A DNA stretch of 64,000 bases from Kiritimatiellaeota bacterium B1221 (GCA_029269125.1 JARHXX010000006.1:62001-126000); one strand, 5' to 3'. Counted from the stretch's first letter, positions 1 to 64,000 are shown. Notes: generated from the letters alone by a model not told the origin. Translations and numbers: made by a program.

Positions 1-609
<609 letters not shown>

Positions 610-617
610 CTAGAGGG

Positions 618-1496
618 CTACAGCGCTTCCGCGCCGGAAATAATTTCAATTAATTCGGTGGTAATGGCAGCCTGACGCGCACGGTTGCGCAACAGGGTGT
701 TTTCTTCAATCAAGTTCATGGCATTGGTGGTCGCATTGTCCATGGCGGTCATGCGGGCACCGTGTTCACCGGCAGTGTTTTCAAGCAAAGCATAAAATAC
801 TTTGAAGGTCACCAGCCGGGGAACCAGGAAGGAAAGCAGCTGACCCATTTCAGGTTCAGCCAAAATATCGGCATCCGGACTGGCGGTTTCCAGTGCTTCT
901 TCAGGTAAATCACTGGTGTCCAGCGGCAACAAAGAACGGATTTCCGGGATTTGGGACAGTGGACTCACAAACTCATTACAGAGCATGATCACCCGGTCAA
1001 ATCCTTCCTCCAAAAACGCTTTTTCAAGTCGCTTGGCTACCCGGGAGGCGGCTTTAGAATCGGGAGCGGCACTGGGAATATCTTCAAAGAATTTCCATAC
1101 CTTCACCCGTTTCTGGAAGTGATTAAATCCGCGGCGCCCAATGAAAGCAAATTCATACTCGATCCCATCGTCCTGATGCTCTTCGAGCATTTGTTCCGCA
1201 TGCCGGATCAGGTTGTTATTGAAACCTCCACAAAGACCTTTGTCGGATGAGAACATCACGACCAGCACTTTTTTCACTTCCTCCGCAGATTCCAGCAAAG
1301 GATGCATACTGCTGTCCACCTGACCGCCAATGCGGGCAATCAGTTGATTCACCTCGTGGGCAAAATCTTTTGCCTGACGCTGGGATTCCTGCGCCTTACG
1401 AAGCTTACTCGCGGAAACCATTTTCATGGTTTTCGTGATCTTACTCGTATTTTTTAGACTCGAGATTTTGCGGTTGTAATCTTTAATACTTGGCAT
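618..1496 (-). CDS. atpG: ATP synthase F1 subunit gamma
   Basis: Central rotor shaft of F1, coupling c-ring rotation to catalysis in beta. It has 292 residues, normal for the family. The N-terminal helix carries KDYNRKISSLKNTSKITKTM and MVSASKLRKAQ, and the C-terminal helix carries GARMTAMDNATTNA and RARQAAITTELIEIISGAEAL; these are the two long coiled-coil helices conserved in gamma. SDKGLCGGFNNN in the Rossmann-like middle domain is also conserved. It lies between atpA (38-base gap) and atpD (23-base gap), the standard order. The Shine-Dalgarno is weak. Confidence 0.98.
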   Translation of the reverse strand: MPSIKDYNRKISSLKNTSKITKTMKMVSASKLRKAQESQRQAKDFAHEVNQLIARIGGQVDSSMHPLLESAEEVKKVLVVMFSSDKGLCGGFNNNLIRHAEQMLEEHQDDGIEYEFAFIGRRGFNHFQKRVKVWKFFEDIPSAAPDSKAASRVAKRLEKAFLEEGFDRVIMLCNEFVSPLSQIPEIRSLLPLDTSDLPEEALETASPDADILAEPEMGQLLSFLVPRLVTFKVFYALLENTAGEHGARMTAMDNATTNAMNLIEENTLLRNRARQAAITTELIEIISGAEAL

Positions 1497-1534
1497 GTGA
1501 ACTACATCAGGTGGGTTTCGATTTTTTCAAAAAT

Positions 1535-3049
1535 TCAGCTGCGTGATTTTTTGAATTCCTCGATCAGGTTCTTGAGTTTCTCTTCCAAGTCGTCGGTCAA
1601 CGCTTTCTCTTTTTCCAACTCACGGGCAAAGTCCGCGTAGGTGGAATCCAAGGCGTCATTGAGTTCGTAACCGAACGCAATCACATCCTCAACCGCGATA
1701 TCATCGAGCATTCCGCGGGTTCCGGCGTAGATCATGACAATTTGTTTGACCACGTTCAACGGTTCGTGAACGCCCTGTTTGATGACCTGCATCAAACGCT
1801 GTCCCCGTTCCAGTTGTTTACGGGTACCGGCATCCAAATCGGAGGCAAACTGGGAAAAAGCTGCGAGTTCGCGATATTGCGCCAGGTCGAGACGCAAGGT
1901 GCCGGCCACTTTCTTCATCGCTTTGATCTGGGCGTCACCCCCTACCCGGGAAACAGAGATCCCCGGGTTAATCGCAGGACGCTGTCCGGAGTTGAACAAA
2001 TCACTTTCGAGGAAGATCTGTCCGTCGGTAATGGAAATCACGTTGGTGGGAATGTACGCGGAAACGTCGCCACCCTGGGTCTCAATAATCGGCAGTGCAG
2101 TCAATGAACCGGCGCCCATGGCGTCAGACATTTTCGCAGAACGTTCGAGCAAGCGACTGTGTAAGTAGAAAATATCTCCGGGATAGGCCTCACGTCCGGG
2201 CGGACGGCGAAGCAGCAGGGACAACTGACGGTAGGCCTGCGCCTGTTTGGTCAAATCATCATAGATAATCAAAGCGTGTTTGCCATTGTCGCGGTACTCT
2301 TCCGCCATCGCAGTACCGGAGTACGGTGCGAGGAACTGCATGGCGGCCGGATCAGAAGCGGTCGCCGCAATAATGGTGGTGTACTCCATGGCACCATGTT
2401 TCTTCAGGGTTTCAACCACCTGAACCACGGTGGAACGTTTCTGGCCAATGGCCACGTAGAAACAGTGCACATCCTGTCCGCGCTGATTGATAATGGTATC
2501 AATCGCCAGAGCGGTTTTTCCGGTTTTACGGTCGCCAATGATCAATTCGCGCTGTCCACGGCCAATCGGGGTCAGGGCGTCAATCACTTTGATACCCGTC
2601 TGCATCGGCTCATGCACGTCTTTACGTTCGATGATGCCGGGTGCTTTCAGTTCAATAAAACGGGTGGTACTGCCTTTGATGGCCGGTCCGCCGTCGATCG
2701 CAACTCCCAGCGCGTCGACAACGCGTCCGCTGAGTTCATCACCGGCAGGAACCGAGGCGATGGTTTTGGTCCGTTTGACCTCATCCCCTTCTTTCACTTC
2801 AGTGTCGTCACCAAACAGGGCAATCCCCACGTTGGTTTCTTCGAGGTTGAGGGCCATGCCCACCAAACCGGTTTTTGGAAATTCCACCAGCTCACCGGCC
2901 ATGACGCCGGAAAGTCCGTGTACACGGGCAATCCCGTCACCCACACTGAGAACGGATCCTACTTCGTAGCGTTCGGGGCCTGTGTCGAGATTTTTAAGTT
3001 GGTCGCGGAGGATGGAAGCCACCTCATCGGGCTGAATGTCGATGGACAT
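1535..3049 (-). CDS. atpA: ATP synthase F1 subunit alpha
   Basis: Non-catalytic nucleotide-binding subunit of the F1 hexamer, 504 residues (usual about 500-515). The N-terminal helix [18 protein letters not shown] is followed by the beta-barrel with [10 protein letters not shown]. The Walker A motif GDRKTGKT is at about residues 172-179, and the signature [14 protein letters not shown] follows in the C-terminal half. The ATG at 3049 is preceded by AAGGA at good spacing. Gaps are 15 bases to atpH upstream and 38 bases to atpG downstream, in one operon. Confidence 0.99.
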
Positions 3050-3064
3050 AGAATCGTTCCTTGC

Positions 3065-3598
3065 TTATGCGTTAATCACGTTTCGTTTAAAAGTTTCAAG
3101 TTTGGCGGCCAGACTGTGATCTTCGACCTGGTCACCAATGTGCAGACGGAAACCACCAATGAGGCTTTCATCCACGGAAGAGTTTAATACAATTTGCTTG
3201 CCGGTGCGTTGGCTTAATTTTTCAATTAAAGCCTTTTCCTGCGCCGCGGCCAATGGAGCAGCCGAGAGGACGCTTACAGGTAAAATCCCATTTTCTTCCT
3301 GCCAGAGTTCAAGTCCGATGCGGACAAGTTCCGGCAACAGATTCAGGCGCTCGCGGGCAATCAATAATTTGAAAAGATTTTGGGTCAGCGGAAAAGCCGC
3401 CTTGCCAAAAATCTTGTCCATGCATGCCTGCTGTTCTTCGGGAGTGAGGAGCTGATGCGCCACAAAGGTTTTGAATTCATCAGAGGAGCTCAACAGCGCC
3501 TCCAAATCTTGCAAATCTTTTCCCACCGGATCCAAGGACCCGGATTCCCGGGCCACATCCATAAGAGCAGAGGCGTATCGTTTGGCAACAGTGGACAT
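3065..3598 (-). CDS. atpH: ATP synthase F1 subunit delta
   Basis: Peripheral-stalk subunit (OSCP homologue) joining the top of F1 to the b subunits. It has 177 residues, as expected. The start (MSTVAKRYASALMDVARESG) is a typical OSCP/delta N-terminus. The C-terminus contains the conserved pattern DESLIGGFRLHIGDQVEDHS. It is placed between atpF (6-base gap) and atpA (15-base gap), the usual order, in the same minus-strand operon. Confidence 0.97.
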   Translation of the reverse strand: MSTVAKRYASALMDVARESGSLDPVGKDLQDLEALLSSSDEFKTFVAHQLLTPEEQQACMDKIFGKAAFPLTQNLFKLLIARERLNLLPELVRIGLELWQEENGILPVSVLSAAPLAAAQEKALIEKLSQRTGKQIVLNSSVDESLIGGFRLHIGDQVEDHSLAAKLETFKRNVINA

Positions 3599-3604
3599 AA
3601 GCGC

Positions 3605-4168
3605 TTACATCTCCGCGATCAACTGGTCGGCAAGGGCTTTCTGACCCTTGTCATCCATTTGCTGACGCAAAAGTTTGTTGGCCATGGCGACGGCGAGTTC
3701 AGCCGAGGTTGCACGTAGCGTATTTTCAGCTTTCCCCTGTGCGGAAGCAATGTCCCGATTTGCGTTTTCACGCAGGATCTGGGCTTCTTCACGGGCTTTG
3801 CTCTCAATAACTTTCCCTGCTTCCCGGGCCGCTTCACGACCGGAATCGATCATCCCCCGAACTTGCTCTTCGGTTTCATCCAGTTTGGATTGAACCGTAG
3901 ATTCGAGGGTGGCCAACTCACGTTGCAAATGGTCCGCATTTTCGAGTGACTGTTCAATTTCCTCTTCACGTTTATCCAACGCTTCCAAAATCGGCCCGAA
4001 AGCTTTCTTTTTGAGGATTATGGCAGCCGCCACGAAGATGGCGAGGAACCAAAAGAACATGGCGCCGTTAACCACCGGGCTGGAGGCCGCATGGGCGGCA
4101 CCTGCTTCCCCGTGGGACGCGGGCACTTCCATGTGCTGACTGGGTTGATGATCGTTATGTTGTGCCAT
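3605..4168 (-). CDS. atpF: ATP synthase F0 subunit b
   Basis: Peripheral-stalk b subunit, 187 residues. A hydrophilic His/Ala-rich N-terminal stretch of about 32 residues precedes a single transmembrane helix (about 33-50, GAMFFWFLAIFVAAAIILKK). A long Glu/Lys/Arg/Ala-rich helix follows (LDKREEEIEQSLENADHLQ), typical of the right-handed coiled coil in b. The N-terminal extension before the membrane helix is longer than in E. coli b. An AAGG sequence precedes the ATG. Only one b-type gene is seen, so the stalk is presumably a homodimer. Confidence 0.95.
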   Translation of the reverse strand: MAQHNDHQPSQHMEVPASHGEAGAAHAASSPVVNGAMFFWFLAIFVAAAIILKKKAFGPILEALDKREEEIEQSLENADHLQRELATLESTVQSKLDETEEQVRGMIDSGREAAREAGKVIESKAREEAQILRENANRDIASAQGKAENTLRATSAELAVAMANKLLRQQMDDKGQKALADQLIAEM

Positions 4169-4214
4169 AAAGGGACCTTAGAGGGGATCTACCTGCAGAA
4201 AACTGCAGACGATC

Positions 4215-4439
4215 TTACTTACCAACTGCGATGATACAAACTACGGCACAAAACAGCGCCACACCTTCGACCAACGCCGCGGCGATAATCATCATGGTTT
4301 GGAGTTTGGCTTGCAATTCGGGTTGACGGGCAGAGCTTTCGAGAGCAGCAGCCGCGATTTTAGAAATACCAATAGCGGCTCCGATTGTTACGAGGCCAGC
4401 TCCGATAGCAGACAATACAGCAGCGGATAAAGTTTCCAT
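4215..4439 (-). CDS. atpE: ATP synthase F0 subunit c (proteolipid)
   Basis: Forms the membrane rotor ring. It has 74 residues in two transmembrane helices around the conserved polar loop SARQPE (about residues 36-41). The ion-carrying carboxylate is Glu58 (AAALVEGVALF). The position aligned with the Na+-coordinating Gln of Ilyobacter-type rings is Ser26, and Glu58 is followed by Gly-Val instead of Ser-Thr, so the ring is probably proton-specific; this is an inference from motif comparison. AAAGG precedes the ATG. Gaps of about 45 bases on both sides separate it from atpB and atpF. Confidence 0.97.
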   Translation of the reverse strand: METLSAAVLSAIGAGLVTIGAAIGISKIAAAALESSARQPELQAKLQTMMIIAAALVEGVALFCAVVCIIAVGK

Positions 4440-4484
4440 GATAAGTACCTTTAGTTATTACAGTTTATAGACAGTTAGAAGAGA

Positions 4485-5276
4485 TCAGTGCTCCGGATGA
4501 AGCATTTGACCAATGAAAATTGCAGAAAGCATGACGAAAATATACGTCTGGAGGAAAGCCACCAGAATTTCCAGAAAGAAAACGAACAGTCCCAGTCCAA
4601 TGGCGGGCAAGCCGTAGGCCCCGTAAATCACCGCCATCCCGATCATCGCGAACAAAACAATGTGCCCGGCCAACATATTGGCAAACAATCGAATGGCCAA
4701 AACCAAAGTTTTGATAAACAGACCCATAATTTCAATGGGGACCAAAATAAAGAGCACGGGGACCGGGACACCGTGCGGAATAAAATTTTTCAGGAACCCC
4801 ATCCAGCCGTAACGTTGCACCGCCCAGCCCACCATCGCCAAAAAGGTGGTGAAAGCCAGCGCCAGAGTCACACTTAAACTGGCAGTGGGAGATCCGAAAA
4901 TTGGAATCAGGCCCATTAAGTTCAGCGTAAGGATCAAAGTAAATTGAGTCAAAAACAGCCAGGCAAAGTTACGTCCATCTTCTTTTCCCAGATAGGGAAT
5001 ACTGATTTCGTCGCGAACAAACACCACAATGCTCTCCATGACATTGGTCCATCCACGCGGCACCCGGGAACGGTGATTGTACACTTTGACGTACATCCAG
5101 CATAAGAAAGCCGCGCCGATCATACTCATCAAACCGGACAACATGAAAGACCGGGGTAAATTCGCATCCGCAAAGTCAAGATGCCACGTCCCGATAGACC
5201 ACGCGCCATTGTCGGTAACGTGATGGGTAATGAAATCGGTGACCGCCTGGGTCTTTTCTTCAATACTCGCTGACAT
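4485..5276 (-). CDS. atpB: ATP synthase F0 subunit a
   Basis: Stator membrane subunit carrying the ion half-channels. It has 263 residues, with 5-6 hydrophobic helices. The essential arginine is Arg196 in LAIRLFANMLAGH, and the last helix carries the conserved FLEILVAFLQTYIF pattern with Glu and Gln. The N-terminal soluble part with WHLDFADANLPR is longer than the minimal family. It is the first structural subunit of the atp operon, 19 bases downstream of the AtpI-like gene. Confidence 0.98.
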   Translation of the reverse strand: MSASIEEKTQAVTDFITHHVTDNGAWSIGTWHLDFADANLPRSFMLSGLMSMIGAAFLCWMYVKVYNHRSRVPRGWTNVMESIVVFVRDEISIPYLGKEDGRNFAWLFLTQFTLILTLNLMGLIPIFGSPTASLSVTLALAFTTFLAMVGWAVQRYGWMGFLKNFIPHGVPVPVLFILVPIEIMGLFIKTLVLAIRLFANMLAGHIVLFAMIGMAVIYGAYGLPAIGLGLFVFFLEILVAFLQTYIFVMLSAIFIGQMLHPEH

Positions 5277-5295
5277 TTTTTAGGATTATCGGGGG

Positions 5296-5679
5296 TTAAA
5301 GTCTCTTAGAATTCCAGTGCAAAAAAATTACCCCGCCCACTAACAGGACGCTGTAACCAGCAAAGAATTGAGATACAAATACATCGGTTCGCACAGCTTG
5401 CAATCCTATAAACAAAAAAATTGTGAAAGTATTCACGAATAGCTTACAGACAACCAATAACAGCCCGAATGCAATCCCTAATCGCTGGGCCGTAAACCCG
5501 TTCACCCGACTAAAACCCACAAAAAAGCCTATATTTATCACCAAGAGCCCCAACGAGGCCGTCAATTCCAGGTTGCCCCCTTCATGAAAAACCCAGTGAT
5601 TTACGGCTATAGAAACGGATAATGTGGATAGGCAAAGCCCCAGGATAAACAACAGATACCGTCCGCACGATTCAGTCAT
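5296..5679 (-). CDS. AtpI-like small membrane protein of the atp operon
   Basis: About 127 residues with four hydrophobic segments (for example YLLFILGLCLSTLSVSIAV and LGLLVINIGFFVGFSRV), as in AtpI-type proteins encoded just before atpB. AtpI is linked to c-ring assembly in other bacteria; the role here is inferred from position. An upstream in-frame start at 5787 exists, but it would lie entirely inside the preceding gene. ATG 5679 has AAGGGGG at ideal spacing and overlaps the upstream stop by 8 bases, indicating translational coupling. ATG 5685 is a possible alternative. Confidence 0.75.
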   Translation of the reverse strand: MTESCGRYLLFILGLCLSTLSVSIAVNHWVFHEGGNLELTASLGLLVINIGFFVGFSRVNGFTAQRLGIAFGLLLVVCKLFVNTFTIFLFIGLQAVRTDVFVSQFFAGYSVLLVGGVIFLHWNSKRL

Positions 5680-6004
5680 GCTCATCCCCCTTTGAAGGAC
5701 GGGAAGGTTCTTCTGCCTCCCCTTTGACGGACCTGGAGGGCTCCGCCCCCGTAACCCGAACCACCTTCCAAACTTCGTAGCCCCCATAGAGCAAACCTAA
5801 ACTCACCCCCACCAAAACCCCTAAAGGCTCCGAATCATGTTTTTCATCCCAGCGATGCCCCAGCAACGCAAAAAGCCCCATGGCAAATGCAAAACTGCTG
5901 CCCAACAATACCGCGGAGGACATCCCCTTGCTCGAAGCCACGGTTTTACGGTGCGACTTTAACAGCAGGCCAACTTTGTCATCTTGAGCGGAGGGTTCTT
6001 TCAT
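5672..6004 (-). CDS. AtpZ/AtpI-family protein, first gene of the atp operon
   Basis: 110 residues. A charged N-terminus (MKEPSAQDDKVGLLLKSHRK) precedes two hydrophobic hairpin helices (about residues 28-47 and 60-80). WDEKHDSEPLGVLVGVSLGLLYG matches the AtpZ-like two-helix family with its acidic loop. The C-terminus is a hydrophilic Pro/Ser/Glu-rich tail. The family is thought to assist F0 assembly or Mg2+/Ca2+ supply; nothing here proves which. It opens the atp operon. The 5' region contains a 7-base inverted repeat CGATATC/GATATCG at about 6019-6045 whose role is unknown. Confidence 0.75.
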   Translation of the reverse strand: MKEPSAQDDKVGLLLKSHRKTVASSKGMSSAVLLGSSFAFAMGLFALLGHRWDEKHDSEPLGVLVGVSLGLLYGGYEVWKVVRVTGAEPSRSVKGEAEEPSRPSKGDEHD

Positions 6005-6120
6005 GGGTGTTCTCTAATCGATATCTGCATCGGGTTCGATATCGGAATCGTACAGACTTCGTTTTTTCCCGCTTCAACTACGAAATCCCTGCAAAATAAA
6101 GCGTTTCCGATTCCCGGAAA

Positions 6121-6157
6121 ACAAAAAACCGCGACTTCCGAAGATCGGAAATCGCGG
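6121..6157 (-). terminator. Rho-independent terminator of the PEP-CTERM gene
   Basis: A 12-bp stem (6129-6140 with 6146-6157, one mismatch) with loop AAGAT is followed on the minus strand by TTTTTTG. It sits about 130 bases after the stop of the PEP-CTERM gene and before the atp operon, so it separates the two same-strand units. Confidence 0.85.
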
Positions 6158-6285
6158 CATTTCCCTTGAAGAGGCGGTTATTTCGCGAACAAAGCCTCTG
6201 AAGGAGGGCAATATTGATCGCCCGGGATAAATTGCGGCCCTGCCCGGTACAATTCAGCCCGGAGGTCTTATTAAAGACTAAACCC

Positions 6286-7023
6286 TTATTTCCTCTTGCG
6301 GAAAAAGAACACGGCGGACAAGCCTGCCAGGAGCAGCAACAAAGAACCGGGTTCAGGAATGACGGATCCGGTAAATGCCACGTTATCCAGAATACTGGAG
6401 TTGTCCTGACTTGCAAAATCACTAAAAGTGAATGTAAACACCGCCTCCTCTCCATTCCCCAGTACAATATCACTCAAATTGTTCGACAAGTTGTAATCAA
6501 AATCCGGCATATTACTAATATTACTCGAAGCATAAGTTACATCATTTTCAGATCCTATTACTGTTTCGTCCGGCCCCAGACCACCAGAAGAATATTCGAA
6601 TGAAAAGTCCCGAAAACCATTTGTTCTGGATGCAAAATCAAAATGAACACTGTCGATATTGTAATCAAAACCAGTACTGTTGGTCAGCGTGATGGTTAAA
6701 ACTTCACTATTCCTGCCTCGAACCAACAATGCCCCGCCAACATTTGAAGCTCCTGACAATGCACTTCCATATCCACCATCATTTGATCCAAAAGCTGAAT
6801 TAATTTGGTTATCAGTCGATCCAATACTAATATCATACTCAATTTCAGCCGAAAATCCGGTTAAGGCCACATCAGCAACGATGGTGTCATCGTCATTATC
6901 CCCCCAAACATCCCAACTTGCCAGAATGTCCGCATTCAGGTTCATCGAGGTCAGAAAAGCGGCGGCGATCAGCGGAAGAGTGAGTCGACGAGCGTTTAAG
7001 AGGTTCAATTTAGATAGTTGCAT
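6286..7023 (-). CDS. PEP-CTERM sorting-domain secreted protein
   Basis: About 245 residues. The signal peptide is near residues 10-30 (LTLPLIAAAFLTSMNLNADI). The body is Asp/Asn/Ser-rich and beta-rich, and the C-terminal sorting signal is VIPEPGSLLLLLAGLSAVFF followed by RKRK. PEP-CTERM proteins are processed by an exosortase and are usually surface or matrix proteins; no exosortase is in this window. ATG 7023 is preferred over 7044 because AGGAG lies at correct spacing before it. It is divergent from an AraC regulator, which may control it. The passenger function is unknown. Confidence 0.9.
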   Translation of the reverse strand: MQLSKLNLLNARRLTLPLIAAAFLTSMNLNADILASWDVWGDNDDDTIVADVALTGFSAEIEYDISIGSTDNQINSAFGSNDGGYGSALSGASNVGGALLVRGRNSEVLTITLTNSTGFDYNIDSVHFDFASRTNGFRDFSFEYSSGGLGPDETVIGSENDVTYASSNISNMPDFDYNLSNNLSDIVLGNGEEAVFTFTFSDFASQDNSSILDNVAFTGSVIPEPGSLLLLLAGLSAVFFFRKRK

Positions 7024-7138
7024 GGGGTCTCCTGGTTTTTTCAAAAATACGGGTTAACGGAATAACCTTAAATACAGCCCGTGGACTTGAACATAAAATT
7101 GACTTTCATAAATAACACATTTCCTTATAAATATTTTC

Positions 7139-7990
7139 ATGAAAGCACCTCAACAACGAATCAGTGAATGGGGAAAACTCGATATCCGCCTTTACTATTG
7201 CTACCAGGGAACCGTTCCCCATACCGGTCACGGTATCACGGAAAACCCTACTTTTTCTTCCTGGCTGGTCCTCCGCGGCTGGGGAGAAATTACCGACGAA
7301 CACGCCACAACCGCTTTGAGAGCGAATGTGGGAGAATGGATGTTTGTGAAGCCCGGCAAACGTCATCAGCAATTTAGCCCACGGGCAAAATTATTATCCG
7401 TAAGTTTCTTCGCCAAACATTTCACCGGTCAACCCCTGGTAAACCAGGAACACTCTTTCAAATGTGAGGACAGGGATTTTCCTCATTTAAAACGAGCCGC
7501 CAGCCGTCTGCGTGCAAAAGTTCCGGAAGCGGAATACCTTAATCCGGTGGTAGATCTCATGCAACATCTCAACATCCAACAATCGTTATTGGAATGGATC
7601 AGGGAATGGTGCACGGTCATCAGTAAAACAACTTATAAAATGGAAACCGTCCTCGGATATGATTCACGGGTGGTGGCGGCCCTTCAATATCTGGAAACCC
7701 ACATCGGCGATAAGCATCTGACCTCTGAACAGGTCGGCCACGAAGTGGGGTTAAGCGTCGGACAACTCAATCGGCTCTTTCTAAAGGAAACGGGGCGGAC
7801 CCTTAATGAATTCCGGGTCCGGCAACGCATTGATCACGCCAGCCGCCTGCTCACCCAGTCGGATACTTCGCTTAAAGAAATCGCTTATAATTTAGGATTT
7901 TCCTATCCATCACATTTTTCCGCATGGTTTAAGCAACAGCGCGGCAAAACCCCCTCCCAGCATCGCAAAGACAATGTTCGTTTTGTATGA
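7139..7990 (+). CDS. AraC-family transcriptional regulator
   Basis: 283 residues. The N-terminal half looks like a cupin-type sensor domain (VGEWMFVKPGKRHQQF at about residues 63-78). The C-terminal ~100 residues form the double helix-turn-helix of AraC/XylS proteins: LTSEQVGHEVGLSVGQLNRL and then SLKEIAYNLGFSYPSHFSAW with the family ending FKQQRGKTPSQHR. Many such verrucomicrobial proteins control sugar-utilisation genes, but the ligand cannot be read here. It is transcribed away from the PEP-CTERM gene, and an esterase remnant follows immediately. No clear Shine-Dalgarno precedes the ATG. Confidence 0.92.
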   Translation: MKAPQQRISEWGKLDIRLYYCYQGTVPHTGHGITENPTFSSWLVLRGWGEITDEHATTALRANVGEWMFVKPGKRHQQFSPRAKLLSVSFFAKHFTGQPLVNQEHSFKCEDRDFPHLKRAASRLRAKVPEAEYLNPVVDLMQHLNIQQSLLEWIREWCTVISKTTYKMETVLGYDSRVVAALQYLETHIGDKHLTSEQVGHEVGLSVGQLNRLFLKETGRTLNEFRVRQRIDHASRLLTQSDTSLKEIAYNLGFSYPSHFSAWFKQQRGKTPSQHRKDNVRFV

Positions 7991-8000
7991 AAAGGTAAGC

Positions 8001-8129
8001 CCCCCCATCTATCCCAACGGTAAAGCCGATAACTCACACTTCTCCGAAGAGGGTGCACGGGCCGTGGCCAAACGTTTTGCGGATCGCCTCCGGGAATTGA
8101 TTACCGCCTTTCCGCTTGATAAAAAGTAA
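8001..8129 (+). pseudogene. C-terminal remnant of a rhamnogalacturonan acetylesterase-like SGNH gene
   Basis: An open frame of 42 codons ending in TAA encodes PPIYPNGKADNSHFSEEGAR followed by AVAKRFADRLRELI. The DNSHFSEEGA block matches the C-terminal Asp/His catalytic block of CE12-type acetylesterases (the D-x-x-H-F-x-x-x-G-A pattern). There is no start codon and no room upstream, because the frame runs back into the AraC gene in another phase. I read it as the tail of a deleted gene; the rest was probably lost when the AraC gene was joined here. Confidence 0.6.
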
Positions 8130-8391
8130 GCGTACCCGCAAAGCATCAGGGGCCGAGGCGATGGATCCCCCCTTCTACAGGACGGGATTAACGGTCAGGG
8201 GAACCTGTTCCGGGAGGAGATTATCTACCCCCTTGCTGAAAGGAAGCAAGCTTCCCGAGAAAAAGCGCCAGCAGGCAGCCGCACTCCATACCTGAAATAA
8301 TTACCTGAACGACAAATTGATTTGAATCTGCTCGAGGGGCCCCGGAGAGGTCAGGGCGTTTTCAGTTGCCTCAAGTTTATCAGGTATCGAT
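8130..8391. other. Spacer with no recognised gene
   Basis: Between the esterase remnant and the membrane protein stop at 8392. I see no open frame with family resemblance, no RNA gene and no strong hairpin followed by a T tract. It may hold further decayed sequence of the lost esterase region. Confidence 0.5.
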
Positions 8392-8808
8392 CTATTTCCA
8401 AAGCATCAGGATATTCTGCCGCATAAAATTGAAATGCTGCAGGGTCAACCCGATCCAAAGCACAAGCGCAAGATATTGGGCCCAATACAAAACCCTGCCC
8501 GCAGGAATCCGATATGCTTGAATATGCCGAATACTTAAACCCATGGTGATGATCAAAGGGAATACCGCCGAAGCCATGGCAAACAAGAGCGGCTTTGCAA
8601 GAGCCCTGTTTTCTGCCACGGTGTCTCTAAATTCAAAAGACATCACCCAATAGGTATAATACAAATCCAGCAGGACCCACACGATCAAGCCCGCACCCCA
8701 ATAAGTTGAAGGCGCAATCCCCCGTCGGACCTGCCAGAACTGAAGCAGAATCCCCCCCACCAGTAACCCGGCCACTGGGGTGAAAAATTGAACAATCGAG
8801 TTGTACAA
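8392..8808 (-). CDS. Small four-helix membrane protein, function unknown
   Basis: 138 residues with four hydrophobic segments (about 9-25, 37-53, 72-92, 106-125). There is no motif I can place. The start is a TTG at 8808 with GAGG upstream. It lies 11 bases downstream of purU on the same strand, so it is probably cotranscribed; no functional link to formate or folate metabolism is evident. An overlapping shorter frame (8633-8827) is discounted because it lacks the helices. Confidence 0.7.
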   Translation of the reverse strand: MYNSIVQFFTPVAGLLVGGILLQFWQVRRGIAPSTYWGAGLIVWVLLDLYYTYWVMSFEFRDTVAENRALAKPLLFAMASAVFPLIITMGLSIRHIQAYRIPAGRVLYWAQYLALVLWIGLTLQHFNFMRQNILMLWK

Positions 8809-8819
8809 GGCAGCGCCTC

Positions 8820-9659
8820 TTATTCAAAAATCACGGTTTTGTTTCCCGTGACCACCACCCGGTCTTCGAGCACCAGCCGCACCGCCCGGGCCAGCACCCG
8901 TTTTTCGACATCCCGGCCGTTGCGGGCCATTTCTTTGGGACTGTGATGATGACTTACCGGGGTAACATCTTGAGAGATGATGGGCCCCTCATCCAAATCC
9001 TCACTGGCAAAATGTGCGGTCGCACCAATAATTTTCACTCCCCGCTCCCATGCCTGACGATAAGGGTTGGCCCCGATAAAGGCTGGTAAAAAACTGTGAT
9101 GGATATTCACGATCCGGTTGGCAAACGCCTGAATAAACTCCGTGGACAAAATCCGCATGTATTTGGCCATCACCACCAAGTCCGGCTGGGCGTCGTCAAT
9201 CAACGCCTTTACTTGCGCCTCCTGCGCTTCCCGGGAGACACCCCGATGATCACAAAAATGAAATGGCACGCCGAAGGATTCTGTCAGCTGACGTAAATCT
9301 TCATGATTGGCAATCACCCCGCACACTTCCATCGGCAAATCTCCAAACGAAGCGCGGATCAACAAATCCCCCAGGCAATGCGGCTCCTTGGTGGCCATCA
9401 ACATGACTTTTTTATTGGCCGGATCCTGCAATTTCACCGAAGCCGTTTCCGGCAATTCGGTTTTTAATACCCGCATTAACAAATCCGCGTCTTCGATATT
9501 TTCGACCACCGTACGCATAAAAAACTGCCGGGTTTCGGGGTCCACATACTCCCCGTTTTCCACGATATTGCCCCCATGCCGGTGCAACACACCGGTTACG
9601 CGCGCAATCAATCCCGGTTCATCCGGACAATCCATACATAGTGTCAGTCTTTGGTTCAT
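8820..9659 (-). CDS. purU: Formyltetrahydrofolate deformylase
   Basis: Hydrolyses 10-formyl-THF to THF and formate, supplying formate and balancing one-carbon pools. It has 279 residues, the family norm. The N-terminal ACT domain (about 1-85, CMDCPDEPGLIARVTGVLHR) is regulatory. The C-terminal formyltransferase fold has NHEDL, MAKYMRILS and the catalytic-region signature NIHHSFLPAFIGANPYRQA followed by GATAHFASEDLDEGPIISQD, with the His and Asp residues of the hydrolase. It is divergent from the ECF sigma factor, across a region containing a perfect 20-bp palindrome. Confidence 0.96.
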   Translation of the reverse strand: MNQRLTLCMDCPDEPGLIARVTGVLHRHGGNIVENGEYVDPETRQFFMRTVVENIEDADLLMRVLKTELPETASVKLQDPANKKVMLMATKEPHCLGDLLIRASFGDLPMEVCGVIANHEDLRQLTESFGVPFHFCDHRGVSREAQEAQVKALIDDAQPDLVVMAKYMRILSTEFIQAFANRIVNIHHSFLPAFIGANPYRQAWERGVKIIGATAHFASEDLDEGPIISQDVTPVSHHHSPKEMARNGRDVEKRVLARAVRLVLEDRVVVTGNKTVIFE

Positions 9660-9692
9660 GCATGATCTATGCCCAAGGAATAGACTTAAATC

Positions 9693-9712
9693 AATCGATA
9701 TCGATATCGATT
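9693..9712. promoter_or_regulatory. Perfect 20-bp palindrome between purU and the ECF sigma gene
   Basis: AATCGATATCGATATCGATT is its own reverse complement. It lies 33 bases from the purU start and about 81 bases from the sigma-factor start, in the divergent intergenic region. It could be a dimeric regulator site; no binding protein is identified. Confidence 0.5.
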
Positions 9713-9793
9713 ACACCTGAAACAAACCAAGAGCAAAGATCTCGATGTCGATTTGCGATTGCCAATTCTCACACAAGCCTTAAAAGGGGGCAT

Positions 9794-10366
9794 ATGGATT
9801 CGGACCGAGAACTAGACCCCACCCGTTGGCTGGCAGAGCATGGAGATGTACTCTATCGCTTTGCTTTGGGACGGGTGCGTGACCCGCAAACCGCAGAAGA
9901 CCTGGTGCAGGACACCTATCTGGCCGCCATAAAAGGGGCCCAATCCTTCTCCGGACTTTCCAAGGAACGCACCTGGCTGGTGGGCATTCTCAAACATAAA
10001 ATCATCGATTATTTCCGTAAACACAAACGCACCTTCCTCAGTGAAGATCTGGAATTGCGCGAACAGGATCCCGAAACCGCCCTTGACCGCAAAGGAAATT
10101 GGACGGTCGGTCAATCTCCTTGGATCACCCAACCGGAAACCGTTCTGGAAATGAAAGAATTTTGGGGCCACCTCAACGGATGCCTGGAAAACCTCCCCGA
10201 ACAGCAGCGTAAAGTTTACATTCTACGGGAACTGGAAGAACACTCGGCCGAAGAAATTTGCGAAGATCTCGAAATGAGTCCTTCCAATCTATGGGTCACC
10301 CTCCACCGGGCACGCTTACAGTTAAAAGACTGCCTCACCCATAAAGGATTAGGAACCAAGAAATGA
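9794..10366 (+). CDS. ECF-type RNA polymerase sigma-70 factor
   Basis: 190 residues. Region sigma2 is at about 10-80 (AEDLVQDTYLAAIKGAQSFS, then KERTWLVGILKHKIIDYFRK). The sigma4 helix-turn-helix is at about 132-180 (LPEQQRKVYILRELEEHSAE, then MSPSNLWVTLHRARLQLKDC). A linker of about 50 residues separates them. ATG 9794 has AAGGGGG at good spacing; the frame is open back to 9641, but that would overlap purU. Its stop overlaps the start of the methyltransferase (ATGA), so they are coupled. No zinc-finger or FecR-like anti-sigma gene is adjacent, which is unusual for an ECF factor. Confidence 0.93.
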   Translation: MDSDRELDPTRWLAEHGDVLYRFALGRVRDPQTAEDLVQDTYLAAIKGAQSFSGLSKERTWLVGILKHKIIDYFRKHKRTFLSEDLELREQDPETALDRKGNWTVGQSPWITQPETVLEMKEFWGHLNGCLENLPEQQRKVYILRELEEHSAEEICEDLEMSPSNLWVTLHRARLQLKDCLTHKGLGTKK

Positions 10367-11163
10367 TTCAACGCATTACCCCTGCCGGTGAGGAACACGC
10401 AGCCTTCTGGAATGAATTGGCGGAAGAGTACCAGTCCGAAACCCGAATCACGACCTCAGATTTTCATTTTGGCCCCCTCCTCCCCGGCGAACAGGAATTG
10501 GCGCTGCTCCCCAAAGAACTGAAAGGTAAGCTCTGTCTGGAATTAGGTGCCGGCGCAGGACAAAACAGTATTTACCTGGCAGGGAAAGGCGCACAGTGCA
10601 CCGCACTGGACATCAGCGAAAACCAGCTCAATCACGGCCGGAAACTTGCCGACGCCGAGGGAGTCGCGGTCGAATTTGTGTTGGCCGACTTGGATCACCT
10701 CCCTGAATTGCCTGAAAAATATGACCTCATCCATTCCGCCTATGGTATCCCCTTCTCCACCCACCCCGAAGCCTTAATTCAGCATTGTGCAGACCTGCTG
10801 CACCCCGGCGGACATATGCTTTTCAGCATGGGACACCCGGTCTATGCCGGCGAGTGGCTGGAGCTGGATGACGATCAGGGCATTTTCCTGCAAAATTACT
10901 TTCACCCTCACCCGGATGTGCGCGAAGGAGAAAGTTCCGCAGTACAAGCCATGGCCTATCCGCTCTCCGAAGTGGTCGCATGGTTACGCAAAGCCGGCCT
11001 GCAACTCATGGACCTGCGTGAGCCCGCATCCCTGCCCGTAGACAAAATGAGTCAGGCAGAGATTGATGCACGCGTACCTTACTACAGTGAAGCCTGGGCA
11101 GAACAGGTGAATGAACTTTCCAAATTTCCCGTTGTTGCCATTTTTTCCGCCACGAAACTTTAA
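10363..11163 (+). CDS. Class I SAM-dependent methyltransferase
   Basis: 266 residues. Motif I is CLELGAGAGQNSIYLA (about residues 58-73), followed by the acidic motif II region CTALDIS and a post-I VLADLDHLP; PGGHMLFSMGHPVY is typical of UbiE/Tam-like methyltransferases. The substrate is unknown. Its start overlaps the ECF sigma gene by 4 bases, and a radical SAM gene follows after 17 bases, so the three are almost certainly one transcript. It is not close to any named methyltransferase I can recognise. Confidence 0.9.
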   Translation: MIQRITPAGEEHAAFWNELAEEYQSETRITTSDFHFGPLLPGEQELALLPKELKGKLCLELGAGAGQNSIYLAGKGAQCTALDISENQLNHGRKLADAEGVAVEFVLADLDHLPELPEKYDLIHSAYGIPFSTHPEALIQHCADLLHPGGHMLFSMGHPVYAGEWLELDDDQGIFLQNYFHPHPDVREGESSAVQAMAYPLSEVVAWLRKAGLQLMDLREPASLPVDKMSQAEIDARVPYYSEAWAEQVNELSKFPVVAIFSATKL

Positions 11164-11180
11164 CAGCCAAAGGAGACGCC

Positions 11181-12284
11181 ATGAGTGGGAAAAAAGGTTT
11201 TGATGTCGATTTCAAACAAGCGCCCCTGCTCGTGATCTGGGAGGTCACCCGTGCCTGCACTTTGGCTTGTCAACACTGCCGTGCCTCCGCTATCGACTAC
11301 CGGCATCCCGACGAACTGAATCTGGAAGAGGGTAAAATCCTGTTGGATGAAATCAAAGCCATGGGAACCCCTATTGTGGTATTCACCGGTGGAGACCCTT
11401 TACAACGAACCGATCTGGAAGAGCTGATTCGCTACGGAAAATCTATTGGCCTTCGTATTGGCACCATTCCCGCCGGCACTCCGCGTCTGGATAAAACCCG
11501 TATGCGCTCCCTCAAAGAAAGCGGCGTCGATCAGGTGGCATTCAGCATTGACGCCCCCAATGCCGCAGACCATGACTCTTTCCGTCAGGTGCCCGGATCT
11601 TATGATCTGACCCTGCAGGGAGCCCGCTGGGCACAGGAGCTGAATATTCCTTTGCAAATCAACACCGTCTTCCATCAAGGCAACCAACATCAGATCGATG
11701 AACTCTGCGATTTAGTGAAATCTCTGGAAGTCGTTTTCTGGGAAGTTTTTTTTCTCGTACCCACCGGACGGGGCACTCAACTCAGCAGTTGCACTGCCGA
11801 AGAGATGGAAGTGATCTTTGGTAAACTCTACGCACTCTCAAAGAAAGTTCCCTTCGTCATCAAAGTCACGGAAGCGCAACACTACCGGCGCCACATCCGC
11901 CAACAGGAACGTAAAGTAGGTCCCCCCAGCAGCGTCACCCATCGAAACCCTTACGAGGTTCAGGCCAAAACAGCACACCCCCATGCGATCGGCCGCTCCT
12001 CGAAAGTGGTTAACGCCGGCAACGGCTTCTGTTTCATCGATCACACCGGGAATATTTGCCCCAGTGGATTCCTGTCGGAAGAACGGGGAAATGTTCGCAC
12101 CCACTCCCTCGCCCATATTTACCGAGAAGACGAATTTTTTGTCAACCTCCGCAACCCCAAACTCCTCAAAGGCAAATGCGGACGTTGCGAATTCAAAACC
12201 AGCTGCGGCGGTTCCCGCTCCCGCGCCTGGGCCGTTACCGGCGACGCCTGGGCCGAAGAACCCTTTTGTGTGCTGGAGCGCTGA
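11181..12284 (+). CDS. Radical SAM/SPASM protein, TIGR04053-like
   Basis: 367 residues. The radical SAM 4Fe-4S motif CxxxCxxC is at Cys26, Cys30 and Cys33 (TRACTLACQHCRA), followed by the SAM-binding FTGGDP at about 68-73. The C-terminus has a SPASM-type auxiliary cluster set: Cys284, Cys293, CGRC at 333-336, Cys342 and Cys363. The opening DFKQAPLLVIWEVTRAC and the block VFFLVPTGRG match what I know of the TIGR04053 family, whose reaction is undefined. Relatives (PqqE, NirJ, AhbD) act in cofactor or heme synthesis or on peptides. AAAGGAG precedes the ATG. No small precursor-peptide gene is apparent beside it. Confidence 0.92.
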   Translation: MSGKKGFDVDFKQAPLLVIWEVTRACTLACQHCRASAIDYRHPDELNLEEGKILLDEIKAMGTPIVVFTGGDPLQRTDLEELIRYGKSIGLRIGTIPAGTPRLDKTRMRSLKESGVDQVAFSIDAPNAADHDSFRQVPGSYDLTLQGARWAQELNIPLQINTVFHQGNQHQIDELCDLVKSLEVVFWEVFFLVPTGRGTQLSSCTAEEMEVIFGKLYALSKKVPFVIKVTEAQHYRRHIRQQERKVGPPSSVTHRNPYEVQAKTAHPHAIGRSSKVVNAGNGFCFIDHTGNICPSGFLSEERGNVRTHSLAHIYREDEFFVNLRNPKLLKGKCGRCEFKTSCGGSRSRAWAVTGDAWAEEPFCVLER

Positions 12285-12435
12285 CCCCGATCACAAAAAC
12301 TGTGGCACATCTGATCGATCAGGATCCGTCTCCGGGATCGGGAACAGAAAGCAGACCGCAGTTAAAAACCGGATTCAGAGCAAACACCACCATCATCGTT
12401 GATCCCAGAACCCACGATTTTCTAAACGCCGCTTC

Positions 12436-14847
12436 ATGCTCTTTATGAAGTATTTTTTTCCAAAACCATTTCCCGTCCCCATCCTTTTTGTACTGATTGC
12501 AGTTTATGCACTGGGGATGATGAACCTGTCCATTCTCCGGGCAGACGATGACATGGATGACACAAGCTCCCAGGAAGACGGCATGGAAGCCTTACTGGAA
12601 AAAATCCCCCATATAAAAGTTCCCCGGGTGGAAATGGAAATTAAAATAGATGGAAAACTGGATGAAACCGCCTGGCTAATGGCGGAAAAAATAGACCTTA
12701 AATTCGAGTCATATCCCGCATTGATGGCAGCCGCACCCGTAAAAACACACGCACAATTTTTAATATCTGACAACAACCTTTATATTTCCTTCATCGCCCA
12801 GGATCCGGATCCAGACAAAATTCAAGCCCCCTTACGCGACCGTGATGCGATTGAACTGGATGATTATGTAGGCGTTGCACTGGACCCTGACGGAAAACGG
12901 ATGCGGAGTTACGAATTTTATGTCAGTGCCTCCGGGGTCCAGGCCGACTGGGTGCGGAACAGTGTGGAGGACAAACGGACCCGTGAATGGGATGCGGACT
13001 GGGAATCCGCATCGCAAAAAAATGAAACAGGTTATTCCGTAGAAATGCGCATTCCCCTCGGCACGGTAGATCTTCCAAATGATGCCACCCATCGACTGAT
13101 GATCATCAAGCGGCATTACCCACGGGAAATACGTCACTACTTAACCAGCGTGGCAATGATCACCCCTTATCAGGGGGAAACAGACACCGGAAACAACCAG
13201 TTCAAAATTATTCCAGCCATCACCCTTAATCCTGAATGGAGCCGGGATATTGAAAACGGTGAAAACTATTCCCGCGAAGAAAATTTTGAGTTAGGCGCCG
13301 ACTTAGAATACCGCTTCTCCCCTTCCTGGGGAATGGATCTCACCATCAACCCCAATTATTTAGAGGTTGAAGCAGACTTAACTTCCACCAGCATCAACGA
13401 TCCCTTTACCAGCCTCACCCCGGAAAAACGTCCGTTTTTTGTGAAAGAAAGCGACGTATTCGGCACACCGTATGATCTGGTCTACACCCGAAACATCGAA
13501 GACCCCGGTGTCGGATTTCAATTCGGAGGAAGTGAAGGCAAATGGGTTACCGGAAACTTTTTGGTTCATGACCGGGAATTAAGCGTCATCGTCCCCGGCA
13601 ATCTGGGTTCCGAACGCGCCGAACTGGATGTTGAAAGTACTTCGGGCGCCTTTAGAGTTCGGCATGACCGCAAAAATGGTGAATCGGTTGGACTCATGGG
13701 AACCCTGCGTGATGCAGAAAACGGTTATCACAATTATGTGGCCGGCGCGGATTTTCTTAAGAAACTGGGGAGTTATCACACCTTCAGAGGTCAATGGCTT
13801 TATTCCGATACCCGATACTCGGAGGATTTCACTGAAGACCTTTACGACCCACCGGATGATTTGGATCCTGCAGAAGACACCGGCATTCCTGGTGAAACAG
13901 GTTTTTCTGAACAAGTCCTCCGCGCAGATCCCGGTGAAACCATAAGCGATGATGCCTGGCAACTCAGTTATAAATATGAACCCCGTGCCGGATACGTCAC
14001 CGTGCTGTACCGGGATGCGGGAGAAGATTTCCGGGGCGATCTGGGATACATCCCGCTGACCGATTACCGACAGGGCATTCTCAATGCAGGGGTCAATAAA
14101 TATTTTGAAACCGGCAGTGCTGGTGTTTCCCGAATCCGCTTATCAAGTAATGTTTATAAAATGGAGAGTCAGGCGGGTGAAGAGATCATGAGCGGAGGAG
14201 AGCTCTGGTTCAACTACTGGGGGCTCTATCAATCCTGGTTCCGCTTAGGCTATCGAAACCGTGACCGGGTCGCACGGCGGTTCAATCAACAGGAATTGTC
14301 CATCGACGGAAATGCCACCCCATTGAATGAAGAGCAGTGGATTGTTCGCGTTGAAAACGCCTTGGCAAAAAATGTACGTTTCACCATTGCAGGCAGGTTC
14401 GGCAGCCAAATTGATACCGACAATTACCGCTTAGGAAACCTGGTTGAACTTGAACCTGAAATCAGATGGAACATCAACGACCGGGTGGAGTTGAATATTC
14501 AAAATACCTACCGAACCCTCGACATTGCCGACGGACAGGTTTTCAGGGAAAATTATTTGCGGCTGAGCATGATCTATCAGCTCGAAAAAGGGTCCTTTTT
14601 ACGTCTGACCCTGATCGATGACTATAATACCCGAAATCAAAATTTATATCTCTATGAAGAACAAGACGACGAAGAACGGGACAGCTCCCTCGAACTGCTT
14701 TTCGCCATCAAACCTTCTCAACTCAACACTTTTTTTATGGGCCTCAAAACAGAATTTTCCGAATACGACCTCGAAAATGCCAGTGGACTCAGGGACGATG
14801 AATTTTCAATTTTTCTCAAATACAGCCGTGCCTTCCAGGTAAACTAA
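12436..14847 (+). CDS. DUF5916 outer-membrane-like protein with CBM9-like N-terminal domain
   Basis: 803 residues. The signal peptide is in the first ~36 residues (PVPILFVLIAVYALGMMNLS). A carbohydrate-binding family 9-like domain follows (about 55-230: IDGKLDETAWLMAEKIDLKF, DDYVGVALDPDGKRMRSYEF). The remainder is beta-strand-rich with FTSLTPEKRPFFVKESDVF, the hallmark of DUF5916, and ends in an amphipathic strand (FSIFLKYSRAFQVN) as outer-membrane barrels do. The function is unknown; the family is often near surface-glycan or metalloprotein genes. It lies 151 bases after the radical SAM gene on the same strand. ATG 12445 is an equally possible start. Confidence 0.85.
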   Translation: MLFMKYFFPKPFPVPILFVLIAVYALGMMNLSILRADDDMDDTSSQEDGMEALLEKIPHIKVPRVEMEIKIDGKLDETAWLMAEKIDLKFESYPALMAAAPVKTHAQFLISDNNLYISFIAQDPDPDKIQAPLRDRDAIELDDYVGVALDPDGKRMRSYEFYVSASGVQADWVRNSVEDKRTREWDADWESASQKNETGYSVEMRIPLGTVDLPNDATHRLMIIKRHYPREIRHYLTSVAMITPYQGETDTGNNQFKIIPAITLNPEWSRDIENGENYSREENFELGADLEYRFSPSWGMDLTINPNYLEVEADLTSTSINDPFTSLTPEKRPFFVKESDVFGTPYDLVYTRNIEDPGVGFQFGGSEGKWVTGNFLVHDRELSVIVPGNLGSERAELDVESTSGAFRVRHDRKNGESVGLMGTLRDAENGYHNYVAGADFLKKLGSYHTFRGQWLYSDTRYSEDFTEDLYDPPDDLDPAEDTGIPGETGFSEQVLRADPGETISDDAWQLSYKYEPRAGYVTVLYRDAGEDFRGDLGYIPLTDYRQGILNAGVNKYFETGSAGVSRIRLSSNVYKMESQAGEEIMSGGELWFNYWGLYQSWFRLGYRNRDRVARRFNQQELSIDGNATPLNEEQWIVRVENALAKNVRFTIAGRFGSQIDTDNYRLGNLVELEPEIRWNINDRVELNIQNTYRTLDIADGQVFRENYLRLSMIYQLEKGSFLRLTLIDDYNTRNQNLYLYEEQDDEERDSSLELLFAIKPSQLNTFFMGLKTEFSEYDLENASGLRDDEFSIFLKYSRAFQVN

Positions 14848-14949
14848 CCATCTATTGCGGTTCTCACCGAGAAAGCGCCGGGTCTTTTAGACGTCGTAAA
14901 GCGGGTTCGCCGGTGGCGCGCCCCGCTGAGTTTGAACATCAGAAAAATT

Positions 14950-15717
14950 TTACTTTGTCCGGAGTCCTTTCAACACACTGGGAGGCAAAAGGGTACGGTG
15001 CACGATTTTTGATAACCCCCACCCATGTAATTTAGGGTAAAAATAAAACAGCGGCTTAAACCAGGCGGATTTTTTCAGTTTCAACTCCTCCCGAACAGAC
15101 TCGGGCACGAACCAAGCCATAAACTGGACCAGCAAGCTGTAGCGAAGCGCCCCCAAATCTTTGCGATAAGATTGAAACATTTCCACGGTGTAGGTATTCA
15201 CCTTCAACTGTGACACCAATTCTTCGGCGTGATTTTCGTGGAAAAGCTGATAACTTTCTTCCCAGCCATCAATCCCCATCGCTTTGAAAAATCCGACCTG
15301 ATCAAAATAGTAATTTTCTTTTTCCACCGCATTCACTTCCCGTTGTTCGAGATAGGCCTCGGCCCGAATCGCATATTCGATCAACATCGCGCCCACGGCC
15401 CGAAAAGCCGCATTTGAAATTTGAGGATGCCCTCCCTCCTCCCGGGCCCGTTCGGATTCGACTTGATCATGAAAACCGCGAATGGTTTTTGCTAAAGTTT
15501 CAGCATCACGGCTCGAAGTCATCATTACTTTTTGATTCCACGCGAAGGTACTGATCAGCCGCTCCAAGGGAGCCGAAGGAAGTTTGTTGGTATAAAACAG
15601 CCAATGGTTTTCCTCCACCAGTGCAAACTCTGCGGCGGAGCCCACGTACACCAGTAAAATATGATCCAGGTCGGTCCAAAGCTTTCGGGTGAAGTCTGAT
15701 CCGTACTGGGTATTCAT
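14950..15717 (-). CDS. Putative DUF2236/MpaB-like oxygenase domain protein
   Basis: 255 residues from ATG 15717 (the open frame reaches 15816 but would overlap the upstream acyltransferase). The helix-rich sequence contains AEFALVEENHWLFYTNKLPS, LERLISTFAWNQKVMMTSSR, and FHDQVESERAREEGGHPQIS, with the layout of the DUF2236 (latex-clearing/MpaB) heme-oxygenase fold. The match is by overall pattern only, so I am unsure. The C-terminus is basic and aromatic. Four bases separate it from the acyltransferase, so it belongs to that small operon. Confidence 0.5.
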   Translation of the reverse strand: MNTQYGSDFTRKLWTDLDHILLVYVGSAAEFALVEENHWLFYTNKLPSAPLERLISTFAWNQKVMMTSSRDAETLAKTIRGFHDQVESERAREEGGHPQISNAAFRAVGAMLIEYAIRAEAYLEQREVNAVEKENYYFDQVGFFKAMGIDGWEESYQLFHENHAEELVSQLKVNTYTVEMFQSYRKDLGALRYSLLVQFMAWFVPESVREELKLKKSAWFKPLFYFYPKLHGWGLSKIVHRTLLPPSVLKGLRTK

Positions 15718-15721
15718 GATT

Positions 15722-16453
15722 TTATTCTCCGCGTCTCTTTTGGACTTTGGCCGGGGAACCCCAGGCCACCCTATGTTCAGGCAACTCTTTGTTGACCAGC
15801 GAGTGCGCACCGACAACGGTTCCCCGTCCGATGGTTACCCCGTCCATCACCGCGCAGTGGGATCCCAACCACACATCCGGCCCAATCTCAACCCCGCCAC
15901 GGCTTTGAAACCCCTGATCGATAATTGGAATCGTGGGATCCTGATACACATGATTCCCACCGGCGATTATATAACAAAAAGCGGCAACCAACCCTTTTTT
16001 ACCCAGCAGAAGTTTGCTGTCGGTCGCCAAAATACAATTCGCCCCAATATCGCAACCTTCCCCAATTTCAATCCGGCCATTCCGCGAACGTAAAATACTG
16101 TTGCGGGAAACCAAAGCGCGATCACCCATCACAATCACCGCTTCATCTCCCCGGGCATCCAATACCGCCCCGTCATCAATAGCCACATTCGCCCCCATCA
16201 GGATCTTTTTGGTTCCCCGCAATGTCACATTGCGGCCAATAATCAGCCCGCGCCCGCATTCGGCAAACAGGCAGGGATACAGTTTGCGGCGCAGCCACAA
16301 ACCGAGCGCCCCCGGGAAATTGCCCAACAGCCCGGTGAGCACTTCGTGTTTTATCAATGCGCCAATGGATTCACTGCCTACCGTAAGTTGCGCATACTGT
16401 TTCCAGGAAGCCTGTTGAGGCTGATTTAAATTTTTTTGAATTTGTTGTTTCAT
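15722..16453 (-). CDS. Left-handed beta-helix (hexapeptide) acyltransferase
   Basis: 243 residues. Hexapeptide repeats run from about residue 75 to 225 (for example IIGRNVTLRG, IEIGEGCDIGANCILATDSK, VEIGPDVWLGSHCAVMDGVT, IGRGTVVGAHSLVNK), ending with AWGSPAKV as in WbbJ/CysE-like O-acetyltransferases. It probably acylates a sugar of the surface glycan. The start at 16453 overlaps the stop of the upstream membrane-protein gene (ATGA). A longer open frame to 16690 is rejected as low-complexity antisense-like sequence over that gene. Confidence 0.9.
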   Translation of the reverse strand: MKQQIQKNLNQPQQASWKQYAQLTVGSESIGALIKHEVLTGLLGNFPGALGLWLRRKLYPCLFAECGRGLIIGRNVTLRGTKKILMGANVAIDDGAVLDARGDEAVIVMGDRALVSRNSILRSRNGRIEIGEGCDIGANCILATDSKLLLGKKGLVAAFCYIIAGGNHVYQDPTIPIIDQGFQSRGGVEIGPDVWLGSHCAVMDGVTIGRGTVVGAHSLVNKELPEHRVAWGSPAKVQKRRGE

Positions 16454-17481
16454 GATTCGGGTTGCGCGGGCTCCTTTAAGTTTACCACGAGGCCCACCAG
16501 ACCCAATAATAAAATTTTCATACGCAGAAATATTCCCATAGCCAAAGTGAGGTCTTTTCCCAGCCCCACCAAACCGAAGTAGTAGACATAAGCCCCCTCG
16601 GCAATACCCCAACTCCCCAGCCCCACCGGAATCATCGCCACCATTAACGCCACCGGCAACACCGCCGCAATACCCGCAGGATCCGCCCACACTCCGAACG
16701 CACGGTAGGCCAATAACACATTGCCCACCGCCAACACATAGTAGAGCGCCGTGAGTAAAATTACGTGAAGCAACGCGACCGGACGCTGTCGTAATACGAC
16801 AAACAGTTCCCCCAGTTTTTCGCTTAACACCTCCAGTTTACTCGCGACCTGCGTCCAAATCTTCCGGGTTTTTCCCGGACGATCCGCCCGGAGTATTTTT
16901 TGCGCGAACCCCAATAAACCCTGTACAACTTTCATTTTACTCGCCTTCACCCCGAATGCCATCAGCAATCCGATCATCAGCAACCCGCACGCCGCCACGC
17001 AGGAACCCATCCAGACCGCAGGCAGCTTTAACAGCTCCGGTTGCGTGAACGGCAGGATCACCGCCAGCAGCAGCATAAAAATGAGCCCGGTAAAACGTTC
17101 GGCAAAAATACTGATCAGCACCGTGGAATGAGAGTTCGCTTTTTTTCCCGCCAGCCAGGCTCTCGCCACATCCCCTCCCACATTGGAAGGCAGGAAATTG
17201 GAATAAAAATAGCCCACAAAGTACCAGCGATACAAATCGAGAAAAGGCAAAGGACAGTTTTGGATGCGCAACAGCAGCCACCATTTCCAGGTGCTCGCCC
17301 CCACCATCACAAACGAAAGCCCCACCCCCGCAACCGCAAACCACGGATTGATCTGACTAAACTGCTCCTTTAGTTTTTGCGGATCCACACTGACAAACAA
17401 GATTCCCAAAAAAACCAAACTTATCAAACATTTTGCAAAAAGGGTGATTCGTTTTTTAAGCTGTGATTTCTTCGAAGACAT
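16450..17481 (-). CDS. Lysylphosphatidylglycerol synthase-type TM (UPF0104/YbhN-like) protein
   Basis: 343 residues with about eight hydrophobic helices. The family block FVGYFYSNFLPSNVGGDVAR (about residues 88-107) is diagnostic, as is the C-terminal VALMVAMIPVGLGSWGIAEG. These proteins resemble the flippase half of MprF and AglD-like proteins, and are common in polysaccharide or hopanoid loci; a lipid-carrier or flipping role is inferred. It is first in a three-gene minus-strand operon (with the acyltransferase and the DUF2236-like gene) and divergent from the GT2 at 17690. Confidence 0.88.
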   Translation of the reverse strand: MSSKKSQLKKRITLFAKCLISLVFLGILFVSVDPQKLKEQFSQINPWFAVAGVGLSFVMVGASTWKWWLLLRIQNCPLPFLDLYRWYFVGYFYSNFLPSNVGGDVARAWLAGKKANSHSTVLISIFAERFTGLIFMLLLAVILPFTQPELLKLPAVWMGSCVAACGLLMIGLLMAFGVKASKMKVVQGLLGFAQKILRADRPGKTRKIWTQVASKLEVLSEKLGELFVVLRQRPVALLHVILLTALYYVLAVGNVLLAYRAFGVWADPAGIAAVLPVALMVAMIPVGLGSWGIAEGAYVYYFGLVGLGKDLTLAMGIFLRMKILLLGLVGLVVNLKEPAQPES

Positions 17482-17646
17482 ATCCCGACGCAGATACCAC
17501 AGTCCACGGACGAAAACCAGTCAGATTTTGACTCCGACGTAGCGGGAGGTCCTCGCAGCAGAGGTGGTGAATGCATCTTAGAGGAGATCCCCTCTCCCCT
17601 CGGGCCCCACCTGCGGACCTGCGCCCCCGATTTCCAAGGGAATCCG

Positions 17647-17664
17647 AGTCAGACATTGACTTTA
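17647..17664. repeat. 18-bp element upstream of GT2 copy A
   Basis: AGTCAGACATTGACTTTA occurs here and again at 22893-22910. In both places it ends exactly 25 bases before the start of a paralogous GT2 gene. It contains TTGACT, so it may include a -35 box; equally it may be duplicated leader DNA. Confidence 0.75.
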
Positions 17665-17689
17665 GCCCCCCAAAATATAACCGTTCGGG

Positions 17690-18577
17690 ATGTCGTATCC
17701 CTCCCCATCTGTCTCGGTGGTCATCCCCATTCGGAACGCAGAATCTTATCTGCCCGCCCTCCTGCCCCGGCTCTGTGCGCTGGCGCAAGTGGAGGAAATG
17801 ATATTATGGGATTCGATGTCATCTGATCGCAGTGTGGAAATCGCGGAAACTTTTGAGAAAGTCCTCCTGATCCCCATCAAACACTTTTCCCACGGGGGAA
17901 CCCGGAACCGGGGAATTCAGGAAGCCCAAAACGAACGGGCCGTGCTCATGACCCAGGATGCACTTCCCGCAGACACCCCATGGCCGGAAAAGCTCATTTC
18001 CCCACTGAAAGAGACGCAGGTCGCTTATAGCTTTTCACGTCAGATCCCCCATCCCAACACCGGCCCTGTTGAAGCCTATTTTCTGAAAAACCGCTTTCCG
18101 GAGAGCTCAAAAAGATACGAAAACCAGGGCCAAGCCCTCCATCAGCCCGGGGCCGTCTTTTGCTCAAACGTCAGTTCCGCCCTTCAAAGAGAAATTGCCC
18201 TCTCACATCCTTTTGATCCGACGTTAATTATGGGGGAAGATCAGCAATTCTCCCGCGATGTGCAACAAGCGGGCTTTGCCGTGGTTTATACTGCCGATTC
18301 CGTGGTTGTACATTCCCACAATTTTTCGTTATGGCAGACCTTTCAACCTTACTTCGACTCGGTGATCGCCTTCACTCAAATTTTCCAAAGCCATGGCGTT
18401 TCCGACAGTGCAAAACTCGGCATAAAACTGTTAAAAGACGAATTTCACTATCACCGGAAACATCAACCTAAAGTCCTCTTTCGATTTATGGCCCAACAAT
18501 TCGTCAAAGTCCTGGCCACCCTCAGCGCACACGCCGCAAAAATTCCCCCTTCAAAACTGTGTGGAAATGCAGTATGA
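17690..18577 (+). CDS. Glycosyltransferase family 2, rhamnosyltransferase-like (copy A)
   Basis: 295 residues. The GT-A fold has VSVVIPIRNAESYLPALLPR at the N-terminus, LWDSMSSDRS, FSHGGTRNRGIQEA, and MTQDALP in place of a plain DxD, all features of RfbN/RfbF-like rhamnosyltransferases. GEDQQFSRDVQQAGF (about 182-196) is the catalytic-base region. The substrate is inferred, not shown. It is a paralogue of the gene at 22936; 50 bases (18230-18279) are identical between them. The next gene starts 25 bases downstream on the same strand. Confidence 0.9.
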   Translation: MSYPSPSVSVVIPIRNAESYLPALLPRLCALAQVEEMILWDSMSSDRSVEIAETFEKVLLIPIKHFSHGGTRNRGIQEAQNERAVLMTQDALPADTPWPEKLISPLKETQVAYSFSRQIPHPNTGPVEAYFLKNRFPESSKRYENQGQALHQPGAVFCSNVSSALQREIALSHPFDPTLIMGEDQQFSRDVQQAGFAVVYTADSVVVHSHNFSLWQTFQPYFDSVIAFTQIFQSHGVSDSAKLGIKLLKDEFHYHRKHQPKVLFRFMAQQFVKVLATLSAHAAKIPPSKLCGNAV

Positions 18578-18602
18578 ATCCAGCGTACTGGAAATCCGAC
18601 GC

Positions 18603-21176
18603 ATGAAACCCTCTTTCAAAATCATCCTCTTTTCCGCGGGCATTTCCCTGTTGCTCTTTTGTAGTTTCACTTGGCCTTTGCCCTCTCTGTGGAATCAGGG
18701 GATTCCGTCCTCTTCCCAAAACATTGAACATCCGGCCTGGCGGCACTCCATTCCGGGGGATCACCTGCAACTGCTCTACCACTTTGATTTGGTGGAGGAT
18801 ATGTTCAAAGGGCGTATCCCCTTTTTCCAAAACGTCTATGAATTTAACACGGGAAATGATGCCGAACGCTATCGGCCGGGGGCATATTTTTTCCCCATGT
18901 CAGGTGTTTACGTGCTCTTAAAGCAGTTTATGGGTCAACCTGCCGCCTGGAACAGCACCCTCTGGCTTTCTTTTTGGATGAGCGGACTCGCTTGCTGGGC
19001 GTGGTTGGGTTGTTTTACCCCCCACCGCCCGGCCCGATTGGCCGGAGTCTGTCTGTTTTTACTGATCCCCTTCCGTTGGGCCAGTTTGCTGGGAGGCAGC
19101 CCCGCGGGCATCGCCCTGATGTGGGTTCCCTTGCTGGGCTGGATGATCGATCGGGCGGTTACCCGTCCGGGATTTCTTCGGGGACTCGGCGCCGGCCTCA
19201 CCCTGCTCTTCCTTTACTGGGCAGACCTGCAAACTTTTTATTTTAGCGCCCTGAGCGTTCCGCTCTTGGCCCTGCTTTCCCTGTGCTGGCATGGCCAAAC
19301 CCTCAAGGATCAATGGAAAAGCTGGTGGAAACTGCTTCCCGGCGGCGGGCTTTTTCTCGGAATCATCGCCACATTTTACCTGTGGCGTAAAGCCCATCTC
19401 AGCGCCTCACATATGGAAGAGGGACGTCAATGGGCGGAAATGGCTCTGTTCTCTCCCCGCCCTGAAGATGTCCTCCACGTCGGCAGCGGCATCAGTGAAA
19501 CGGTTTACATCGGCTGGATCGCGTTTGTTTGGCTCATTCTTGCTTTCCTGCTCTTTATCTATCCCGCACGGAAACAGCCCTTACGCCTGTCAGCCTACCT
19601 CATGCTCATACTCGCCTCGTTCATCGGCATTGCCCTCGCACTGGGTGCTTTCGGACCTGCCGACGCTCTGTTTATCCGCATGGCACGGGCCCAGATTCCC
19701 TCATACGACATGATCCGGCAGCCTTCCAAGATTTTTTCGGTGATCCCGCTTTGGTTGGGCTGGTTGCTCACCCTCGGATTGGCCTCCCCCCTGCCGAAAA
19801 AAATACGCGCCTGGAAACTCCCGGTACTCCTGCCCCTGTTGGCAACCTTCAGCATCATCTTTTCTTTTCACGCCCGCATTCATCCCACCATCAGTTTATT
19901 AGAAGCCAGACAACCCGCCTATACAGCCGTCCAATCGCACGCAGCCGAAAACCACATCGACAAACCACTCGCGCTGGTGATTCCCCTTTGGCCGGGTGAT
20001 TCGGCGGAAAGTTCAGTCCCCATCCACTACGCCCATCAACACCAGTTACGGCTGGTCAACGGCTACAGTCCGGTCGTCAGCAAAGAATACACGGAAACCG
20101 CGGTCAAAACCCTTTCGCCCCTCAATCAGGGAATGATCACGGAAGCGCAGTTGGCGTATCTGGATAACATCGGGGTGGATTATGTACTGGTGCATGCCAA
20201 CATGTTTCCTGAAAAAGTCAGCCCTTTCCCCGTCCGCGAAACCCTGGTGCGACTCGACCGCCATCCCCGCTTAAAGCGCCTCACCCAGTCTGGTCCGATT
20301 CATGCCTACGCGGTGCGGCCCCCAGAGCAGGAAGATGGTCTCTCGGTGTGGTCACCGGAACCCGCCATTCTGTTCCCTGCCCGGCGCTGGGAACTCGCCC
20401 CCCCGGGAGGGGAACCTCTCGAAGATGTCACCGCCAGCCACGGCGCTTTCAGCCGAATCCGCGCAGAGCAGAACCTTAAAATCGAAACACCCCCTATCCG
20501 TATTTCCACCCAGGATCCGTTGACTTGGTGGATACGAATAAAAGGAAAAGGGGAAATCGAGTCCCAGACCCTCCGCAACGGCAAAGTCACTGATACCCAA
20601 ACCCTGTACATCGCGTCAAAAGACTGGAAGTGGATTGCCATTCCCCAAGCCCCCGCGTCCACGCCCTCCTACATTTCCGTCCAACAGTCCCTGCAGGTTG
20701 AAACAGGGGTTCTCGATTTCGATGCCGCCTTTCTCTCCGGTTCCACCTCCCTACTGGAAATCCCCCCGCAAGGCATCACCCTGCCCGCCTCCTGGTTTTT
20801 CCACGCGGGCTACGCCGACCCGGCAACCGAATCCGTCCACTTCAATCCGGATGCGGACCCCGACCGGGTGGTCTTTTACGGTCCCCTCCTCCCCATCCAA
20901 ACGGGAACCTACCAGATAAACGTTCTCTACGATAGCCCCGCCGAAGCCGGCACCCCTTTGGGCGAAATCTCCATCGGCTACAACGGAGAAGCCGCGGTCA
21001 TCCGTCAAAACCTGATCACAGGCGGTTCCCATAACCCTCTTCCTCTCTGGGAAAACACAGACGAAAAACCCCTGCGTATCGAATTCCGGTACAACCGCCA
21101 AAGCCCCGTCGAAATCCGGGGCATTCAAATACGGCCCTTCGTTATCCGGCAAGCGGCCGGATCAAACTTTCAATGA
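18603..21176 (+). CDS. Large integral membrane protein, GT-C/YfhO-like
   Basis: About 858 residues. Roughly eleven transmembrane helices fill residues 5-440. The first periplasmic loop has PGDHLQLLYHFDLVEDMFKG, the acidic loop style of GT-C glycosyltransferases. The C-terminal ~420 residues are soluble and beta-rich (for example IDKPLALVIPLWPGD and IGVDYVLVHANM, as in YfhO-type proteins). It probably adds a sugar from a lipid carrier outside the inner membrane. ATG 18603 is preferred to 18561, which would overlap the GT2 end. Its 3' end overlaps the convergent GT4 gene by 35 bases. Confidence 0.75.
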   Translation: MKPSFKIILFSAGISLLLFCSFTWPLPSLWNQGIPSSSQNIEHPAWRHSIPGDHLQLLYHFDLVEDMFKGRIPFFQNVYEFNTGNDAERYRPGAYFFPMSGVYVLLKQFMGQPAAWNSTLWLSFWMSGLACWAWLGCFTPHRPARLAGVCLFLLIPFRWASLLGGSPAGIALMWVPLLGWMIDRAVTRPGFLRGLGAGLTLLFLYWADLQTFYFSALSVPLLALLSLCWHGQTLKDQWKSWWKLLPGGGLFLGIIATFYLWRKAHLSASHMEEGRQWAEMALFSPRPEDVLHVGSGISETVYIGWIAFVWLILAFLLFIYPARKQPLRLSAYLMLILASFIGIALALGAFGPADALFIRMARAQIPSYDMIRQPSKIFSVIPLWLGWLLTLGLASPLPKKIRAWKLPVLLPLLATFSIIFSFHARIHPTISLLEARQPAYTAVQSHAAENHIDKPLALVIPLWPGDSAESSVPIHYAHQHQLRLVNGYSPVVSKEYTETAVKTLSPLNQGMITEAQLAYLDNIGVDYVLVHANMFPEKVSPFPVRETLVRLDRHPRLKRLTQSGPIHAYAVRPPEQEDGLSVWSPEPAILFPARRWELAPPGGEPLEDVTASHGAFSRIRAEQNLKIETPPIRISTQDPLTWWIRIKGKGEIESQTLRNGKVTDTQTLYIASKDWKWIAIPQAPASTPSYISVQQSLQVETGVLDFDAAFLSGSTSLLEIPPQGITLPASWFFHAGYADPATESVHFNPDADPDRVVFYGPLLPIQTGTYQINVLYDSPAEAGTPLGEISIGYNGEAAVIRQNLITGGSHNPLPLWENTDEKPLRIEFRYNRQSPVEIRGIQIRPFVIRQAAGSNFQ

Positions 21177-22602
21177 CGGGAAGCAGCGCGCGCGAAAACT
21201 CTTCAGGACGATATAACCTTGCCAAATCCTGCTGTTGTCGACGTAGGACGACCTCAGAATCAGGAAGGAGGCAGAGTATTTTTTTGCAGAGAGAAACAGG
21301 ATCCGTGGGGGAGAAAAAGTCATCGGGATGACATAGTAATTCGCGATGGGCGGGGATATCCGAAATAAGTACAGGAACATCGACCCCCAACGCCTCGATA
21401 ATGGGCATCGAAAACCCTTCATGCAAACTGGGGATGACCAGAACCTGAGCAGCCCCTAAAAGATTTGCAAACGTGGGCTGGGAAAGGCCTTCACTGAAAT
21501 ACAACTTACCGTCAGGCAGGCCCAAGTTCCGAGCTAAAGTCCGCAAGGCATCGACTTGCTCCTGTTGAAGGGACGCATTTACGACCATTCCATCGAGAGC
21601 CGCACCAAGACGCCATGCGCCGGCGAACCCAACAACCGCAGCGGCAATATTTTTATGTGGAAGCGTATTACCGAGGGTTAAAGCATAATGCTGAAAAGGA
21701 ATATCAGTTGGAGGCTGAGGCGCCTGCACGGATTTAAAATCGCTTAAACATCGCGTAATGGCGTACGCATACTCAGAACCGAAAAACTGAACAGCTTCTT
21801 TCATAGAGGATTTTGAAAGACACAGGAAATCCGGGCACCGGGCAATCTTTTCAAGGCCCAGTTGATATGCCCAAAATTTCCCCTCTTCATCCAGAAAACT
21901 ATTCGGATAGATTCCTATAATTCCGTCTAACCACACCACCGCCCGACGAATACGGGGATCTGTGAGCAACTCGATGTCGACAGAATCTAGCGGATCCTGA
22001 AGAGGGCTTACATAGAGAAACGCTTGCACGCGCGGAAGCATTGATGCATCCCAGATGCAAGATGCTTTCCGGGCAAGAGGATGATCCAAAGGAGGAAATC
22101 GGTTTGTGGTGAGAAAACTGAAAGAGATCCCCTTTCCTTCAAGATAATGACATGCTTCTGAAATAATATGATAAGCATGATGCTTGGTACCGCATGGATT
22201 GGGAAATTGAAGCGCCCGCCCATCAATCACAACCAAATCCGCGTCGGTGGAATTTCCCGAATTGGGGAGAGGTGCCCTCCGAAGAGACTGCAATTGTGCC
22301 GCAATATTTAAATCGATCCCAGCGGGAAGTTGCCCCCATTCCTCCTCCGAAAGCGTCGACGGTCCTGCAAACAAGCGCTTTTGAATGATGGGATCGGGGG
22401 ACGGTTTAGGCCGTGCTGATTTTTCGACGGTAAGCACGGTTTCGAGTGCGCGGCCTGAAGCGGAGGCCTCACGGTATGCTTTACGAAGCTTTCTAAATAA
22501 CAAGATATGTACGGAAACCGGCAGGGCCCACAGGGAAAACGACTGTAAAGGAAAAAAGGGAGGCATATGAAATATGGAAATGGGCAATTTTATCAGAAGC
22601 AA
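21142..22602 (-). CDS. Glycosyltransferase family 4 (GT-B)
   Basis: 486 residues from a TTG at 22602; ATG 22566 (MPPFFPLQSF) is an alternative, and neither has a clear Shine-Dalgarno. The C-terminal domain shows ALTLGNTLPHKNI, then VLVIPSLHEGFSMPIIEALG with the E(x7)E motif, and VPVLISDIPAHREL, all GT4 signatures. The N-terminal ~130 residues are a hydrophobic or basic leader plus a low-complexity linker that most GT4s lack. It is the only minus-strand gene between plus-strand genes here, and is convergent with the GT-C-like gene. Confidence 0.88.
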   Translation of the reverse strand: MLLIKLPISIFHMPPFFPLQSFSLWALPVSVHILLFRKLRKAYREASASGRALETVLTVEKSARPKPSPDPIIQKRLFAGPSTLSEEEWGQLPAGIDLNIAAQLQSLRRAPLPNSGNSTDADLVVIDGRALQFPNPCGTKHHAYHIISEACHYLEGKGISFSFLTTNRFPPLDHPLARKASCIWDASMLPRVQAFLYVSPLQDPLDSVDIELLTDPRIRRAVVWLDGIIGIYPNSFLDEEGKFWAYQLGLEKIARCPDFLCLSKSSMKEAVQFFGSEYAYAITRCLSDFKSVQAPQPPTDIPFQHYALTLGNTLPHKNIAAAVVGFAGAWRLGAALDGMVVNASLQQEQVDALRTLARNLGLPDGKLYFSEGLSQPTFANLLGAAQVLVIPSLHEGFSMPIIEALGVDVPVLISDIPAHRELLCHPDDFFSPTDPVSLCKKILCLLPDSEVVLRRQQQDLARLYRPEEFSRALLPVIESLIRPLAG

Positions 22603-22935
22603 GCAGGAAAAAAAGAGGAAGATACAGAAAGCGGTTCAAATTATCCAGCGCCAAACTTCCAAGAGCTCCTCCCTGAGAAGATCATGTGCTCATATTTCAA
22701 ACTGTTTGGGATGTCGATAATCCGAAAAGAAAAACTTCTGATCGATAAAGCTGCTTAACGAAAGAACGTAAGTCAATTTCAGGCAACTCCATGTTCATTT
22801 CTCACTATGAACATTAGCCGTGCTATGCAGAATTGAAGAGGTCGTAAAAAGGATTGTAAAGGAATACCGTTCCTGATTCATGAGTAAAATTTAGTCAGAC
22901 ATTGACTTTAAAGTGCTGAATCATAAAAAGTTCTG
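22603..22935. other. Divergent intergenic region with the second 18-bp GT2 element
   Basis: 333 bases between the GT4 and GT2 copy B, A+T-rich. Positions 22893-22910 repeat AGTCAGACATTGACTTTA found before GT2 copy A, again 25 bases before the start codon. I see no RNA gene or terminator here; a short open frame at 22567-22758 has no family resemblance. Confidence 0.6.
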
Positions 22936-23856
22936 ATGCCGAACACCCTTACACCAGTCTCTGTGGTCATCCCTATCTGGAATGCTGAGCCTTACCTTCC
23001 AAAGTTGCTCCCACAGCTGTTTGCACAGAAAGGGGTAGACCTTCAGGAAGTTCTTTTGCTGGATTCAATGTCCACCGACCGGAGTCTCGAAATTGCTTCG
23101 GGTTTCCCCCGCGTCACCATTATTCCAATTGCCTGCTTCTCCCACGGGGGAACCCGGAATTTGGGAATCCAGAAAGCACAGAGTGAAATCATCGTCCTTA
23201 TGACCCAAGATGCGCTCCCGCAGGGAACGGATTGGATGGAAAAACTCATTAGCCCCCTCCAAAACGCAAAAGTGGCTTATACCTTTTCCAGACAAGTTCC
23301 TTATCCCGGCACCAACCCAATGGAATCCTATTACCTGAATCAGAAATTTTCGGCTGACAGCTCAAAGACCTATGAAATCGAACAAGAGGAAATTGCATCA
23401 TTGGATCAGGTATTTAGTTCCAATGTAAGTTCTGCGCTTAAACGTAGCGTAGCTCTTCAGCACCCCTTCAACTCACAGCTCATCATGGGGGAAGATCAGC
23501 AATTCTCCCGCGATGTGCAACAAGCGGGCTTTGCAGTACAGTATGTACATGACTCCATCGTGATTCATTCCCATAACTACAGCCTGATGCAGACTTTTCG
23601 GCGTTATTTTGACAGTGTCATCGCTATTACCCAAGTTTTTCCTTCGCATAAATTAAATGCAAGCGCATCCTCGGGTGTTTCATATCTGAAACATGAATTC
23701 CTGTTCATTCTTAAACAGCATCCGGTATATCTGCCTTATTACTTCTGCTATTTAGGGATGAAAACGCTCGCGACTTTTATTGCTCATATGGAAAAACACC
23801 TTCCACGGAAATTCGTACGCTTTTGCAGCATGAATGATAGATACTGGAAAACCTGA
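22936..23856 (+). CDS. Glycosyltransferase family 2, rhamnosyltransferase-like (copy B)
   Basis: 306 residues, colinear with copy A at 17690. It has VSVVIPIWNAEPYLPKLLPQ, LLDSMSTDRSLEIA, FSHGGTRNLGIQKA, MTQDALPQGTDWMEKLISPL and GEDQQFSRDVQQAGF. The C-terminus is longer and more aromatic than in copy A. Codon use is more A/T-ending than in copy A, except in the 50-base identical tract at 23485-23534. That tract looks like recent conversion between older duplicates. It is followed after 32 bases by the fusion gene at 23889. Confidence 0.9.
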   Translation: MPNTLTPVSVVIPIWNAEPYLPKLLPQLFAQKGVDLQEVLLLDSMSTDRSLEIASGFPRVTIIPIACFSHGGTRNLGIQKAQSEIIVLMTQDALPQGTDWMEKLISPLQNAKVAYTFSRQVPYPGTNPMESYYLNQKFSADSSKTYEIEQEEIASLDQVFSSNVSSALKRSVALQHPFNSQLIMGEDQQFSRDVQQAGFAVQYVHDSIVIHSHNYSLMQTFRRYFDSVIAITQVFPSHKLNASASSGVSYLKHEFLFILKQHPVYLPYYFCYLGMKTLATFIAHMEKHLPRKFVRFCSMNDRYWKT

Positions 23857-23888
23857 CTCTATAAATCCCGCTACCTCCTACCAAATCC

Positions 23889-26546
23889 ATGAACTCATCC
23901 TTTACCGACTCCTTAAACAAAAGTCTGGCTTTACAAGCGAAATGCACGGAGAATCCCAGCGCCTGGATGGGACATATCCCATTTGCTCACTGGTTAGGAC
24001 TTACCTTGAAACCGGATTGTTTTGTGGAACTGGGCACGCACTATGGACACTCATTTTTCAACCTTTGTGAGGGGATAAAACAAAGTGGCGCAAAGTCAAA
24101 GTGTTACGCGATAGATACCTGGACTGGTGATCCACAAGCCGGCCTGTATACTGACGAGGTTTTTCAGCAGGTATCCAACCTTCAGCAGAAAGAGTATGCC
24201 GAATTTTCCACCCTGTTAAAAATGACTTTTGATGAGGGCAGCAAAAAATTTGAACCTGAAAGCATACAACTATTACATATTGACGGTCATCACAGTTACG
24301 AAAGCGTGTCTCATGATTTCCATCAATGGAAACCTTTCTTAAAACCTGACGCAACCGTGTTGTTTCATGATACCCAGGAAAAAAAATTCGAATTCGGGGT
24401 TTGGAAATTCTGGAAAGAGCTTTGTGATGAATACGAATACCACTTTGAATTCCTTCACTCCAGCGGACTGGGGGTTCTTCAACTCAGTAACCCCGATGAC
24501 CATCCCTTAAATCCATTTTGGCAGGAAGTACGTTCAAACCCTGAGTGGATTCAAGACCATTTCCGCTTCAGATCAAATTTCCTCACGGAAGGGACATCCA
24601 TCGCCGATTTACAGAAGATCCCCTTACCCCAATATGATTCTGAAATTTTACAACTCCAGTACCAAGGTGCGCGGGCTGAACTTTCAAAAAAAACTAAAGA
24701 GCTCGAATCTGCTGCAGTAAATATACGGCACCTGAACGATCGACTGGTAGTCCAAAGTCATCTGGCCAATTCAATTCAGGGAAGACAGACTGAACAACAG
24801 CGTATCCATGACGAACAATCCAAAGAAATTTCAGATTTAAAATGCCGTTTACAACTGACAGAAGAAAGCGTCACCAATCTACATTCAGATCCGGGTCAAC
24901 TACTACTTTGCGCATTTGAACTTTCCAGCAATCCTTTTTCAACATATTTCCAGTGGCTCAGAAAATTAAATACCCACGCACCGCGGATATGTATGCTCGT
25001 GGCCGCGCCTGCTAAATTTTTGGAATGGTCTCTGAGCGGACACTTTATCCAAAAAGTAAAAAACTTTCAAGCGGCCCGGAAAATCGTCGCCCAAGGGCTC
25101 TTTGATCCCATCTGGTATTTGATGCAGAACAGGGATGTTCTCCACAGTGGGCAGAACCCTATTTTCCATTGGCTGGAAACGGGTTGGAAAGAAAACAGGC
25201 TCCCCCACCCTGATATTGATACTCGCCTATATCTTGAGAACTACCCAGACGTCGCAAACGCCGGCATCAATCCCTTAGTCCATTATGTAAACTTTGGCAT
25301 CACAGAAGGACGCGTCTTGCCGCAGCCCGCCTCCCGAATCGCGCACACCAAGAAAGCCTGCGCTTTCAAAGAGTTCCTCCAGCCCCCAAAATCTGTTCCG
25401 GAAATTCTCCAGGAACGCTTCCCGAACCAGAAAGCGCTCCCGATTTATACAGCACAAGACCAACCGGTCCATCTAAACCTCATCACGGACAGCATTAATG
25501 CGGGTTCATTATTTGGTGGGGTGGGGACCGCACTTCTCCTGGGTGTAAAAATCGCGAACAATCTAAATCTTTCGTTGCGGGTCGTCACCACGCAAGCGCC
25601 CCCACACACCCAGAATATTCCGGTATTACTTCAGCAGCATAAGGTGGATCCTTTGCATCCCATCACGTATGATCATGTGTCCGAACCCAAGCGAGCCCTA
25701 CCTGTTCATGAAGATGATCTTTACCTAACCACCTCATGGTGGACCACCAGACAAACCCTACAAAAGGTTAGAGTTGAAAAAATCATTTACCTCCTCCAAG
25801 AGGACGAACGGATGTTTTATCCTCATGGCGACGACTGGTTGCGCTGCCATGAAATTCTTTCAATGCCCAATTTGAAAAAGGTCGTAAACAGTAAATTACT
25901 ATACGATTTTCTCTGCCAAAATGGATGTGAATCCCTCCAGCAAACCGGCACATACTTCGAGCCCGTATTCCTAAAACCACAGAAAACCAATCACCATAAA
26001 CGTTCGTCAGGAGAAAAACGTAACTTCTTATTTTACGCCCGTCCCAATCATTCCAGAAATTTATTCTACAGGGGGCTGGAAGTAATACAACAGGCCATAA
26101 CTGAAGGATACTTCGCGCCAGAGGAATGGGATTTCTATTTTGCAGGTCATGACATCCCTAATATCTCATTGCCCGGGAACATGAAAATCCAGCTGTTACA
26201 AAATCTTAATTGGCAGGAGTATTCCGAAAAAATCTCCACCATGGATCTTGGATTCTGCCTCATGTTAAGCCCTCATCCCAGCTATCCGCCATTGGATTTA
26301 ACATCAGTGGGTGCCCAGGTTGTCACCAATCAATTCGCCAATAAAAGATCCCTCGAGAATTATGACCAAAATATCATCGTGGTTCCTCCGGGTAAAGAAG
26401 ATCTTCTGCAGGGCCTTAAAAGCGCCCTGCAAAAACTGCAGCATCCAGCCTCCAAATCACGCTCCACTCCCTCTACGCCTTCTTTTGAGAAATCCTGGCA
26501 AGAAACGTTTTCCCCTGTGATTCAATGGTTAAAGGAACATCTTTAA
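23889..26546 (+). CDS. Methyltransferase / coiled-coil / WsaF-like glycosyltransferase fusion
   Basis: 885 residues in four parts. Residues 1-230 form a class I methyltransferase with FVELGTHYGHSFFNL (45-59), YAIDTWTGDP and HIDGHHSYESV (130-140). Residues about 250-330 are a hydrophilic coiled coil. Residues about 404-478 hold two copies of a short module (FDPIWYLMQNRDVLHSGQNP and RLYLENYPDVANAGINPLVH) often attached to glycosyltransferases. Residues about 526-885 resemble the WsaF-type GT-B rhamnosyltransferase (NLITDSINAGSLFGGVGTAL; NFLFYARPNHSRN; GFCLMLSPHPSYPPLDLTSV). It may extend and methyl-cap a glycan; this is inference. It abuts the next gene with no gap. Confidence 0.82.
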   Translation: MNSSFTDSLNKSLALQAKCTENPSAWMGHIPFAHWLGLTLKPDCFVELGTHYGHSFFNLCEGIKQSGAKSKCYAIDTWTGDPQAGLYTDEVFQQVSNLQQKEYAEFSTLLKMTFDEGSKKFEPESIQLLHIDGHHSYESVSHDFHQWKPFLKPDATVLFHDTQEKKFEFGVWKFWKELCDEYEYHFEFLHSSGLGVLQLSNPDDHPLNPFWQEVRSNPEWIQDHFRFRSNFLTEGTSIADLQKIPLPQYDSEILQLQYQGARAELSKKTKELESAAVNIRHLNDRLVVQSHLANSIQGRQTEQQRIHDEQSKEISDLKCRLQLTEESVTNLHSDPGQLLLCAFELSSNPFSTYFQWLRKLNTHAPRICMLVAAPAKFLEWSLSGHFIQKVKNFQAARKIVAQGLFDPIWYLMQNRDVLHSGQNPIFHWLETGWKENRLPHPDIDTRLYLENYPDVANAGINPLVHYVNFGITEGRVLPQPASRIAHTKKACAFKEFLQPPKSVPEILQERFPNQKALPIYTAQDQPVHLNLITDSINAGSLFGGVGTALLLGVKIANNLNLSLRVVTTQAPPHTQNIPVLLQQHKVDPLHPITYDHVSEPKRALPVHEDDLYLTTSWWTTRQTLQKVRVEKIIYLLQEDERMFYPHGDDWLRCHEILSMPNLKKVVNSKLLYDFLCQNGCESLQQTGTYFEPVFLKPQKTNHHKRSSGEKRNFLFYARPNHSRNLFYRGLEVIQQAITEGYFAPEEWDFYFAGHDIPNISLPGNMKIQLLQNLNWQEYSEKISTMDLGFCLMLSPHPSYPPLDLTSVGAQVVTNQFANKRSLENYDQNIIVVPPGKEDLLQGLKSALQKLQHPASKSRSTPSTPSFEKSWQETFSPVIQWLKEHL

Positions 26547-27725
26547 ATGTATATTTTTCAACAGCCCGACGTAACCTACATTGATCCGTGGGAGCTTACC
26601 TTTGATCAACGTTACCAGATGCTGTTAAAACGCGATCAGCGTATCGCGTACTATTACACATGTCCGGACAACAGCACCTTTCGCTACCGTGTGTTTAATA
26701 TGGTAGAAGTACTGAACAACAAAAGCTCCCAATTCTCAGCCTCCTGGTTCGCCCAAAATGATTTCCACAGAATAGAAGAAGTACTGCAGAAAATTCAAAC
26801 GCTCGTCATCTGCAGGGTTCAATTTTCATTTTATACGGAGACGCTCCTGGTACTCGCAAAGAAATATGGCGTAAACGTCGTGTACGATATTGATGATTAT
26901 GTTTTCGACCCCTCAATTGCAACAACCTTGATGCAAACCCTGAATCAGCCCTTTGAAGAAGCCGAAGAAGCTGATTGGAACTTCTGGTTTTCCTATACCT
27001 CGCGTCACGGAGAACTTCTGAAAAGATGCGACTCTCTGGTTTGTACGAACACATTTCTTGCAGAAAAACTCTCAGCCTATGCCGGCAAATCCACGGAGAT
27101 TATCCCAAACTTTATCAACTCCTTTCAGAGCGAAATTTCACATGAAATTTTGATGCAGAAAATACAAGCAGGATTTAAGCGGGATGCTCAAATCCACATC
27201 GGATACTTCAGCGGCACCCCTACCCACAATCGGGATTTTGCGATTGTTTCACATGCATTGGCAAATATTTTAGACAAAAATCCAGAAGCGATATTGAGAA
27301 TTGCAGGCTATCTGGAATTCCCCGCTCACCTAAAACCCCACCTGGATCGTATCGAATTCATTCCTTTTCAGAACTTTATAGCCCTCCAAAACTCAATCGC
27401 TCAGGTAGAAATCAATATCGCACCTTTGCAAATCAATGACTTCACCAATTGTAAATCGGAATTGAAACTTTTTGAAAGCTCCATTGTTGGCACCCAAACT
27501 TTGGCCTCTCCAAGCTACACTTATGCCAAAGCGATTTCACACGGTCAAAACGGATATCTTGCACGTGAGGGTGAATGGGAAGATACGTTACAACACATAA
27601 TCGACACCATAGATTTTTGGCCCCAGCAGGCTGAGCGAGTGCGTGATGAAAATTATATAACCTACCATTGGTCTCAGCAGCTGGATACCATCACCTCTGC
27701 ACTTAAACTCACGGCCTGCCCATAA
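26547..27725 (+). CDS. GT4-like glycosyltransferase
   Basis: 392 residues. GT-B features are VNVVYDIDDYVFDP (about 109-122, a typical N-domain end), LVCTNTFLAEKL, IIPNFIN, IHIGYFSGTPTHNRDFAIVS at the start of the C-domain, and KLFESSIVGTQTLASPSYTY with the nucleotide-sugar-binding Glu. The ATG directly follows the stop of the fusion gene (26546/26547), so the two are coupled and likely act on the same chain. Ten bases separate its stop from the convergent membrane protein. Confidence 0.85.
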   Translation: MYIFQQPDVTYIDPWELTFDQRYQMLLKRDQRIAYYYTCPDNSTFRYRVFNMVEVLNNKSSQFSASWFAQNDFHRIEEVLQKIQTLVICRVQFSFYTETLLVLAKKYGVNVVYDIDDYVFDPSIATTLMQTLNQPFEEAEEADWNFWFSYTSRHGELLKRCDSLVCTNTFLAEKLSAYAGKSTEIIPNFINSFQSEISHEILMQKIQAGFKRDAQIHIGYFSGTPTHNRDFAIVSHALANILDKNPEAILRIAGYLEFPAHLKPHLDRIEFIPFQNFIALQNSIAQVEINIAPLQINDFTNCKSELKLFESSIVGTQTLASPSYTYAKAISHGQNGYLAREGEWEDTLQHIIDTIDFWPQQAERVRDENYITYHWSQQLDTITSALKLTACP

Positions 27726-27735
27726 ATCCCTCTCC

Positions 27736-29736
27736 TTATGGCTTCAGACAATAAAGCACAAAGGCCCCGCCCCGCGAACGGATCCCATCCGGCATCCGCG
27801 TGCGTGGCTGAATGATCATTGAGGTTTCAAGCGTAAATTCCCCCACACTTTCCCATCCAGGTTCATGACGAAGTACCGGGGATGTGGTCAAAAAGTAAAT
27901 GGGTTCGGACGGAGGAACTTCAACAAAGTGATCAAGAAGCTTTCTGAGTGATACACTGTTTTGTTTACGCAATTCAAACGCTCGTTTACCCCAAATAAAT
28001 CGAAAGGGAGAACCAAAACCCTTTTGATCCGTGTATAGTATCGCATGCTCGGGAAGAGCTTCGGCGACATTTTCAAACCATTTTAGCGCCCCGGGCCATT
28101 CACGCTGCGTCATCATAAACCGGGAGGCGGGAAACTGTAATCCTATCAGGAGAAGAAGAACAACGGGAGGAATCCAGTTGTATTTTTTCGAAAAAACCTT
28201 TTTCTGTAACAGAAAAAATCCAGCCGCAAGCCCCAGAATAAGCCATGGGATTACCATAGAATTAAATCGACGGGAAACCCATATCATAAACAGGTCATTT
28301 AGGGGTTGCCACGTAAGCACCACCATTACGGCCAATCCTGAAAAAGCCCATCCCGCACTTGCAGGCCCGCGAATTTGCCACCATAACACCGGAACAACCA
28401 ACAGAACAAAAAACAATCCGAGCGGATGGAACAAACTTTCTAAATAAAGCATGGAGACCTTGGCTGGTCCAAAAAAACTTCCGATGAGATTTCCCAGTCC
28501 CAGCGGAGAAAAAAATGCATAAAGATGCTCGTGCAGAACACCCGCCTGAGTGAGATGAGGGCGAATCTGCCAATTTACAGCCATCCAGCCCCACCAACCG
28601 GCCGTCAAAACCCATAAGAGCGGCGTTCTGAATTTCTTAAGACATCTTTGAACCCAGGGAAACAAACCTGCAAGAAATGTAAAAAAACAAAGGCCGACGC
28701 TCAACCCGACCATCTTAAACACCATGGGGCCTAAAGGGCTATAAAAGGGTGCAATTTTCTGGTGCTGAACCCAGATCAGGTAAATAAAAGCCCAACTGAC
28801 AAAAAAGAGCAGTACGCCCTTTCGGTATAAGGCCTGCCCTATAAAATAACAAAGGACGGGTGCCAAAACCATCAACAGCATTAAGGTATCATACCGAGTT
28901 AAAAATGCGCATCCCAGACTTATTCCCGCCAAGAAAGCATCGATCTTATTGGATGAGGGCGCCCCACTCCATCGATGCAAAAAGAGAAATCCTCCCAGAA
29001 TAAGGACTTGAGTCAGCAATTCAGCAGTGGAAAACTTCGCCTGCCAAATCTGACCAGGAAAAAAATACAACGCTAAAGCCGCAAGAAATCCCCATGCAGC
29101 ACTTCCTGTCCAACGCCTTGCGAACAAAGACATGAGGCATAAACTCAATACATTCAGCAGTGAATTCACCCAGAGTGCACTGGAAAACCCGGCTATTGAA
29201 ACAAACAAGGCTAAGAGCGCAGGGTAAACATGATAAAATTGTGGGCTAATCTTATCTTCAAATATCCGCATTCCGCCAAAAGGTTCCGGAATACCATGTA
29301 CGTCCCGAAAAAGAAGTTCCCGCATTTCAGGAGACTGGGCGATCAAATCTTGATGCTCAAACAAAAGCCCCCCCGTTTCCGAGATTTGGGACGCGGTCTG
29401 CAAATATACACTGGGATCCCATCCGCCGGAAATCCATTCCCCTGCGGGTAACGTGAACAGAAGAGAGCTCAAAGCCAGCAGAACGGTGGCCAAACTCCAA
29501 GGTGCAGATTTAATTTTTTCAGCGTCAACCCCGGTGACAAGGCGAAGCTGCCAAAATGTAAATCCCCCGGTGAACCCTAAAGAAGAAACCCATACAGCCC
29601 CCACAGAAAATCGTCCCCAAATGGCCGAGGTCAACGCGCTCAGGAGTATACTTAAAAACAGAACCCAAAAGATCCGAAAGGCCGATACTGAAGTTAAATT
29701 GCGGAAACGAGTACTCATAAATAGAATTCTGATCAT
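27736..29736 (-). CDS. Multi-spanning membrane glycosyltransferase-like protein (GT-C/GT39-like)
   Basis: 666 residues with about 12-13 hydrophobic helices. WISGGWDPSVYLQTASQISE in the first large loop supplies the acidic site typical of dolichyl- or undecaprenyl-phosphate-sugar-dependent transferases. The C-terminal ~110 residues are soluble, with HAILYTDQKGFGSPFRFIWG. Lipid-linked sugar transfer in the periplasm is an inference from architecture. ATG 29718 (MSTRFRN) is an alternative start; neither has a Shine-Dalgarno. A terminator for the next upstream gene lies between them. Confidence 0.78.
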   Translation of the reverse strand: MIRILFMSTRFRNLTSVSAFRIFWVLFLSILLSALTSAIWGRFSVGAVWVSSLGFTGGFTFWQLRLVTGVDAEKIKSAPWSLATVLLALSSLLFTLPAGEWISGGWDPSVYLQTASQISETGGLLFEHQDLIAQSPEMRELLFRDVHGIPEPFGGMRIFEDKISPQFYHVYPALLALFVSIAGFSSALWVNSLLNVLSLCLMSLFARRWTGSAAWGFLAALALYFFPGQIWQAKFSTAELLTQVLILGGFLFLHRWSGAPSSNKIDAFLAGISLGCAFLTRYDTLMLLMVLAPVLCYFIGQALYRKGVLLFFVSWAFIYLIWVQHQKIAPFYSPLGPMVFKMVGLSVGLCFFTFLAGLFPWVQRCLKKFRTPLLWVLTAGWWGWMAVNWQIRPHLTQAGVLHEHLYAFFSPLGLGNLIGSFFGPAKVSMLYLESLFHPLGLFFVLLVVPVLWWQIRGPASAGWAFSGLAVMVVLTWQPLNDLFMIWVSRRFNSMVIPWLILGLAAGFFLLQKKVFSKKYNWIPPVVLLLLIGLQFPASRFMMTQREWPGALKWFENVAEALPEHAILYTDQKGFGSPFRFIWGKRAFELRKQNSVSLRKLLDHFVEVPPSEPIYFLTTSPVLRHEPGWESVGEFTLETSMIIQPRTRMPDGIRSRGGAFVLYCLKP

Positions 29737-29771
29737 TCATATTCGTTGAATGCCAGCGGTCAATCGGCAAC

Positions 29772-29803
29772 AATAAAAAAACACCCCGCAAATGCGGGGT
29801 GTT
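29772..29803 (-). terminator. Rho-independent terminator of the FG-GAP-like gene at 29841
   Basis: A perfect 10-bp stem AACACCCCGC/GCGGGGTGTT (29780-29789 with 29794-29803) and a 4-base loop are followed on the minus strand by a T-rich run. It is 37 bases beyond the stop codon of the minus-strand repeat-protein gene. Confidence 0.92.
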
Positions 29804-29840
29804 AAGAAGTGCAATGTTAGCTAACAGCCAACCACTGCTT

Positions 29841-31157
29841 TTAGTAATCCCAGCGGTTTGCACCACTCGGGATAGGCCAATGAATGATATTGCCACTGCG
29901 GTCATAAGAAACGAGATAAATATCATTCCCATACCCTGAGCCTTTCTGGCTGAACCGGTAATGTTCACGGGCGCCGTTATGGGTGTCACCAGAAAACCTG
30001 CCGGTTTCAACCAACGTCCCTTCAGCATCTGCAATCCAGGCCCCGCGGATTCCATCGGTAAGGGAAGCGGGGAGCAGCACCACGAGTTTATGATCCCCTT
30101 CGGAAATCGGCTTCCAAATGAATCCGCCTCCGGGGCCTCTGGCACCAATAAGTTCTTCCAAGGCCGGTGCCGCCAGCTCATCAGCTTCGCCATGCATGTA
30201 GGCCTGAGAAGGCACCGTGCTCGACGGGATTCCCCACACGTTCCCAAAAGAAATAGCCCGACCGTCCATAGAACGAACATACCATGTTCCGGTTTCGTAG
30301 TTATACACAGCTTTATCTGCAAAACCGTCGCCATCAAAATCACCGGATGAAGGAATCATCGTTTCATCCCCCCAAACCTGACCGAAAATCAAAAGCTCAT
30401 TGCTTCCGAGGGTTTTAATAAACCATTCTCCAGTCGTTTGATAATAAACAGCCAAATCCCAAATTCCATCATTGTTGTAGTCTTCAGGTACAGGATAGTA
30501 ACCTTTCGCCCCCCAGTTTTCAGCAAAAGCCAACAGCGAGCCATCTAAAGCCCGGATAAACCAACTACCCGTATCAAGTTCAAAAACGGCCAGATCAGAG
30601 GCACCATCTCCATTGTAATCCCCCGCAACCGGAACCATACCGGCATCACCCCAAGAATCTCCAAAAACCAATAACCGCCCATCAAGGGTACGGATATACC
30701 AGTTACCCGTTGCAGGTTGATATACCGCTAAATCAGATTGCCCATCCCCATCAAAATCTCCCGGAACCGGAATCATGGACGCATCGCCCCAAATGGAACC
30801 AAAAACCAATAACTGGTTACTTCCCACAGTCTTGATAAACCAGCTTCCGGTTTCAGTGTCGTAGACAGCCAAATCTGCAAGGCCATCACCATTGTAATCT
30901 CCAGGCACGGGGATCGCCGTTTCAAAGCCCCATGACTCAGCGAAAACAATGAGCCCATCTTCCAGAGTTTTAATGAACCAACCACCGGTTTCTGGCTCAT
31001 AGGTCACAAAATCAGTTCTTGGAGACTCCCAGTTCCCATCAGGACCATTATAGTCACCTAACATGGGATGAGAGGTCGAAGGTAAAGGGCGCGCCGTAGT
31101 AACAGATTGGACGAGAGCTATCAAAAGGGATAGACAACAGACTTTGAACAATTTCAT
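29841..31157 (-). CDS. Secreted FG-GAP-like repeat protein, seven repeats
   Basis: 438 residues. The signal peptide is at residues 1-24 (KVCCLSLLIALVQSVTTARP). Then come about seven ~48-residue repeats of the form PGDYNGDGxxDLAVYxxxTGxW(F/Y)I(R/K)T...L.FGxxWGD; the DxDxDG loop is a Ca2+-binding FG-GAP/VCBS-type site. A different C-terminal domain (about 325-438) has VVLLPASLTDGIRGAWIADA and ends NIIHWPIPSGANRWDY. Such proteins are usually beta-propeller surface or matrix proteins; the role here is unknown. It is flanked by two relatives on the same strand. Confidence 0.85.
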   Translation of the reverse strand: MKLFKVCCLSLLIALVQSVTTARPLPSTSHPMLGDYNGPDGNWESPRTDFVTYEPETGGWFIKTLEDGLIVFAESWGFETAIPVPGDYNGDGLADLAVYDTETGSWFIKTVGSNQLLVFGSIWGDASMIPVPGDFDGDGQSDLAVYQPATGNWYIRTLDGRLLVFGDSWGDAGMVPVAGDYNGDGASDLAVFELDTGSWFIRALDGSLLAFAENWGAKGYYPVPEDYNNDGIWDLAVYYQTTGEWFIKTLGSNELLIFGQVWGDETMIPSSGDFDGDGFADKAVYNYETGTWYVRSMDGRAISFGNVWGIPSSTVPSQAYMHGEADELAAPALEELIGARGPGGGFIWKPISEGDHKLVVLLPASLTDGIRGAWIADAEGTLVETGRFSGDTHNGAREHYRFSQKGSGYGNDIYLVSYDRSGNIIHWPIPSGANRWDY

Positions 31158-31485
31158 AGAGGTAAACCTTATTGTGAAAATTAAATAAAAAAAACTACAG
31201 AGGTAAAACGAACATATTTCGCAAATTTAGGACGGGTTATGAGATTTGCAAACAAAATGCACCAATATATCCAAGCACGGGGCATGGACAAAATTTACCC
31301 TGTAAGGTCACGCCAAAAACCTCCCCCCCGCCCGCAGGAATATGCGGAGTAATTCGGTAACTGCCACGGGCTTGCATCCACTTCCCCGCACCCGCCCACC
31401 TTGAGAGCAGCATTCTTGGAAAAACAGCTCCCTTAATTTTTACGAAGTGAATAGTCGAATGTTTCGCAGGTAAGAACACACCTCC
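31158..31485. other. Intergenic region between two FG-GAP-like genes
   Basis: 328 bases with no recognised gene. A minus-strand open frame (31237-31479, 80 codons) contains a plausible stretch (GSYRITPHIPAGGGEVFGVT) that could be a decayed domain of a neighbouring repeat protein, but it has no family match I know. No T-tracted hairpin was found for the gene ending at 31486. Confidence 0.4.
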
Positions 31486-34275
31486 CTACTGTCCCCATTT
31501 AAACCCAAAAAGAAGCGGCGGACCATCACCCAAAGCTCTGACAAACCAATTGCCGGTGGTGAACTGATAGACCGCTAAATCATTGCCACCATCTCCATTA
31601 TAATCTCCGGGGACCGGCGTCATGCTGGCATCCCCCCAATTTTGACCGAAGGTGAGCGGAGGATATCCGGGACCCACTGGCCCCAAAGAACGGGAAAACC
31701 AATTTCCGGTACCCCGCTGATAGGCCGTCAAATCTGATACACCATCACCATTGTAGTCACCAGACACAGGATCCATATCCGGTCCGCCCCAGTTTTGACC
31801 AAAAGTGATGGGCGGGTTCGACGGTCCAATCGGCCCGAGCGAACGAATAAACCAGTTTCCGCTCTGCCGCTGATAGACGGCAAGATCATAGACCCCATCA
31901 CCATTAAAATCTCCAGAGACAGGTGCCATCCCGGCATCCCCCCAGTTTTGACCAAAGGTGATGGGCGGATTCCCCGGGCCTATGGCTCCCAAAGAACGAA
32001 TATACCAGTTTCCAGTCTGACGCTGGTAGACGGCGAGATCGTAGACCCCATCACCATTAAAATCTCCGGAAACCGGATCCATCCCTGCGTCACCCCAATT
32101 TTGACCAAAGGTGATGGGGGGACCGTCATTCAGGGAACGGATATACCATTGTCCTGTCGTCTGTTGATATAAAGCCAAATCAAAAGCCCCATCTCCGTCA
32201 TAATCTCCGGGAACCGGGATCATCGATGCATCACCCCATTGCAGAAACAGCGGCCCTTCATTTGACATGGGATAAATAAACCATTCGCCCGACGAGGGCT
32301 GATAGACCACCACATCATCGATCCCATCCCCATCGTAATCTCCGGGAACAGGAATCGTGGTACCCGTCGGTTCGACTTTCGTATTCACCGCCACCCGGGA
32401 CGTCACACTGCGGGTAAGCCCCTGATCCTCAATTTCCATACGAATAAAATAATTTCCATACAGTTTCCCGGGGGACCACTCCCAGGTTCCCGCCCCCACC
32501 CCAACGCTCAGCGTGGCTATAGGCGTTTCACTGCGCTGGATGCCTCCATTACTCATTTGCAGATCCGCAAAAATCTTCAGTTCAAAATTACTGCTATCGG
32601 CATCTTCAATATTCCAGCTAATCGGAAAAACACCATTAATAGGGCGATTTTCGGCCGTAAGTTTAATATAGTCGATCCAAAATCGGGTGGGGATATGCGC
32701 CTCCATCGGATCAAAACGTAATTGCCCTACCTGTCCAACTTCCTCCCAGCCCATTTGCGGCACCTCGGGAATGGCACTCTGTTCTTCCAGAAAATTATTG
32801 TCCCACAGATCGACAGAATAGGTGCGCCACTCCTCGAGCAAAGGGACATCCTTGGAATAACTCCCATCAATCGTCACTCCCTGGGTCCACCATAAAACGC
32901 GGGATTCCCATCCCCGCCTCACTTTATCAAAAATATCAGAATAACCCGGCTCCTCTTGAACCTTCATCCGAAAACTTAAGTATCGGTATTTGGTTGAATC
33001 CACCGCGATATTTTGACCATTCTTTTTCATATTCAACCAAATTTGATCATCTGATTCGGGATACGGATATACCGGCGGGTCTGTAACTGCAGAGAAAACC
33101 CCTGAATTATAGCTGATGCTGTTCATCTGCGAGGTCATAAATACATCCGAGGCATCATTAAAGTCCCATGGATTTCCCAACTCCGTCGTCGCGAAATCTA
33201 CACCACTCTCGTATGAGGGAGACGTTACAGTGAGCAATGGCGGAGAGCCAATGGTAACTTTTGCACTGTAATTGCTTACCGCCCGTTCAAGCAGGGCCGA
33301 ATTCTCATGCCGAATCCCTTTCAAATAAAAATAATAGTCTCCCGGAGGCAATGCCGCAGTTTTAAGAGAATAACTTCCGTCATTCTTTAAACCGGCAACC
33401 ATCAAGTCTCCATCAAAGCCAGACGCATCCGTATCCACAAATAATTGTATGGAATCCTCAGCGGTCCCCAATCCTGATGAGTTCCAATTCAACACCACTT
33501 CCGGAGAAAGGTCAGGGTCGTACACGCGGATCCAATCAAATGAAACCGAAACCGCATCGGAGGCTTTCGCCAAATTACTTGGCCAAATAAAGAAAGAATA
33601 AACCTCACTGTCCCATCCTCCCCCGGATAAGTTAAGCGGCGTGGTAAGAAAAGCGTTTTGCTCGTTAGGAATCTGGGTCTGATTCGGATCGATATCATAT
33701 ATACGGAAACCCGAAGACTGGGGAATCTGAACATACTGCCCCCCTCCGTTAAAACTGGGTTCCCCATCATACCAAGTGACCAAATTGGCTTCCGCAGCTG
33801 GCCATTGATTAAAAGTCTTCGCCCAAAAAATACTTACGGAAGAACGATCTCCTTGCGGAAGAGACATTCGGAACGAAATTCGCGTAAACCGATTGGCATC
33901 CAAGCGGTTCAAAGGCCCATAGGGCGTACCATTGGTGTAAAAGGAGGCATAAGGCACATAATCAGGCCGTAAAAAATTCGGGGAGAGCGGGAAAATGTAA
34001 AAATTATTAAGATTGGGATCGCCCTGATTCACCGCATCGTAAGCCGATATACCCGTCCAAATGCCTCCCGTTGCGGAAACCGGGTTAAATCCAAATTCCA
34101 AAGGAATATCTCTTAACTCATTCATATCCCATGGTCGATGAAGCACGGAACTGGCAAACTCCAACCCGTCAGGCACTTGAACAGAGGATACCGGTGAGGT
34201 GAGTGTAATAGACTGTGAGAACAGCGTACAAGGCAGGATTGCGACGGCAAGAAAAAGGGAGCTGAAGTGATTCAT
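31486..34275 (-). CDS. Large secreted protein with C-terminal FG-GAP-like repeats
   Basis: 929 residues from ATG 34275, which gives a clean signal peptide (MNHFSSLFLAVAILPCTLFS); a GTG at 34296 is possible. The first ~620 residues are beta-rich with two copies of an FDF/RPWDMN-type module (EFASSVLHRPWDMNELRDI and DFATTELGNPWDFNDASDV) and FWIDYIKLTAEN, like carbohydrate-binding jelly rolls. The last ~310 residues hold six repeats of about 49-51 residues with GDYDGDG Ca2+ loops. Three of them are separated by exactly 153 bases (51 codons) because of a GPIGPGNPP insert, indicating recent tandem growth. Confidence 0.82.
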   Translation of the reverse strand: MNHFSSLFLAVAILPCTLFSQSITLTSPVSSVQVPDGLEFASSVLHRPWDMNELRDIPLEFGFNPVSATGGIWTGISAYDAVNQGDPNLNNFYIFPLSPNFLRPDYVPYASFYTNGTPYGPLNRLDANRFTRISFRMSLPQGDRSSVSIFWAKTFNQWPAAEANLVTWYDGEPSFNGGGQYVQIPQSSGFRIYDIDPNQTQIPNEQNAFLTTPLNLSGGGWDSEVYSFFIWPSNLAKASDAVSVSFDWIRVYDPDLSPEVVLNWNSSGLGTAEDSIQLFVDTDASGFDGDLMVAGLKNDGSYSLKTAALPPGDYYFYLKGIRHENSALLERAVSNYSAKVTIGSPPLLTVTSPSYESGVDFATTELGNPWDFNDASDVFMTSQMNSISYNSGVFSAVTDPPVYPYPESDDQIWLNMKKNGQNIAVDSTKYRYLSFRMKVQEEPGYSDIFDKVRRGWESRVLWWTQGVTIDGSYSKDVPLLEEWRTYSVDLWDNNFLEEQSAIPEVPQMGWEEVGQVGQLRFDPMEAHIPTRFWIDYIKLTAENRPINGVFPISWNIEDADSSNFELKIFADLQMSNGGIQRSETPIATLSVGVGAGTWEWSPGKLYGNYFIRMEIEDQGLTRSVTSRVAVNTKVEPTGTTIPVPGDYDGDGIDDVVVYQPSSGEWFIYPMSNEGPLFLQWGDASMIPVPGDYDGDGAFDLALYQQTTGQWYIRSLNDGPPITFGQNWGDAGMDPVSGDFNGDGVYDLAVYQRQTGNWYIRSLGAIGPGNPPITFGQNWGDAGMAPVSGDFNGDGVYDLAVYQRQSGNWFIRSLGPIGPSNPPITFGQNWGGPDMDPVSGDYNGDGVSDLTAYQRGTGNWFSRSLGPVGPGYPPLTFGQNWGDASMTPVPGDYNGDGGNDLAVYQFTTGNWFVRALGDGPPLLFGFKWGQ

Positions 34276-34350
34276 ACCCCGGAATGTACCCGCCACACAA
34301 AAAAAGTACAGACCCGATGAACCGATTTCACCTATAAGGTTGACCCATCT

Positions 34351-35925
34351 CTATTGGAGCCCCTGCAGGATCTGACTGCGGATACTGGCCGCAAAAGCAT
34401 CACGAATCCTTAAATAACCCGCATCATTCGGATGGTTCCCGCTGCCGTGATCTATCAGCGTATTGGGCCAATTATATACGGAAGTAATATATTCATAGGA
34501 CTGCACCAAGGCCGCCCCTGCCCCACTGGCAATTCCGGGGACGTACGGATTAAACTGACGGATACGTGAAGCCTGCTCTTCCCGATTCACGGCCGAGGTG
34601 GAAATAACCGGCGGCACCGTCGACAAGAAGCTGTTTAATCCCTGTCCGCTCGCGTAATTCAACATTTCTCTCAAATTATTGTCAGCACTGATCAGAATAT
34701 TATTCGACAAGGCATCATTGGTTCCCTGCATCAGCAGCAAACTGTCCGCATATGGATTCGCCGAAATAACCCCCGGCAAACGGGTTTTCCCCGCCGCGGT
34801 GGTCTCACCGGGGTTTCCGGCATTGATGCACTGATACTGACCGCCGAAGAGGACTTCCAATTTCTGTTCCAACAACTTGGGATATCCACTCTCAGGGCCA
34901 TTCGTGGAACTACCCCGACCGTAAGTGATACTGTCGCCAAAACAAATGAAGTTACTCCCTCCCACACTGCGATGTGCATAAACCTGAGAAGGCGTGCTCT
35001 GGCCCGGAAGCCCCCAATTCTGGGAAAAGGAAATGGCAGTCCCTCCAATACTTCGGATAAACCAGTTGCCACTGCTCCTGTGATACACTGCAAGGTCGGC
35101 AATCCCGTCACCATCATAATCTCCCGCCAGCGGTTGGGTTTCATTCCACCCCCAATTTTCACCAAAAAGTAAAAGCTGATTGGTCCCTGCCGTTTTTATA
35201 AACCAGTTGCCGGTGGATTTCTCAAAAACGGCCAGATCATGAATCCCATCGCCATTATAATCTCCTGGAATGGGGTACATGCCCCGGTTCCCCCAATTTT
35301 CTCCGAACAAGAGTAAACGACTATCACTGAGCGTCCGAATAAACCAATTACCTGTATGTCGCTGATAGACAGCCAGATCCGCGCGACCATCCCCATCGTA
35401 ATCTCCAGCTACCGGCGTCATATCCACTCCACCCCAATTTTCCCCAAACGCAAGCAGTTGATTATCAATGGTTTTAATAAACCAATTCCCCGTTGACGGT
35501 TGATACAATGCTAAATCCGTTTTACCATCCCCATCATAGTCTTCCGGGACCGAGATCATGCTCTCATCTCCCCATAGCTCCGAGAACGCCAACAAAATGT
35601 TTGTACCTAAGGTTTTGATGTACCAGGTTCCGGTCGGCCGATGATAAACGGAGAGCTCCGCCACCCCGTCACCATCAAAATCGCCAGGAGCTGGGTGGGC
35701 CTCATTCCAGCCCCAATTCTCCGCAAAAGCCACCAAAGCTCCAGATACCTTTAATACATACCAATCACCAGTTTCAGGATCATAAATTGACAAATCATCG
35801 CGAGACTTTAAGTCGGCATCTTGACCTGTAAAATTCGCGGAAACTGAAGCCGCCTCCAAAAGATATAACGGAGCAACCAGCACTGCGGCCAACAGAAAGA
35901 AAAGATGGAGAAATCGATTACACAT
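34351..35925 (-). CDS. Secreted FG-GAP-like repeat protein fused to an SGNH hydrolase
   Basis: 524 residues. The signal peptide is about 1-26 (FLHLFFLLAAVLVAPLYLLE). Six ~48-residue repeats with DxDGDG loops cover about 40-305. The C-terminal SGNH/GDSL esterase (about 323-524) has block I GDSITYG with Ser332, Gly in NAGNPGETT, Asn in QGTND (about 400-404), and the Asp492/His498 pair in DHGSGNHPNDAG, so all catalytic positions are present. It may deacylate a surface glycan, fitting the acyltransferase in this locus. It is 75 bases upstream of the large repeat protein on the same strand. Confidence 0.9.
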   Translation of the reverse strand: MCNRFLHLFFLLAAVLVAPLYLLEAASVSANFTGQDADLKSRDDLSIYDPETGDWYVLKVSGALVAFAENWGWNEAHPAPGDFDGDGVAELSVYHRPTGTWYIKTLGTNILLAFSELWGDESMISVPEDYDGDGKTDLALYQPSTGNWFIKTIDNQLLAFGENWGGVDMTPVAGDYDGDGRADLAVYQRHTGNWFIRTLSDSRLLLFGENWGNRGMYPIPGDYNGDGIHDLAVFEKSTGNWFIKTAGTNQLLLFGENWGWNETQPLAGDYDGDGIADLAVYHRSSGNWFIRSIGGTAISFSQNWGLPGQSTPSQVYAHRSVGGSNFICFGDSITYGRGSSTNGPESGYPKLLEQKLEVLFGGQYQCINAGNPGETTAAGKTRLPGVISANPYADSLLLMQGTNDALSNNILISADNNLREMLNYASGQGLNSFLSTVPPVISTSAVNREEQASRIRQFNPYVPGIASGAGAALVQSYEYITSVYNWPNTLIDHGSGNHPNDAGYLRIRDAFAASIRSQILQGLQ

Positions 35926-36085
35926 GGGATTCTACTGACAAAATCCCCTACTTAGGTCAATCACATTGAAAAGGAATTGAAGTCTGTACAAAACAAAGGC
36001 TTTCATATATGGACCAAGATTTCATATTTACAAACAAGCTCCCATTGGGCTTCACGTTCCTGCCTATCCTGTCAGGCCCCTCCAC

Positions 36086-36865
36086 ATGGCATCCATAAAT
36101 AAATTTAAATATACCGTTTGGAATCTCATACTTAAAGACTTCAGAACCCAATACCGTAATATGTCTCTCGGGGTACTTTGGTCGGTGCTGAATCCCTTGA
36201 TCATGCTGGGGGTTTTGGTAATCGTCTTCGGGTACATTCATACAAACCGGGCGATCGAACATTTCGCAGTGTTTCTGTTGCTGGGACTCATCCCATTTAA
36301 TTTTTTCTCGCTATGCATCAATGCCAGCACCAGCTCTCTGGTGCACAACAGCCAGATTATCAAAAAAATGAGCTTTCCGCGAATTATCATTCCCGTATCT
36401 ACGGTGTTGGCACAAGTGATACACTTGGTGATTCAGCTGGTGCTACTGGTGTTGTTCGTGGTGTTGTCCGGGGTTCCTGTCACCCTCTCCTATTTCTGGC
36501 TTCCCCTCATCTTACTGGTAGAGTTGATATTTATTCTGGGCCTCTCTCTGATTTGTTCAGTGTTGGATGTTTTTTTCAGGGACACCCAATATATTGTGCA
36601 ATCCATCCTAACCGTTCTGTTCTGGTTTACCCCCATTTTCTATCCGGCATCCCTCGCCAATGAAAACCTGTCCGACTTCCTCTATAAAGCCTTTATGGCA
36701 AACCCGCTCTCTGGCTGTATCGAAGCGGCACGGCGCGCCGTGCTCTATCAATCTCCACCGGAAGCCAATCTCTTTATTATGGCCTGCCTGGTAAGCATCC
36801 TCACGCTAATTATCGGTATCATTCTGTTTAGAAAACTTGAAAAAAATGTAGCGGATTATTTATAA
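36086..36865 (+). CDS. wzm: ABC-2 type polysaccharide exporter permease (Wzm-like)
   Basis: 259 residues with six hydrophobic helices. The N-terminus DFRTQYRNMSLGVLWSVLNP is the family signature for O-antigen or teichoic-acid ABC permeases. Other conserved parts are FIALGLIPFNFFS-like (VFLLLGLIPFNFFS), KKMSFPRIIIPV, FRDTQYIVQSILTVLFWFTP and NPLSGCIEAARRAVL. It works with the ATPase encoded one base downstream to move undecaprenyl-linked polysaccharide across the inner membrane. It is divergent from the SGNH/FG-GAP-like gene. Confidence 0.93.
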   Translation: MASINKFKYTVWNLILKDFRTQYRNMSLGVLWSVLNPLIMLGVLVIVFGYIHTNRAIEHFAVFLLLGLIPFNFFSLCINASTSSLVHNSQIIKKMSFPRIIIPVSTVLAQVIHLVIQLVLLVLFVVLSGVPVTLSYFWLPLILLVELIFILGLSLICSVLDVFFRDTQYIVQSILTVLFWFTPIFYPASLANENLSDFLYKAFMANPLSGCIEAARRAVLYQSPPEANLFIMACLVSILTLIIGIILFRKLEKNVADYL

Positions 36866-36866
36866 A

Positions 36867-37613
36867 ATGAATCAGGATATTATTCAAGTATCACAGGTGG
36901 GCAAGCGCTTCAAACTGCGTAAACAACGCCCCTTCATCGTGCATGAAATCTTTCGCCGCCTCATCAGCAAAAGCGCAAGACAGGAAGAGGATTTTTGGGC
37001 CCTGCGTGACCTGAGTTTTTCGGTTCCCAAGGGTTGCTCTTTGGGAATCATTGGGGGAAATGGCGCGGGAAAATCCACCTTATTAAGCCTGCTCATCGGC
37101 GCCTCCCATCCCACCACCGGAAGCGTGAAGGTTGAAGGCCGTATCGGTGCACTGCTGGAACTGGGTGCGGGATTCCATCCGGATCTTACTGGCAGGGAAA
37201 ACATCCAACTCAACGCCTCCCTTTCCGGCTTCTCTCAAGCTGAAACCGCGGCCAAAATGGAATCCATCATCGCCTTTTCAGAATTGGGAGAATTTATTGA
37301 CGTCCCTATCCGGAATTACTCCTCCGGTATGCATGTTCGTTTAGGGTTTTCGGTCGCCATTCACGTAGAACCTGAAATTCTGATTATCGATGAAGCGCTT
37401 GCCGTCGGGGATGGCGAATTCCAGAAAAAATGCCTGAACCGGATAGAGGAAATCAAAGCCTCCGGCGCGACCTTCATTGTCGTTTCCCACAGCCTGGATA
37501 CCATCCGTACCCTTTGTAATGAAGTGATTTGGTTGCACCATGGAAAACTTATGATGCAGGGCGACCCCAATACCGTCTGTGATGCCTATTTGAGTGGCCA
37601 GATCCCCAATTAA
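36867..37613 (+). CDS. wzt: ABC-type polysaccharide exporter ATPase (Wzt-like, short form)
   Basis: 248 residues. Walker A is GGNGAGKST (about 63-71), the signature is NYSSGMHVRLGFSVA, Walker B is ILIIDEALAVGD, and VVSHSLD carries the switch His. ELGAGFHPDLTGRENI is typical of Wzt/TagH. It ends soon after the ATPase fold, so it lacks the C-terminal carbohydrate-recognition domain of long Wzt proteins. By comparison with known systems this implies export without a Wzt-read terminal cap. It is paired with wzm and followed at once by a large inverted repeat. Confidence 0.93.
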   Translation: MNQDIIQVSQVGKRFKLRKQRPFIVHEIFRRLISKSARQEEDFWALRDLSFSVPKGCSLGIIGGNGAGKSTLLSLLIGASHPTTGSVKVEGRIGALLELGAGFHPDLTGRENIQLNASLSGFSQAETAAKMESIIAFSELGEFIDVPIRNYSSGMHVRLGFSVAIHVEPEILIIDEALAVGDGEFQKKCLNRIEEIKASGATFIVVSHSLDTIRTLCNEVIWLHHGKLMMQGDPNTVCDAYLSGQIPN

Positions 37614-37623
37614 AAGGGAAGAA

Positions 37624-37730
37624 TCCCAATCATGGTTAAAAAAGTGGTGGTTTCGATTTTGTTTGTGGTAAACCGCCATCCCTGCCGGGTTGGCGTCGAA
37701 ACCACCACTTTTTTTTAACCATGATTGGGA
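37624..37730. terminator. Large inverted repeat acting as a likely bidirectional terminator
   Basis: Arms of 33 and 35 bases (37624-37656 and 37696-37730) pair perfectly except for two extra T in the right arm. Inside each arm is an A6 or T8 run, so the inner stem (GTGGTGGTTTCGA/TCGAAACCACCAC) is followed by a T tract in both directions. It begins 10 bases after the wzt stop and lies between convergent genes. The loop has its own CGCCA/TGGCG pairing. The outer arms are longer than a terminator needs, so a MITE-like origin is possible. Confidence 0.8.
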
Positions 37731-37778
37731 CACTTCCTTGCCATCTCTGCTAATGCCTAACCGGTCTATTGATTGATG

Positions 37779-37864
37779 AAACCGCAGATCAACACAAATG
37801 ATAGTATCAGCTTATTTCATGCAGTTTTTCGTGATATCCGCGTTAATCGGCGTGCATCTGAGGT
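37779..37864. repeat. Interspersed palindromic repeat, copy 1
   Basis: Starts AAACCGCAGATCAACACA and ends with ATCCGCGTTAATCGGCGTGC then ATCTGAGGT. The ends are imperfect inverted repeats of each other with an A+T-rich middle. A second copy is at 51564-51661. This pattern is known to me as a dispersed non-coding repeat in several PVC and other genomes; its function is unknown. Confidence 0.75.
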
Positions 37865-37915
37865 AAAAAAACAAACCGTCTGAATCGATAAACCCGCCAT
37901 AAATTCGGAACGGGT

Positions 37916-38167
37916 TTATACCCATCCCTTCCGTCGTAGCCATACAAATAATCGGTGCACTTGGGCCTCGTGCCGGATGGCGAAGCGGTACACCCACAAC
38001 GGCATGGCATGCGTGATACCGATCAACAGCGTTTGTTTTACCCCCGCAAAACCGCGAAGTGAATTAGGAAAAGGAGGGAAATAGGCGTAGAACGCAAGCA
38101 ACAGCTGCCTTCGAAAAGGCAGGGGCCGCAGATCGAACCTTTTAGTTTGGATTCCGTTAGTCTTCAT
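37916..38167 (-). CDS. Small basic protein, function unknown
   Basis: 83 residues from ATG 38167, which overlaps the end of the HAD gene by 11 bases (ATGAAGACTAA). It is rich in Arg/Phe/Leu (FDLRPLPFRRQLLLAFYAYF; HRLFVWLRRKGWV), with two weak hydrophobic stretches. I recognise no family. The overlap suggests coupling to the HAD gene. It could also be a remnant of a larger gene, since the frame ends just before the interspersed repeat. Confidence 0.45.
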   Translation of the reverse strand: MKTNGIQTKRFDLRPLPFRRQLLLAFYAYFPPFPNSLRGFAGVKQTLLIGITHAMPLWVYRFAIRHEAQVHRLFVWLRRKGWV

Positions 38168-40232
38168 CGGGATGAATGAGTTCAAATAAAACATGTTTCA
38201 AAAAATACCAGTGGCGCAACAACGGTACCCAGCGCAAACGGGCCGGCGGATTGTCCCACAAGCGCCCCAAACAACGGCTTTTCAGACTTACGGGAGCTGC
38301 ATTTTGATTACTCAAGTCATTCACATGGTGACGATGACGCAAATTCAAAACTTCCGCCGTACGGGGAAAGGCCAGCTTCACGGCCAGCATCTGGGAAAGC
38401 CAGGGACGCATCCGCCGCGGAGATTCGCCTCCCATGATCAGCGCCAATGCCATTCGCTCGCTCACATCAAACACGCCTTGCTGCAAGGAAGCAAAAGCCT
38501 CGGTCTGCTTCATTTCCAGCTGGAAAGCCTCGTCTGATCGGTCACGGAACTTCAAATATCCCCCGGTCGCTTTGGAATAGCCCTGAAGTCCCGGCTCTCC
38601 CGGCCTGCACAGTTCTTCAAAGAGTTCCTGATACATCATCATGGCCCCCGCGTAAATTTCCCCTTTACGATGTTGATAGATCCATCCCTCTAAGCGGTTA
38701 TCCACCCTGGTATGAAACGGCACCCGATACGAGGCGCACAACAACTGTCCATGTAAGACCGGATGGGGATTGCGGTCCCGAATACAGTCGAAAAATAATT
38801 TTTGAATACTCCCCAGCCAACCGACATCCACCATCCCGACATGGGGATTGGTAAAAAACGAGATCGACTCCAAATACGCGATCAAGCCCTCTGCGTCATC
38901 CTGTTTTTGTCTCCGCACTTCTTTTTGGAAACCCTGGTCTTCCAATAAATTCATCAACGATTCCCAATTCCGGGGGTGAAAGCCCTCATGGTGCCCGCTC
39001 AACGGAGTGTCCGCCGCCATTCCATGCGCCTGAAGAAACGGCAGACAAGCCTCTACGTCCAAGCCAGTGACATGACATACATCCCTGAAATCCCGATTCT
39101 CCATGGGCAATAAAATGGTTTCCACCAATTCACGGGTCAACCCCCGGATGCCACAACAGGCGGCCCCCAGCGCTTTACGACTCACATGCAAATAACGAAC
39201 CTCCGGAACAAATCCGCCTTCCGCCAGAATTGGAATCATGCGATCCCAAATCTGTTGAAAAACTTTTCCTTCCCGGGAAAGAAAGTACACCACTTCAAGC
39301 TTCTGTTCCCGGCAGCGCTCCAGCAGCCCCGCCATAAATCCAGCCAACAACGGACCAAACACCCCATATCCTTCCCGGTACAACGCATCTTCAAACTGAG
39401 GATCGTCAAGTTCCTCTTCCAACGGCATCGCCATTTGTTGAATATATCGCCCATACCAAAAGGGTTTCTGCGATGCGGACAGGTGGTAACGCTGCAAAAC
39501 AGATTTCCGTTTGCGCTCTGATACATCGCGCAGACTAAACGCGGTGATCCCCAATGAATCCGGAACCAACGCATCCGAAAAGGCGTTGTCCCCCACATGC
39601 ACCCACTCTTTGGGGGAAATTCCCTGCAATTCGATCAATCGGTGAAAACCCTCTCCCGAAGCTTTCGCACGCATACTGTCGGCAGAGGAATGCACCTCGT
39701 TAAAATATTCCAGCAAACCCGCACGATCCAAAAGCACCCGGATCATCTCCCCCGGAAGATACATATCGCTCAGGGCAATCAGGGTCCGGCCCTGTGCCTG
39801 AAGCTTTTGCAACAGATCCTTCCAGCCTTTCCGCGGAACCAATACTTTGCTTTCCAGCTCCAGCTCATAGGCCATGACCTGTTCCGTGACTTCCGGCACA
39901 TCCGCTTCCGGAAAATAATATGCCACCCACTTCCGGATCAATTCAGGATAATACGCCTCAAAGTCAGGATGGAGTTTCCCATGCCGCTGGCGCTGGCGGG
40001 CTTCAATTTCATTCCGTTTGGCTAAAAGTCCATCCGCTCGAAAATGGAGATCCCGTTTGGCGGCAAGTGCCAAAAGATAACGGCTTACACTCTGCTTAAG
40101 TAAATCCGGTTCATGGATCCGCCTCACCAACAGGGTATCAAAAACATCAAAACTGATCACCGATTTCTCGGGGGGCAGCTGCTCGATCGTTTCGATCAGA
40201 GAAGGTAACGAATAGAAAACGTGGACAGACAT
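38157..40232 (-). CDS. HAD-superfamily hydrolase with large C-terminal extension
   Basis: 691 residues. The N-terminal ~230 form a HAD domain: motif I SFDVFDTLLV (Asp29 and Asp32), motif II LSDMY (about 153-157), and motif IV VHVGDNAFSDAL (about 210). The remaining ~450 residues (VEVVYFLSREGK-like EVVYFLSREGKVFQQIW; FTNPHVGMVDVGWLGSIQKL) match an extension I have seen on HAD proteins in capsule and LPS loci; its role is unknown. It lies 8 bases after a GT2 gene in a minus-strand operon, so it probably dephosphorylates or transfers a glycan precursor. Confidence 0.8.
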   Translation of the reverse strand: MSVHVFYSLPSLIETIEQLPPEKSVISFDVFDTLLVRRIHEPDLLKQSVSRYLLALAAKRDLHFRADGLLAKRNEIEARQRQRHGKLHPDFEAYYPELIRKWVAYYFPEADVPEVTEQVMAYELELESKVLVPRKGWKDLLQKLQAQGRTLIALSDMYLPGEMIRVLLDRAGLLEYFNEVHSSADSMRAKASGEGFHRLIELQGISPKEWVHVGDNAFSDALVPDSLGITAFSLRDVSERKRKSVLQRYHLSASQKPFWYGRYIQQMAMPLEEELDDPQFEDALYREGYGVFGPLLAGFMAGLLERCREQKLEVVYFLSREGKVFQQIWDRMIPILAEGGFVPEVRYLHVSRKALGAACCGIRGLTRELVETILLPMENRDFRDVCHVTGLDVEACLPFLQAHGMAADTPLSGHHEGFHPRNWESLMNLLEDQGFQKEVRRQKQDDAEGLIAYLESISFFTNPHVGMVDVGWLGSIQKLFFDCIRDRNPHPVLHGQLLCASYRVPFHTRVDNRLEGWIYQHRKGEIYAGAMMMYQELFEELCRPGEPGLQGYSKATGGYLKFRDRSDEAFQLEMKQTEAFASLQQGVFDVSERMALALIMGGESPRRMRPWLSQMLAVKLAFPRTAEVLNLRHRHHVNDLSNQNAAPVSLKSRCLGRLWDNPPARLRWVPLLRHWYFLKHVLFELIHPDED

Positions 40233-40240
40233 GTTTGTGT

Positions 40241-41149
40241 CTACCGCCGCAGCAGAGAAAGAATTTTCTGAACCGGTCCGGTCTGACGCAGCGCTTCAAC
40301 CGGAGAATGCCGAATTTCACCCAGCTCAGATTCCAGCGCAACCAAACGATCCAACCCCGTGGCCGCTTTTAATCGAAGCGCTTCCGGCAAGGACTCCAAA
40401 GTATATTTACGAATCACTTTTTGATCTTCAAGGCGGGCTTTGATCGCCCCTTCCCGCAGGGTATTGGCCCCGTGAATACGGTAATAGAGCAACTTATCAT
40501 CCTTAAGATAGTGCACCCCCTCAGGACAGGCCAGCATCATACGAAACATGAAATCATAATCATGCAAGTAACGCAAAGGACTGAAAAATCCGGTTTTTTC
40601 CTGTGCCGCCCGGGAGAAAAATAAATTCGAGGTGGTCACCATAAAGTTTCCATGCAGAAAACCCGTATACAAATCGCCGGCCGTGAAAAACTGCTCTCGA
40701 TTTTTCTGATGCCATTGATGCCAATAATGATCCCCTTCGGGAATCTCTTTACTCTCATGATCCACCGGAATCACATCCGTGAATAAACAATCCGCTTTCA
40801 GTTCATCCTTCGCATCCCAAAGCCTTTGTAACCTTCCGGGCATAAACACATCATCCGAATTGATAATCGCCAACCACTCCCCCTTGGATTCGCGCATCCC
40901 CCGGTTCAGGCTGTTAAAGGCATCCTGATTTTCCTGGAAGATATAGCGGACCCGGGGATCTTTTTCCGCATAAGACTTAACAATTTCCCCTGTGCGGTCT
41001 TTGGATCCGTCATCAATGACCACCAGTTCCAAGTCTTGAAAACTTTGACTCAGTACACTTTCAACCGCTTCCCCTACATATTTTTCATGATTGTAGGCCG
41101 GCATCACGACACTAATCGACGGCCGAACCATCTCGTTGGACTCACTCAT
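40241..41149 (-). CDS. Glycosyltransferase family 2
   Basis: 302 residues. The GT-A fold is clear: ISVVMPAYNHEKYVGEAVES at the start, VVIDDGSKDRTGEIV, and the metal-binding DxD region NSDDVF (about 98-103); LHDYDFMFRM carries the catalytic base region. The C-terminal ~60 residues are charged and helical. It is preceded by a small coiled-coil membrane protein (3-base gap) and followed by the HAD gene (8-base gap). The sugar is not predictable. Confidence 0.92.
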   Translation of the reverse strand: MSESNEMVRPSISVVMPAYNHEKYVGEAVESVLSQSFQDLELVVIDDGSKDRTGEIVKSYAEKDPRVRYIFQENQDAFNSLNRGMRESKGEWLAIINSDDVFMPGRLQRLWDAKDELKADCLFTDVIPVDHESKEIPEGDHYWHQWHQKNREQFFTAGDLYTGFLHGNFMVTTSNLFFSRAAQEKTGFFSPLRYLHDYDFMFRMMLACPEGVHYLKDDKLLYYRIHGANTLREGAIKARLEDQKVIRKYTLESLPEALRLKAATGLDRLVALESELGEIRHSPVEALRQTGPVQKILSLLRR

Positions 41150-41152
41150 AAT

Positions 41153-41740
41153 CTAAAGATCCTTTTCTGGACGGGTGAGGGCTTCATTCTCTTTGACCTT
41201 TTCAGCCAAATCAGGATAAGCTTTCATGACTTCTTCGATCCCAGCCCCATATTTACCTGTATGTTTTTTACGCTCCTCAACGAGTTGAGGATTGGCATCA
41301 AAATAATCCTGAATCGTATTATTTTTAGAGATAGACTCTTCCGTAACCTGACCCGGAAATTGCGCCATCATTTTACGCATCTGGGGAGAAATAGAGGGGG
41401 CAGTTGCTGCGGGAAGAGGGCGGGCATTTACGTCTTCAAATTCCAGCCTGTCCAATGCCGCTTGGTTGTTGTTCATCGCTTCCTCAGTTTCAATCGGCGG
41501 TACCGGTTCAACAGGGCCCTGCCGGGGAGGGGTCGCCCGAAACATTGCCAACTGCCTGTGCAAGGCAATATTTGCTTGCTCTAAACCATTTTTCTCAGCA
41601 CCCAATACGGTGATTTCATCTCTGAGCAAAAGCACCTCCTCTTCCAGTTCCTGATACGATTCATTCTCCTGATCTATAAAATAGACAAGAGTTCCTATCC
41701 AAAGGAATATCATGATAAAAAACAGAATGAGCTTTTTCAT
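41153..41740 (-). CDS. Membrane-anchored coiled-coil protein, function unknown
   Basis: 195 residues. One N-terminal transmembrane helix (LILFFIMIFLWIGTLVYFI, about 4-22) precedes a coiled coil (about 27-65, ELEEEVLLLRDEITVLGAEK). A Pro-rich linker and a charged C-terminus follow (VMKAYPDLAEKVKENEALTR). The topology resembles bitopic periplasmic scaffold proteins. It is the first gene of the minus-strand GT2/HAD group; no family is recognised. The rather acidic coil may serve to organise the glycan enzymes, but that is a guess. Confidence 0.75.
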   Translation of the reverse strand: MKKLILFFIMIFLWIGTLVYFIDQENESYQELEEEVLLLRDEITVLGAEKNGLEQANIALHRQLAMFRATPPRQGPVEPVPPIETEEAMNNNQAALDRLEFEDVNARPLPAATAPSISPQMRKMMAQFPGQVTEESISKNNTIQDYFDANPQLVEERKKHTGKYGAGIEEVMKAYPDLAEKVKENEALTRPEKDL

Positions 41741-42200
41741 AAAAAATAAGGTGCAATTAGCACAATGACTATAGGCAGGAGTTGCAGGATTGCAAAATAA
41801 TTACCCTTATATTCTATTCGATTTTAAATACTTAATTCCAAATTTCCAAGCGCAATGCGCACCCGGCGTGCGGGCAGTGAGATACACTTCGCCATAGAGC
41901 CTCCCAAGCCCCTCGCAAAACCCAGGCCCCGGGTTGCTCTTTCACACAAAAAGTTAGATCTGAGAGTAAATTTGTCAAAACATCCCCCATCCTGCGGCAT
42001 GATATCCATTGCAGATCCGCCCCATCCACAGATTTCATCCGCAGAAGAAACATTTCCCTGCTCTTCTCTCATTCTATAAAATGAAATCACGGGCTCCCCT
42101 TGAAAGCCAACACTGAACACAAAGCAGGCAAATCCGGATTTATTTTGCTTTATCGTGAATTTTCTTTACTACGATTTCAGAAACAACTTCTGAAAAAAAT
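41741..42200. other. Divergent intergenic region without recognised gene
   Basis: 460 bases between the coiled-coil gene and the DPM1-like GT2. A minus-strand frame at 41824-42120 is open but shows no family resemblance and is G/C/W-rich like antisense noise. GCGCACCCGGCGTGCG near 41857 is a short imperfect palindrome. The part just before 42201 is A+T-rich and probably holds the promoter. Confidence 0.45.
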
Positions 42201-43397
42201 ATGTCTTCAGCCCCCCTACTCACGACCGAAACAATGGAAACTCCTGTCGACTTCTCCGTCGTTATCCCCTGCCTCAACGAAGAAACCACCCTCGGCATCT
42301 GTCTGGAAAAAGCCTTTCGCAGCATGCGCGAACACGGGATCAACGGTGAAGTTATCGTCGCCGACAATGGCAGTACCGATGGTTCCGTCGCACTCGCGGA
42401 AGCCGCGGGTGCCCGGGTGGAACACGTGACAGAGAAAGGTTACGGGTGTGCGCTCATGGGGGGGATTGAATCCGCAAAAGGGAAATGGATCCTCATGGCG
42501 GATGCCGATGACAGCTACGACTTTCTCGAAATCCCCGCCTTCTACGATGCCATGACCCAAGGCTATGATTTGGTACAGGGCTGCCGCTTACCCAAAGGTG
42601 GCGGTACCGTGATGAAGGGCGCCATGCCTCCGCTGCACCGCTGGTTCGGCAACCCCCTGTTTTCCCGACTTGCCCGCTCCTGGTTTAAAGCCCCCATCCA
42701 CGATATCTACTGCGGCATGCGCGCTTTCACCCGCGAATTGTACGACAAACTGGACCTCCATTGCACCGGCATGGAATTCGCCACCGAAATGATCATCAAG
42801 GCCAGCCTCTATAAATCAAAAATTCATGAAGTGCCCATTACCCTTCATCCGGACGGCCGCACCCACACCACGCCTCATTTAAACACCTGGCATGACGGCT
42901 GGCGCACCCTGCGTTTCTTCCTCATGAGCAGTCCCAGCGTGCTCTTTCTCACCCCCGGCTTGATCCTCATCGGGCTCGGAATCCTTTCTTATGGATTTGT
43001 CTACACCAACATCCCCTTGGGCGGCGCAACCCTCGACGCGCACAGCCTGCTCTTCGCAACTCTGGCCATTATCCTGGGGTATCAGGCCATTCTGTTTTCA
43101 CTGTTTACTAAAATCTTCGCGATTTCAGACCACCTGCTTCCCCCCGACCCCCGATTTGCAAAGTTTTGCTCCATTCTCACCCTCGAACGGGGTGTGGTCG
43201 GCGCATTGGTCTTGCTTGTCATCGGCCTCGGATTACTGACCACTGCCATCGTGCAATGGCTGCAGGTCGGCCTCGGCAATCTCGATTACAGCCACACCAT
43301 GCGGGTGGTGATCCCCGGATTTATGTTTACCGCCGTAAGTATTCAGACCGTCTTTTCCGGATTTTTCATCAGCATCCTCGGGATGCGCAAACGCTAA
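42201..43397 (+). CDS. DPM1-like GT2 with C-terminal membrane helices
   Basis: 398 residues. The GT-A domain (about 15-245) has FSVVIPCLNEETTLGICLEK, VADNGSTDGSV and the DxD in LMADADDSYDF, matching dolichyl- or polyprenyl-phosphate sugar synthases; CGMRAFTRELYDKL is also family-specific. About four hydrophobic helices follow (about 252-275, 289-310, 330-350, 365-390). It likely makes a polyprenyl-phosphate hexose used by the GT-C-like membrane enzymes in this locus. It is seven bases upstream of the next GT2, probably one transcript. Confidence 0.92.
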   Translation: MSSAPLLTTETMETPVDFSVVIPCLNEETTLGICLEKAFRSMREHGINGEVIVADNGSTDGSVALAEAAGARVEHVTEKGYGCALMGGIESAKGKWILMADADDSYDFLEIPAFYDAMTQGYDLVQGCRLPKGGGTVMKGAMPPLHRWFGNPLFSRLARSWFKAPIHDIYCGMRAFTRELYDKLDLHCTGMEFATEMIIKASLYKSKIHEVPITLHPDGRTHTTPHLNTWHDGWRTLRFFLMSSPSVLFLTPGLILIGLGILSYGFVYTNIPLGGATLDAHSLLFATLAIILGYQAILFSLFTKIFAISDHLLPPDPRFAKFCSILTLERGVVGALVLLVIGLGLLTTAIVQWLQVGLGNLDYSHTMRVVIPGFMFTAVSIQTVFSGFFISILGMRKR

Positions 43398-43404
43398 TCC
43401 CCCC

Positions 43405-44352
43405 ATGAAGCCTCCCCGCTTCTCAGTGATTCTGCCTGTCTATCAGGGCGAAGCATACCTCGATCAAGCCCTCCAAAGCCTCTCTCAACAGTCTCCGGAA
43501 CGACTCCGACAAACCGAAATCATCGCCGTGGACGATGGCTCCACCGACCGCAGTCCGGAAATCCTGGAGAAGTGGAAAACCCAACTTCCTCTGAAGGTTA
43601 TCCAACGCGAACAGGGATCCAACTGGATGGCCGCCACCAACGACGGACTGAAATCCGCCACCGGCGAATGGATCAGTTTTCTCCATCAGGATGACTGCTG
43701 GCACCCCGATCGTCTGGAAGCCCTGGATCGCGCCATGACCGCACATCCGGATATCAGATTCTTTTGCCACCCCACCGCGCTTTGCAATCCCGCAGGTAAA
43801 AAAATCGGCACCTGGTCTCCTCCATGGCCCAGCGCACGGGTCCTGAAATCCGCAGAGCTGCTCCCCTGCTACTCCATTCAGAATAATTTAGCCATTCCCG
43901 CTCCTTGTTTTCACCGCAGTTTACTGGACCAAACGGAAATGCTGCGGGAAGATTTATGGTTTCTGGCCGACTGGGATTTCTGGATTCGACTTATTCACCA
44001 TGCCGAGACCAGCTTCTGTCTCCCCCAAACACTCGCAAACTTCCGCCTCCACCCCGAATCCCAAACCCAAACCCGAAGTGACGATACGCAGGATTTACGC
44101 CGGCAGTTTTCGGAAATCAGAAACCGCATCACCCAACTTTCGCCCTGCGGACATTCCCGAGAGAAGGCCTCCCGGGTCAATGAAGATCTCACCCTCACCC
44201 TCGCCGCCTGGTCCCATAAGAAACCGGGCTGCTTAGGCGCCTTTCTTCGCGGCTATTTCCTCCTCGGCCCCCAGGGATGGTTCAGTTTTCCCCGCGAGGC
44301 CCGACTGGCGCAGCGCATTTTTCCACGCTTACGCCTTCAGCGATTCAAATAA
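43405..44352 (+). CDS. Glycosyltransferase family 2
   Basis: 315 residues. FSVILPVYQGEAYLDQALQS, AVDDGSTDRSPEIL and the metal site HQDDCW (about 89-94) define the GT-A fold; LADWDFWIRL is the catalytic base region. The C-terminal part (GAFLRGYFLLGPQGWFSFPR) matches a tail common in GT2s of surface-glycan clusters. It ends six bases from the convergent TraB-like gene, which closes the polysaccharide region. Confidence 0.92.
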   Translation: MKPPRFSVILPVYQGEAYLDQALQSLSQQSPERLRQTEIIAVDDGSTDRSPEILEKWKTQLPLKVIQREQGSNWMAATNDGLKSATGEWISFLHQDDCWHPDRLEALDRAMTAHPDIRFFCHPTALCNPAGKKIGTWSPPWPSARVLKSAELLPCYSIQNNLAIPAPCFHRSLLDQTEMLREDLWFLADWDFWIRLIHHAETSFCLPQTLANFRLHPESQTQTRSDDTQDLRRQFSEIRNRITQLSPCGHSREKASRVNEDLTLTLAAWSHKKPGCLGAFLRGYFLLGPQGWFSFPREARLAQRIFPRLRLQRFK

Positions 44353-44358
44353 TCAGTT

Positions 44359-45330
44359 TCACTCCTCGCCGGAGGCATCTGCAGGAATCGAAATCATCCT
44401 CAATGCTCTCACTTGCTGATTCACAAACCAGGAAATGGTTCTTTTCTCCAGAAGATTCAATCCGCTGGTCTGAAGATTTCCGCTAAAAGCCGTTTCCCAG
44501 ACCGTTTCTATGCGCTCGGCCTGCATTTCCGAACCTAAGCGTTCTTCAAAATCATGCATATGTGCGGCGCCGTAAAATACCGCCACCGTTCCTCCCTCCG
44601 GAATTCCGGCCAGTTGATCGTGAATGTCCGACATCACCTTCTCATTCCGCTTTTCAATTAACACCTGCATCAAGGTGCGTAAATGATCGGGAAGGCCGGG
44701 ATACTCCGATACATTTCCGGTAACCGATCCCAACATTTTGACCATCCCCCAGCGCATGGCCCGACTCCATCCCGGCCGCAACTCCAAAAACGCCAGTGCC
44801 GCCGCAGCCACTTGCCCACTGACCGAAGCCTCCTCCATTCCCGCCAACAACTCCTCCATCTGCGCCTGCGCCGCCGGACTCGACTCCGGCATCTCCTTCC
44901 CTTCAAACAAAGCCAAAAGCTGTTCACTGCTCAAATCACTATTCACGAAATGCGCCTGATCATAATCGATATGATGCAACTGAAACACCAATCCCAGCGC
45001 CCGGGCGAGATTTACCTGCAGACCCGAACGCTCCGGACTCTGCTCTGCAGTGGCATGTCGAAAAGAGGCCCGGTCGCCATCCACCCCTTCAAATAAAACC
45101 ACATCCGCAGGATTCAGATAGTTTTTCTGTAGCCCTTCGTAATATTTTTGAGTTCCCACATGGGACACCCCCACCAACTGAACCTTTTTATTATCCGCCA
45201 CCGCATAGGTTTTGATCGCCACCTGCAAACAATCCGTGCTGTTCTCCATGCGCTCAACCCGAATAAATTCCCCTTCCGCCCACAAAGTGAAGGCGGTCAG
45301 AAAACTCAGGAGCAGCCACAAAATCCGCAT
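44359..45330 (-). CDS. TraB/PrgY/GumN-type protein with signal peptide
   Basis: 323 residues. The signal peptide is about 1-18 (RILWLLLSFLTAFTLWAEGE). The TraB-type fold is indicated by VQLVGVSHVGTQKYYEGLQK (conserved G-x-x-H), then DVVLFEGVDGD with its Glu, and AVFYGAAHMHDFEERL with a second conserved His, which together form the putative metal site. Relatives are putative proteases or erythromycin-esterase-like enzymes; the substrate is unknown. Its ATG overlaps the menB stop (TAATG), so it is translated from the men transcript, although no role in menaquinone synthesis is known. Confidence 0.75.
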   Translation of the reverse strand: MRILWLLLSFLTAFTLWAEGEFIRVERMENSTDCLQVAIKTYAVADNKKVQLVGVSHVGTQKYYEGLQKNYLNPADVVLFEGVDGDRASFRHATAEQSPERSGLQVNLARALGLVFQLHHIDYDQAHFVNSDLSSEQLLALFEGKEMPESSPAAQAQMEELLAGMEEASVSGQVAAAALAFLELRPGWSRAMRWGMVKMLGSVTGNVSEYPGLPDHLRTLMQVLIEKRNEKVMSDIHDQLAGIPEGGTVAVFYGAAHMHDFEERLGSEMQAERIETVWETAFSGNLQTSGLNLLEKRTISWFVNQQVRALRMISIPADASGEE

Positions 45331-46154
45331 TACGGCAATTTGGGGAATTTATTAAAGTCCGGCGGACGCTTCTCATTAAAGGCGTTCCGCCCTTCCTGCC
45401 CCTCTTCACTCATATAAAACAGCAGCGTCGCATTCCCCGCCAATTCCTGCAGTCCCGCCTGACCGTCACAATCCGCATTCAAAGCCGACTTCAGACAACG
45501 CAGGGCCATCGGAGAGTTGACCAACATCTCCCGACACCACTTCACCGTCTCCGCCTCCAAGTCCGCCAACGGCACCACTGTGTTCACCAAGCCCATGTCG
45601 AGGGCCTGTTGCGCGTCATACTGACGACATAAAAACCAAATTTCACGCGCTTTTTTCTGCCCCACGATCCGTGCCATATAACTCGCGCCATAGCCTCCGT
45701 CGAAAGAGCCCACTTTGGGACCGGTCTGGCCGAAAATCGCATTATCAGCCGCAATGGTCAGGTCACACATCATATGTAAAACATGTCCCCCGCCAATGGC
45801 GTATCCGGCAACCATCGCCACCACCGGTTTGGGGCACACCCGAATATCACGCTGAAAGTCCAGTACGTTCAAACGATGCATCCCATCCGCATCTTTATAT
45901 CCACTGTCGCCCCGAATCTTCTGATCGCCGCCCGAGCAGAACGCCAAATCCCCGGCGCCCGTCAGAATAATCACCCCCACATCCAAATCATCACGGGCAT
46001 CATTAAAGGCATGCCGCATTTCGTGAACCGTCTGGGGCCGAAATGCATTGCGTATCTGCGGACGGTTAATGGTGATTTTCGCCATGCCCTCCGCTTTCAC
46101 GTAAAGAATGTCTTCATATTCGCCGGCAGAGTTCCAATCGGGGAGTTGTGTCAT
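45330..46154 (-). CDS. menB: 1,4-dihydroxy-2-naphthoyl-CoA synthase
   Basis: Converts o-succinylbenzoyl-CoA to 1,4-dihydroxy-2-naphthoyl-CoA in menaquinone synthesis. It has 274 residues and the crotonase fold. The oxyanion-hole segments are [18 protein letters not shown] and [20 protein letters not shown]. The MenB-specific block [19 protein letters not shown] with [20 protein letters not shown] follows; the Gln-Thr-Gly stretch fits the bicarbonate-dependent type. AGGAA precedes ATG 46154; the frame opens further to 46268 but without homology. It overlaps the TraB-like gene by one base. Confidence 0.97.
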
Positions 46155-46274
46155 AAAATATTCCTGTAAGTTTAAAATCCACCCACACCATAAACCACAA
46201 CCCGCCCCCGGGCAAGTCAAACCGGAGGGCCCGCGTCCCGCGGTCCGGCAACCCATGTTTTCCCCCACATCTGC

Positions 46275-46652
46275 TTACCTCATTTCAGGCGGCATATACC
46301 GGCGGTCATCCTGCGCCGGATCTGGAGCTACGGTGGAACTTTCCGGGGGATGACTCATCGAACGAGTCAAATCTGAAATACCTTCATCGGGATAACAAAT
46401 CTTAACAAAAATTGCACCGGACCGCATCATATACAACCCCAGTAAAAATGGACAGACACCCGACAACACAATCAGCACAAGAATGTCCCACCACATCGCT
46501 TTCTCAAGTTGCCCCATTTCTTTGGCGAATTGACGCATGGCGGACGAATTTCCGAACACGGACGAGAGTGAAGCAGAGGAAAAATCCGGTCGATGAAACA
46601 GCATGGGCAAAGCGGAGAACACTGTCAAAACTCCATAACAGGCGATCACCAA
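46275..46652 (-). CDS. Small membrane protein, function unknown
   Basis: 125 residues from a GTG at 46652. Two hydrophobic segments (about 2-17 and 55-77, WWDILVLIVLSGVCPFLLGL) flank a short hydrophilic loop, and the C-terminus is Pro/Ser-rich. The frame remains open about 50 bases upstream and could start at a TTG. It sits between menH and menB on the same strand, but with gaps of 182 and 120 bases, so cotranscription is uncertain. No family is recognised. Confidence 0.6.
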   Translation of the reverse strand: MVIACYGVLTVFSALPMLFHRPDFSSASLSSVFGNSSAMRQFAKEMGQLEKAMWWDILVLIVLSGVCPFLLGLYMMRSGAIFVKICYPDEGISDLTRSMSHPPESSTVAPDPAQDDRRYMPPEMR

Positions 46653-46834
46653 CCCAATGATTTTACATGCGAGAATAAAATACTGTTTTTCATAGGTTTA
46701 TTATCCGTTGTCATCACGTTTTATTCAATATTTTCAAACACTTAATCCTGTCCACCCATCGAACCCGGTCCCCCGGCCGGCCCGTTTCCATCATCTCCCA
46801 TGCGTTGAACAGGTTGCATGCCAAAAACCCGATG

Positions 46835-47572
46835 TTATGCCCCCTGTATTTTCAAAAAATCTTGAAGCGCAATCTCCCAAGCCCCCCTCGCCTGCAAATG
46901 CACATTGTGCCCTGCCCCAACAATCTCAACCCGATGAGAGGTGTTATTGGCGACCCACTTTGCCTGCGCGGCATAAACCGGATCTTTTTCTCCCGCCAGC
47001 CAGAGAATGGGATAGGTCACGGACCTAATCCAGGAACGCAAATCCGGCTGGTCTGCCACAGAAAAGAGTTCCAATGCCCCGGCTAATTCCACCGCATCCC
47101 CTTCCCGATCCGGGAAATCTGTAAACCCGCCCCACATGTCCATCCGGTACCAGCTTTCACAAAAAGCCTTCAGGCCCTGAGACCGCAACTGCTCCGCCCG
47201 CTGATGATCCACATTTCTGCGGTCCTTACGGGCTTCTTCACTCACCAGGCCCAAAGATGCCGACTCGATCACCAGGCTTTTGAATGCTTCAGGATGCCGC
47301 CGGGCCGCCATCATCAGTAAACGTCCGCCCAGCGAATAGCCGCCCGCCCACTCACAGCTTTGGGCCAAATCCGCGATGGCATCCAGCGTAGCGTCCAAGC
47401 TCCAATTCGACAGCTGCGTTTCGCCATGCCCGGGCAAATCGGGGCAACACAAAGCAGAATTCTCCCCGAGTGCCTTCTGTAACCCCTCCCCTTCCCTGCC
47501 GGTTCCCAGCCAGCCATGCAGCCAAAGCCCCCGGCACCTGCCCTGCCCGAATTCCCGAACTTTTAACTTCAT
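46835..47572 (-). CDS. menH: MenH-like alpha/beta hydrolase
   Basis: Probably 2-succinyl-6-hydroxy-2,4-cyclohexadiene-1-carboxylate synthase. It has 245 residues. LWLHGWLGTG is the oxyanion region, CPDLPGHGET is a strong MenH-type motif, GGYSLGGRLLM carries the nucleophile Ser, and VGAGHNVHLQ carries the catalytic His; an Asp lies in GEKDPVY. It overlaps menD by four bases (ATGA), which supports the assignment more than the fold alone, since alpha/beta hydrolases are diverse. Confidence 0.88.
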   Translation of the reverse strand: MKLKVREFGQGRCRGLWLHGWLGTGREGEGLQKALGENSALCCPDLPGHGETQLSNWSLDATLDAIADLAQSCEWAGGYSLGGRLLMMAARRHPEAFKSLVIESASLGLVSEEARKDRRNVDHQRAEQLRSQGLKAFCESWYRMDMWGGFTDFPDREGDAVELAGALELFSVADQPDLRSWIRSVTYPILWLAGEKDPVYAAQAKWVANNTSHRVEIVGAGHNVHLQARGAWEIALQDFLKIQGA

Positions 47573-49314
47573 TTCTCTGGCAGTTTCAACATTTCCGCCA
47601 GGGCGGCATGCTGCTCAAGGTTTTGTTGCCGGTCGGTTTCCACTTCTATCAAACAGCTTTTACGGGTGCTCAACGCCTCATCGTAGGCCTGCACAAACTC
47701 TTCGAGGTCCGTGATCCGGGCATAAGGTAAATCAAACTGACCGGCCGCATGCTCGAAATCCCATTCATGAGGGGTGCCGAAAAAGTTTTCAAATTCCGCC
47801 GAAACATCGTTCACCGGCAAAAAGTGGAAAATGCCTCCGCCCCGGTTATTAATCACAATCACAATCACCGGCACTTTCGATTTGCTGACCAGCGCCAGAC
47901 TGTTGAGATCATGCAGCGTCGACAAATCGCCCAGTAACACCGTGACGCACTGATACAGTCCCCTCGCAAATCCCACCGCGGTGGCCAGGGTACCGTCAAT
48001 GCCGCTGGCCCCGCGGTTACAGGCCACATGAATTTGATTTTTATTCCGGGCCGCAAACTGATTCACATCCCGCACCGGCATGGAGGCCCCCAACACCAGG
48101 CCCTGCAGATTCGGCAACATGCGGGTAACCGCCCTCGCAACCCCCGGTTCCGTCAGGGTATGGGCATCATCCAGCTGTTCGTGGTAAAGCTCCTCAACCT
48201 GCCCGTCCGCATCGATCCATCCCTGCTTCCAGGCTGGTGCAGTGGGCAACATCCGTTCCTGGTCCCAAAACAAACAAAATCGGTCGATCTCTGTGACAAA
48301 ACGATGGCTTACCCGGTGCAAAGGATCGAATCGGCCTTCCCTGCCGGTGACCTGAATCCACGTTTGGGGTGGTTGCGCCTCGATCGCCAATTGAAGCTTT
48401 TTAGAGAGAAAGCGGCATCCAAACTGCAAAATATGATCCGGTCGCAGCAGATCCGGAAAACCAAACCCGCCCACCAAAGCATCCACATGACGCACCAAAG
48501 GGTTCCGCCGGGGTCCAAAATGTAATCCGGAAGTGACATCACTCACAATCGGCCAGCGCTGTAATTCCCCCAGCTGCTCAATGGCCAGCGCCTCGGCTTC
48601 ACTACAGCCCCCCCCGGCAATAATCAGCACCTTGGCATTTTCACCCAACAACTCTTTTAACCCGTAAAGACTGATCTCATCCGGTTGAGCCAGCGAAGGA
48701 TACACCGAAGTATAAGGACTCCGATCCCGATCCCACTCATGCAGAGAAATCAGGTACGCTTCCGAATCCGTCCGATCCGGCTGGGTAGCCAAAGGCTCGC
48801 GGAAAGGACAATTCAAATGCACCGGACCTTTACGCAAGGATTGAAAAGCCCGATCCACGGTGGTGAGCACCGCCTCCGGAGATATTGAGCTGTCCGGTGT
48901 CGAAAGATCCATCGACCATTGAACATACGCACCAAAAGCCTGGGTTTGCGGTATGGACTGATTTGCCCCACAATTTCTCAGCTCAAAAGGCCGGTCCGCG
49001 GTCAATAACAACATCGGTTGCGCATCCATTGACGCCTCCACCACCGCCGGGGTTAAATTCGAAACCGCCGTGCCCGAGGTGCAGATCACCACTCCCGGAC
49101 GCCCGGTGGCCCGCGCAAAACCCAACGCAGCAAAACCTAATCCTCTTTCATCAAAATGCTGCACACACTTGGCTTCCGGGTGGCGGGCCACCGCCAAGGT
49201 CAACGGACTGCAGCGGGAGCCCGGAGCAAGAAAGAAAGTATCAGAACCATTTCGGACGCATTCCTCCACAATCAGTGAAGCCCAAATTAAATTGATATTT
49301 TCCGTCAAAATCAT
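47569..49314 (-). CDS. menD: 2-succinyl-5-enolpyruvyl-6-hydroxy-3-cyclohexene-1-carboxylate synthase
   Basis: Thiamine-diphosphate enzyme joining isochorismate and 2-oxoglutarate. It has 581 residues, the usual size. FLAPGSRCSPLTLAVARHPE and HFDERGLGFAALGFARATGR at the N-terminus are MenD-specific, with the activating Glu in DERG. GTAVSNLTPAVVEAS and the ThDP/Mg2+ segment LLGDLSTLHDLNSL with VIVINNRGGGIFHFLP near the C-terminus complete the match. It is translationally coupled to menH (downstream) and to the GIY-YIG gene (upstream), each by a 4-base overlap. Confidence 0.97.
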   Translation of the reverse strand: MILTENINLIWASLIVEECVRNGSDTFFLAPGSRCSPLTLAVARHPEAKCVQHFDERGLGFAALGFARATGRPGVVICTSGTAVSNLTPAVVEASMDAQPMLLLTADRPFELRNCGANQSIPQTQAFGAYVQWSMDLSTPDSSISPEAVLTTVDRAFQSLRKGPVHLNCPFREPLATQPDRTDSEAYLISLHEWDRDRSPYTSVYPSLAQPDEISLYGLKELLGENAKVLIIAGGGCSEAEALAIEQLGELQRWPIVSDVTSGLHFGPRRNPLVRHVDALVGGFGFPDLLRPDHILQFGCRFLSKKLQLAIEAQPPQTWIQVTGREGRFDPLHRVSHRFVTEIDRFCLFWDQERMLPTAPAWKQGWIDADGQVEELYHEQLDDAHTLTEPGVARAVTRMLPNLQGLVLGASMPVRDVNQFAARNKNQIHVACNRGASGIDGTLATAVGFARGLYQCVTVLLGDLSTLHDLNSLALVSKSKVPVIVIVINNRGGGIFHFLPVNDVSAEFENFFGTPHEWDFEHAAGQFDLPYARITDLEEFVQAYDEALSTRKSCLIEVETDRQQNLEQHAALAEMLKLPEK

Positions 49315-49580
49315 GGCTGATCCGGATCCTCAAGATGTTGCCAAAGCCGTTTGCGTCCAAATTTTTTTCCTTCAGGCGATTTCAAATAATCTTCAAACTC
49401 CTGCGCCCGCTGTTTGCGGGAAAATGCCGCATAAAACACCAGTTTCCAAGGCCCCGACTCCCGGGTGGCCTCCACCCGGCCGGCATTATGCATCTTTACC
49501 CGCCTTTTCACATCCCGGCTTACACCAATGAAACTTTTATCAGGGTGGGAACGACTTCGAATGCGATAAACGTAATACAT
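49311..49580 (-). CDS. GIY-YIG nuclease-superfamily protein (UPF0213/YhbQ-like)
   Basis: 89 residues, the size of stand-alone GIY-YIG proteins. The two motif strands are YYVYRIRS (in place of GIY) and SFIGVSRDVKRRVKMHN (in place of YIG), with the catalytic-type Arg in DVKRRVKMHNAG, and the Glu/Lys region FSRKQRAQEFEDYLKSPEGK. It could be a structure-specific DNA nuclease; function is unproven for most of the family. Its stop overlaps the menD ATG by four bases, making it the first gene of the men transcript. It is divergent from the phosphate transporter. Confidence 0.88.
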   Translation of the reverse strand: MYYVYRIRSRSHPDKSFIGVSRDVKRRVKMHNAGRVEATRESGPWKLVFYAAFSRKQRAQEFEDYLKSPEGKKFGRKRLWQHLEDPDQP

Positions 49581-49739
49581 AAAGCAGAACTACCCCATTC
49601 GAACCAATATTTCAGTATTATTTCATCAGGAAGTACAACCCTTTCCAGAGGGGACACCCCCATATATTATTAGTTTTGTATTAGTAATTTATTTTTGCTT
49701 AGTTAGGAGAGGCCTAAACCGTCATCCCAGGACTTCGCT

Positions 49740-51278
49740 ATGAATGAAACCTTCCTCCTCGTCATCGTTATAATCGGCCTCATTATGCTTATTTGGGATT
49801 GTGTGGAGGTGGGAAGAAACGACGCCGCCAACCTGGTCAATGCAGTGTTCGGTGCCCGCGTCATGGCCCGAAATACCGCCGTACTGATTGCCGGAATTGC
49901 AGTCATTCTGGGTGCAACCTTTGCGGCACCCGTGATGGAAACCGCCCGAAAAGGTATTTTTGATCCCAGCGCCTTTAGTGTGCTCGATCCCCATGTCGCC
50001 ATTCAGGCAGTGATGGTGATTTACATCACCGCTTACCTCGTCGATACCGTATTGCTGCACACCTATTCCGCCTTCGGAATGCCCGTGAGCACCACCGCCT
50101 CCCTCGTTTTCGAGCTGGTGGGGGCGGCCGCCGCGGTGGCCTGGATGAGTGGTGTGGGCAGCCAGGTGGTGAGCTGGGACAAAGTGGGAACCGTCATTTC
50201 GGCGATTATCATATCCATTATCATCAGTGGTGTCGCCGGATGGATGATGCAGCGCATGTTTCGTGGCGCCATTCGTGAACAGCCCGCCAACCCTCTACGC
50301 GTGCTCCAACACGGCCCCTGGATCGCCGGCATGATGTTCAGTGGTCTGAGCTGGTTTTTGATCATGAAAGGGCTCAAAAGCGTCTCCTTTATCAAACAGC
50401 TTAAATCCGCCACCTTCGATGAAGTGGGTCCAGTGGTCATGTTGCTCATGATGTGGGCCATTTTCACTTTTATTGTGCATATCTGCCTTCGTTTGAATAA
50501 AGAGAAAGGACCCAAACTCCTCTTCCGCATCACCGCCGTGGTGGGGATGATTTGCCTTTCTTTCGCCTTTGGTCAAAATGATCTCGCCAACTGCGCCTCT
50601 CCGGGGCTTTCCAGCTTCTGGCTCTACCAAAATATGGATAAAGGCACCACCGCCGCCACCGAAATTCCCATTCCCATGATTGCCCTCTTCGGATGTGGCG
50701 TGCTGATGGTCATCGGAATGAGCAGCAAAAATGCCCAACGGGTCACCCGCGCCGCCGTCAATACCGGAAGCCAATACGACCATGTGGCCCTCTATGCACC
50801 CAAATGGTGCCGGCGCATCGCCCAAACTTTCGTAAAAGAACATGATCCCGAAACCGAACTCGCCCCCCCCGCCCAACTCAATGAAGACGGGAAACGCGTA
50901 CATTTCGACCCCTTGCGGGCCTCCGTGATCATGAGCGTCAGCGCCAGCGTGATCGCCCTCGCCTCCAGCTCCGGCATTCCCGTTTCCACCACCTACGTGA
51001 CCTTCGCCTGTGTGGTTTCTACCGGTATGGCCGACGGGGTGATGGCACGGGGAGATGCCGACCGCAAAATCGGCCGGGCCATCTGGACCGTGTTTTCCTG
51101 GTTCGCCGGTGCCGGCATCGCCATGGCCGCCGCCGGTCTGGTAGGGGCATTCATCTTTAAATTCGAATACTTCGGACTCGCCCTCGCCCTGGGCGGAAAC
51201 TTCCTCATTCGTTTCCTGGTCTCCAAACGCTCCGCCGCCCATGAACAGGCCCATCACGTAAACGTACCAAAAATCTAA
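49740..51278 (+). CDS. PiT-family inorganic phosphate transporter
   Basis: 512 residues with about eleven hydrophobic helices. The two PiT signature halves are GRNDAANLVNAVFGARVMA (about 25-43) and FGQNDLANCASPGLSSF (about 279-295); each half also has a GxPVSTT motif (FGMPVSTTASLVFELVG and SSSGIPVSTTYVTFACVV). It imports phosphate with H+ or Na+. A large hydrophilic loop divides the protein, as in many PiT proteins. AGGA lies nine bases before the ATG. No PhoU-like gene is adjacent. The 3' end is followed by a strong hairpin. Confidence 0.95.
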   Translation: MNETFLLVIVIIGLIMLIWDCVEVGRNDAANLVNAVFGARVMARNTAVLIAGIAVILGATFAAPVMETARKGIFDPSAFSVLDPHVAIQAVMVIYITAYLVDTVLLHTYSAFGMPVSTTASLVFELVGAAAAVAWMSGVGSQVVSWDKVGTVISAIIISIIISGVAGWMMQRMFRGAIREQPANPLRVLQHGPWIAGMMFSGLSWFLIMKGLKSVSFIKQLKSATFDEVGPVVMLLMMWAIFTFIVHICLRLNKEKGPKLLFRITAVVGMICLSFAFGQNDLANCASPGLSSFWLYQNMDKGTTAATEIPIPMIALFGCGVLMVIGMSSKNAQRVTRAAVNTGSQYDHVALYAPKWCRRIAQTFVKEHDPETELAPPAQLNEDGKRVHFDPLRASVIMSVSASVIALASSSGIPVSTTYVTFACVVSTGMADGVMARGDADRKIGRAIWTVFSWFAGAGIAMAAAGLVGAFIFKFEYFGLALALGGNFLIRFLVSKRSAAHEQAHHVNVPKI

Positions 51279-51288
51279 AGGATACAGG

Positions 51289-51322
51289 GGCCTTTCTCCC
51301 TGAGTGCCCCGGGAGAAAGGCC
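51289..51322. terminator. Perfect 12-bp hairpin after the phosphate transporter gene
   Basis: GGCCTTTCTCCC and GGGAGAAAGGCC pair perfectly around a 10-base loop, 10 bases after the stop codon. There is no T tract, so this is either a factor-dependent terminator or a 3' stabiliser, not a standard intrinsic terminator. Confidence 0.65.
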
Positions 51323-51330
51323 GCTACGTC

Positions 51331-51470
51331 GGGCCAAGGTCCGCGAAGATACCAGCCCTGTGCGTTGCGCTGGATGCCCCACCCAACCAAAAATTCACCG
51401 GGCCAAAGGTCCGCGAAGATACCGGCCCTGTGCGTTGCGCTGGGTGCCCCACCTTCCCAAAAAACCTCGG
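51331..51470. repeat. Tandem repeat, period 70 bases, two copies plus a fragment
   Basis: GGGCCAAGGTCCGCGAAGAT and the following ~45 bases recur starting at 51400 with only a few changes. GGGCC at 51469 begins a third, degenerate unit. The unit is non-coding on both strands in context. Confidence 0.8.
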
Positions 51471-51563
51471 GCCATCGGACCCGCGAGCCATTTTTTTGAT
51501 TGCCACAGCGATTTCGATCCCGATTGCGATTCATCCGCCATCCCCGCAGGAGGGTTGAATTAT

Positions 51564-51661
51564 TAAACCGCAGATGTACACCGATAGACGCGGATGACAA
51601 TATTTGCAGATTATATTTATTTTTTTGAAAAATCCGCGTGAATCGGCGTGTTTCTGCGGTT
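51564..51661. repeat. Interspersed palindromic repeat, copy 2
   Basis: Begins TAAACCGCAGATGTACACCG and ends ATCCGCGTGAATCGGCGTGT then TTCTGCGGTT. The two ends pair well, and the middle is A+T-rich. It is the better-preserved relative of the copy at 37779-37864. Confidence 0.8.
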
Positions 51662-51905
51662 CAAAACCAAATAACACGAGTAAATCAACAAGCCCAAAAT
51701 GCGGAACCGAACGCCAACGGTGTTCCGTCTTTCAGCCCTGGGCTGGCTTGAGGAACGAAAACCTGCCCAGGGGAAACAATCATTAAAAAACCAACACTGA
51801 AGGTGTTGCGCCCTCCATCTGTTTGCCACGCCGAATACGTCCCCCATCCGTAAATCCGCCCCGTTTATTTTTGTTCCAATCCCGATCCCGACTCCCTCCC
51901 CACCC
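51662..51905. other. Gene-free spacer with a composite hairpin-rich repeat
   Basis: Contains CAGCCCTGGGCTG (51733-51745) with a partly matching CCTGCCCAGGGG nearby, and a hairpin CAACAC/GTGTTG (51792-51808). CCAACGGTGTTCCG and the CAACACTGAAGGTGTTG stretch resemble dispersed repeat elements seen in PVC genomes. Whether it is one element cannot be decided from one copy. No gene is apparent. Confidence 0.5.
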
Positions 51906-51907
51906 CA

Positions 51908-51940
51908 CAAAAAAAGGATGTGCCACGCGGCACACCCTTT
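51908..51940 (-). terminator. Rho-independent terminator of the coiled-coil protein gene
   Basis: A 12-bp stem with one mismatch (51913-51924 with 51929-51940) and loop ACGC is followed on the minus strand by a run of T. It ends the transcript of the gene whose stop is at 51965. Confidence 0.9.
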
Positions 51941-51964
51941 CTCACTTTAGCCGAACAGGCCTTC

Positions 51965-52921
51965 CTATTCTTTTAAAGTACGCTCCAAGGTAACTTTCTG
52001 TGCGTTCAACAGGTCAATCTGTTGCTTCAGGATCATTCCCTGCTGACGGAGTTTGTTGGTGGACATCTTGTACTGATTGATCGCTTCCGCCACATCTTTT
52101 TCCAGTTGCATGGCGTCATTTAAACTCCCGACAGACTCCGTGGGAGTGCCGCTGCCAGTCTTCAGATCCACAATATGCTCTTCCAAAAGACTGAGCATTT
52201 CTTTTTTATACGCAATTTCATCCTCATACTGGGTGGCCAACTCGGTGCCTGCCGCACGTTTCTGTTCCGCCTCCATATACCCAATTTCATTGTTCAGGTT
52301 AAACTTCACCCGGTCCAGGTTTTCAAACAACTCTTTACGGGTTTGATCCGCATTCTGCTGTTGTTTGTTGTCACGTTTATACTCTTGAGAAACCCGGCGT
52401 TTCACCTTCACTTCGTCATTATATGAGCTTTTCACATAATTTTCATACTTCGGAACACTCTGATGTTGGTGAAGAGAGTCAGCCATCTTCATAATGGCGA
52501 CCACCCGCTCATTCATCATCTCTTCGGTCAAATCAATCTGCGCCTGTTGACTGGAACCTTCCTTATAGTCTTCCGGCAACCTTGCCAAATCCTGCATGGC
52601 CGCCCGCCGCTGGTTCTGCAAATTTTTAATGCTGGTCTGCAAATCACTCATGATCATCTTCTTCAACCGCGCCACCCGGGTTTTGGAATCACTGCTGTCC
52701 TCCAGTTTTGAAACATATTCCACAACCTTCAACATGGAGGCCTCGGTTTCTTCATGCGCTTTTAAAAATGCCGTCTGCATACTTTGCACCCGCTGCTCCT
52801 GGTCAGCGATAATCGCCTCCATGTCCTCACGGCTGTATTGCGGGGCTTCCGTCTCTGCTTGCACCATCTGCATCGAAACCATGGCGGCGCCCACGAAAAT
52901 CAAGGTTTTAAAATTTTTCAT
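51965..52921 (-). CDS. Secreted coiled-coil protein, function unknown
   Basis: 318 residues. The signal peptide is about 1-23 (MKNFKTLIFVGAAMVSMQMV, cleavage near AQA-ET). The rest is almost all charged helix with heptad spacing (about 30-130, 195-245, 265-318), rich in Gln, Glu, Lys and Met, with no Cys in the mature part. It resembles periplasmic chaperone-like or scaffold proteins only in general composition. It stands alone, divergent from rpmE, with its own terminator. Confidence 0.8.
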   Translation of the reverse strand: MKNFKTLIFVGAAMVSMQMVQAETEAPQYSREDMEAIIADQEQRVQSMQTAFLKAHEETEASMLKVVEYVSKLEDSSDSKTRVARLKKMIMSDLQTSIKNLQNQRRAAMQDLARLPEDYKEGSSQQAQIDLTEEMMNERVVAIMKMADSLHQHQSVPKYENYVKSSYNDEVKVKRRVSQEYKRDNKQQQNADQTRKELFENLDRVKFNLNNEIGYMEAEQKRAAGTELATQYEDEIAYKKEMLSLLEEHIVDLKTGSGTPTESVGSLNDAMQLEKDVAEAINQYKMSTNKLRQQGMILKQQIDLLNAQKVTLERTLKE

Positions 52922-53152
52922 AAAGTCTCCGGGTTAAAAAAGAACTCTCACGAAAATTTATGCAAAAAGTCCAGCTAGAAACATCAGAAGAGCGTTAATA
53001 TTTCTGCATTTCCTGCCTAAAATCCCCCTAATCCAGACGAAAAATCCCCCTCTCACCCTTCATTTCCTCAAATTCCCATCTTTCCGCTTGCCATCCACCG
53101 GAAAAGCCCCTATATAACCCAGCTCTCTCAAAAATTTTCCGAGGAATTCATC

Positions 53153-53356
53153 ATGAAAGCCAGTATCCATCCCGAATATGTCGATTCAAAAATTCATTGC
53201 GCCTGCGGTGCGGTTCACGAAACCCGCTCCACCCGCAAAGAAATGCACGTCAACACCTGCGGCACCTGCCATCCTTTCTATACCGGTAACTCCAAGCTGA
53301 TCGATACCGAAGGTCGCGTAGACCGTTTCAATAAGAAATACGGCCGCCGTCGCTAA
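53153..53356 (+). CDS. rpmE: 50S ribosomal protein L31 (zinc-binding type)
   Basis: 67 residues, normal for the short form. The zinc ligands Cys16, Cys18, Cys36 and Cys39 are all present (HCACGAV and NTCGTCHPFYTG), so this is the C+ form. KASIHPEY at the start and GRVDRFNKKYG at the end are family hallmarks. GAGGAATTC precedes the ATG. A terminator follows, and prfA lies downstream, an association common in many bacteria. Confidence 0.98.
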   Translation: MKASIHPEYVDSKIHCACGAVHETRSTRKEMHVNTCGTCHPFYTGNSKLIDTEGRVDRFNKKYGRRR

Positions 53357-53376
53357 GATTGCGCTATCTCAACCGG

Positions 53377-53414
53377 GCCGTCTCCGCCTTCGCAGGCAGA
53401 TGACGGCTTGTTTT
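53377..53414 (+). terminator. Terminator after rpmE
   Basis: GCCGTC (53377-53382) pairs with GACGGC (53402-53407), with an inner GCCT/AGGC stem, followed by TTGTTTTG. The T tract is interrupted by G, so termination may be partial and allow some read-through to prfA. Confidence 0.7.
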
Positions 53415-53481
53415 GTATACACGATTCGCAGGCATCATTCCTCCTCCCACCGCCATCATTCCTCCCCATTCGTAATCCAAC

Positions 53482-54582
53482 ATGATTGATGCTGCCTACC
53501 TTAAAAAACTGAATGACCGGCTCCACGAGCTGGAAAATCAGATGGGCACCCCGGAGATCGCCACCGATCAGACCCGCATGCGCGGCATCCTCACCGAACA
53601 CAAGCACACCAAAACCCTCCGCGATTTAGGACAGGTCTACGTGGATCTGCAGCAGCAAATCGCCGAAACCCGGGAAATGCTTGAGGATGCGGAACTCGAC
53701 GAAGAAATGAAGGAAATGGCGGGCCTGGAACTCGAATCCCTCGAGAACCAATTGCCCGAATCTGAAAAAAAACTTAAAGTCGCCCTGCTCACTCCCGATC
53801 CCCGCGACGACCGGGGCATCATCCTCGAAATTCGGGCCGGCACCGGCGGAGACGAAGCCGCCATTTTTGCCGGCGACCTTTTCCGGATGTACCAACGCTA
53901 CGCCGAAAGCCGGAACTGGGAATGCAAAATTCTTGACGCCTCCGTATCCGAATTGGGCGGCTACAAAGAAATCATTGCCGCCATTCAAGGCGAAGAAATC
54001 TTCAAACAGTTGAAGTACGAAAGCGGCGTCCACCGCGTGCAGCGCGTCCCCGCCACCGAAACCCAGGGACGGGTCCACACCTCCGCCGCCACCGTCGCCG
54101 TACTGCCGGAAGCCGTCGAAGTTGACGATGTGACCATCCCCGCCGAAGAAATCCGCTGCGATGTCTTCCGCGCCTCCGGACCCGGCGGACAATCCGTCAA
54201 CACCACCGACTCCGCCATCCGCCTCACCCACATTCCCACCGGACTGGTGGTGCAGTGCCAGGATGAAAAATCCCAACACCGCAACCGCGAAAAGGCCATG
54301 AAAGTTCTTCAGGCCCGCCTGCTGGACAAACGCCGCCAGGAAGAAGACGCCAAACGCGCCGGGGACCGCAAAAGCATGATCGGCACCGGCGACCGGAGCG
54401 AACGCATCCGCACCTACAACTTTCCTCAAAATCGCCTCACCGACCACCGGATCGGCCTCACCCTCTACGCCCTGGCCTCCATTATGGAAGGCGATTTGGA
54501 CCAACTGATCGATCCCCTCTTCGAACACGATATCGACGAGCAGTTACAGACCCAGTTGAATCAGGATCAGGTAAGCAACTGA
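53482..54582 (+). CDS. prfA: Peptide chain release factor 1
   Basis: Recognises UAA and UAG and triggers peptide release. It has 366 residues, as expected. The GGQ loop is in [20 protein letters not shown] (about 232-251). The codon-recognition PxT motif region reads [20 protein letters not shown], where PAT is the RF1-type motif, not SPF as in RF2. [20 protein letters not shown] (as [20 protein letters not shown]) is also RF1-specific. The next gene, prmC, modifies its GGQ glutamine and follows after 16 bases. Confidence 0.98.
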
Positions 54583-54598
54583 CCGGAAGCGCAGAAAA

Positions 54599-55405
54599 TT
54601 GAAAACCTGGGCCCAACTCTTTTCGGATCACCCTGAAGTGCCCCCGGACCTCTTTCACTGGTGGCTCTCCGACTTCCTCGACCACTCCCTCATCCATCTG
54701 CCGCTGCAGGACGTTCCCGACCAACAGGCCCAACAGGCCTTTCAGCGCGCCGCCAAGCGACTTACGCAGGGTGAACCCGTCCAATACGTCTGTGGACGCG
54801 CCCCCTTCCGTGACCTCGACCTCAAAGTCGACAACCGCGTCCTCATTCCCCGCCCCGAAACCGAACAACTGGTACAAATCGCTCTCGACCGGTATATCCA
54901 ACCCGGCGACCGCGTTCTCGATGTGGGCACCGGCAGCGGTTGCATCGCTCTCAGCATCAAAAAAGCCCGCCCCGACTGTCAGGTCGAAGGCCGCGACATC
55001 TCCGAAGACGCCCTGACCCTCGCCCGTGAAAACGCCGCGCTTTTAAACCTGGACGTCCCCTTCAAACAGGCCCATCTGCTGACCGGAGAGCCTTTCCGAA
55101 GTTCGGAAATCATTCTGGCAAATCTTCCGTACATCGGAGAACGCGAAAAACCGGAATTACCTGACAACGTGATCCATTTTGAACCTCATCTCGCATTATT
55201 TTCAGGTCCGGACGGCTCCGATTTGATTTTGCAACTGTTGGTGCAAGCCCGGAAGGTACTCACCCCGGAGGGAACGCTGCTGCTGGAAACCGGTGAACGC
55301 CAAGGCGACATCTGGAAACAGGCCGCCCAGGATTTAGGCTGGAAGGTTGAAGGCCGTTGCGACTTGGCCGGACGGGAACGCTTCTGGATATTCCACTTGG
55401 CCTAA
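54599..55405 (+). CDS. prmC: Release-factor glutamine N5-methyltransferase
   Basis: Methylates the Gln of the GGQ motif in release factors. It has 268 residues from a TTG start. The PrmC-specific N-domain ends in RLTQGEPVQYVCGRAPFRDL, then LIPRPETEQLV, the SAM motif VLDVGTGSGCIALSIKKARP (about 103-122), and the catalytic ILANLPYIGE (about 177-186). The catalytic motif is NLPY instead of the usual NPPY. It is coupled with prfA by position. Confidence 0.96.
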   Translation: MKTWAQLFSDHPEVPPDLFHWWLSDFLDHSLIHLPLQDVPDQQAQQAFQRAAKRLTQGEPVQYVCGRAPFRDLDLKVDNRVLIPRPETEQLVQIALDRYIQPGDRVLDVGTGSGCIALSIKKARPDCQVEGRDISEDALTLARENAALLNLDVPFKQAHLLTGEPFRSSEIILANLPYIGEREKPELPDNVIHFEPHLALFSGPDGSDLILQLLVQARKVLTPEGTLLLETGERQGDIWKQAAQDLGWKVEGRCDLAGRERFWIFHLA

Positions 55406-55414
55406 ACCCATCCT

Positions 55415-55697
55415 TCAAGAAGCAGACTGCATCAGTTTCAAAGCCGCATCCGCATCCCGTTCTCCCTGCATCCAAATAAACGTCCCCCCCGAAATTTCCT
55501 CCTCTTCAACCGCCTTCTGCTCTTTTCCCATGAACCGGCGGTAGAGATCTCCACTTTCTTCTCCCGCTTCCGGCTGGGTCCACCGCAGAATTTCCTCTCC
55601 CCCTTTGCGCACCCTTCACCACGATGACCTTGTCGGTAAACAGCGGACGACAGACCATAACCCAGACAAAGATATAGAGAGCAAATAAAGATTTCAT
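55415..55697 (-). pseudogene. Small membrane-anchored protein gene with a frameshift
   Basis: The minus strand reads MKSLFALYIFVWVMVCRPLF then TDKVIVVKG in one frame. Moving one base forward near a run of five C (plus strand 55599-55603), it continues as GGEEILRWTQPEAGEESGDL and ends ALKLMQSAS. Together these make about 93 residues with one transmembrane helix and a charged tail. Neither half alone is convincing. An extra base in the homopolymer, a sequencing error or real frameshifting would each explain it. It is divergent from tamA and convergent with prmC. No family is known. Confidence 0.55.
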
Positions 55698-55806
55698 AGG
55701 TCTCAGGATTAAGAGGGAATTTCAGGATCTAAAACATTTCATTTTGTTTATTCATGGACCGGGACTAACGCTAGAAACTCGCTTCTAAATCTGTTAGGTC
55801 TTGCAG

Positions 55807-57591
55807 ATGCAACCACCCGGAACCAACAAAATACGCGTAGGAATGCTACTTGGCATGTTCCTATGCCTTCATTTTGCCGAAGCACAGGTAACCGAGAAGG
55901 TGGATGTGCCCTACGAAATAAAATGGAAAGGCATCGAAAAACATGCCCAGCGGGTGGTGCTGAAAAGTGCATCGCGCATCGAATCTTTACAGGACACCCC
56001 TCCGCCCTCGATCCCCTTGCTCCAAAAACGCGTGGACGACGACCTCACCCGCCTCACCCTGCTGATGCAGGCAAATGGATATTACCTCGCCAGCATGGAT
56101 GCGGCCATAGATAAATCCACCACCCCCATCACGGTCACCCTGATCTGTAAACCGGGACGCCTGTTCACCATCGGAAACCAAACCTTTCACTACGTCGGCA
56201 ACCACGCCCCCGAAAAACCGTGGACCCCTTATCTGAAATCCACCGACCCCGCCTCCACCCGCGCCATCGAAGAATCGGAAGCACGCATGCTCCGGCACTT
56301 CAAAAACAACGGACATCCCTTCCCCCGTATCCTCTCGAAAGATTATGTGCTGGATGAAGAAAAAACCAACATGGATATCCATTATGAAATTGATCCCGGA
56401 CGTCCCATGCGCATGGGCCACCTCCAGATCGCGGGACTCAGCGCGGTGCATGAAAAAGCCATTCTGCGGCAAGTGAGCTGGCAATTGGGCGACCGCTATG
56501 ATCTGCGGCAAGTCGAGTCCTTCGAAAAAGATCTCATTCTCACCGGCCTGTTTTCAAAAGTCGAACTTAGCCCCCTCGTTTCTAAAGAGCTCCCAAACCA
56601 AATTGATTTTACTCTGACGGTCACCGAACGCTATTTCCGCACCCTGAGCTTTGGAGTGAATTACCGGAGTGATGTCGGCTGGGGAGCAAAAAGTTCCTGG
56701 GAGCATCGGAATATTTTTGGATACGGAGAACGCTTCAAACTGGATCTCACCGTGTCGGAAGATGAAAGCATCGCGGCAGCAGCCATCCGCAAACCCGGTT
56801 TTCAGATTCAAAACCAAAGCCTGCTCCTCGGCGCCACCGCATCTGAGGAAACCCCCGATGCATACACCAGTCTAAGCTTCGAAAGTTATGTGGGACTGGA
56901 AAGAACCTACACCCGCAAATTCTCGACCCAAATAGGGCTGGCCTACAAATATTCAACCGTGGAACAAATCGGGGAAGAGGAAATTTATGGTTTACTCTCC
57001 CTTCCTTTACAAAGTCATTGGGACAGCACCCGGAACGACCTCAACCCTTTGACCGGACATCGGCTCACAGCACAGGTCGTCCCTTACACCGACCTGCTAA
57101 ATGATGATCTGAATTTTGGACGGCTGCAGCTCATCGGCAGCCGGTACCTCACCATTCGCTCACGCCCCCAACTCGTGCTGGCCGGACGCGCAACTCTAGG
57201 ATCCTTGGTCGGGGCCGACAGCGGAGACATCCCAGCGGACGAGCGTTTTTATGCCGGCGGAGGCGGTTCCGTGCGTGGCTTCACCTATCAGTCGATCGGG
57301 CCCCGGGAAGAAGGCGAAATCGTGGGGGGCACCTCGCTCATGGAACTCTCCCTCGAATTGCGCGCGCGGCTGACCGAGACCTGGGGCTTCGCCACCTTTG
57401 TCGATGGCGGCATGGTCACATCGGAAGATTCCCCCTTTTCAGATGAACCCATCCAGTGGGGCTCCGGGGTGGGACTTAGAATTTTCACCGGACTGGGACC
57501 TTTACGCCTGGACCTCGCATACCCTCTCAATCCCAATGACGACCAAGAAAGCCGTTTGCAGTTTTACATTAGTCTGGGACAATCATTCTGA
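55807..57591 (+). CDS. tamA: TamA-like outer-membrane assembly protein (Omp85 family)
   Basis: 594 residues from ATG 55807; a TTG six bases earlier is the alternative. A signal peptide (VGMLLGMFLCLHFAEAQ) is followed by POTRA-type domains (about 90-270: FTIGNQTFHYVG, MRMGHLQIAGLSAVHEKAIL, FEKDLILTGLFSKVELSPL), and a C-terminal Omp85 barrel. The barrel has RFYAGGGGSVRGF, the conserved L6-type motif (about 478-490), and ends with FYISLGQSF, a terminal Phe signature. Its neighbour is tamB, with the stop and ATG overlapping, so the two form the translocation and assembly module. Confidence 0.93.
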   Translation: MQPPGTNKIRVGMLLGMFLCLHFAEAQVTEKVDVPYEIKWKGIEKHAQRVVLKSASRIESLQDTPPPSIPLLQKRVDDDLTRLTLLMQANGYYLASMDAAIDKSTTPITVTLICKPGRLFTIGNQTFHYVGNHAPEKPWTPYLKSTDPASTRAIEESEARMLRHFKNNGHPFPRILSKDYVLDEEKTNMDIHYEIDPGRPMRMGHLQIAGLSAVHEKAILRQVSWQLGDRYDLRQVESFEKDLILTGLFSKVELSPLVSKELPNQIDFTLTVTERYFRTLSFGVNYRSDVGWGAKSSWEHRNIFGYGERFKLDLTVSEDESIAAAAIRKPGFQIQNQSLLLGATASEETPDAYTSLSFESYVGLERTYTRKFSTQIGLAYKYSTVEQIGEEEIYGLLSLPLQSHWDSTRNDLNPLTGHRLTAQVVPYTDLLNDDLNFGRLQLIGSRYLTIRSRPQLVLAGRATLGSLVGADSGDIPADERFYAGGGGSVRGFTYQSIGPREEGEIVGGTSLMELSLELRARLTETWGFATFVDGGMVTSEDSPFSDEPIQWGSGVGLRIFTGLGPLRLDLAYPLNPNDDQESRLQFYISLGQSF

Positions 57592-60500
57592 TGACTCGGC
57601 AAAAAAAACATTCCCGATGGAAACGCTTGCGCAGATTTTTACTGGGCCTTGTGACGCTATTCCTTTTTCTCCTGCTCTCCCTCTACCCCCCCCCCGTTCA
57701 AGATCTCATCGCCAGTAAACTTTCCCGTCTGCTAAGCCGGGAAGGACAACAAATTGAACTGGAGGGACTGCACTGCCATTGGCCTTTTCAGTTGCGGCTC
57801 GGATCTCTTACTGTGAGCGATGAAACCCACAAGTGGCTGATCGCAAAAGATCTTCGGGTGAACTGGAAATATCAATCCGGCACCTTCACCTTCACCACCG
57901 CCCGTATAGAAGAAATCAACATTGCCGAACGCCCTGCTTTTGCAAAATCTTCTTCGGATAAAACGGCAAACACCCCTTCCCCGTTGAAATGGGGTATCGA
58001 ACTGCCCCACATCGAAATTAACCGTCTTCAAATCGGCGAATGGGCCGGCGGAAAAAAAATTGATGCCAAGCTAAGCGGCGCTTTTTCATTTCCCGCAAAT
58101 CAACAAATGATATCCGCGAACGCCCAACTCGCAATCGACAACAGCACCCTCAGCTTACAATCCACTTACCACCTCGGCGATTCAAAATTATCCGCCGACC
58201 TGAACCTCAGCCTCTCCCCCGGCGCCATCCTTTCCGCCAGGATCGGACATCAGGAAAACCAACTGACGGTTTCCGTGAATGCCGACACCCCGGATGCACG
58301 TCAGACACTCAAAGAGATAGAGCAATGGATAGCGGAACACACCACGACCGCCACATCCCTCCACAAAATTCTGACCCCAAAAGATGCCGAACCCTTTCCG
58401 CTTCAGGCAAGCCTGCAGATAGAATCCGAAGCGGGCGTATTCTCCGGCAGCAGCCACTTAAAATTTGAAGGCGGCGAACTTCATAGCCCCTTCACTTTTG
58501 AAACCAAAAGTCAAAGTCTCCATTTGCAGGCGGAAACCGACATAGACGATCTCAGCAAACTGGGTTCCTTTATCGGTCAACCGCTCAGCGGAAAAATGCA
58601 GTCAGACCTTTCACTGGTTTTTCAACAGGGGCTTCAGGATTTGTCAGCCAGCCTGAGCGGACAACAACTGGTCTACCGGAAAATGCCGCTGGGAAGCATC
58701 GACGCAAACATAGAGCCCGATCTGCATGGCTGGCAGGGAGCGATAGAACTCCAACGCGGAGATGAGGGCAGCAGACAATCCGCAGAACTTCAACTTCAAT
58801 ACCTGCCCGATGCAAACGGCGGAACCCTCACCGCACACAAACTCAGTCTGCAGACCCCCACTCTTCACTTCCTCAACCACGAACCTTTGGTACTTATCCG
58901 CAAAGGAAATCAGTTCGAAATCCCCCTTCGCCGCGTAAATTTGAACGGCCACCCCTTCACCCTCAGCGCAAGTGGGGACCCGCATATGATAGATGTCGAA
59001 ATTGATATTCCTAAAATCGACAGCGCAAAACTTCCCAGCCTTGAGCAACTTTCCCTCCACGGATTTTTAGAAGCAAACTTCAGCGTGAAGGGAACCTGGG
59101 CCCGCCCGGAAGCAAAAGCAAAAATTGAATTTGCAGATCTTCAACTGATGCTGGGAGAATACGACGCAGACATTCGGATGAATGGCATCTTCAACGGGAC
59201 CTGGAATCAGCAAGGACTTTCCATCGACGCTCAAGTCATCGATAACCATCAAACCCAAATTCAGCTCACCGCCAGCTCACCTGAACCGTGGAGCCTCAAA
59301 CCCTTCACCATTCCCGATCAACACGCCGACTTCGCGGCCAACGCAACCGGAAGCATAGATCTGGCCCTGCTCAACCGTTTAAACCGAATCCCCAACCACC
59401 GGCTTTACGGACAACTCACCGGTAAAGTCGACTACACTCAATCCAAAGGAACCCCCCGCTTAAATGGGAGTCTGGATTTAAATAAAGGAGCAGTGGAAAA
59501 CTATCAATTGGGCACCCGCCTGCAGGATCTCACCTTCCAGGTGCAAATGCACGACCGCGAAATTGAACTCAACCACGGCAGTGCAAAGACTCCGGGAAAA
59601 GGAACCCTTTCCGCGAAAGGGAAATGGGAGCTCGGCCCTTTTCCCGGTGATGGGGAACTGGTCGTCACCTTGAGCAAAGCTCGCCTGCTGCATTTAGACC
59701 CCATCCTTGCCGCCCTCTCCGGAAAAGTATCGCTCAGCGGAACATCCGGGCAGACCCTGAAGCTGGGTGGAAATTTAAAACTGGAAGAAACCACCTTTTA
59801 TATGGATCGGCTCCCCAAGTCTCTCCCCAAACCTTTACCCTATCGAAGCAAATCAAACCGCTCGGAACCTGCCGGTAAACATGAGCCCCCGAAGACCACC
59901 AAAGCGCCGGCGAAAAAATCACGCATCACCGGAGAGATTCATTTGGATATCCCCGGCCAGCTTAACGTGGAAGGAAAGAACATTCACTCCAACTGGGAAG
60001 GGGAATTCAAAATCTCTCTGCAGGAGGGGGACACGTATTTGATCGGAGAACTCTCGCCGCGGCGGGGAACCATCACCTTTTTCGGACGCGCATTCCGCTT
60101 TTCCACCGGCACCGTGCATTTTAATGAAACCGTGAACAGCACACCGATTTTGGATGTGGAGGCCGAATACCATCGGGACGACATGGATGCCACCCTCAGA
60201 ATAACCGGCCGGGCAGACAACCCCCGCTTTCAACTTCAATCTTCCCCTCCTTACCCCGAAGATGAAATCCTCTCCCGCATTTTGTTTGGAAAGGATATGT
60301 CCACCATCACCGGCCTCCAGGCACTCGAAGTCGGCCTCGCACTCAAAAGCATGATGGACAGTGATGGAAACAGTTTGGATCTCATGGGCAAAGCACGGGA
60401 TATTTTACACGTCGACCAATTAGAACTTCGCGAAAGTGGCGACGTCGACGGCTCCGCCGAATTGGTTGCCGGACGCCAAATCAACAACCGCCTCTACCTC

Positions 60501-60638
60501 GAATTTAATCAAAGCCTCAAGGAATCCGGCAGCAGCATCATCCTCGAATACGAAATAAAACGCAACCTCTCCATCAGCACCGAAACCGGCACCCACACCC
60601 TGCCCGGCATCGGCGTCAACTGGAAGAAGGATTATTAG
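57591..60638 (+). CDS. tamB: TamB-like translocation and assembly module protein
   Basis: 1015 residues, somewhat shorter than E. coli TamB (about 1250). A single N-terminal membrane anchor (FLLGLVTLFLFLLLSLYPPP, about 15-34) is followed by long beta-rich AsmA-like repeats. The C-terminal DUF490 domain has ITFFGRAFRFSTGTVHFNET, then PPYPEDEILSRILFGKDMST and ends TGTHTLPGIGVNWKKDY. A Lys/Pro-rich insert (about 740-770, KSNRSEPAGKHEPPKTTKAP) precedes the last domain. It spans the periplasm and works with TamA, moving outer-membrane proteins or phospholipids. It overlaps the tamA stop by one base. Confidence 0.93.
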   Translation: MTRQKKHSRWKRLRRFLLGLVTLFLFLLLSLYPPPVQDLIASKLSRLLSREGQQIELEGLHCHWPFQLRLGSLTVSDETHKWLIAKDLRVNWKYQSGTFTFTTARIEEINIAERPAFAKSSSDKTANTPSPLKWGIELPHIEINRLQIGEWAGGKKIDAKLSGAFSFPANQQMISANAQLAIDNSTLSLQSTYHLGDSKLSADLNLSLSPGAILSARIGHQENQLTVSVNADTPDARQTLKEIEQWIAEHTTTATSLHKILTPKDAEPFPLQASLQIESEAGVFSGSSHLKFEGGELHSPFTFETKSQSLHLQAETDIDDLSKLGSFIGQPLSGKMQSDLSLVFQQGLQDLSASLSGQQLVYRKMPLGSIDANIEPDLHGWQGAIELQRGDEGSRQSAELQLQYLPDANGGTLTAHKLSLQTPTLHFLNHEPLVLIRKGNQFEIPLRRVNLNGHPFTLSASGDPHMIDVEIDIPKIDSAKLPSLEQLSLHGFLEANFSVKGTWARPEAKAKIEFADLQLMLGEYDADIRMNGIFNGTWNQQGLSIDAQVIDNHQTQIQLTASSPEPWSLKPFTIPDQHADFAANATGSIDLALLNRLNRIPNHRLYGQLTGKVDYTQSKGTPRLNGSLDLNKGAVENYQLGTRLQDLTFQVQMHDREIELNHGSAKTPGKGTLSAKGKWELGPFPGDGELVVTLSKARLLHLDPILAALSGKVSLSGTSGQTLKLGGNLKLEETTFYMDRLPKSLPKPLPYRSKSNRSEPAGKHEPPKTTKAPAKKSRITGEIHLDIPGQLNVEGKNIHSNWEGEFKISLQEGDTYLIGELSPRRGTITFFGRAFRFSTGTVHFNETVNSTPILDVEAEYHRDDMDATLRITGRADNPRFQLQSSPPYPEDEILSRILFGKDMSTITGLQALEVGLALKSMMDSDGNSLDLMGKARDILHVDQLELRESGDVDGSAELVAGRQINNRLYLEFNQSLKESGSSIILEYEIKRNLSISTETGTHTLPGIGVNWKKDY

Positions 60639-60695
60639 AGAGACCGGGGAAACCGAATCGAAATACGAAAAACAATTCGTGCCTCCTGTTCAGCA

Positions 60696-61787
60696 TTAGC
60701 TCCGCTGACAAACCATCTCCGTCATCTCCCGCTCCAAACGCAGGATACATTCTGCTCTTCGAAACTGGGCCCGGCAGCGTTGCAGATTGTGATGGGGATG
60801 TGCGACTTTAAAGTACAGATCCCCATCCAAATAATCTTTCAAAAAACGCATGCCCAATTCGTAAGAAATCAGCGCCCCGGACATGGGCAGCAACTCTAAT
60901 TCCTTAGGATCAATGAATGCCGACGCCTTGGTCAAAAAGCCATTCAGCAGTGCCTCAAACAGCGGCATCTCCACTTGGATTTTAGCAAGATCAGGCTCAT
61001 CCTCATCCGCCAGACTGGTGGCGGTGCGAACCAAATCGCCGAAATCATACAACAGTGAGCCGGTCATCACCGTATCCAGATCGATCACACAGATCCCCTT
61101 CCCGCTTTGGCTGTCGAAAAGAATGTTGTTTATTTTGGTGTCGTTATGTGTCACCCGGACAGGTAAATCCCCGGCCTCCATTAAATCAGCAACCCCATGG
61201 GCCAGATCCCGGTGCGCCCTGGCAAAAGCCAGCTCAGCCGAAATGAATCGCCCCCTCCCTGCCAAATCCTGGGAGACGCTCGATTCCAGCGCATCGTACC
61301 GGGAAGGTGTATGATGAAAGTTCGGAATGGTATCCAGCAAGGTGCCCGGTAAGTCCGCCATCTGATATTGAAACTCCCCGAAGGCTTTCGCCGCTTCAAA
61401 CACCTGTTCAGCGCTCTTCACCACATCGATGCTGGTCACTTCGGGAATATAATCAAAGGCCCGCCAAAAATCCCCGGCCTCATCCACAAACAAATCCCGA
61501 TCATCCAGAGTGGGAAGCAGACGCAAAGCCCGGCGCTCCGGTTGATCCCGCCCCCACTCAGCCAACTTGCGGTGCTGATGATCGGTCACCTGACGAATGT
61601 TGGCCATCATCCCCGGCACATCAGGAAAGACCCGGTGGTTCACCCGTTGCAATACCATGGGAAGCCTGTCCGCCTCCACGAAAGACACCAGGTAAGTATC
61701 GTTAATATGTCCATTGCCAAGACAGCTCACCCCCGAAACTTTTTTTAAATCTGTGAACGGGGAAATCGCATGGTGAGGAACTGTCAT
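60696..61787 (-). CDS. NahK-like sugar kinase of the aminoglycoside-phosphotransferase fold
   Basis: 363 residues, the NahK size. The Brenner motif is VTHNDTKINNILFD (about 215-228) and the metal-binding motif is ICVIDLDTVMTGSLLYDFGD (about 238-257), close to what I know of Bifidobacterium N-acetylhexosamine 1-kinase. CLGNGHINDTYLV is the N-lobe nucleotide loop. It would phosphorylate GlcNAc/GalNAc or a related sugar; specificity is inferred. It is preceded on the same strand by a peroxiredoxin-like gene with a 59-base gap. No lacto-N-biose phosphorylase gene is nearby. Confidence 0.8.
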   Translation of the reverse strand: MTVPHHAISPFTDLKKVSGVSCLGNGHINDTYLVSFVEADRLPMVLQRVNHRVFPDVPGMMANIRQVTDHQHRKLAEWGRDQPERRALRLLPTLDDRDLFVDEAGDFWRAFDYIPEVTSIDVVKSAEQVFEAAKAFGEFQYQMADLPGTLLDTIPNFHHTPSRYDALESSVSQDLAGRGRFISAELAFARAHRDLAHGVADLMEAGDLPVRVTHNDTKINNILFDSQSGKGICVIDLDTVMTGSLLYDFGDLVRTATSLADEDEPDLAKIQVEMPLFEALLNGFLTKASAFIDPKELELLPMSGALISYELGMRFLKDYLDGDLYFKVAHPHHNLQRCRAQFRRAECILRLEREMTEMVCQRS

Positions 61788-61846
61788 CCGTCGGTTTTAA
61801 ATAAGTCCGAATGGATTTGCAACGTTGGAAAGATATAAAACATCTG

Positions 61847-62503
61847 TCACATCAGTAACATTTTCAAGGCGTCTATCATCTCTTCCGGTTCCGCGCGGGT
61901 CCGGTAATCCACATCCACAAAACGCCAGCTCACCACTCCGTCTTTCCCTACAATAAAGGTCGCGGGGATAGGTAAAATCTTGCCATTGCCATTGTTGATG
62001 ACCTCCAAGTCCAATTCACGATCCACCCGCATGTGATCCCGTAAAAACGCCGGCACTTCCCAGGCCACCCCATACTGAGCGGCCACTTTCGCATCCTGAT
62101 CAGACAGCACATAAAAATCCATTCCCCTGATTTCATTTTCCGACAGGGAGTTGTCCGGCACCTGCGGACTGATGGCCACCAGCTTCGCACCCAGGGCATG
62201 AAAATCATCCAACCGGGCCTGCAGCGCATTCAACTGCAGATTGCAATACGGACACCAGCCTCCACGATAAAAGGTGACAATCAGCGGTCCCTGCTCCAAT
62301 AAATCCAGCATAGAGACCCGTTCGCCTTTCGGGCCGGGCAAAACAAAAGCAGGCGCTTTCTCACCGACTTTCAGGGCCTCACTCCCCTGCTGAAGCGCTT
62401 TGGCCCGTTGGATCTCTTCATCAACCCCGTTCATAAAATCAGGGTTCGCCTTCCGGCCCATTTCAATTTTCGCATCCGTCTGTGCTTTCAAACTTTTCAT
62501 CAT
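61847..62503 (-). CDS. Peroxiredoxin-like (AhpC/TSA) thioredoxin-fold protein
   Basis: 218 residues. A helical N-terminal region (about 1-45) precedes a thioredoxin fold with VTFYRGGWCPYCNLQLNALQ (about 77-96). The active site reads C-P-Y-C, so a resolving Cys is three residues from the likely peroxidatic Cys; classic AhpC has only the first in this place. PATFIVGKDGVVSWRFVDVD is the C-terminal strand-helix. It probably reduces peroxides or thiols in the cytoplasm, since no signal peptide is seen. AGAGG lies before two consecutive ATG codons. Confidence 0.88.
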   Translation of the reverse strand: MMKSLKAQTDAKIEMGRKANPDFMNGVDEEIQRAKALQQGSEALKVGEKAPAFVLPGPKGERVSMLDLLEQGPLIVTFYRGGWCPYCNLQLNALQARLDDFHALGAKLVAISPQVPDNSLSENEIRGMDFYVLSDQDAKVAAQYGVAWEVPAFLRDHMRVDRELDLEVINNGNGKILPIPATFIVGKDGVVSWRFVDVDYRTRAEPEEMIDALKMLLM

Positions 62504-62587
62504 TTACCTCTTGCGGTTTGCCTGTCGATTTCATCTGAGCCGTCAATCGACCCGAAATTTCATACAGCCTAAAGGTACACACAAACT

Positions 62588-62938
62588 TCAATTTGCAAAA
62601 CGGGTATTTTTCACTTTCCATTTCTCTAAAGCAATGAACAGCCAGAAAGAGTAAATGCCCAGCGTGAGGATGCAAAGCAACAGCCACTTCACCCAGCTGC
62701 CAAACAGACCGATGGCCCTTCCATGGAACTTCAGTCTTCGCCCGTTAATCACGGTGTGATTCACTCTCCAACCATACACCATGCACAAGGCCCAGGGGAA
62801 ACAGAGACCAAACGTAAAAAAGGTCAGCGCCGCGCCTAATAGACTCCAGCCAATAAAGGAAAGCAATCCACCGTCAAAAGTGGATTCAGCAACCCTCCCC
62901 TCATTTACAGATACAGTCACATTTGTTTGATTTGTCAT
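62588..62938 (-). CDS. DUF898-like small membrane protein
   Basis: 116 residues. Two hydrophobic hairpins (about 25-55 and 82-105) contain FTFGLCFPWALCMVYGWRVN and LCILTLGIYSFWLFIALEKW, with the conserved G-x-R-L-K-F-x-G (NGRRLKFHGRAIGLF) typical of the DUF898/YjgN family, whose function is unknown. AGGAG is well placed before the ATG. It lies 84 bases upstream of the peroxiredoxin-like gene on the same strand; a functional link is not evident. Confidence 0.78.
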   Translation of the reverse strand: MTNQTNVTVSVNEGRVAESTFDGGLLSFIGWSLLGAALTFFTFGLCFPWALCMVYGWRVNHTVINGRRLKFHGRAIGLFGSWVKWLLLCILTLGIYSFWLFIALEKWKVKNTRFAN

Positions 62939-63032
62939 ATATTTCTCCTGATTGTTGAAAATATGATGGATGGATCACCCAAGTGATTTGCAGAGTATAA
63001 CCTCTTATGCATCAATCCTCCACTGCAATGTT

Positions 63033-63494
63033 TTAACCGCAGAGTTTTTCCATTTGAAAATTTTCAAGTCCAACGCCCCGGATCTCCACGGTTTGCTTTT
63101 TGATCGTCACAAAGCCCAAACGTGCAAACATCGGCTGCGCACAGATCGATGCTTCGACGCAGACTTTCCGCAGTCCTCTTGAACGGGCGGCATCCACTGC
63201 GTGCGACACCAATCGGCTCGCAACCCCTTTTCGTCCATGCGCAGGATGTACATACGTGCAGTCAATGTGACCCTCCGCATCCAGTTCACAGAATCCGATT
63301 ACCCGGTTCCCCGCCACGAATACAAAAGGGTTCTTCTGCTCACATCGCGCCTCCCAATGACCGGGATGAGACGCTTTCGCTGACCAGGCTCCACACTGTT
63401 CTTCGGAGTAAACCTCAGAGGCCGTTTCATGAATCGCCCGCGAAAAAATCTCCGCAATCGCAATGTGGTCACCGAACTGATAGTTTCGAATCAT
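63033..63494 (-). CDS. GNAT-family N-acetyltransferase
   Basis: 153 residues. The GNAT fold is clear: IAIAEIFSRAIHETA at the N-terminus, FVFVAGNRVIGFCELDAEGH (motif D), and the acetyl-CoA-binding stretch YVHPAHGRKGVASRLVSHAV with the Q/R-x-x-G-x-G/A pattern (here GRKGVA), then KVCVEASICAQPMFARLGFV. These include many small-molecule acetyltransferases of unknown substrate. It is transcribed in the same direction as its neighbours but is spaced by about 94 and 69 bases, so is probably a single gene. Confidence 0.92.
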   Translation of the reverse strand: MIRNYQFGDHIAIAEIFSRAIHETASEVYSEEQCGAWSAKASHPGHWEARCEQKNPFVFVAGNRVIGFCELDAEGHIDCTYVHPAHGRKGVASRLVSHAVDAARSRGLRKVCVEASICAQPMFARLGFVTIKKQTVEIRGVGLENFQMEKLCG

Positions 63495-63563
63495 CCCTTC
63501 CTTTTCATTTACACATATCAGGTCAAAGGCAACCGGGCCGTGTACCCGAGGTTCGCCCTGCAG

Positions 63564-64000
63564 TTAAGGTTTTAATGATTGCCCCTCAATTCTTGGACTT
63601 ATCACCGTACCATCCATCAGGACCATAAACGGATACGATCTCCCCCCTATGTTCACATCAATAGTATAATGTGCCACCAATGCATTTTGGGGAATGCGAG
63701 GAGGAGGATCACCGTCAAGTAGTAATTTTGAACTTAACGCTAAGTGCTGAGCCCAAAGTACACACCTCGTAACGAGGACAGACTCTGATGAATAAGCTTT
63801 TAAGAACGCTGATTTGCGCACCTTCTCTATCGCTTCCGCAGGGGACACAGGTATTGCCTGCGTCGGAATCCAATATGAGGAATCCGCTTTTTCCCGATCC
63901 ACTTCGAGAACGGCCTTCCAGGAACCATCCAGCGCTTCACTGGCACTGATAAACATTTTCGAATCATTTGCTGAGCAAATGGACGCAAGGAGGATAAGCA
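63564..64000 (-). CDS. Secreted protein, function unknown (5' end outside window)
   Basis: The open frame continues past the right edge; an ATG at 63956 exists but reading upstream gives LILLASICSANDSKMFISAS, a signal-peptide core with a likely cleavage site, so the real start is beyond 64000. The visible mature part is about 135 residues (SWKAVLEVDREKADSSYWIP; VAHYTIDVNIGGRSYPFMVL; MDGTVISPRIEG). It looks like a small beta-rich periplasmic protein. No family is recognised. Confidence 0.7.
   Translation of the reverse strand, partial: LILLASICSANDSKMFISASEALDGSWKAVLEVDREKADSSYWIPTQAIPVSPAEAIEKVRKSAFLKAYSSESVLVTRCVLWAQHLALSSKLLLDGDPPPRIPQNALVAHYTIDVNIGGRSYPFMVLMDGTVISPRIEGQSLKP

Follow-up and report, generated by a model that had tools for sequence, protein, structure and literature searches.

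A predicted AhbD-like heme b synthase gene behind a sigma factor-methyltransferase pair that lacks an adjacent anti-sigma gene in Kiritimatiellaeota bacterium B1221

The closest described counterpart of the radical SAM enzyme considered here is the heme b synthase AhbD of M. barkeri, D. vulgaris, and H. volcanii (HVO_2144). In H. volcanii, deletion of ahbD blocks anaerobic growth only, and heme rescues the mutant (PMC5746218). The motifs and cysteine pattern of non-methanogen AhbD have been described, and forms with this pattern were unassayed at the time of that description (PMC10452713). For bacteria that make heme by the coproporphyrin route, an oxygen-independent counterpart of ChdC has been described as necessary but still unidentified (PMC10965808), and colocalization of ahbD with hemY, hemH, and hemQ has already been noted (PMC10548856). 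For the sigma factor, one point of comparison is sigma-E (NMB2144) of N. meningitidis and MseR (NMB2145), a cytoplasmic zinc anti-sigma factor encoded directly 3' of its ECF sigma factor, which supplies the reference for Cys/His positions (PMC2893595). ECF groups without an anti-sigma factor include HrpL, P. gingivalis SigH, and ECF122, the last with a DNA repair methyltransferase, and control through synthesis or through a neighboring protein that is not an anti-sigma factor has been proposed (PMC8999054). In literature searches, TIGR02943 returned phage work only, and no paper was found for TIGR04053.

We analyzed a 64,000-nt stretch of Kiritimatiellaeota bacterium B1221 (GCA_029269125.1 JARHXX010000006.1:62001-126000), referred to here as the window, in which genes of the TIGR02943 and TIGR04053 families lie close together. 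The best overall explanation, which we regard as probable, is that an AhbD-like heme b synthase gene was relocated behind a sigma factor-methyltransferase pair that has no anti-sigma gene.

Gene order at the locus and in relatives

All features of the locus lie on the plus strand. The ECF sigma gene (positions 9794 to 10366; 190 aa) matches TIGR02943, PF04542, and PF08281, and it passes the TIGR02943 cutoff only narrowly (167.6 bits against 162.2). It overlaps by 4 bases a gene for a class I SAM-dependent methyltransferase (10363 to 11163; 266 aa; Pfam Methyltransf_25/11), which is probably translationally coupled to it. The next gene, encoding a radical SAM/SPASM enzyme (11181 to 12284), follows after a 17-base gap in which an AAGGAG ribosome-binding site can be read directly (11170 to 11175); its product is a clear, full-length member of TIGR04053 (436.2 bits; cutoff, 395). 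From their spacing, the three genes would share one transcript. A further 151 bases downstream is an open reading frame for a CBM9-like protein (12436 to 14847), which is probably located in the outer membrane. The coordinates, gene order, overlap, and gaps reported in the initial annotation agreed exactly with these open reading frames; its DUF5916 label for the fourth protein has to be replaced, as CBM9_1 (45.3 bits) was the sole Pfam match at an E value of ≤0.01 and DUF5916 was absent. The CBM9-like protein was rejected as a member of the unit because no homologue lies beside the pair or the radical SAM gene in relatives.

Searches with the methyltransferase placed the sigma and methyltransferase genes side by side in 11 of 11 family genomes (the window genome, G000, with G002 and G004, plus G001, G003, and G005 to G010), and the same was seen from the sigma search. 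This adjacency is more than chance. The genes flanking the pair vary between these genomes, and most methyltransferase-bearing genomes examined in other families have no sigma gene next to the methyltransferase. A contig scan with a single methyltransferase sequence as the query gave one weak, irrelevant locus only. The AlphaFold2 model of the methyltransferase is a confident single domain (pLDDT, 94.7). Its top Foldseek matches are uncharacterized methyltransferases (3g5l and 3bkw), and the nearest structural match with known methyltransferase function is the bacillithiol methyltransferase NmbA (9ri2); the predicted substrate is probably a small molecule. An attempt to read a more specific function from the fold gave only generic matches despite the confident model.

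The position of the radical SAM gene is far less constant. TIGR04053 was searched in 116 related genomes, with gene order analyzed in 40 stretches, and within the family the gene adjoins the pair only in G000, G002, and G004 (3 of 11 family genomes and 3 of 5 members of the genus). Ten family genomes have the gene, and in seven of these it lies away from the sigma-methyltransferase pair, which persists there. In three genomes (G001, G005, and G006) it is directly 3' of an apparent sugar ABC transporter permease gene, and in two others (G008 and G009) it is preceded by a TTGACA-N17-TATAAG promoter of its own. G000, G002, and G004 carry a second TIGR04053 copy, which belongs to an Rrf2-NirK-FGE-SCO1 cluster and has a different ancestry. 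Because G000, G004, and G002 form one clade in both the sigma tree and the radical SAM tree, the family radical SAM gene is vertically inherited and, most simply, moved once, coming to lie behind the pair in the ancestor of these three species.

The initial annotation had proposed that the sigma factor, methyltransferase, and radical SAM enzyme work together in a stress-induced pathway that modifies, possibly, a cofactor, a lipid, or a surface component, and it had suggested looking for the same three-gene order in relatives. What that comparison recovered throughout the family was the adjacency of sigma and methyltransferase genes, but not that of the radical SAM gene. The tight spacing of the three genes in three species and the presence of two SAM-using enzymes side by side would fit such a dedicated pathway, as would the second, nirK-linked TIGR04053 copy that these same species carry. 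We nevertheless consider it very unlikely, since elsewhere the radical SAM gene lies behind an ABC permease gene or its own promoter while the pair is kept, the methyltransferase in most genomes examined from other families has no neighboring sigma gene, and TIGR04053 follows the heme pathway rather than the methyltransferase. As a conserved unit, the three-gene system was rejected on the basis of the seven family genomes with the radical SAM gene elsewhere. The pair and the radical SAM enzyme very probably represent two modules rather than one system, and in the three species these modules, of different origin, would be carried on one transcript.

The missing anti-sigma gene and control of the sigma factor

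The 4-base overlap leaves no space for an anti-sigma gene between the sigma and methyltransferase genes, and no anti-sigma open reading frame was found there, in agreement with the initial annotation. We compared this arrangement with that around related sigma factors. Our initial set of anti-sigma-bearing relatives had been retrieved via the anti-sigma factor itself, and the test was therefore redone from a sigma search. In that set of 30 loci, the sigma gene was not located in 4, and no anti-sigma gene was recognized in 5 remoter ones. The four nearest sigma factors from outside the family (G044, G068, G011, and G021) all have a small zinc anti-sigma gene immediately downstream. In 11 of 11 family genomes, the position 3' of the sigma gene is taken by the methyltransferase, and the adjacent, cotranscribed anti-sigma gene of canonical ECF factors is absent.

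One of these relatives, G021, from another family of the same class, has the order sigma gene, gene for a 95-aa zinc finger protein, and methyltransferase gene, and Cys4, His30, Cys34, and Cys37 of its anti-sigma factor match the spacing in MseR. Because this genome retains an anti-sigma gene between the other two, with MseR-type residues, parsimony suggests that the anti-sigma gene was probably lost in the stem of the family, as opposed to having been gained separately elsewhere. The ancestral module would have paired a TIGR02943 ECF sigma gene with a downstream gene for a small, cytoplasmic zinc anti-sigma factor of the MseR type, and loss of the latter would explain why the methyltransferase gene now directly follows and overlaps the sigma gene. 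The meningococcal system thus resembles the G021 relative in its directly 3' anti-sigma gene and four Cys/His positions, a likeness drawn through the G021 anti-sigma factor and not through sigma homology, and it differs from the window family, which has the methyltransferase in that slot. With HrpL, P. gingivalis SigH, and ECF122, the window sigma factor shares the absence of a local anti-sigma factor, a comparison by this trait and not by ECF group; the partner of ECF122 is a 6-O-methylguanine repair protein, whereas the window methyltransferase is a class I SAM enzyme. The pair would represent a naturally occurring loss of the anti-sigma factor from an ECF system, with the intermediate order surviving in G021.

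To the question of how the sigma gene is expressed, the upstream sequence offers a partial answer. In the window, a promoter-like element, TTGCCA-N16-TAAAAG (positions 9759 to 9786, plus strand), ends 7 bases 5' of the sigma ATG, so that the transcript would be nearly leaderless, and it is of the vegetative-sigma type, not the ECF type. The pattern TTG[ACT]NN-N16-18-TANNN[TAG], ending 2 to 9 bases 5' of the ATG, precedes the sigma gene in 8 of 12 genomes, compared with a mean of 0.19 and a maximum of 2 in base-shuffled controls, the pattern having been defined after the sequences were inspected. No ECF-type motif was seen by eye in the 12 upstream regions. The initial annotation had suggested looking for a conserved promoter motif; the conserved element, TTGC-N16/17-TAnnnT, looks vegetative and unlike the AAC/CGT of an ECF promoter, and the idea of an autoregulatory ECF-type promoter was provisionally set aside. 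Similar, nearly leaderless TTGAC starts precede other window genes, and a similar vegetative-type promoter lies 5' of a paralogous sigma gene; given this resemblance, the housekeeping sigma factor likely drives synthesis of the ECF sigma factor.

In the absence of an anti-sigma factor, sigma activity most likely depends on the amount made from the vegetative-type promoter or on another protein acting in trans, although our confidence in any account of how the sigma factor is switched on is low. The genome retains, at G000:C111:166.3-167.2 kb, a paralogous sigma gene with its own zinc anti-sigma gene at 166.9 kb, some 94 kb from the operon along the contig that they share, which is why control in trans is possible. 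Under such control, the operon sigma factor would be a standard anti-sigma-regulated ECF factor, a reading that concerns the sigma-methyltransferase module only and is compatible with a heme role for the radical SAM enzyme. The paralogous sigma/anti-sigma pair is found in most family genomes, its sigma factor is distantly related to that of the operon (43% identity), and distant anti-sigma factors are known for Sinorhizobium RpoE2 (PMC8103513). However, the two sigma factors fall in separate, well-supported clades, the remote anti-sigma gene adjoins its own sigma gene, and it was undetected in G003 and G007, both incomplete genomes that have the operon sigma factor. We therefore regard this form of control as unlikely. 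A takeover of the anti-sigma role by the methyltransferase, which would bind the sigma factor and release it upon a change in substrate or SAM level, seems highly improbable; if true, the ECF switch would have an enzyme as its sensor. Direct control of the radical SAM gene by the sigma factor is possible in G000, G002, and G004.

Likeness of the radical SAM enzyme to AhbD

Among 33 TIGR04053 members compared, Cys26, Cys30, and Cys33 and Cys333, Cys336, Cys342, and Cys363 are invariant. The radical SAM and AuxII cysteines are thus kept, and the AuxI cysteines are replaced by Glu231, Val277, Ser295 (Ala in one member), and Ser345. The window enzyme contains both AhbD motifs, CX3CX2C and C-terminal CX2CX5CX20-38C (here CX2CX5CX20C), and its pattern, including Glu/Ser/Ser in place of AuxI cysteines, equals that of non-methanogen AhbD (PMC10452713). 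The AhbD model TIGR04545, which represents the methanogen and sulfate-reducer type, was the next-best model after TIGR04053, at 321.8 bits against a cutoff of 500. As the curated cutoff of the named AhbD model was not reached, we assigned the enzyme to TIGR04053, working like AhbD.

Outside the phylum, TIGR04053 proteins 43 to 48% identical to the window protein are encoded on plasmids of Haloferax, Halobaculum, Thermus, and Deinococcus. The Haloferax larsenii gene (TIGR04053, 501.6 bits) adjoins halocyanin and norB-like genes; its product also falls below the TIGR04545 cutoff of 500, at 342.8 bits. By family and by these shared neighbors, it appears to correspond to HVO_2144. The initial annotation held that TIGR04053 has no assigned reaction. 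This is correct for the name under which databases file the family, but its members would include this haloarchaeal AhbD ortholog, for which the H. volcanii knockout phenotype is available.

Taken with its heme and denitrification gene context and its occurrence alongside ChdC, as in H. volcanii, these features suggest that the window enzyme is likely an oxygen-independent heme b synthase, that is, an AhbD-like coproheme decarboxylase. It would differ from AhbD in that its coproheme would derive from HemY and ferrochelatase rather than from siroheme, and its gene sits behind a sigma gene. HemN/HemF and ChdC act at the same step, propionate to vinyl; HemN/HemF work before iron insertion and ChdC requires peroxide, whereas the radical SAM enzyme would decarboxylate coproheme twice in the absence of oxygen and so complement the peroxide-dependent ChdC.

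Action on another tetrapyrrole, of the heme d1 type or another heme derivative, in place of heme b synthesis would fit the location of the second window-genome copy in a nirK cluster, the Thermus copies near nitrite reductase genes, and a moderate similarity to NirJ2 (212 bits). Yet the TIGR04545 score is well above those of the NirJ models, and the nitrite reductase beside the second copy is of the copper type (NirK-like). Copper-type NirK uses no heme d1. Six genomes described below, moreover, require a coproheme decarboxylase and have no candidate besides TIGR04053, and heme rescues the Haloferax ahbD deletion (PMC5746218). We judge this alternative improbable.

Co-occurrence with the coproheme pathway

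The distribution of TIGR04053 bears on its predicted role as heme b synthase. Among 116 genomes of the class, 33 of the 45 that encode HemY have it, against 2 of the 71 that do not, an association (Fisher P = 1e-16) that partly reflects shared ancestry, so that events are not independent. In eight genomes, the gene and hemY share a strand and are no more than about 1 kb apart; in related genomes, it is found behind hemY. HemN scored above the cutoff in exactly eight genomes (G025, G038, G044, G068, G077, G095, G103, and G115), five of which also have HemF, and these are precisely the HemY genomes that lack both ChdC and TIGR04053. All of the other 37 HemY genomes have ChdC, TIGR04053, or both. 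Six of them (G015, G019, G032, G043, G089, and G106) have TIGR04053 without ChdC, HemN, or HemF, and ferrochelatase was present in all four of the six that were tested; in these six, TIGR04053 is the only candidate coproheme decarboxylase. This partition puts forward TIGR04053, an unnamed database family, as the candidate oxygen-independent partner of ChdC in the class.

ChdC is present in 27 of 35 TIGR04053 genomes, and the family occurs in coproheme-making genomes in which it stands alone or complements another decarboxylase. The window genome encodes HemY, ferrochelatase, a ChdC-like protein, and two TIGR04053 copies, and for this genome a role as a plain substitute for ChdC was rejected because both occur together. 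The ChdC-like proteins are divergent, with Pfam matches covering half of the model and no NCBIfam match. In G075, the ChdC-like gene is flanked by hemL and hemE, and hemY comes next.

Sequences flanking gene starts in the window

A self-complementary repeat, TCGATATCGATATCGA, is located between purU and the ECF sigma gene (window 9695-9710). It occurs as a single copy in the window at up to 2 mismatches (0.02 expected) and was not seen at the corresponding place in G002 or G004, the family members in which a radical SAM gene also follows the sigma-methyltransferase pair. Within 7139-23856, a TTGAC-type promoter lies only a few bases from the start of several genes. This arrangement suggests that the genome often produces transcripts with almost no leader.

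Related sigma factors

Most family genomes retain a paralogous TIGR02943-like sigma factor with its own zinc anti-sigma factor; in the window's genome (L184:2286-3162; G000:C111:166.3-167.2 kb), the anti-sigma factor is 91 aa long, and the sigma gene has an almost leaderless start behind a vegetative promoter of near-consensus type (TTGACT). In G445, from another class of the phylum (L182:4482-5879), the gene after the relative of the methyltransferase encodes a different ECF sigma factor, which best fits the model of the Rhodopirellula/Verrucomicrobium type; next comes another ORF that may encode its anti-sigma factor.

Second TIGR04053 copy

Besides the copy in the window, G000 carries a second TIGR04053 gene of different ancestry (stretch L075; G000:C81:6386-19399). 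It resides in a cluster common to G000, G002, and G004 that comprises genes for an Rrf2 regulator, a NirK-like copper nitrite reductase, an FGE-type (NirV-like) protein, SCO1, and the radical SAM protein.
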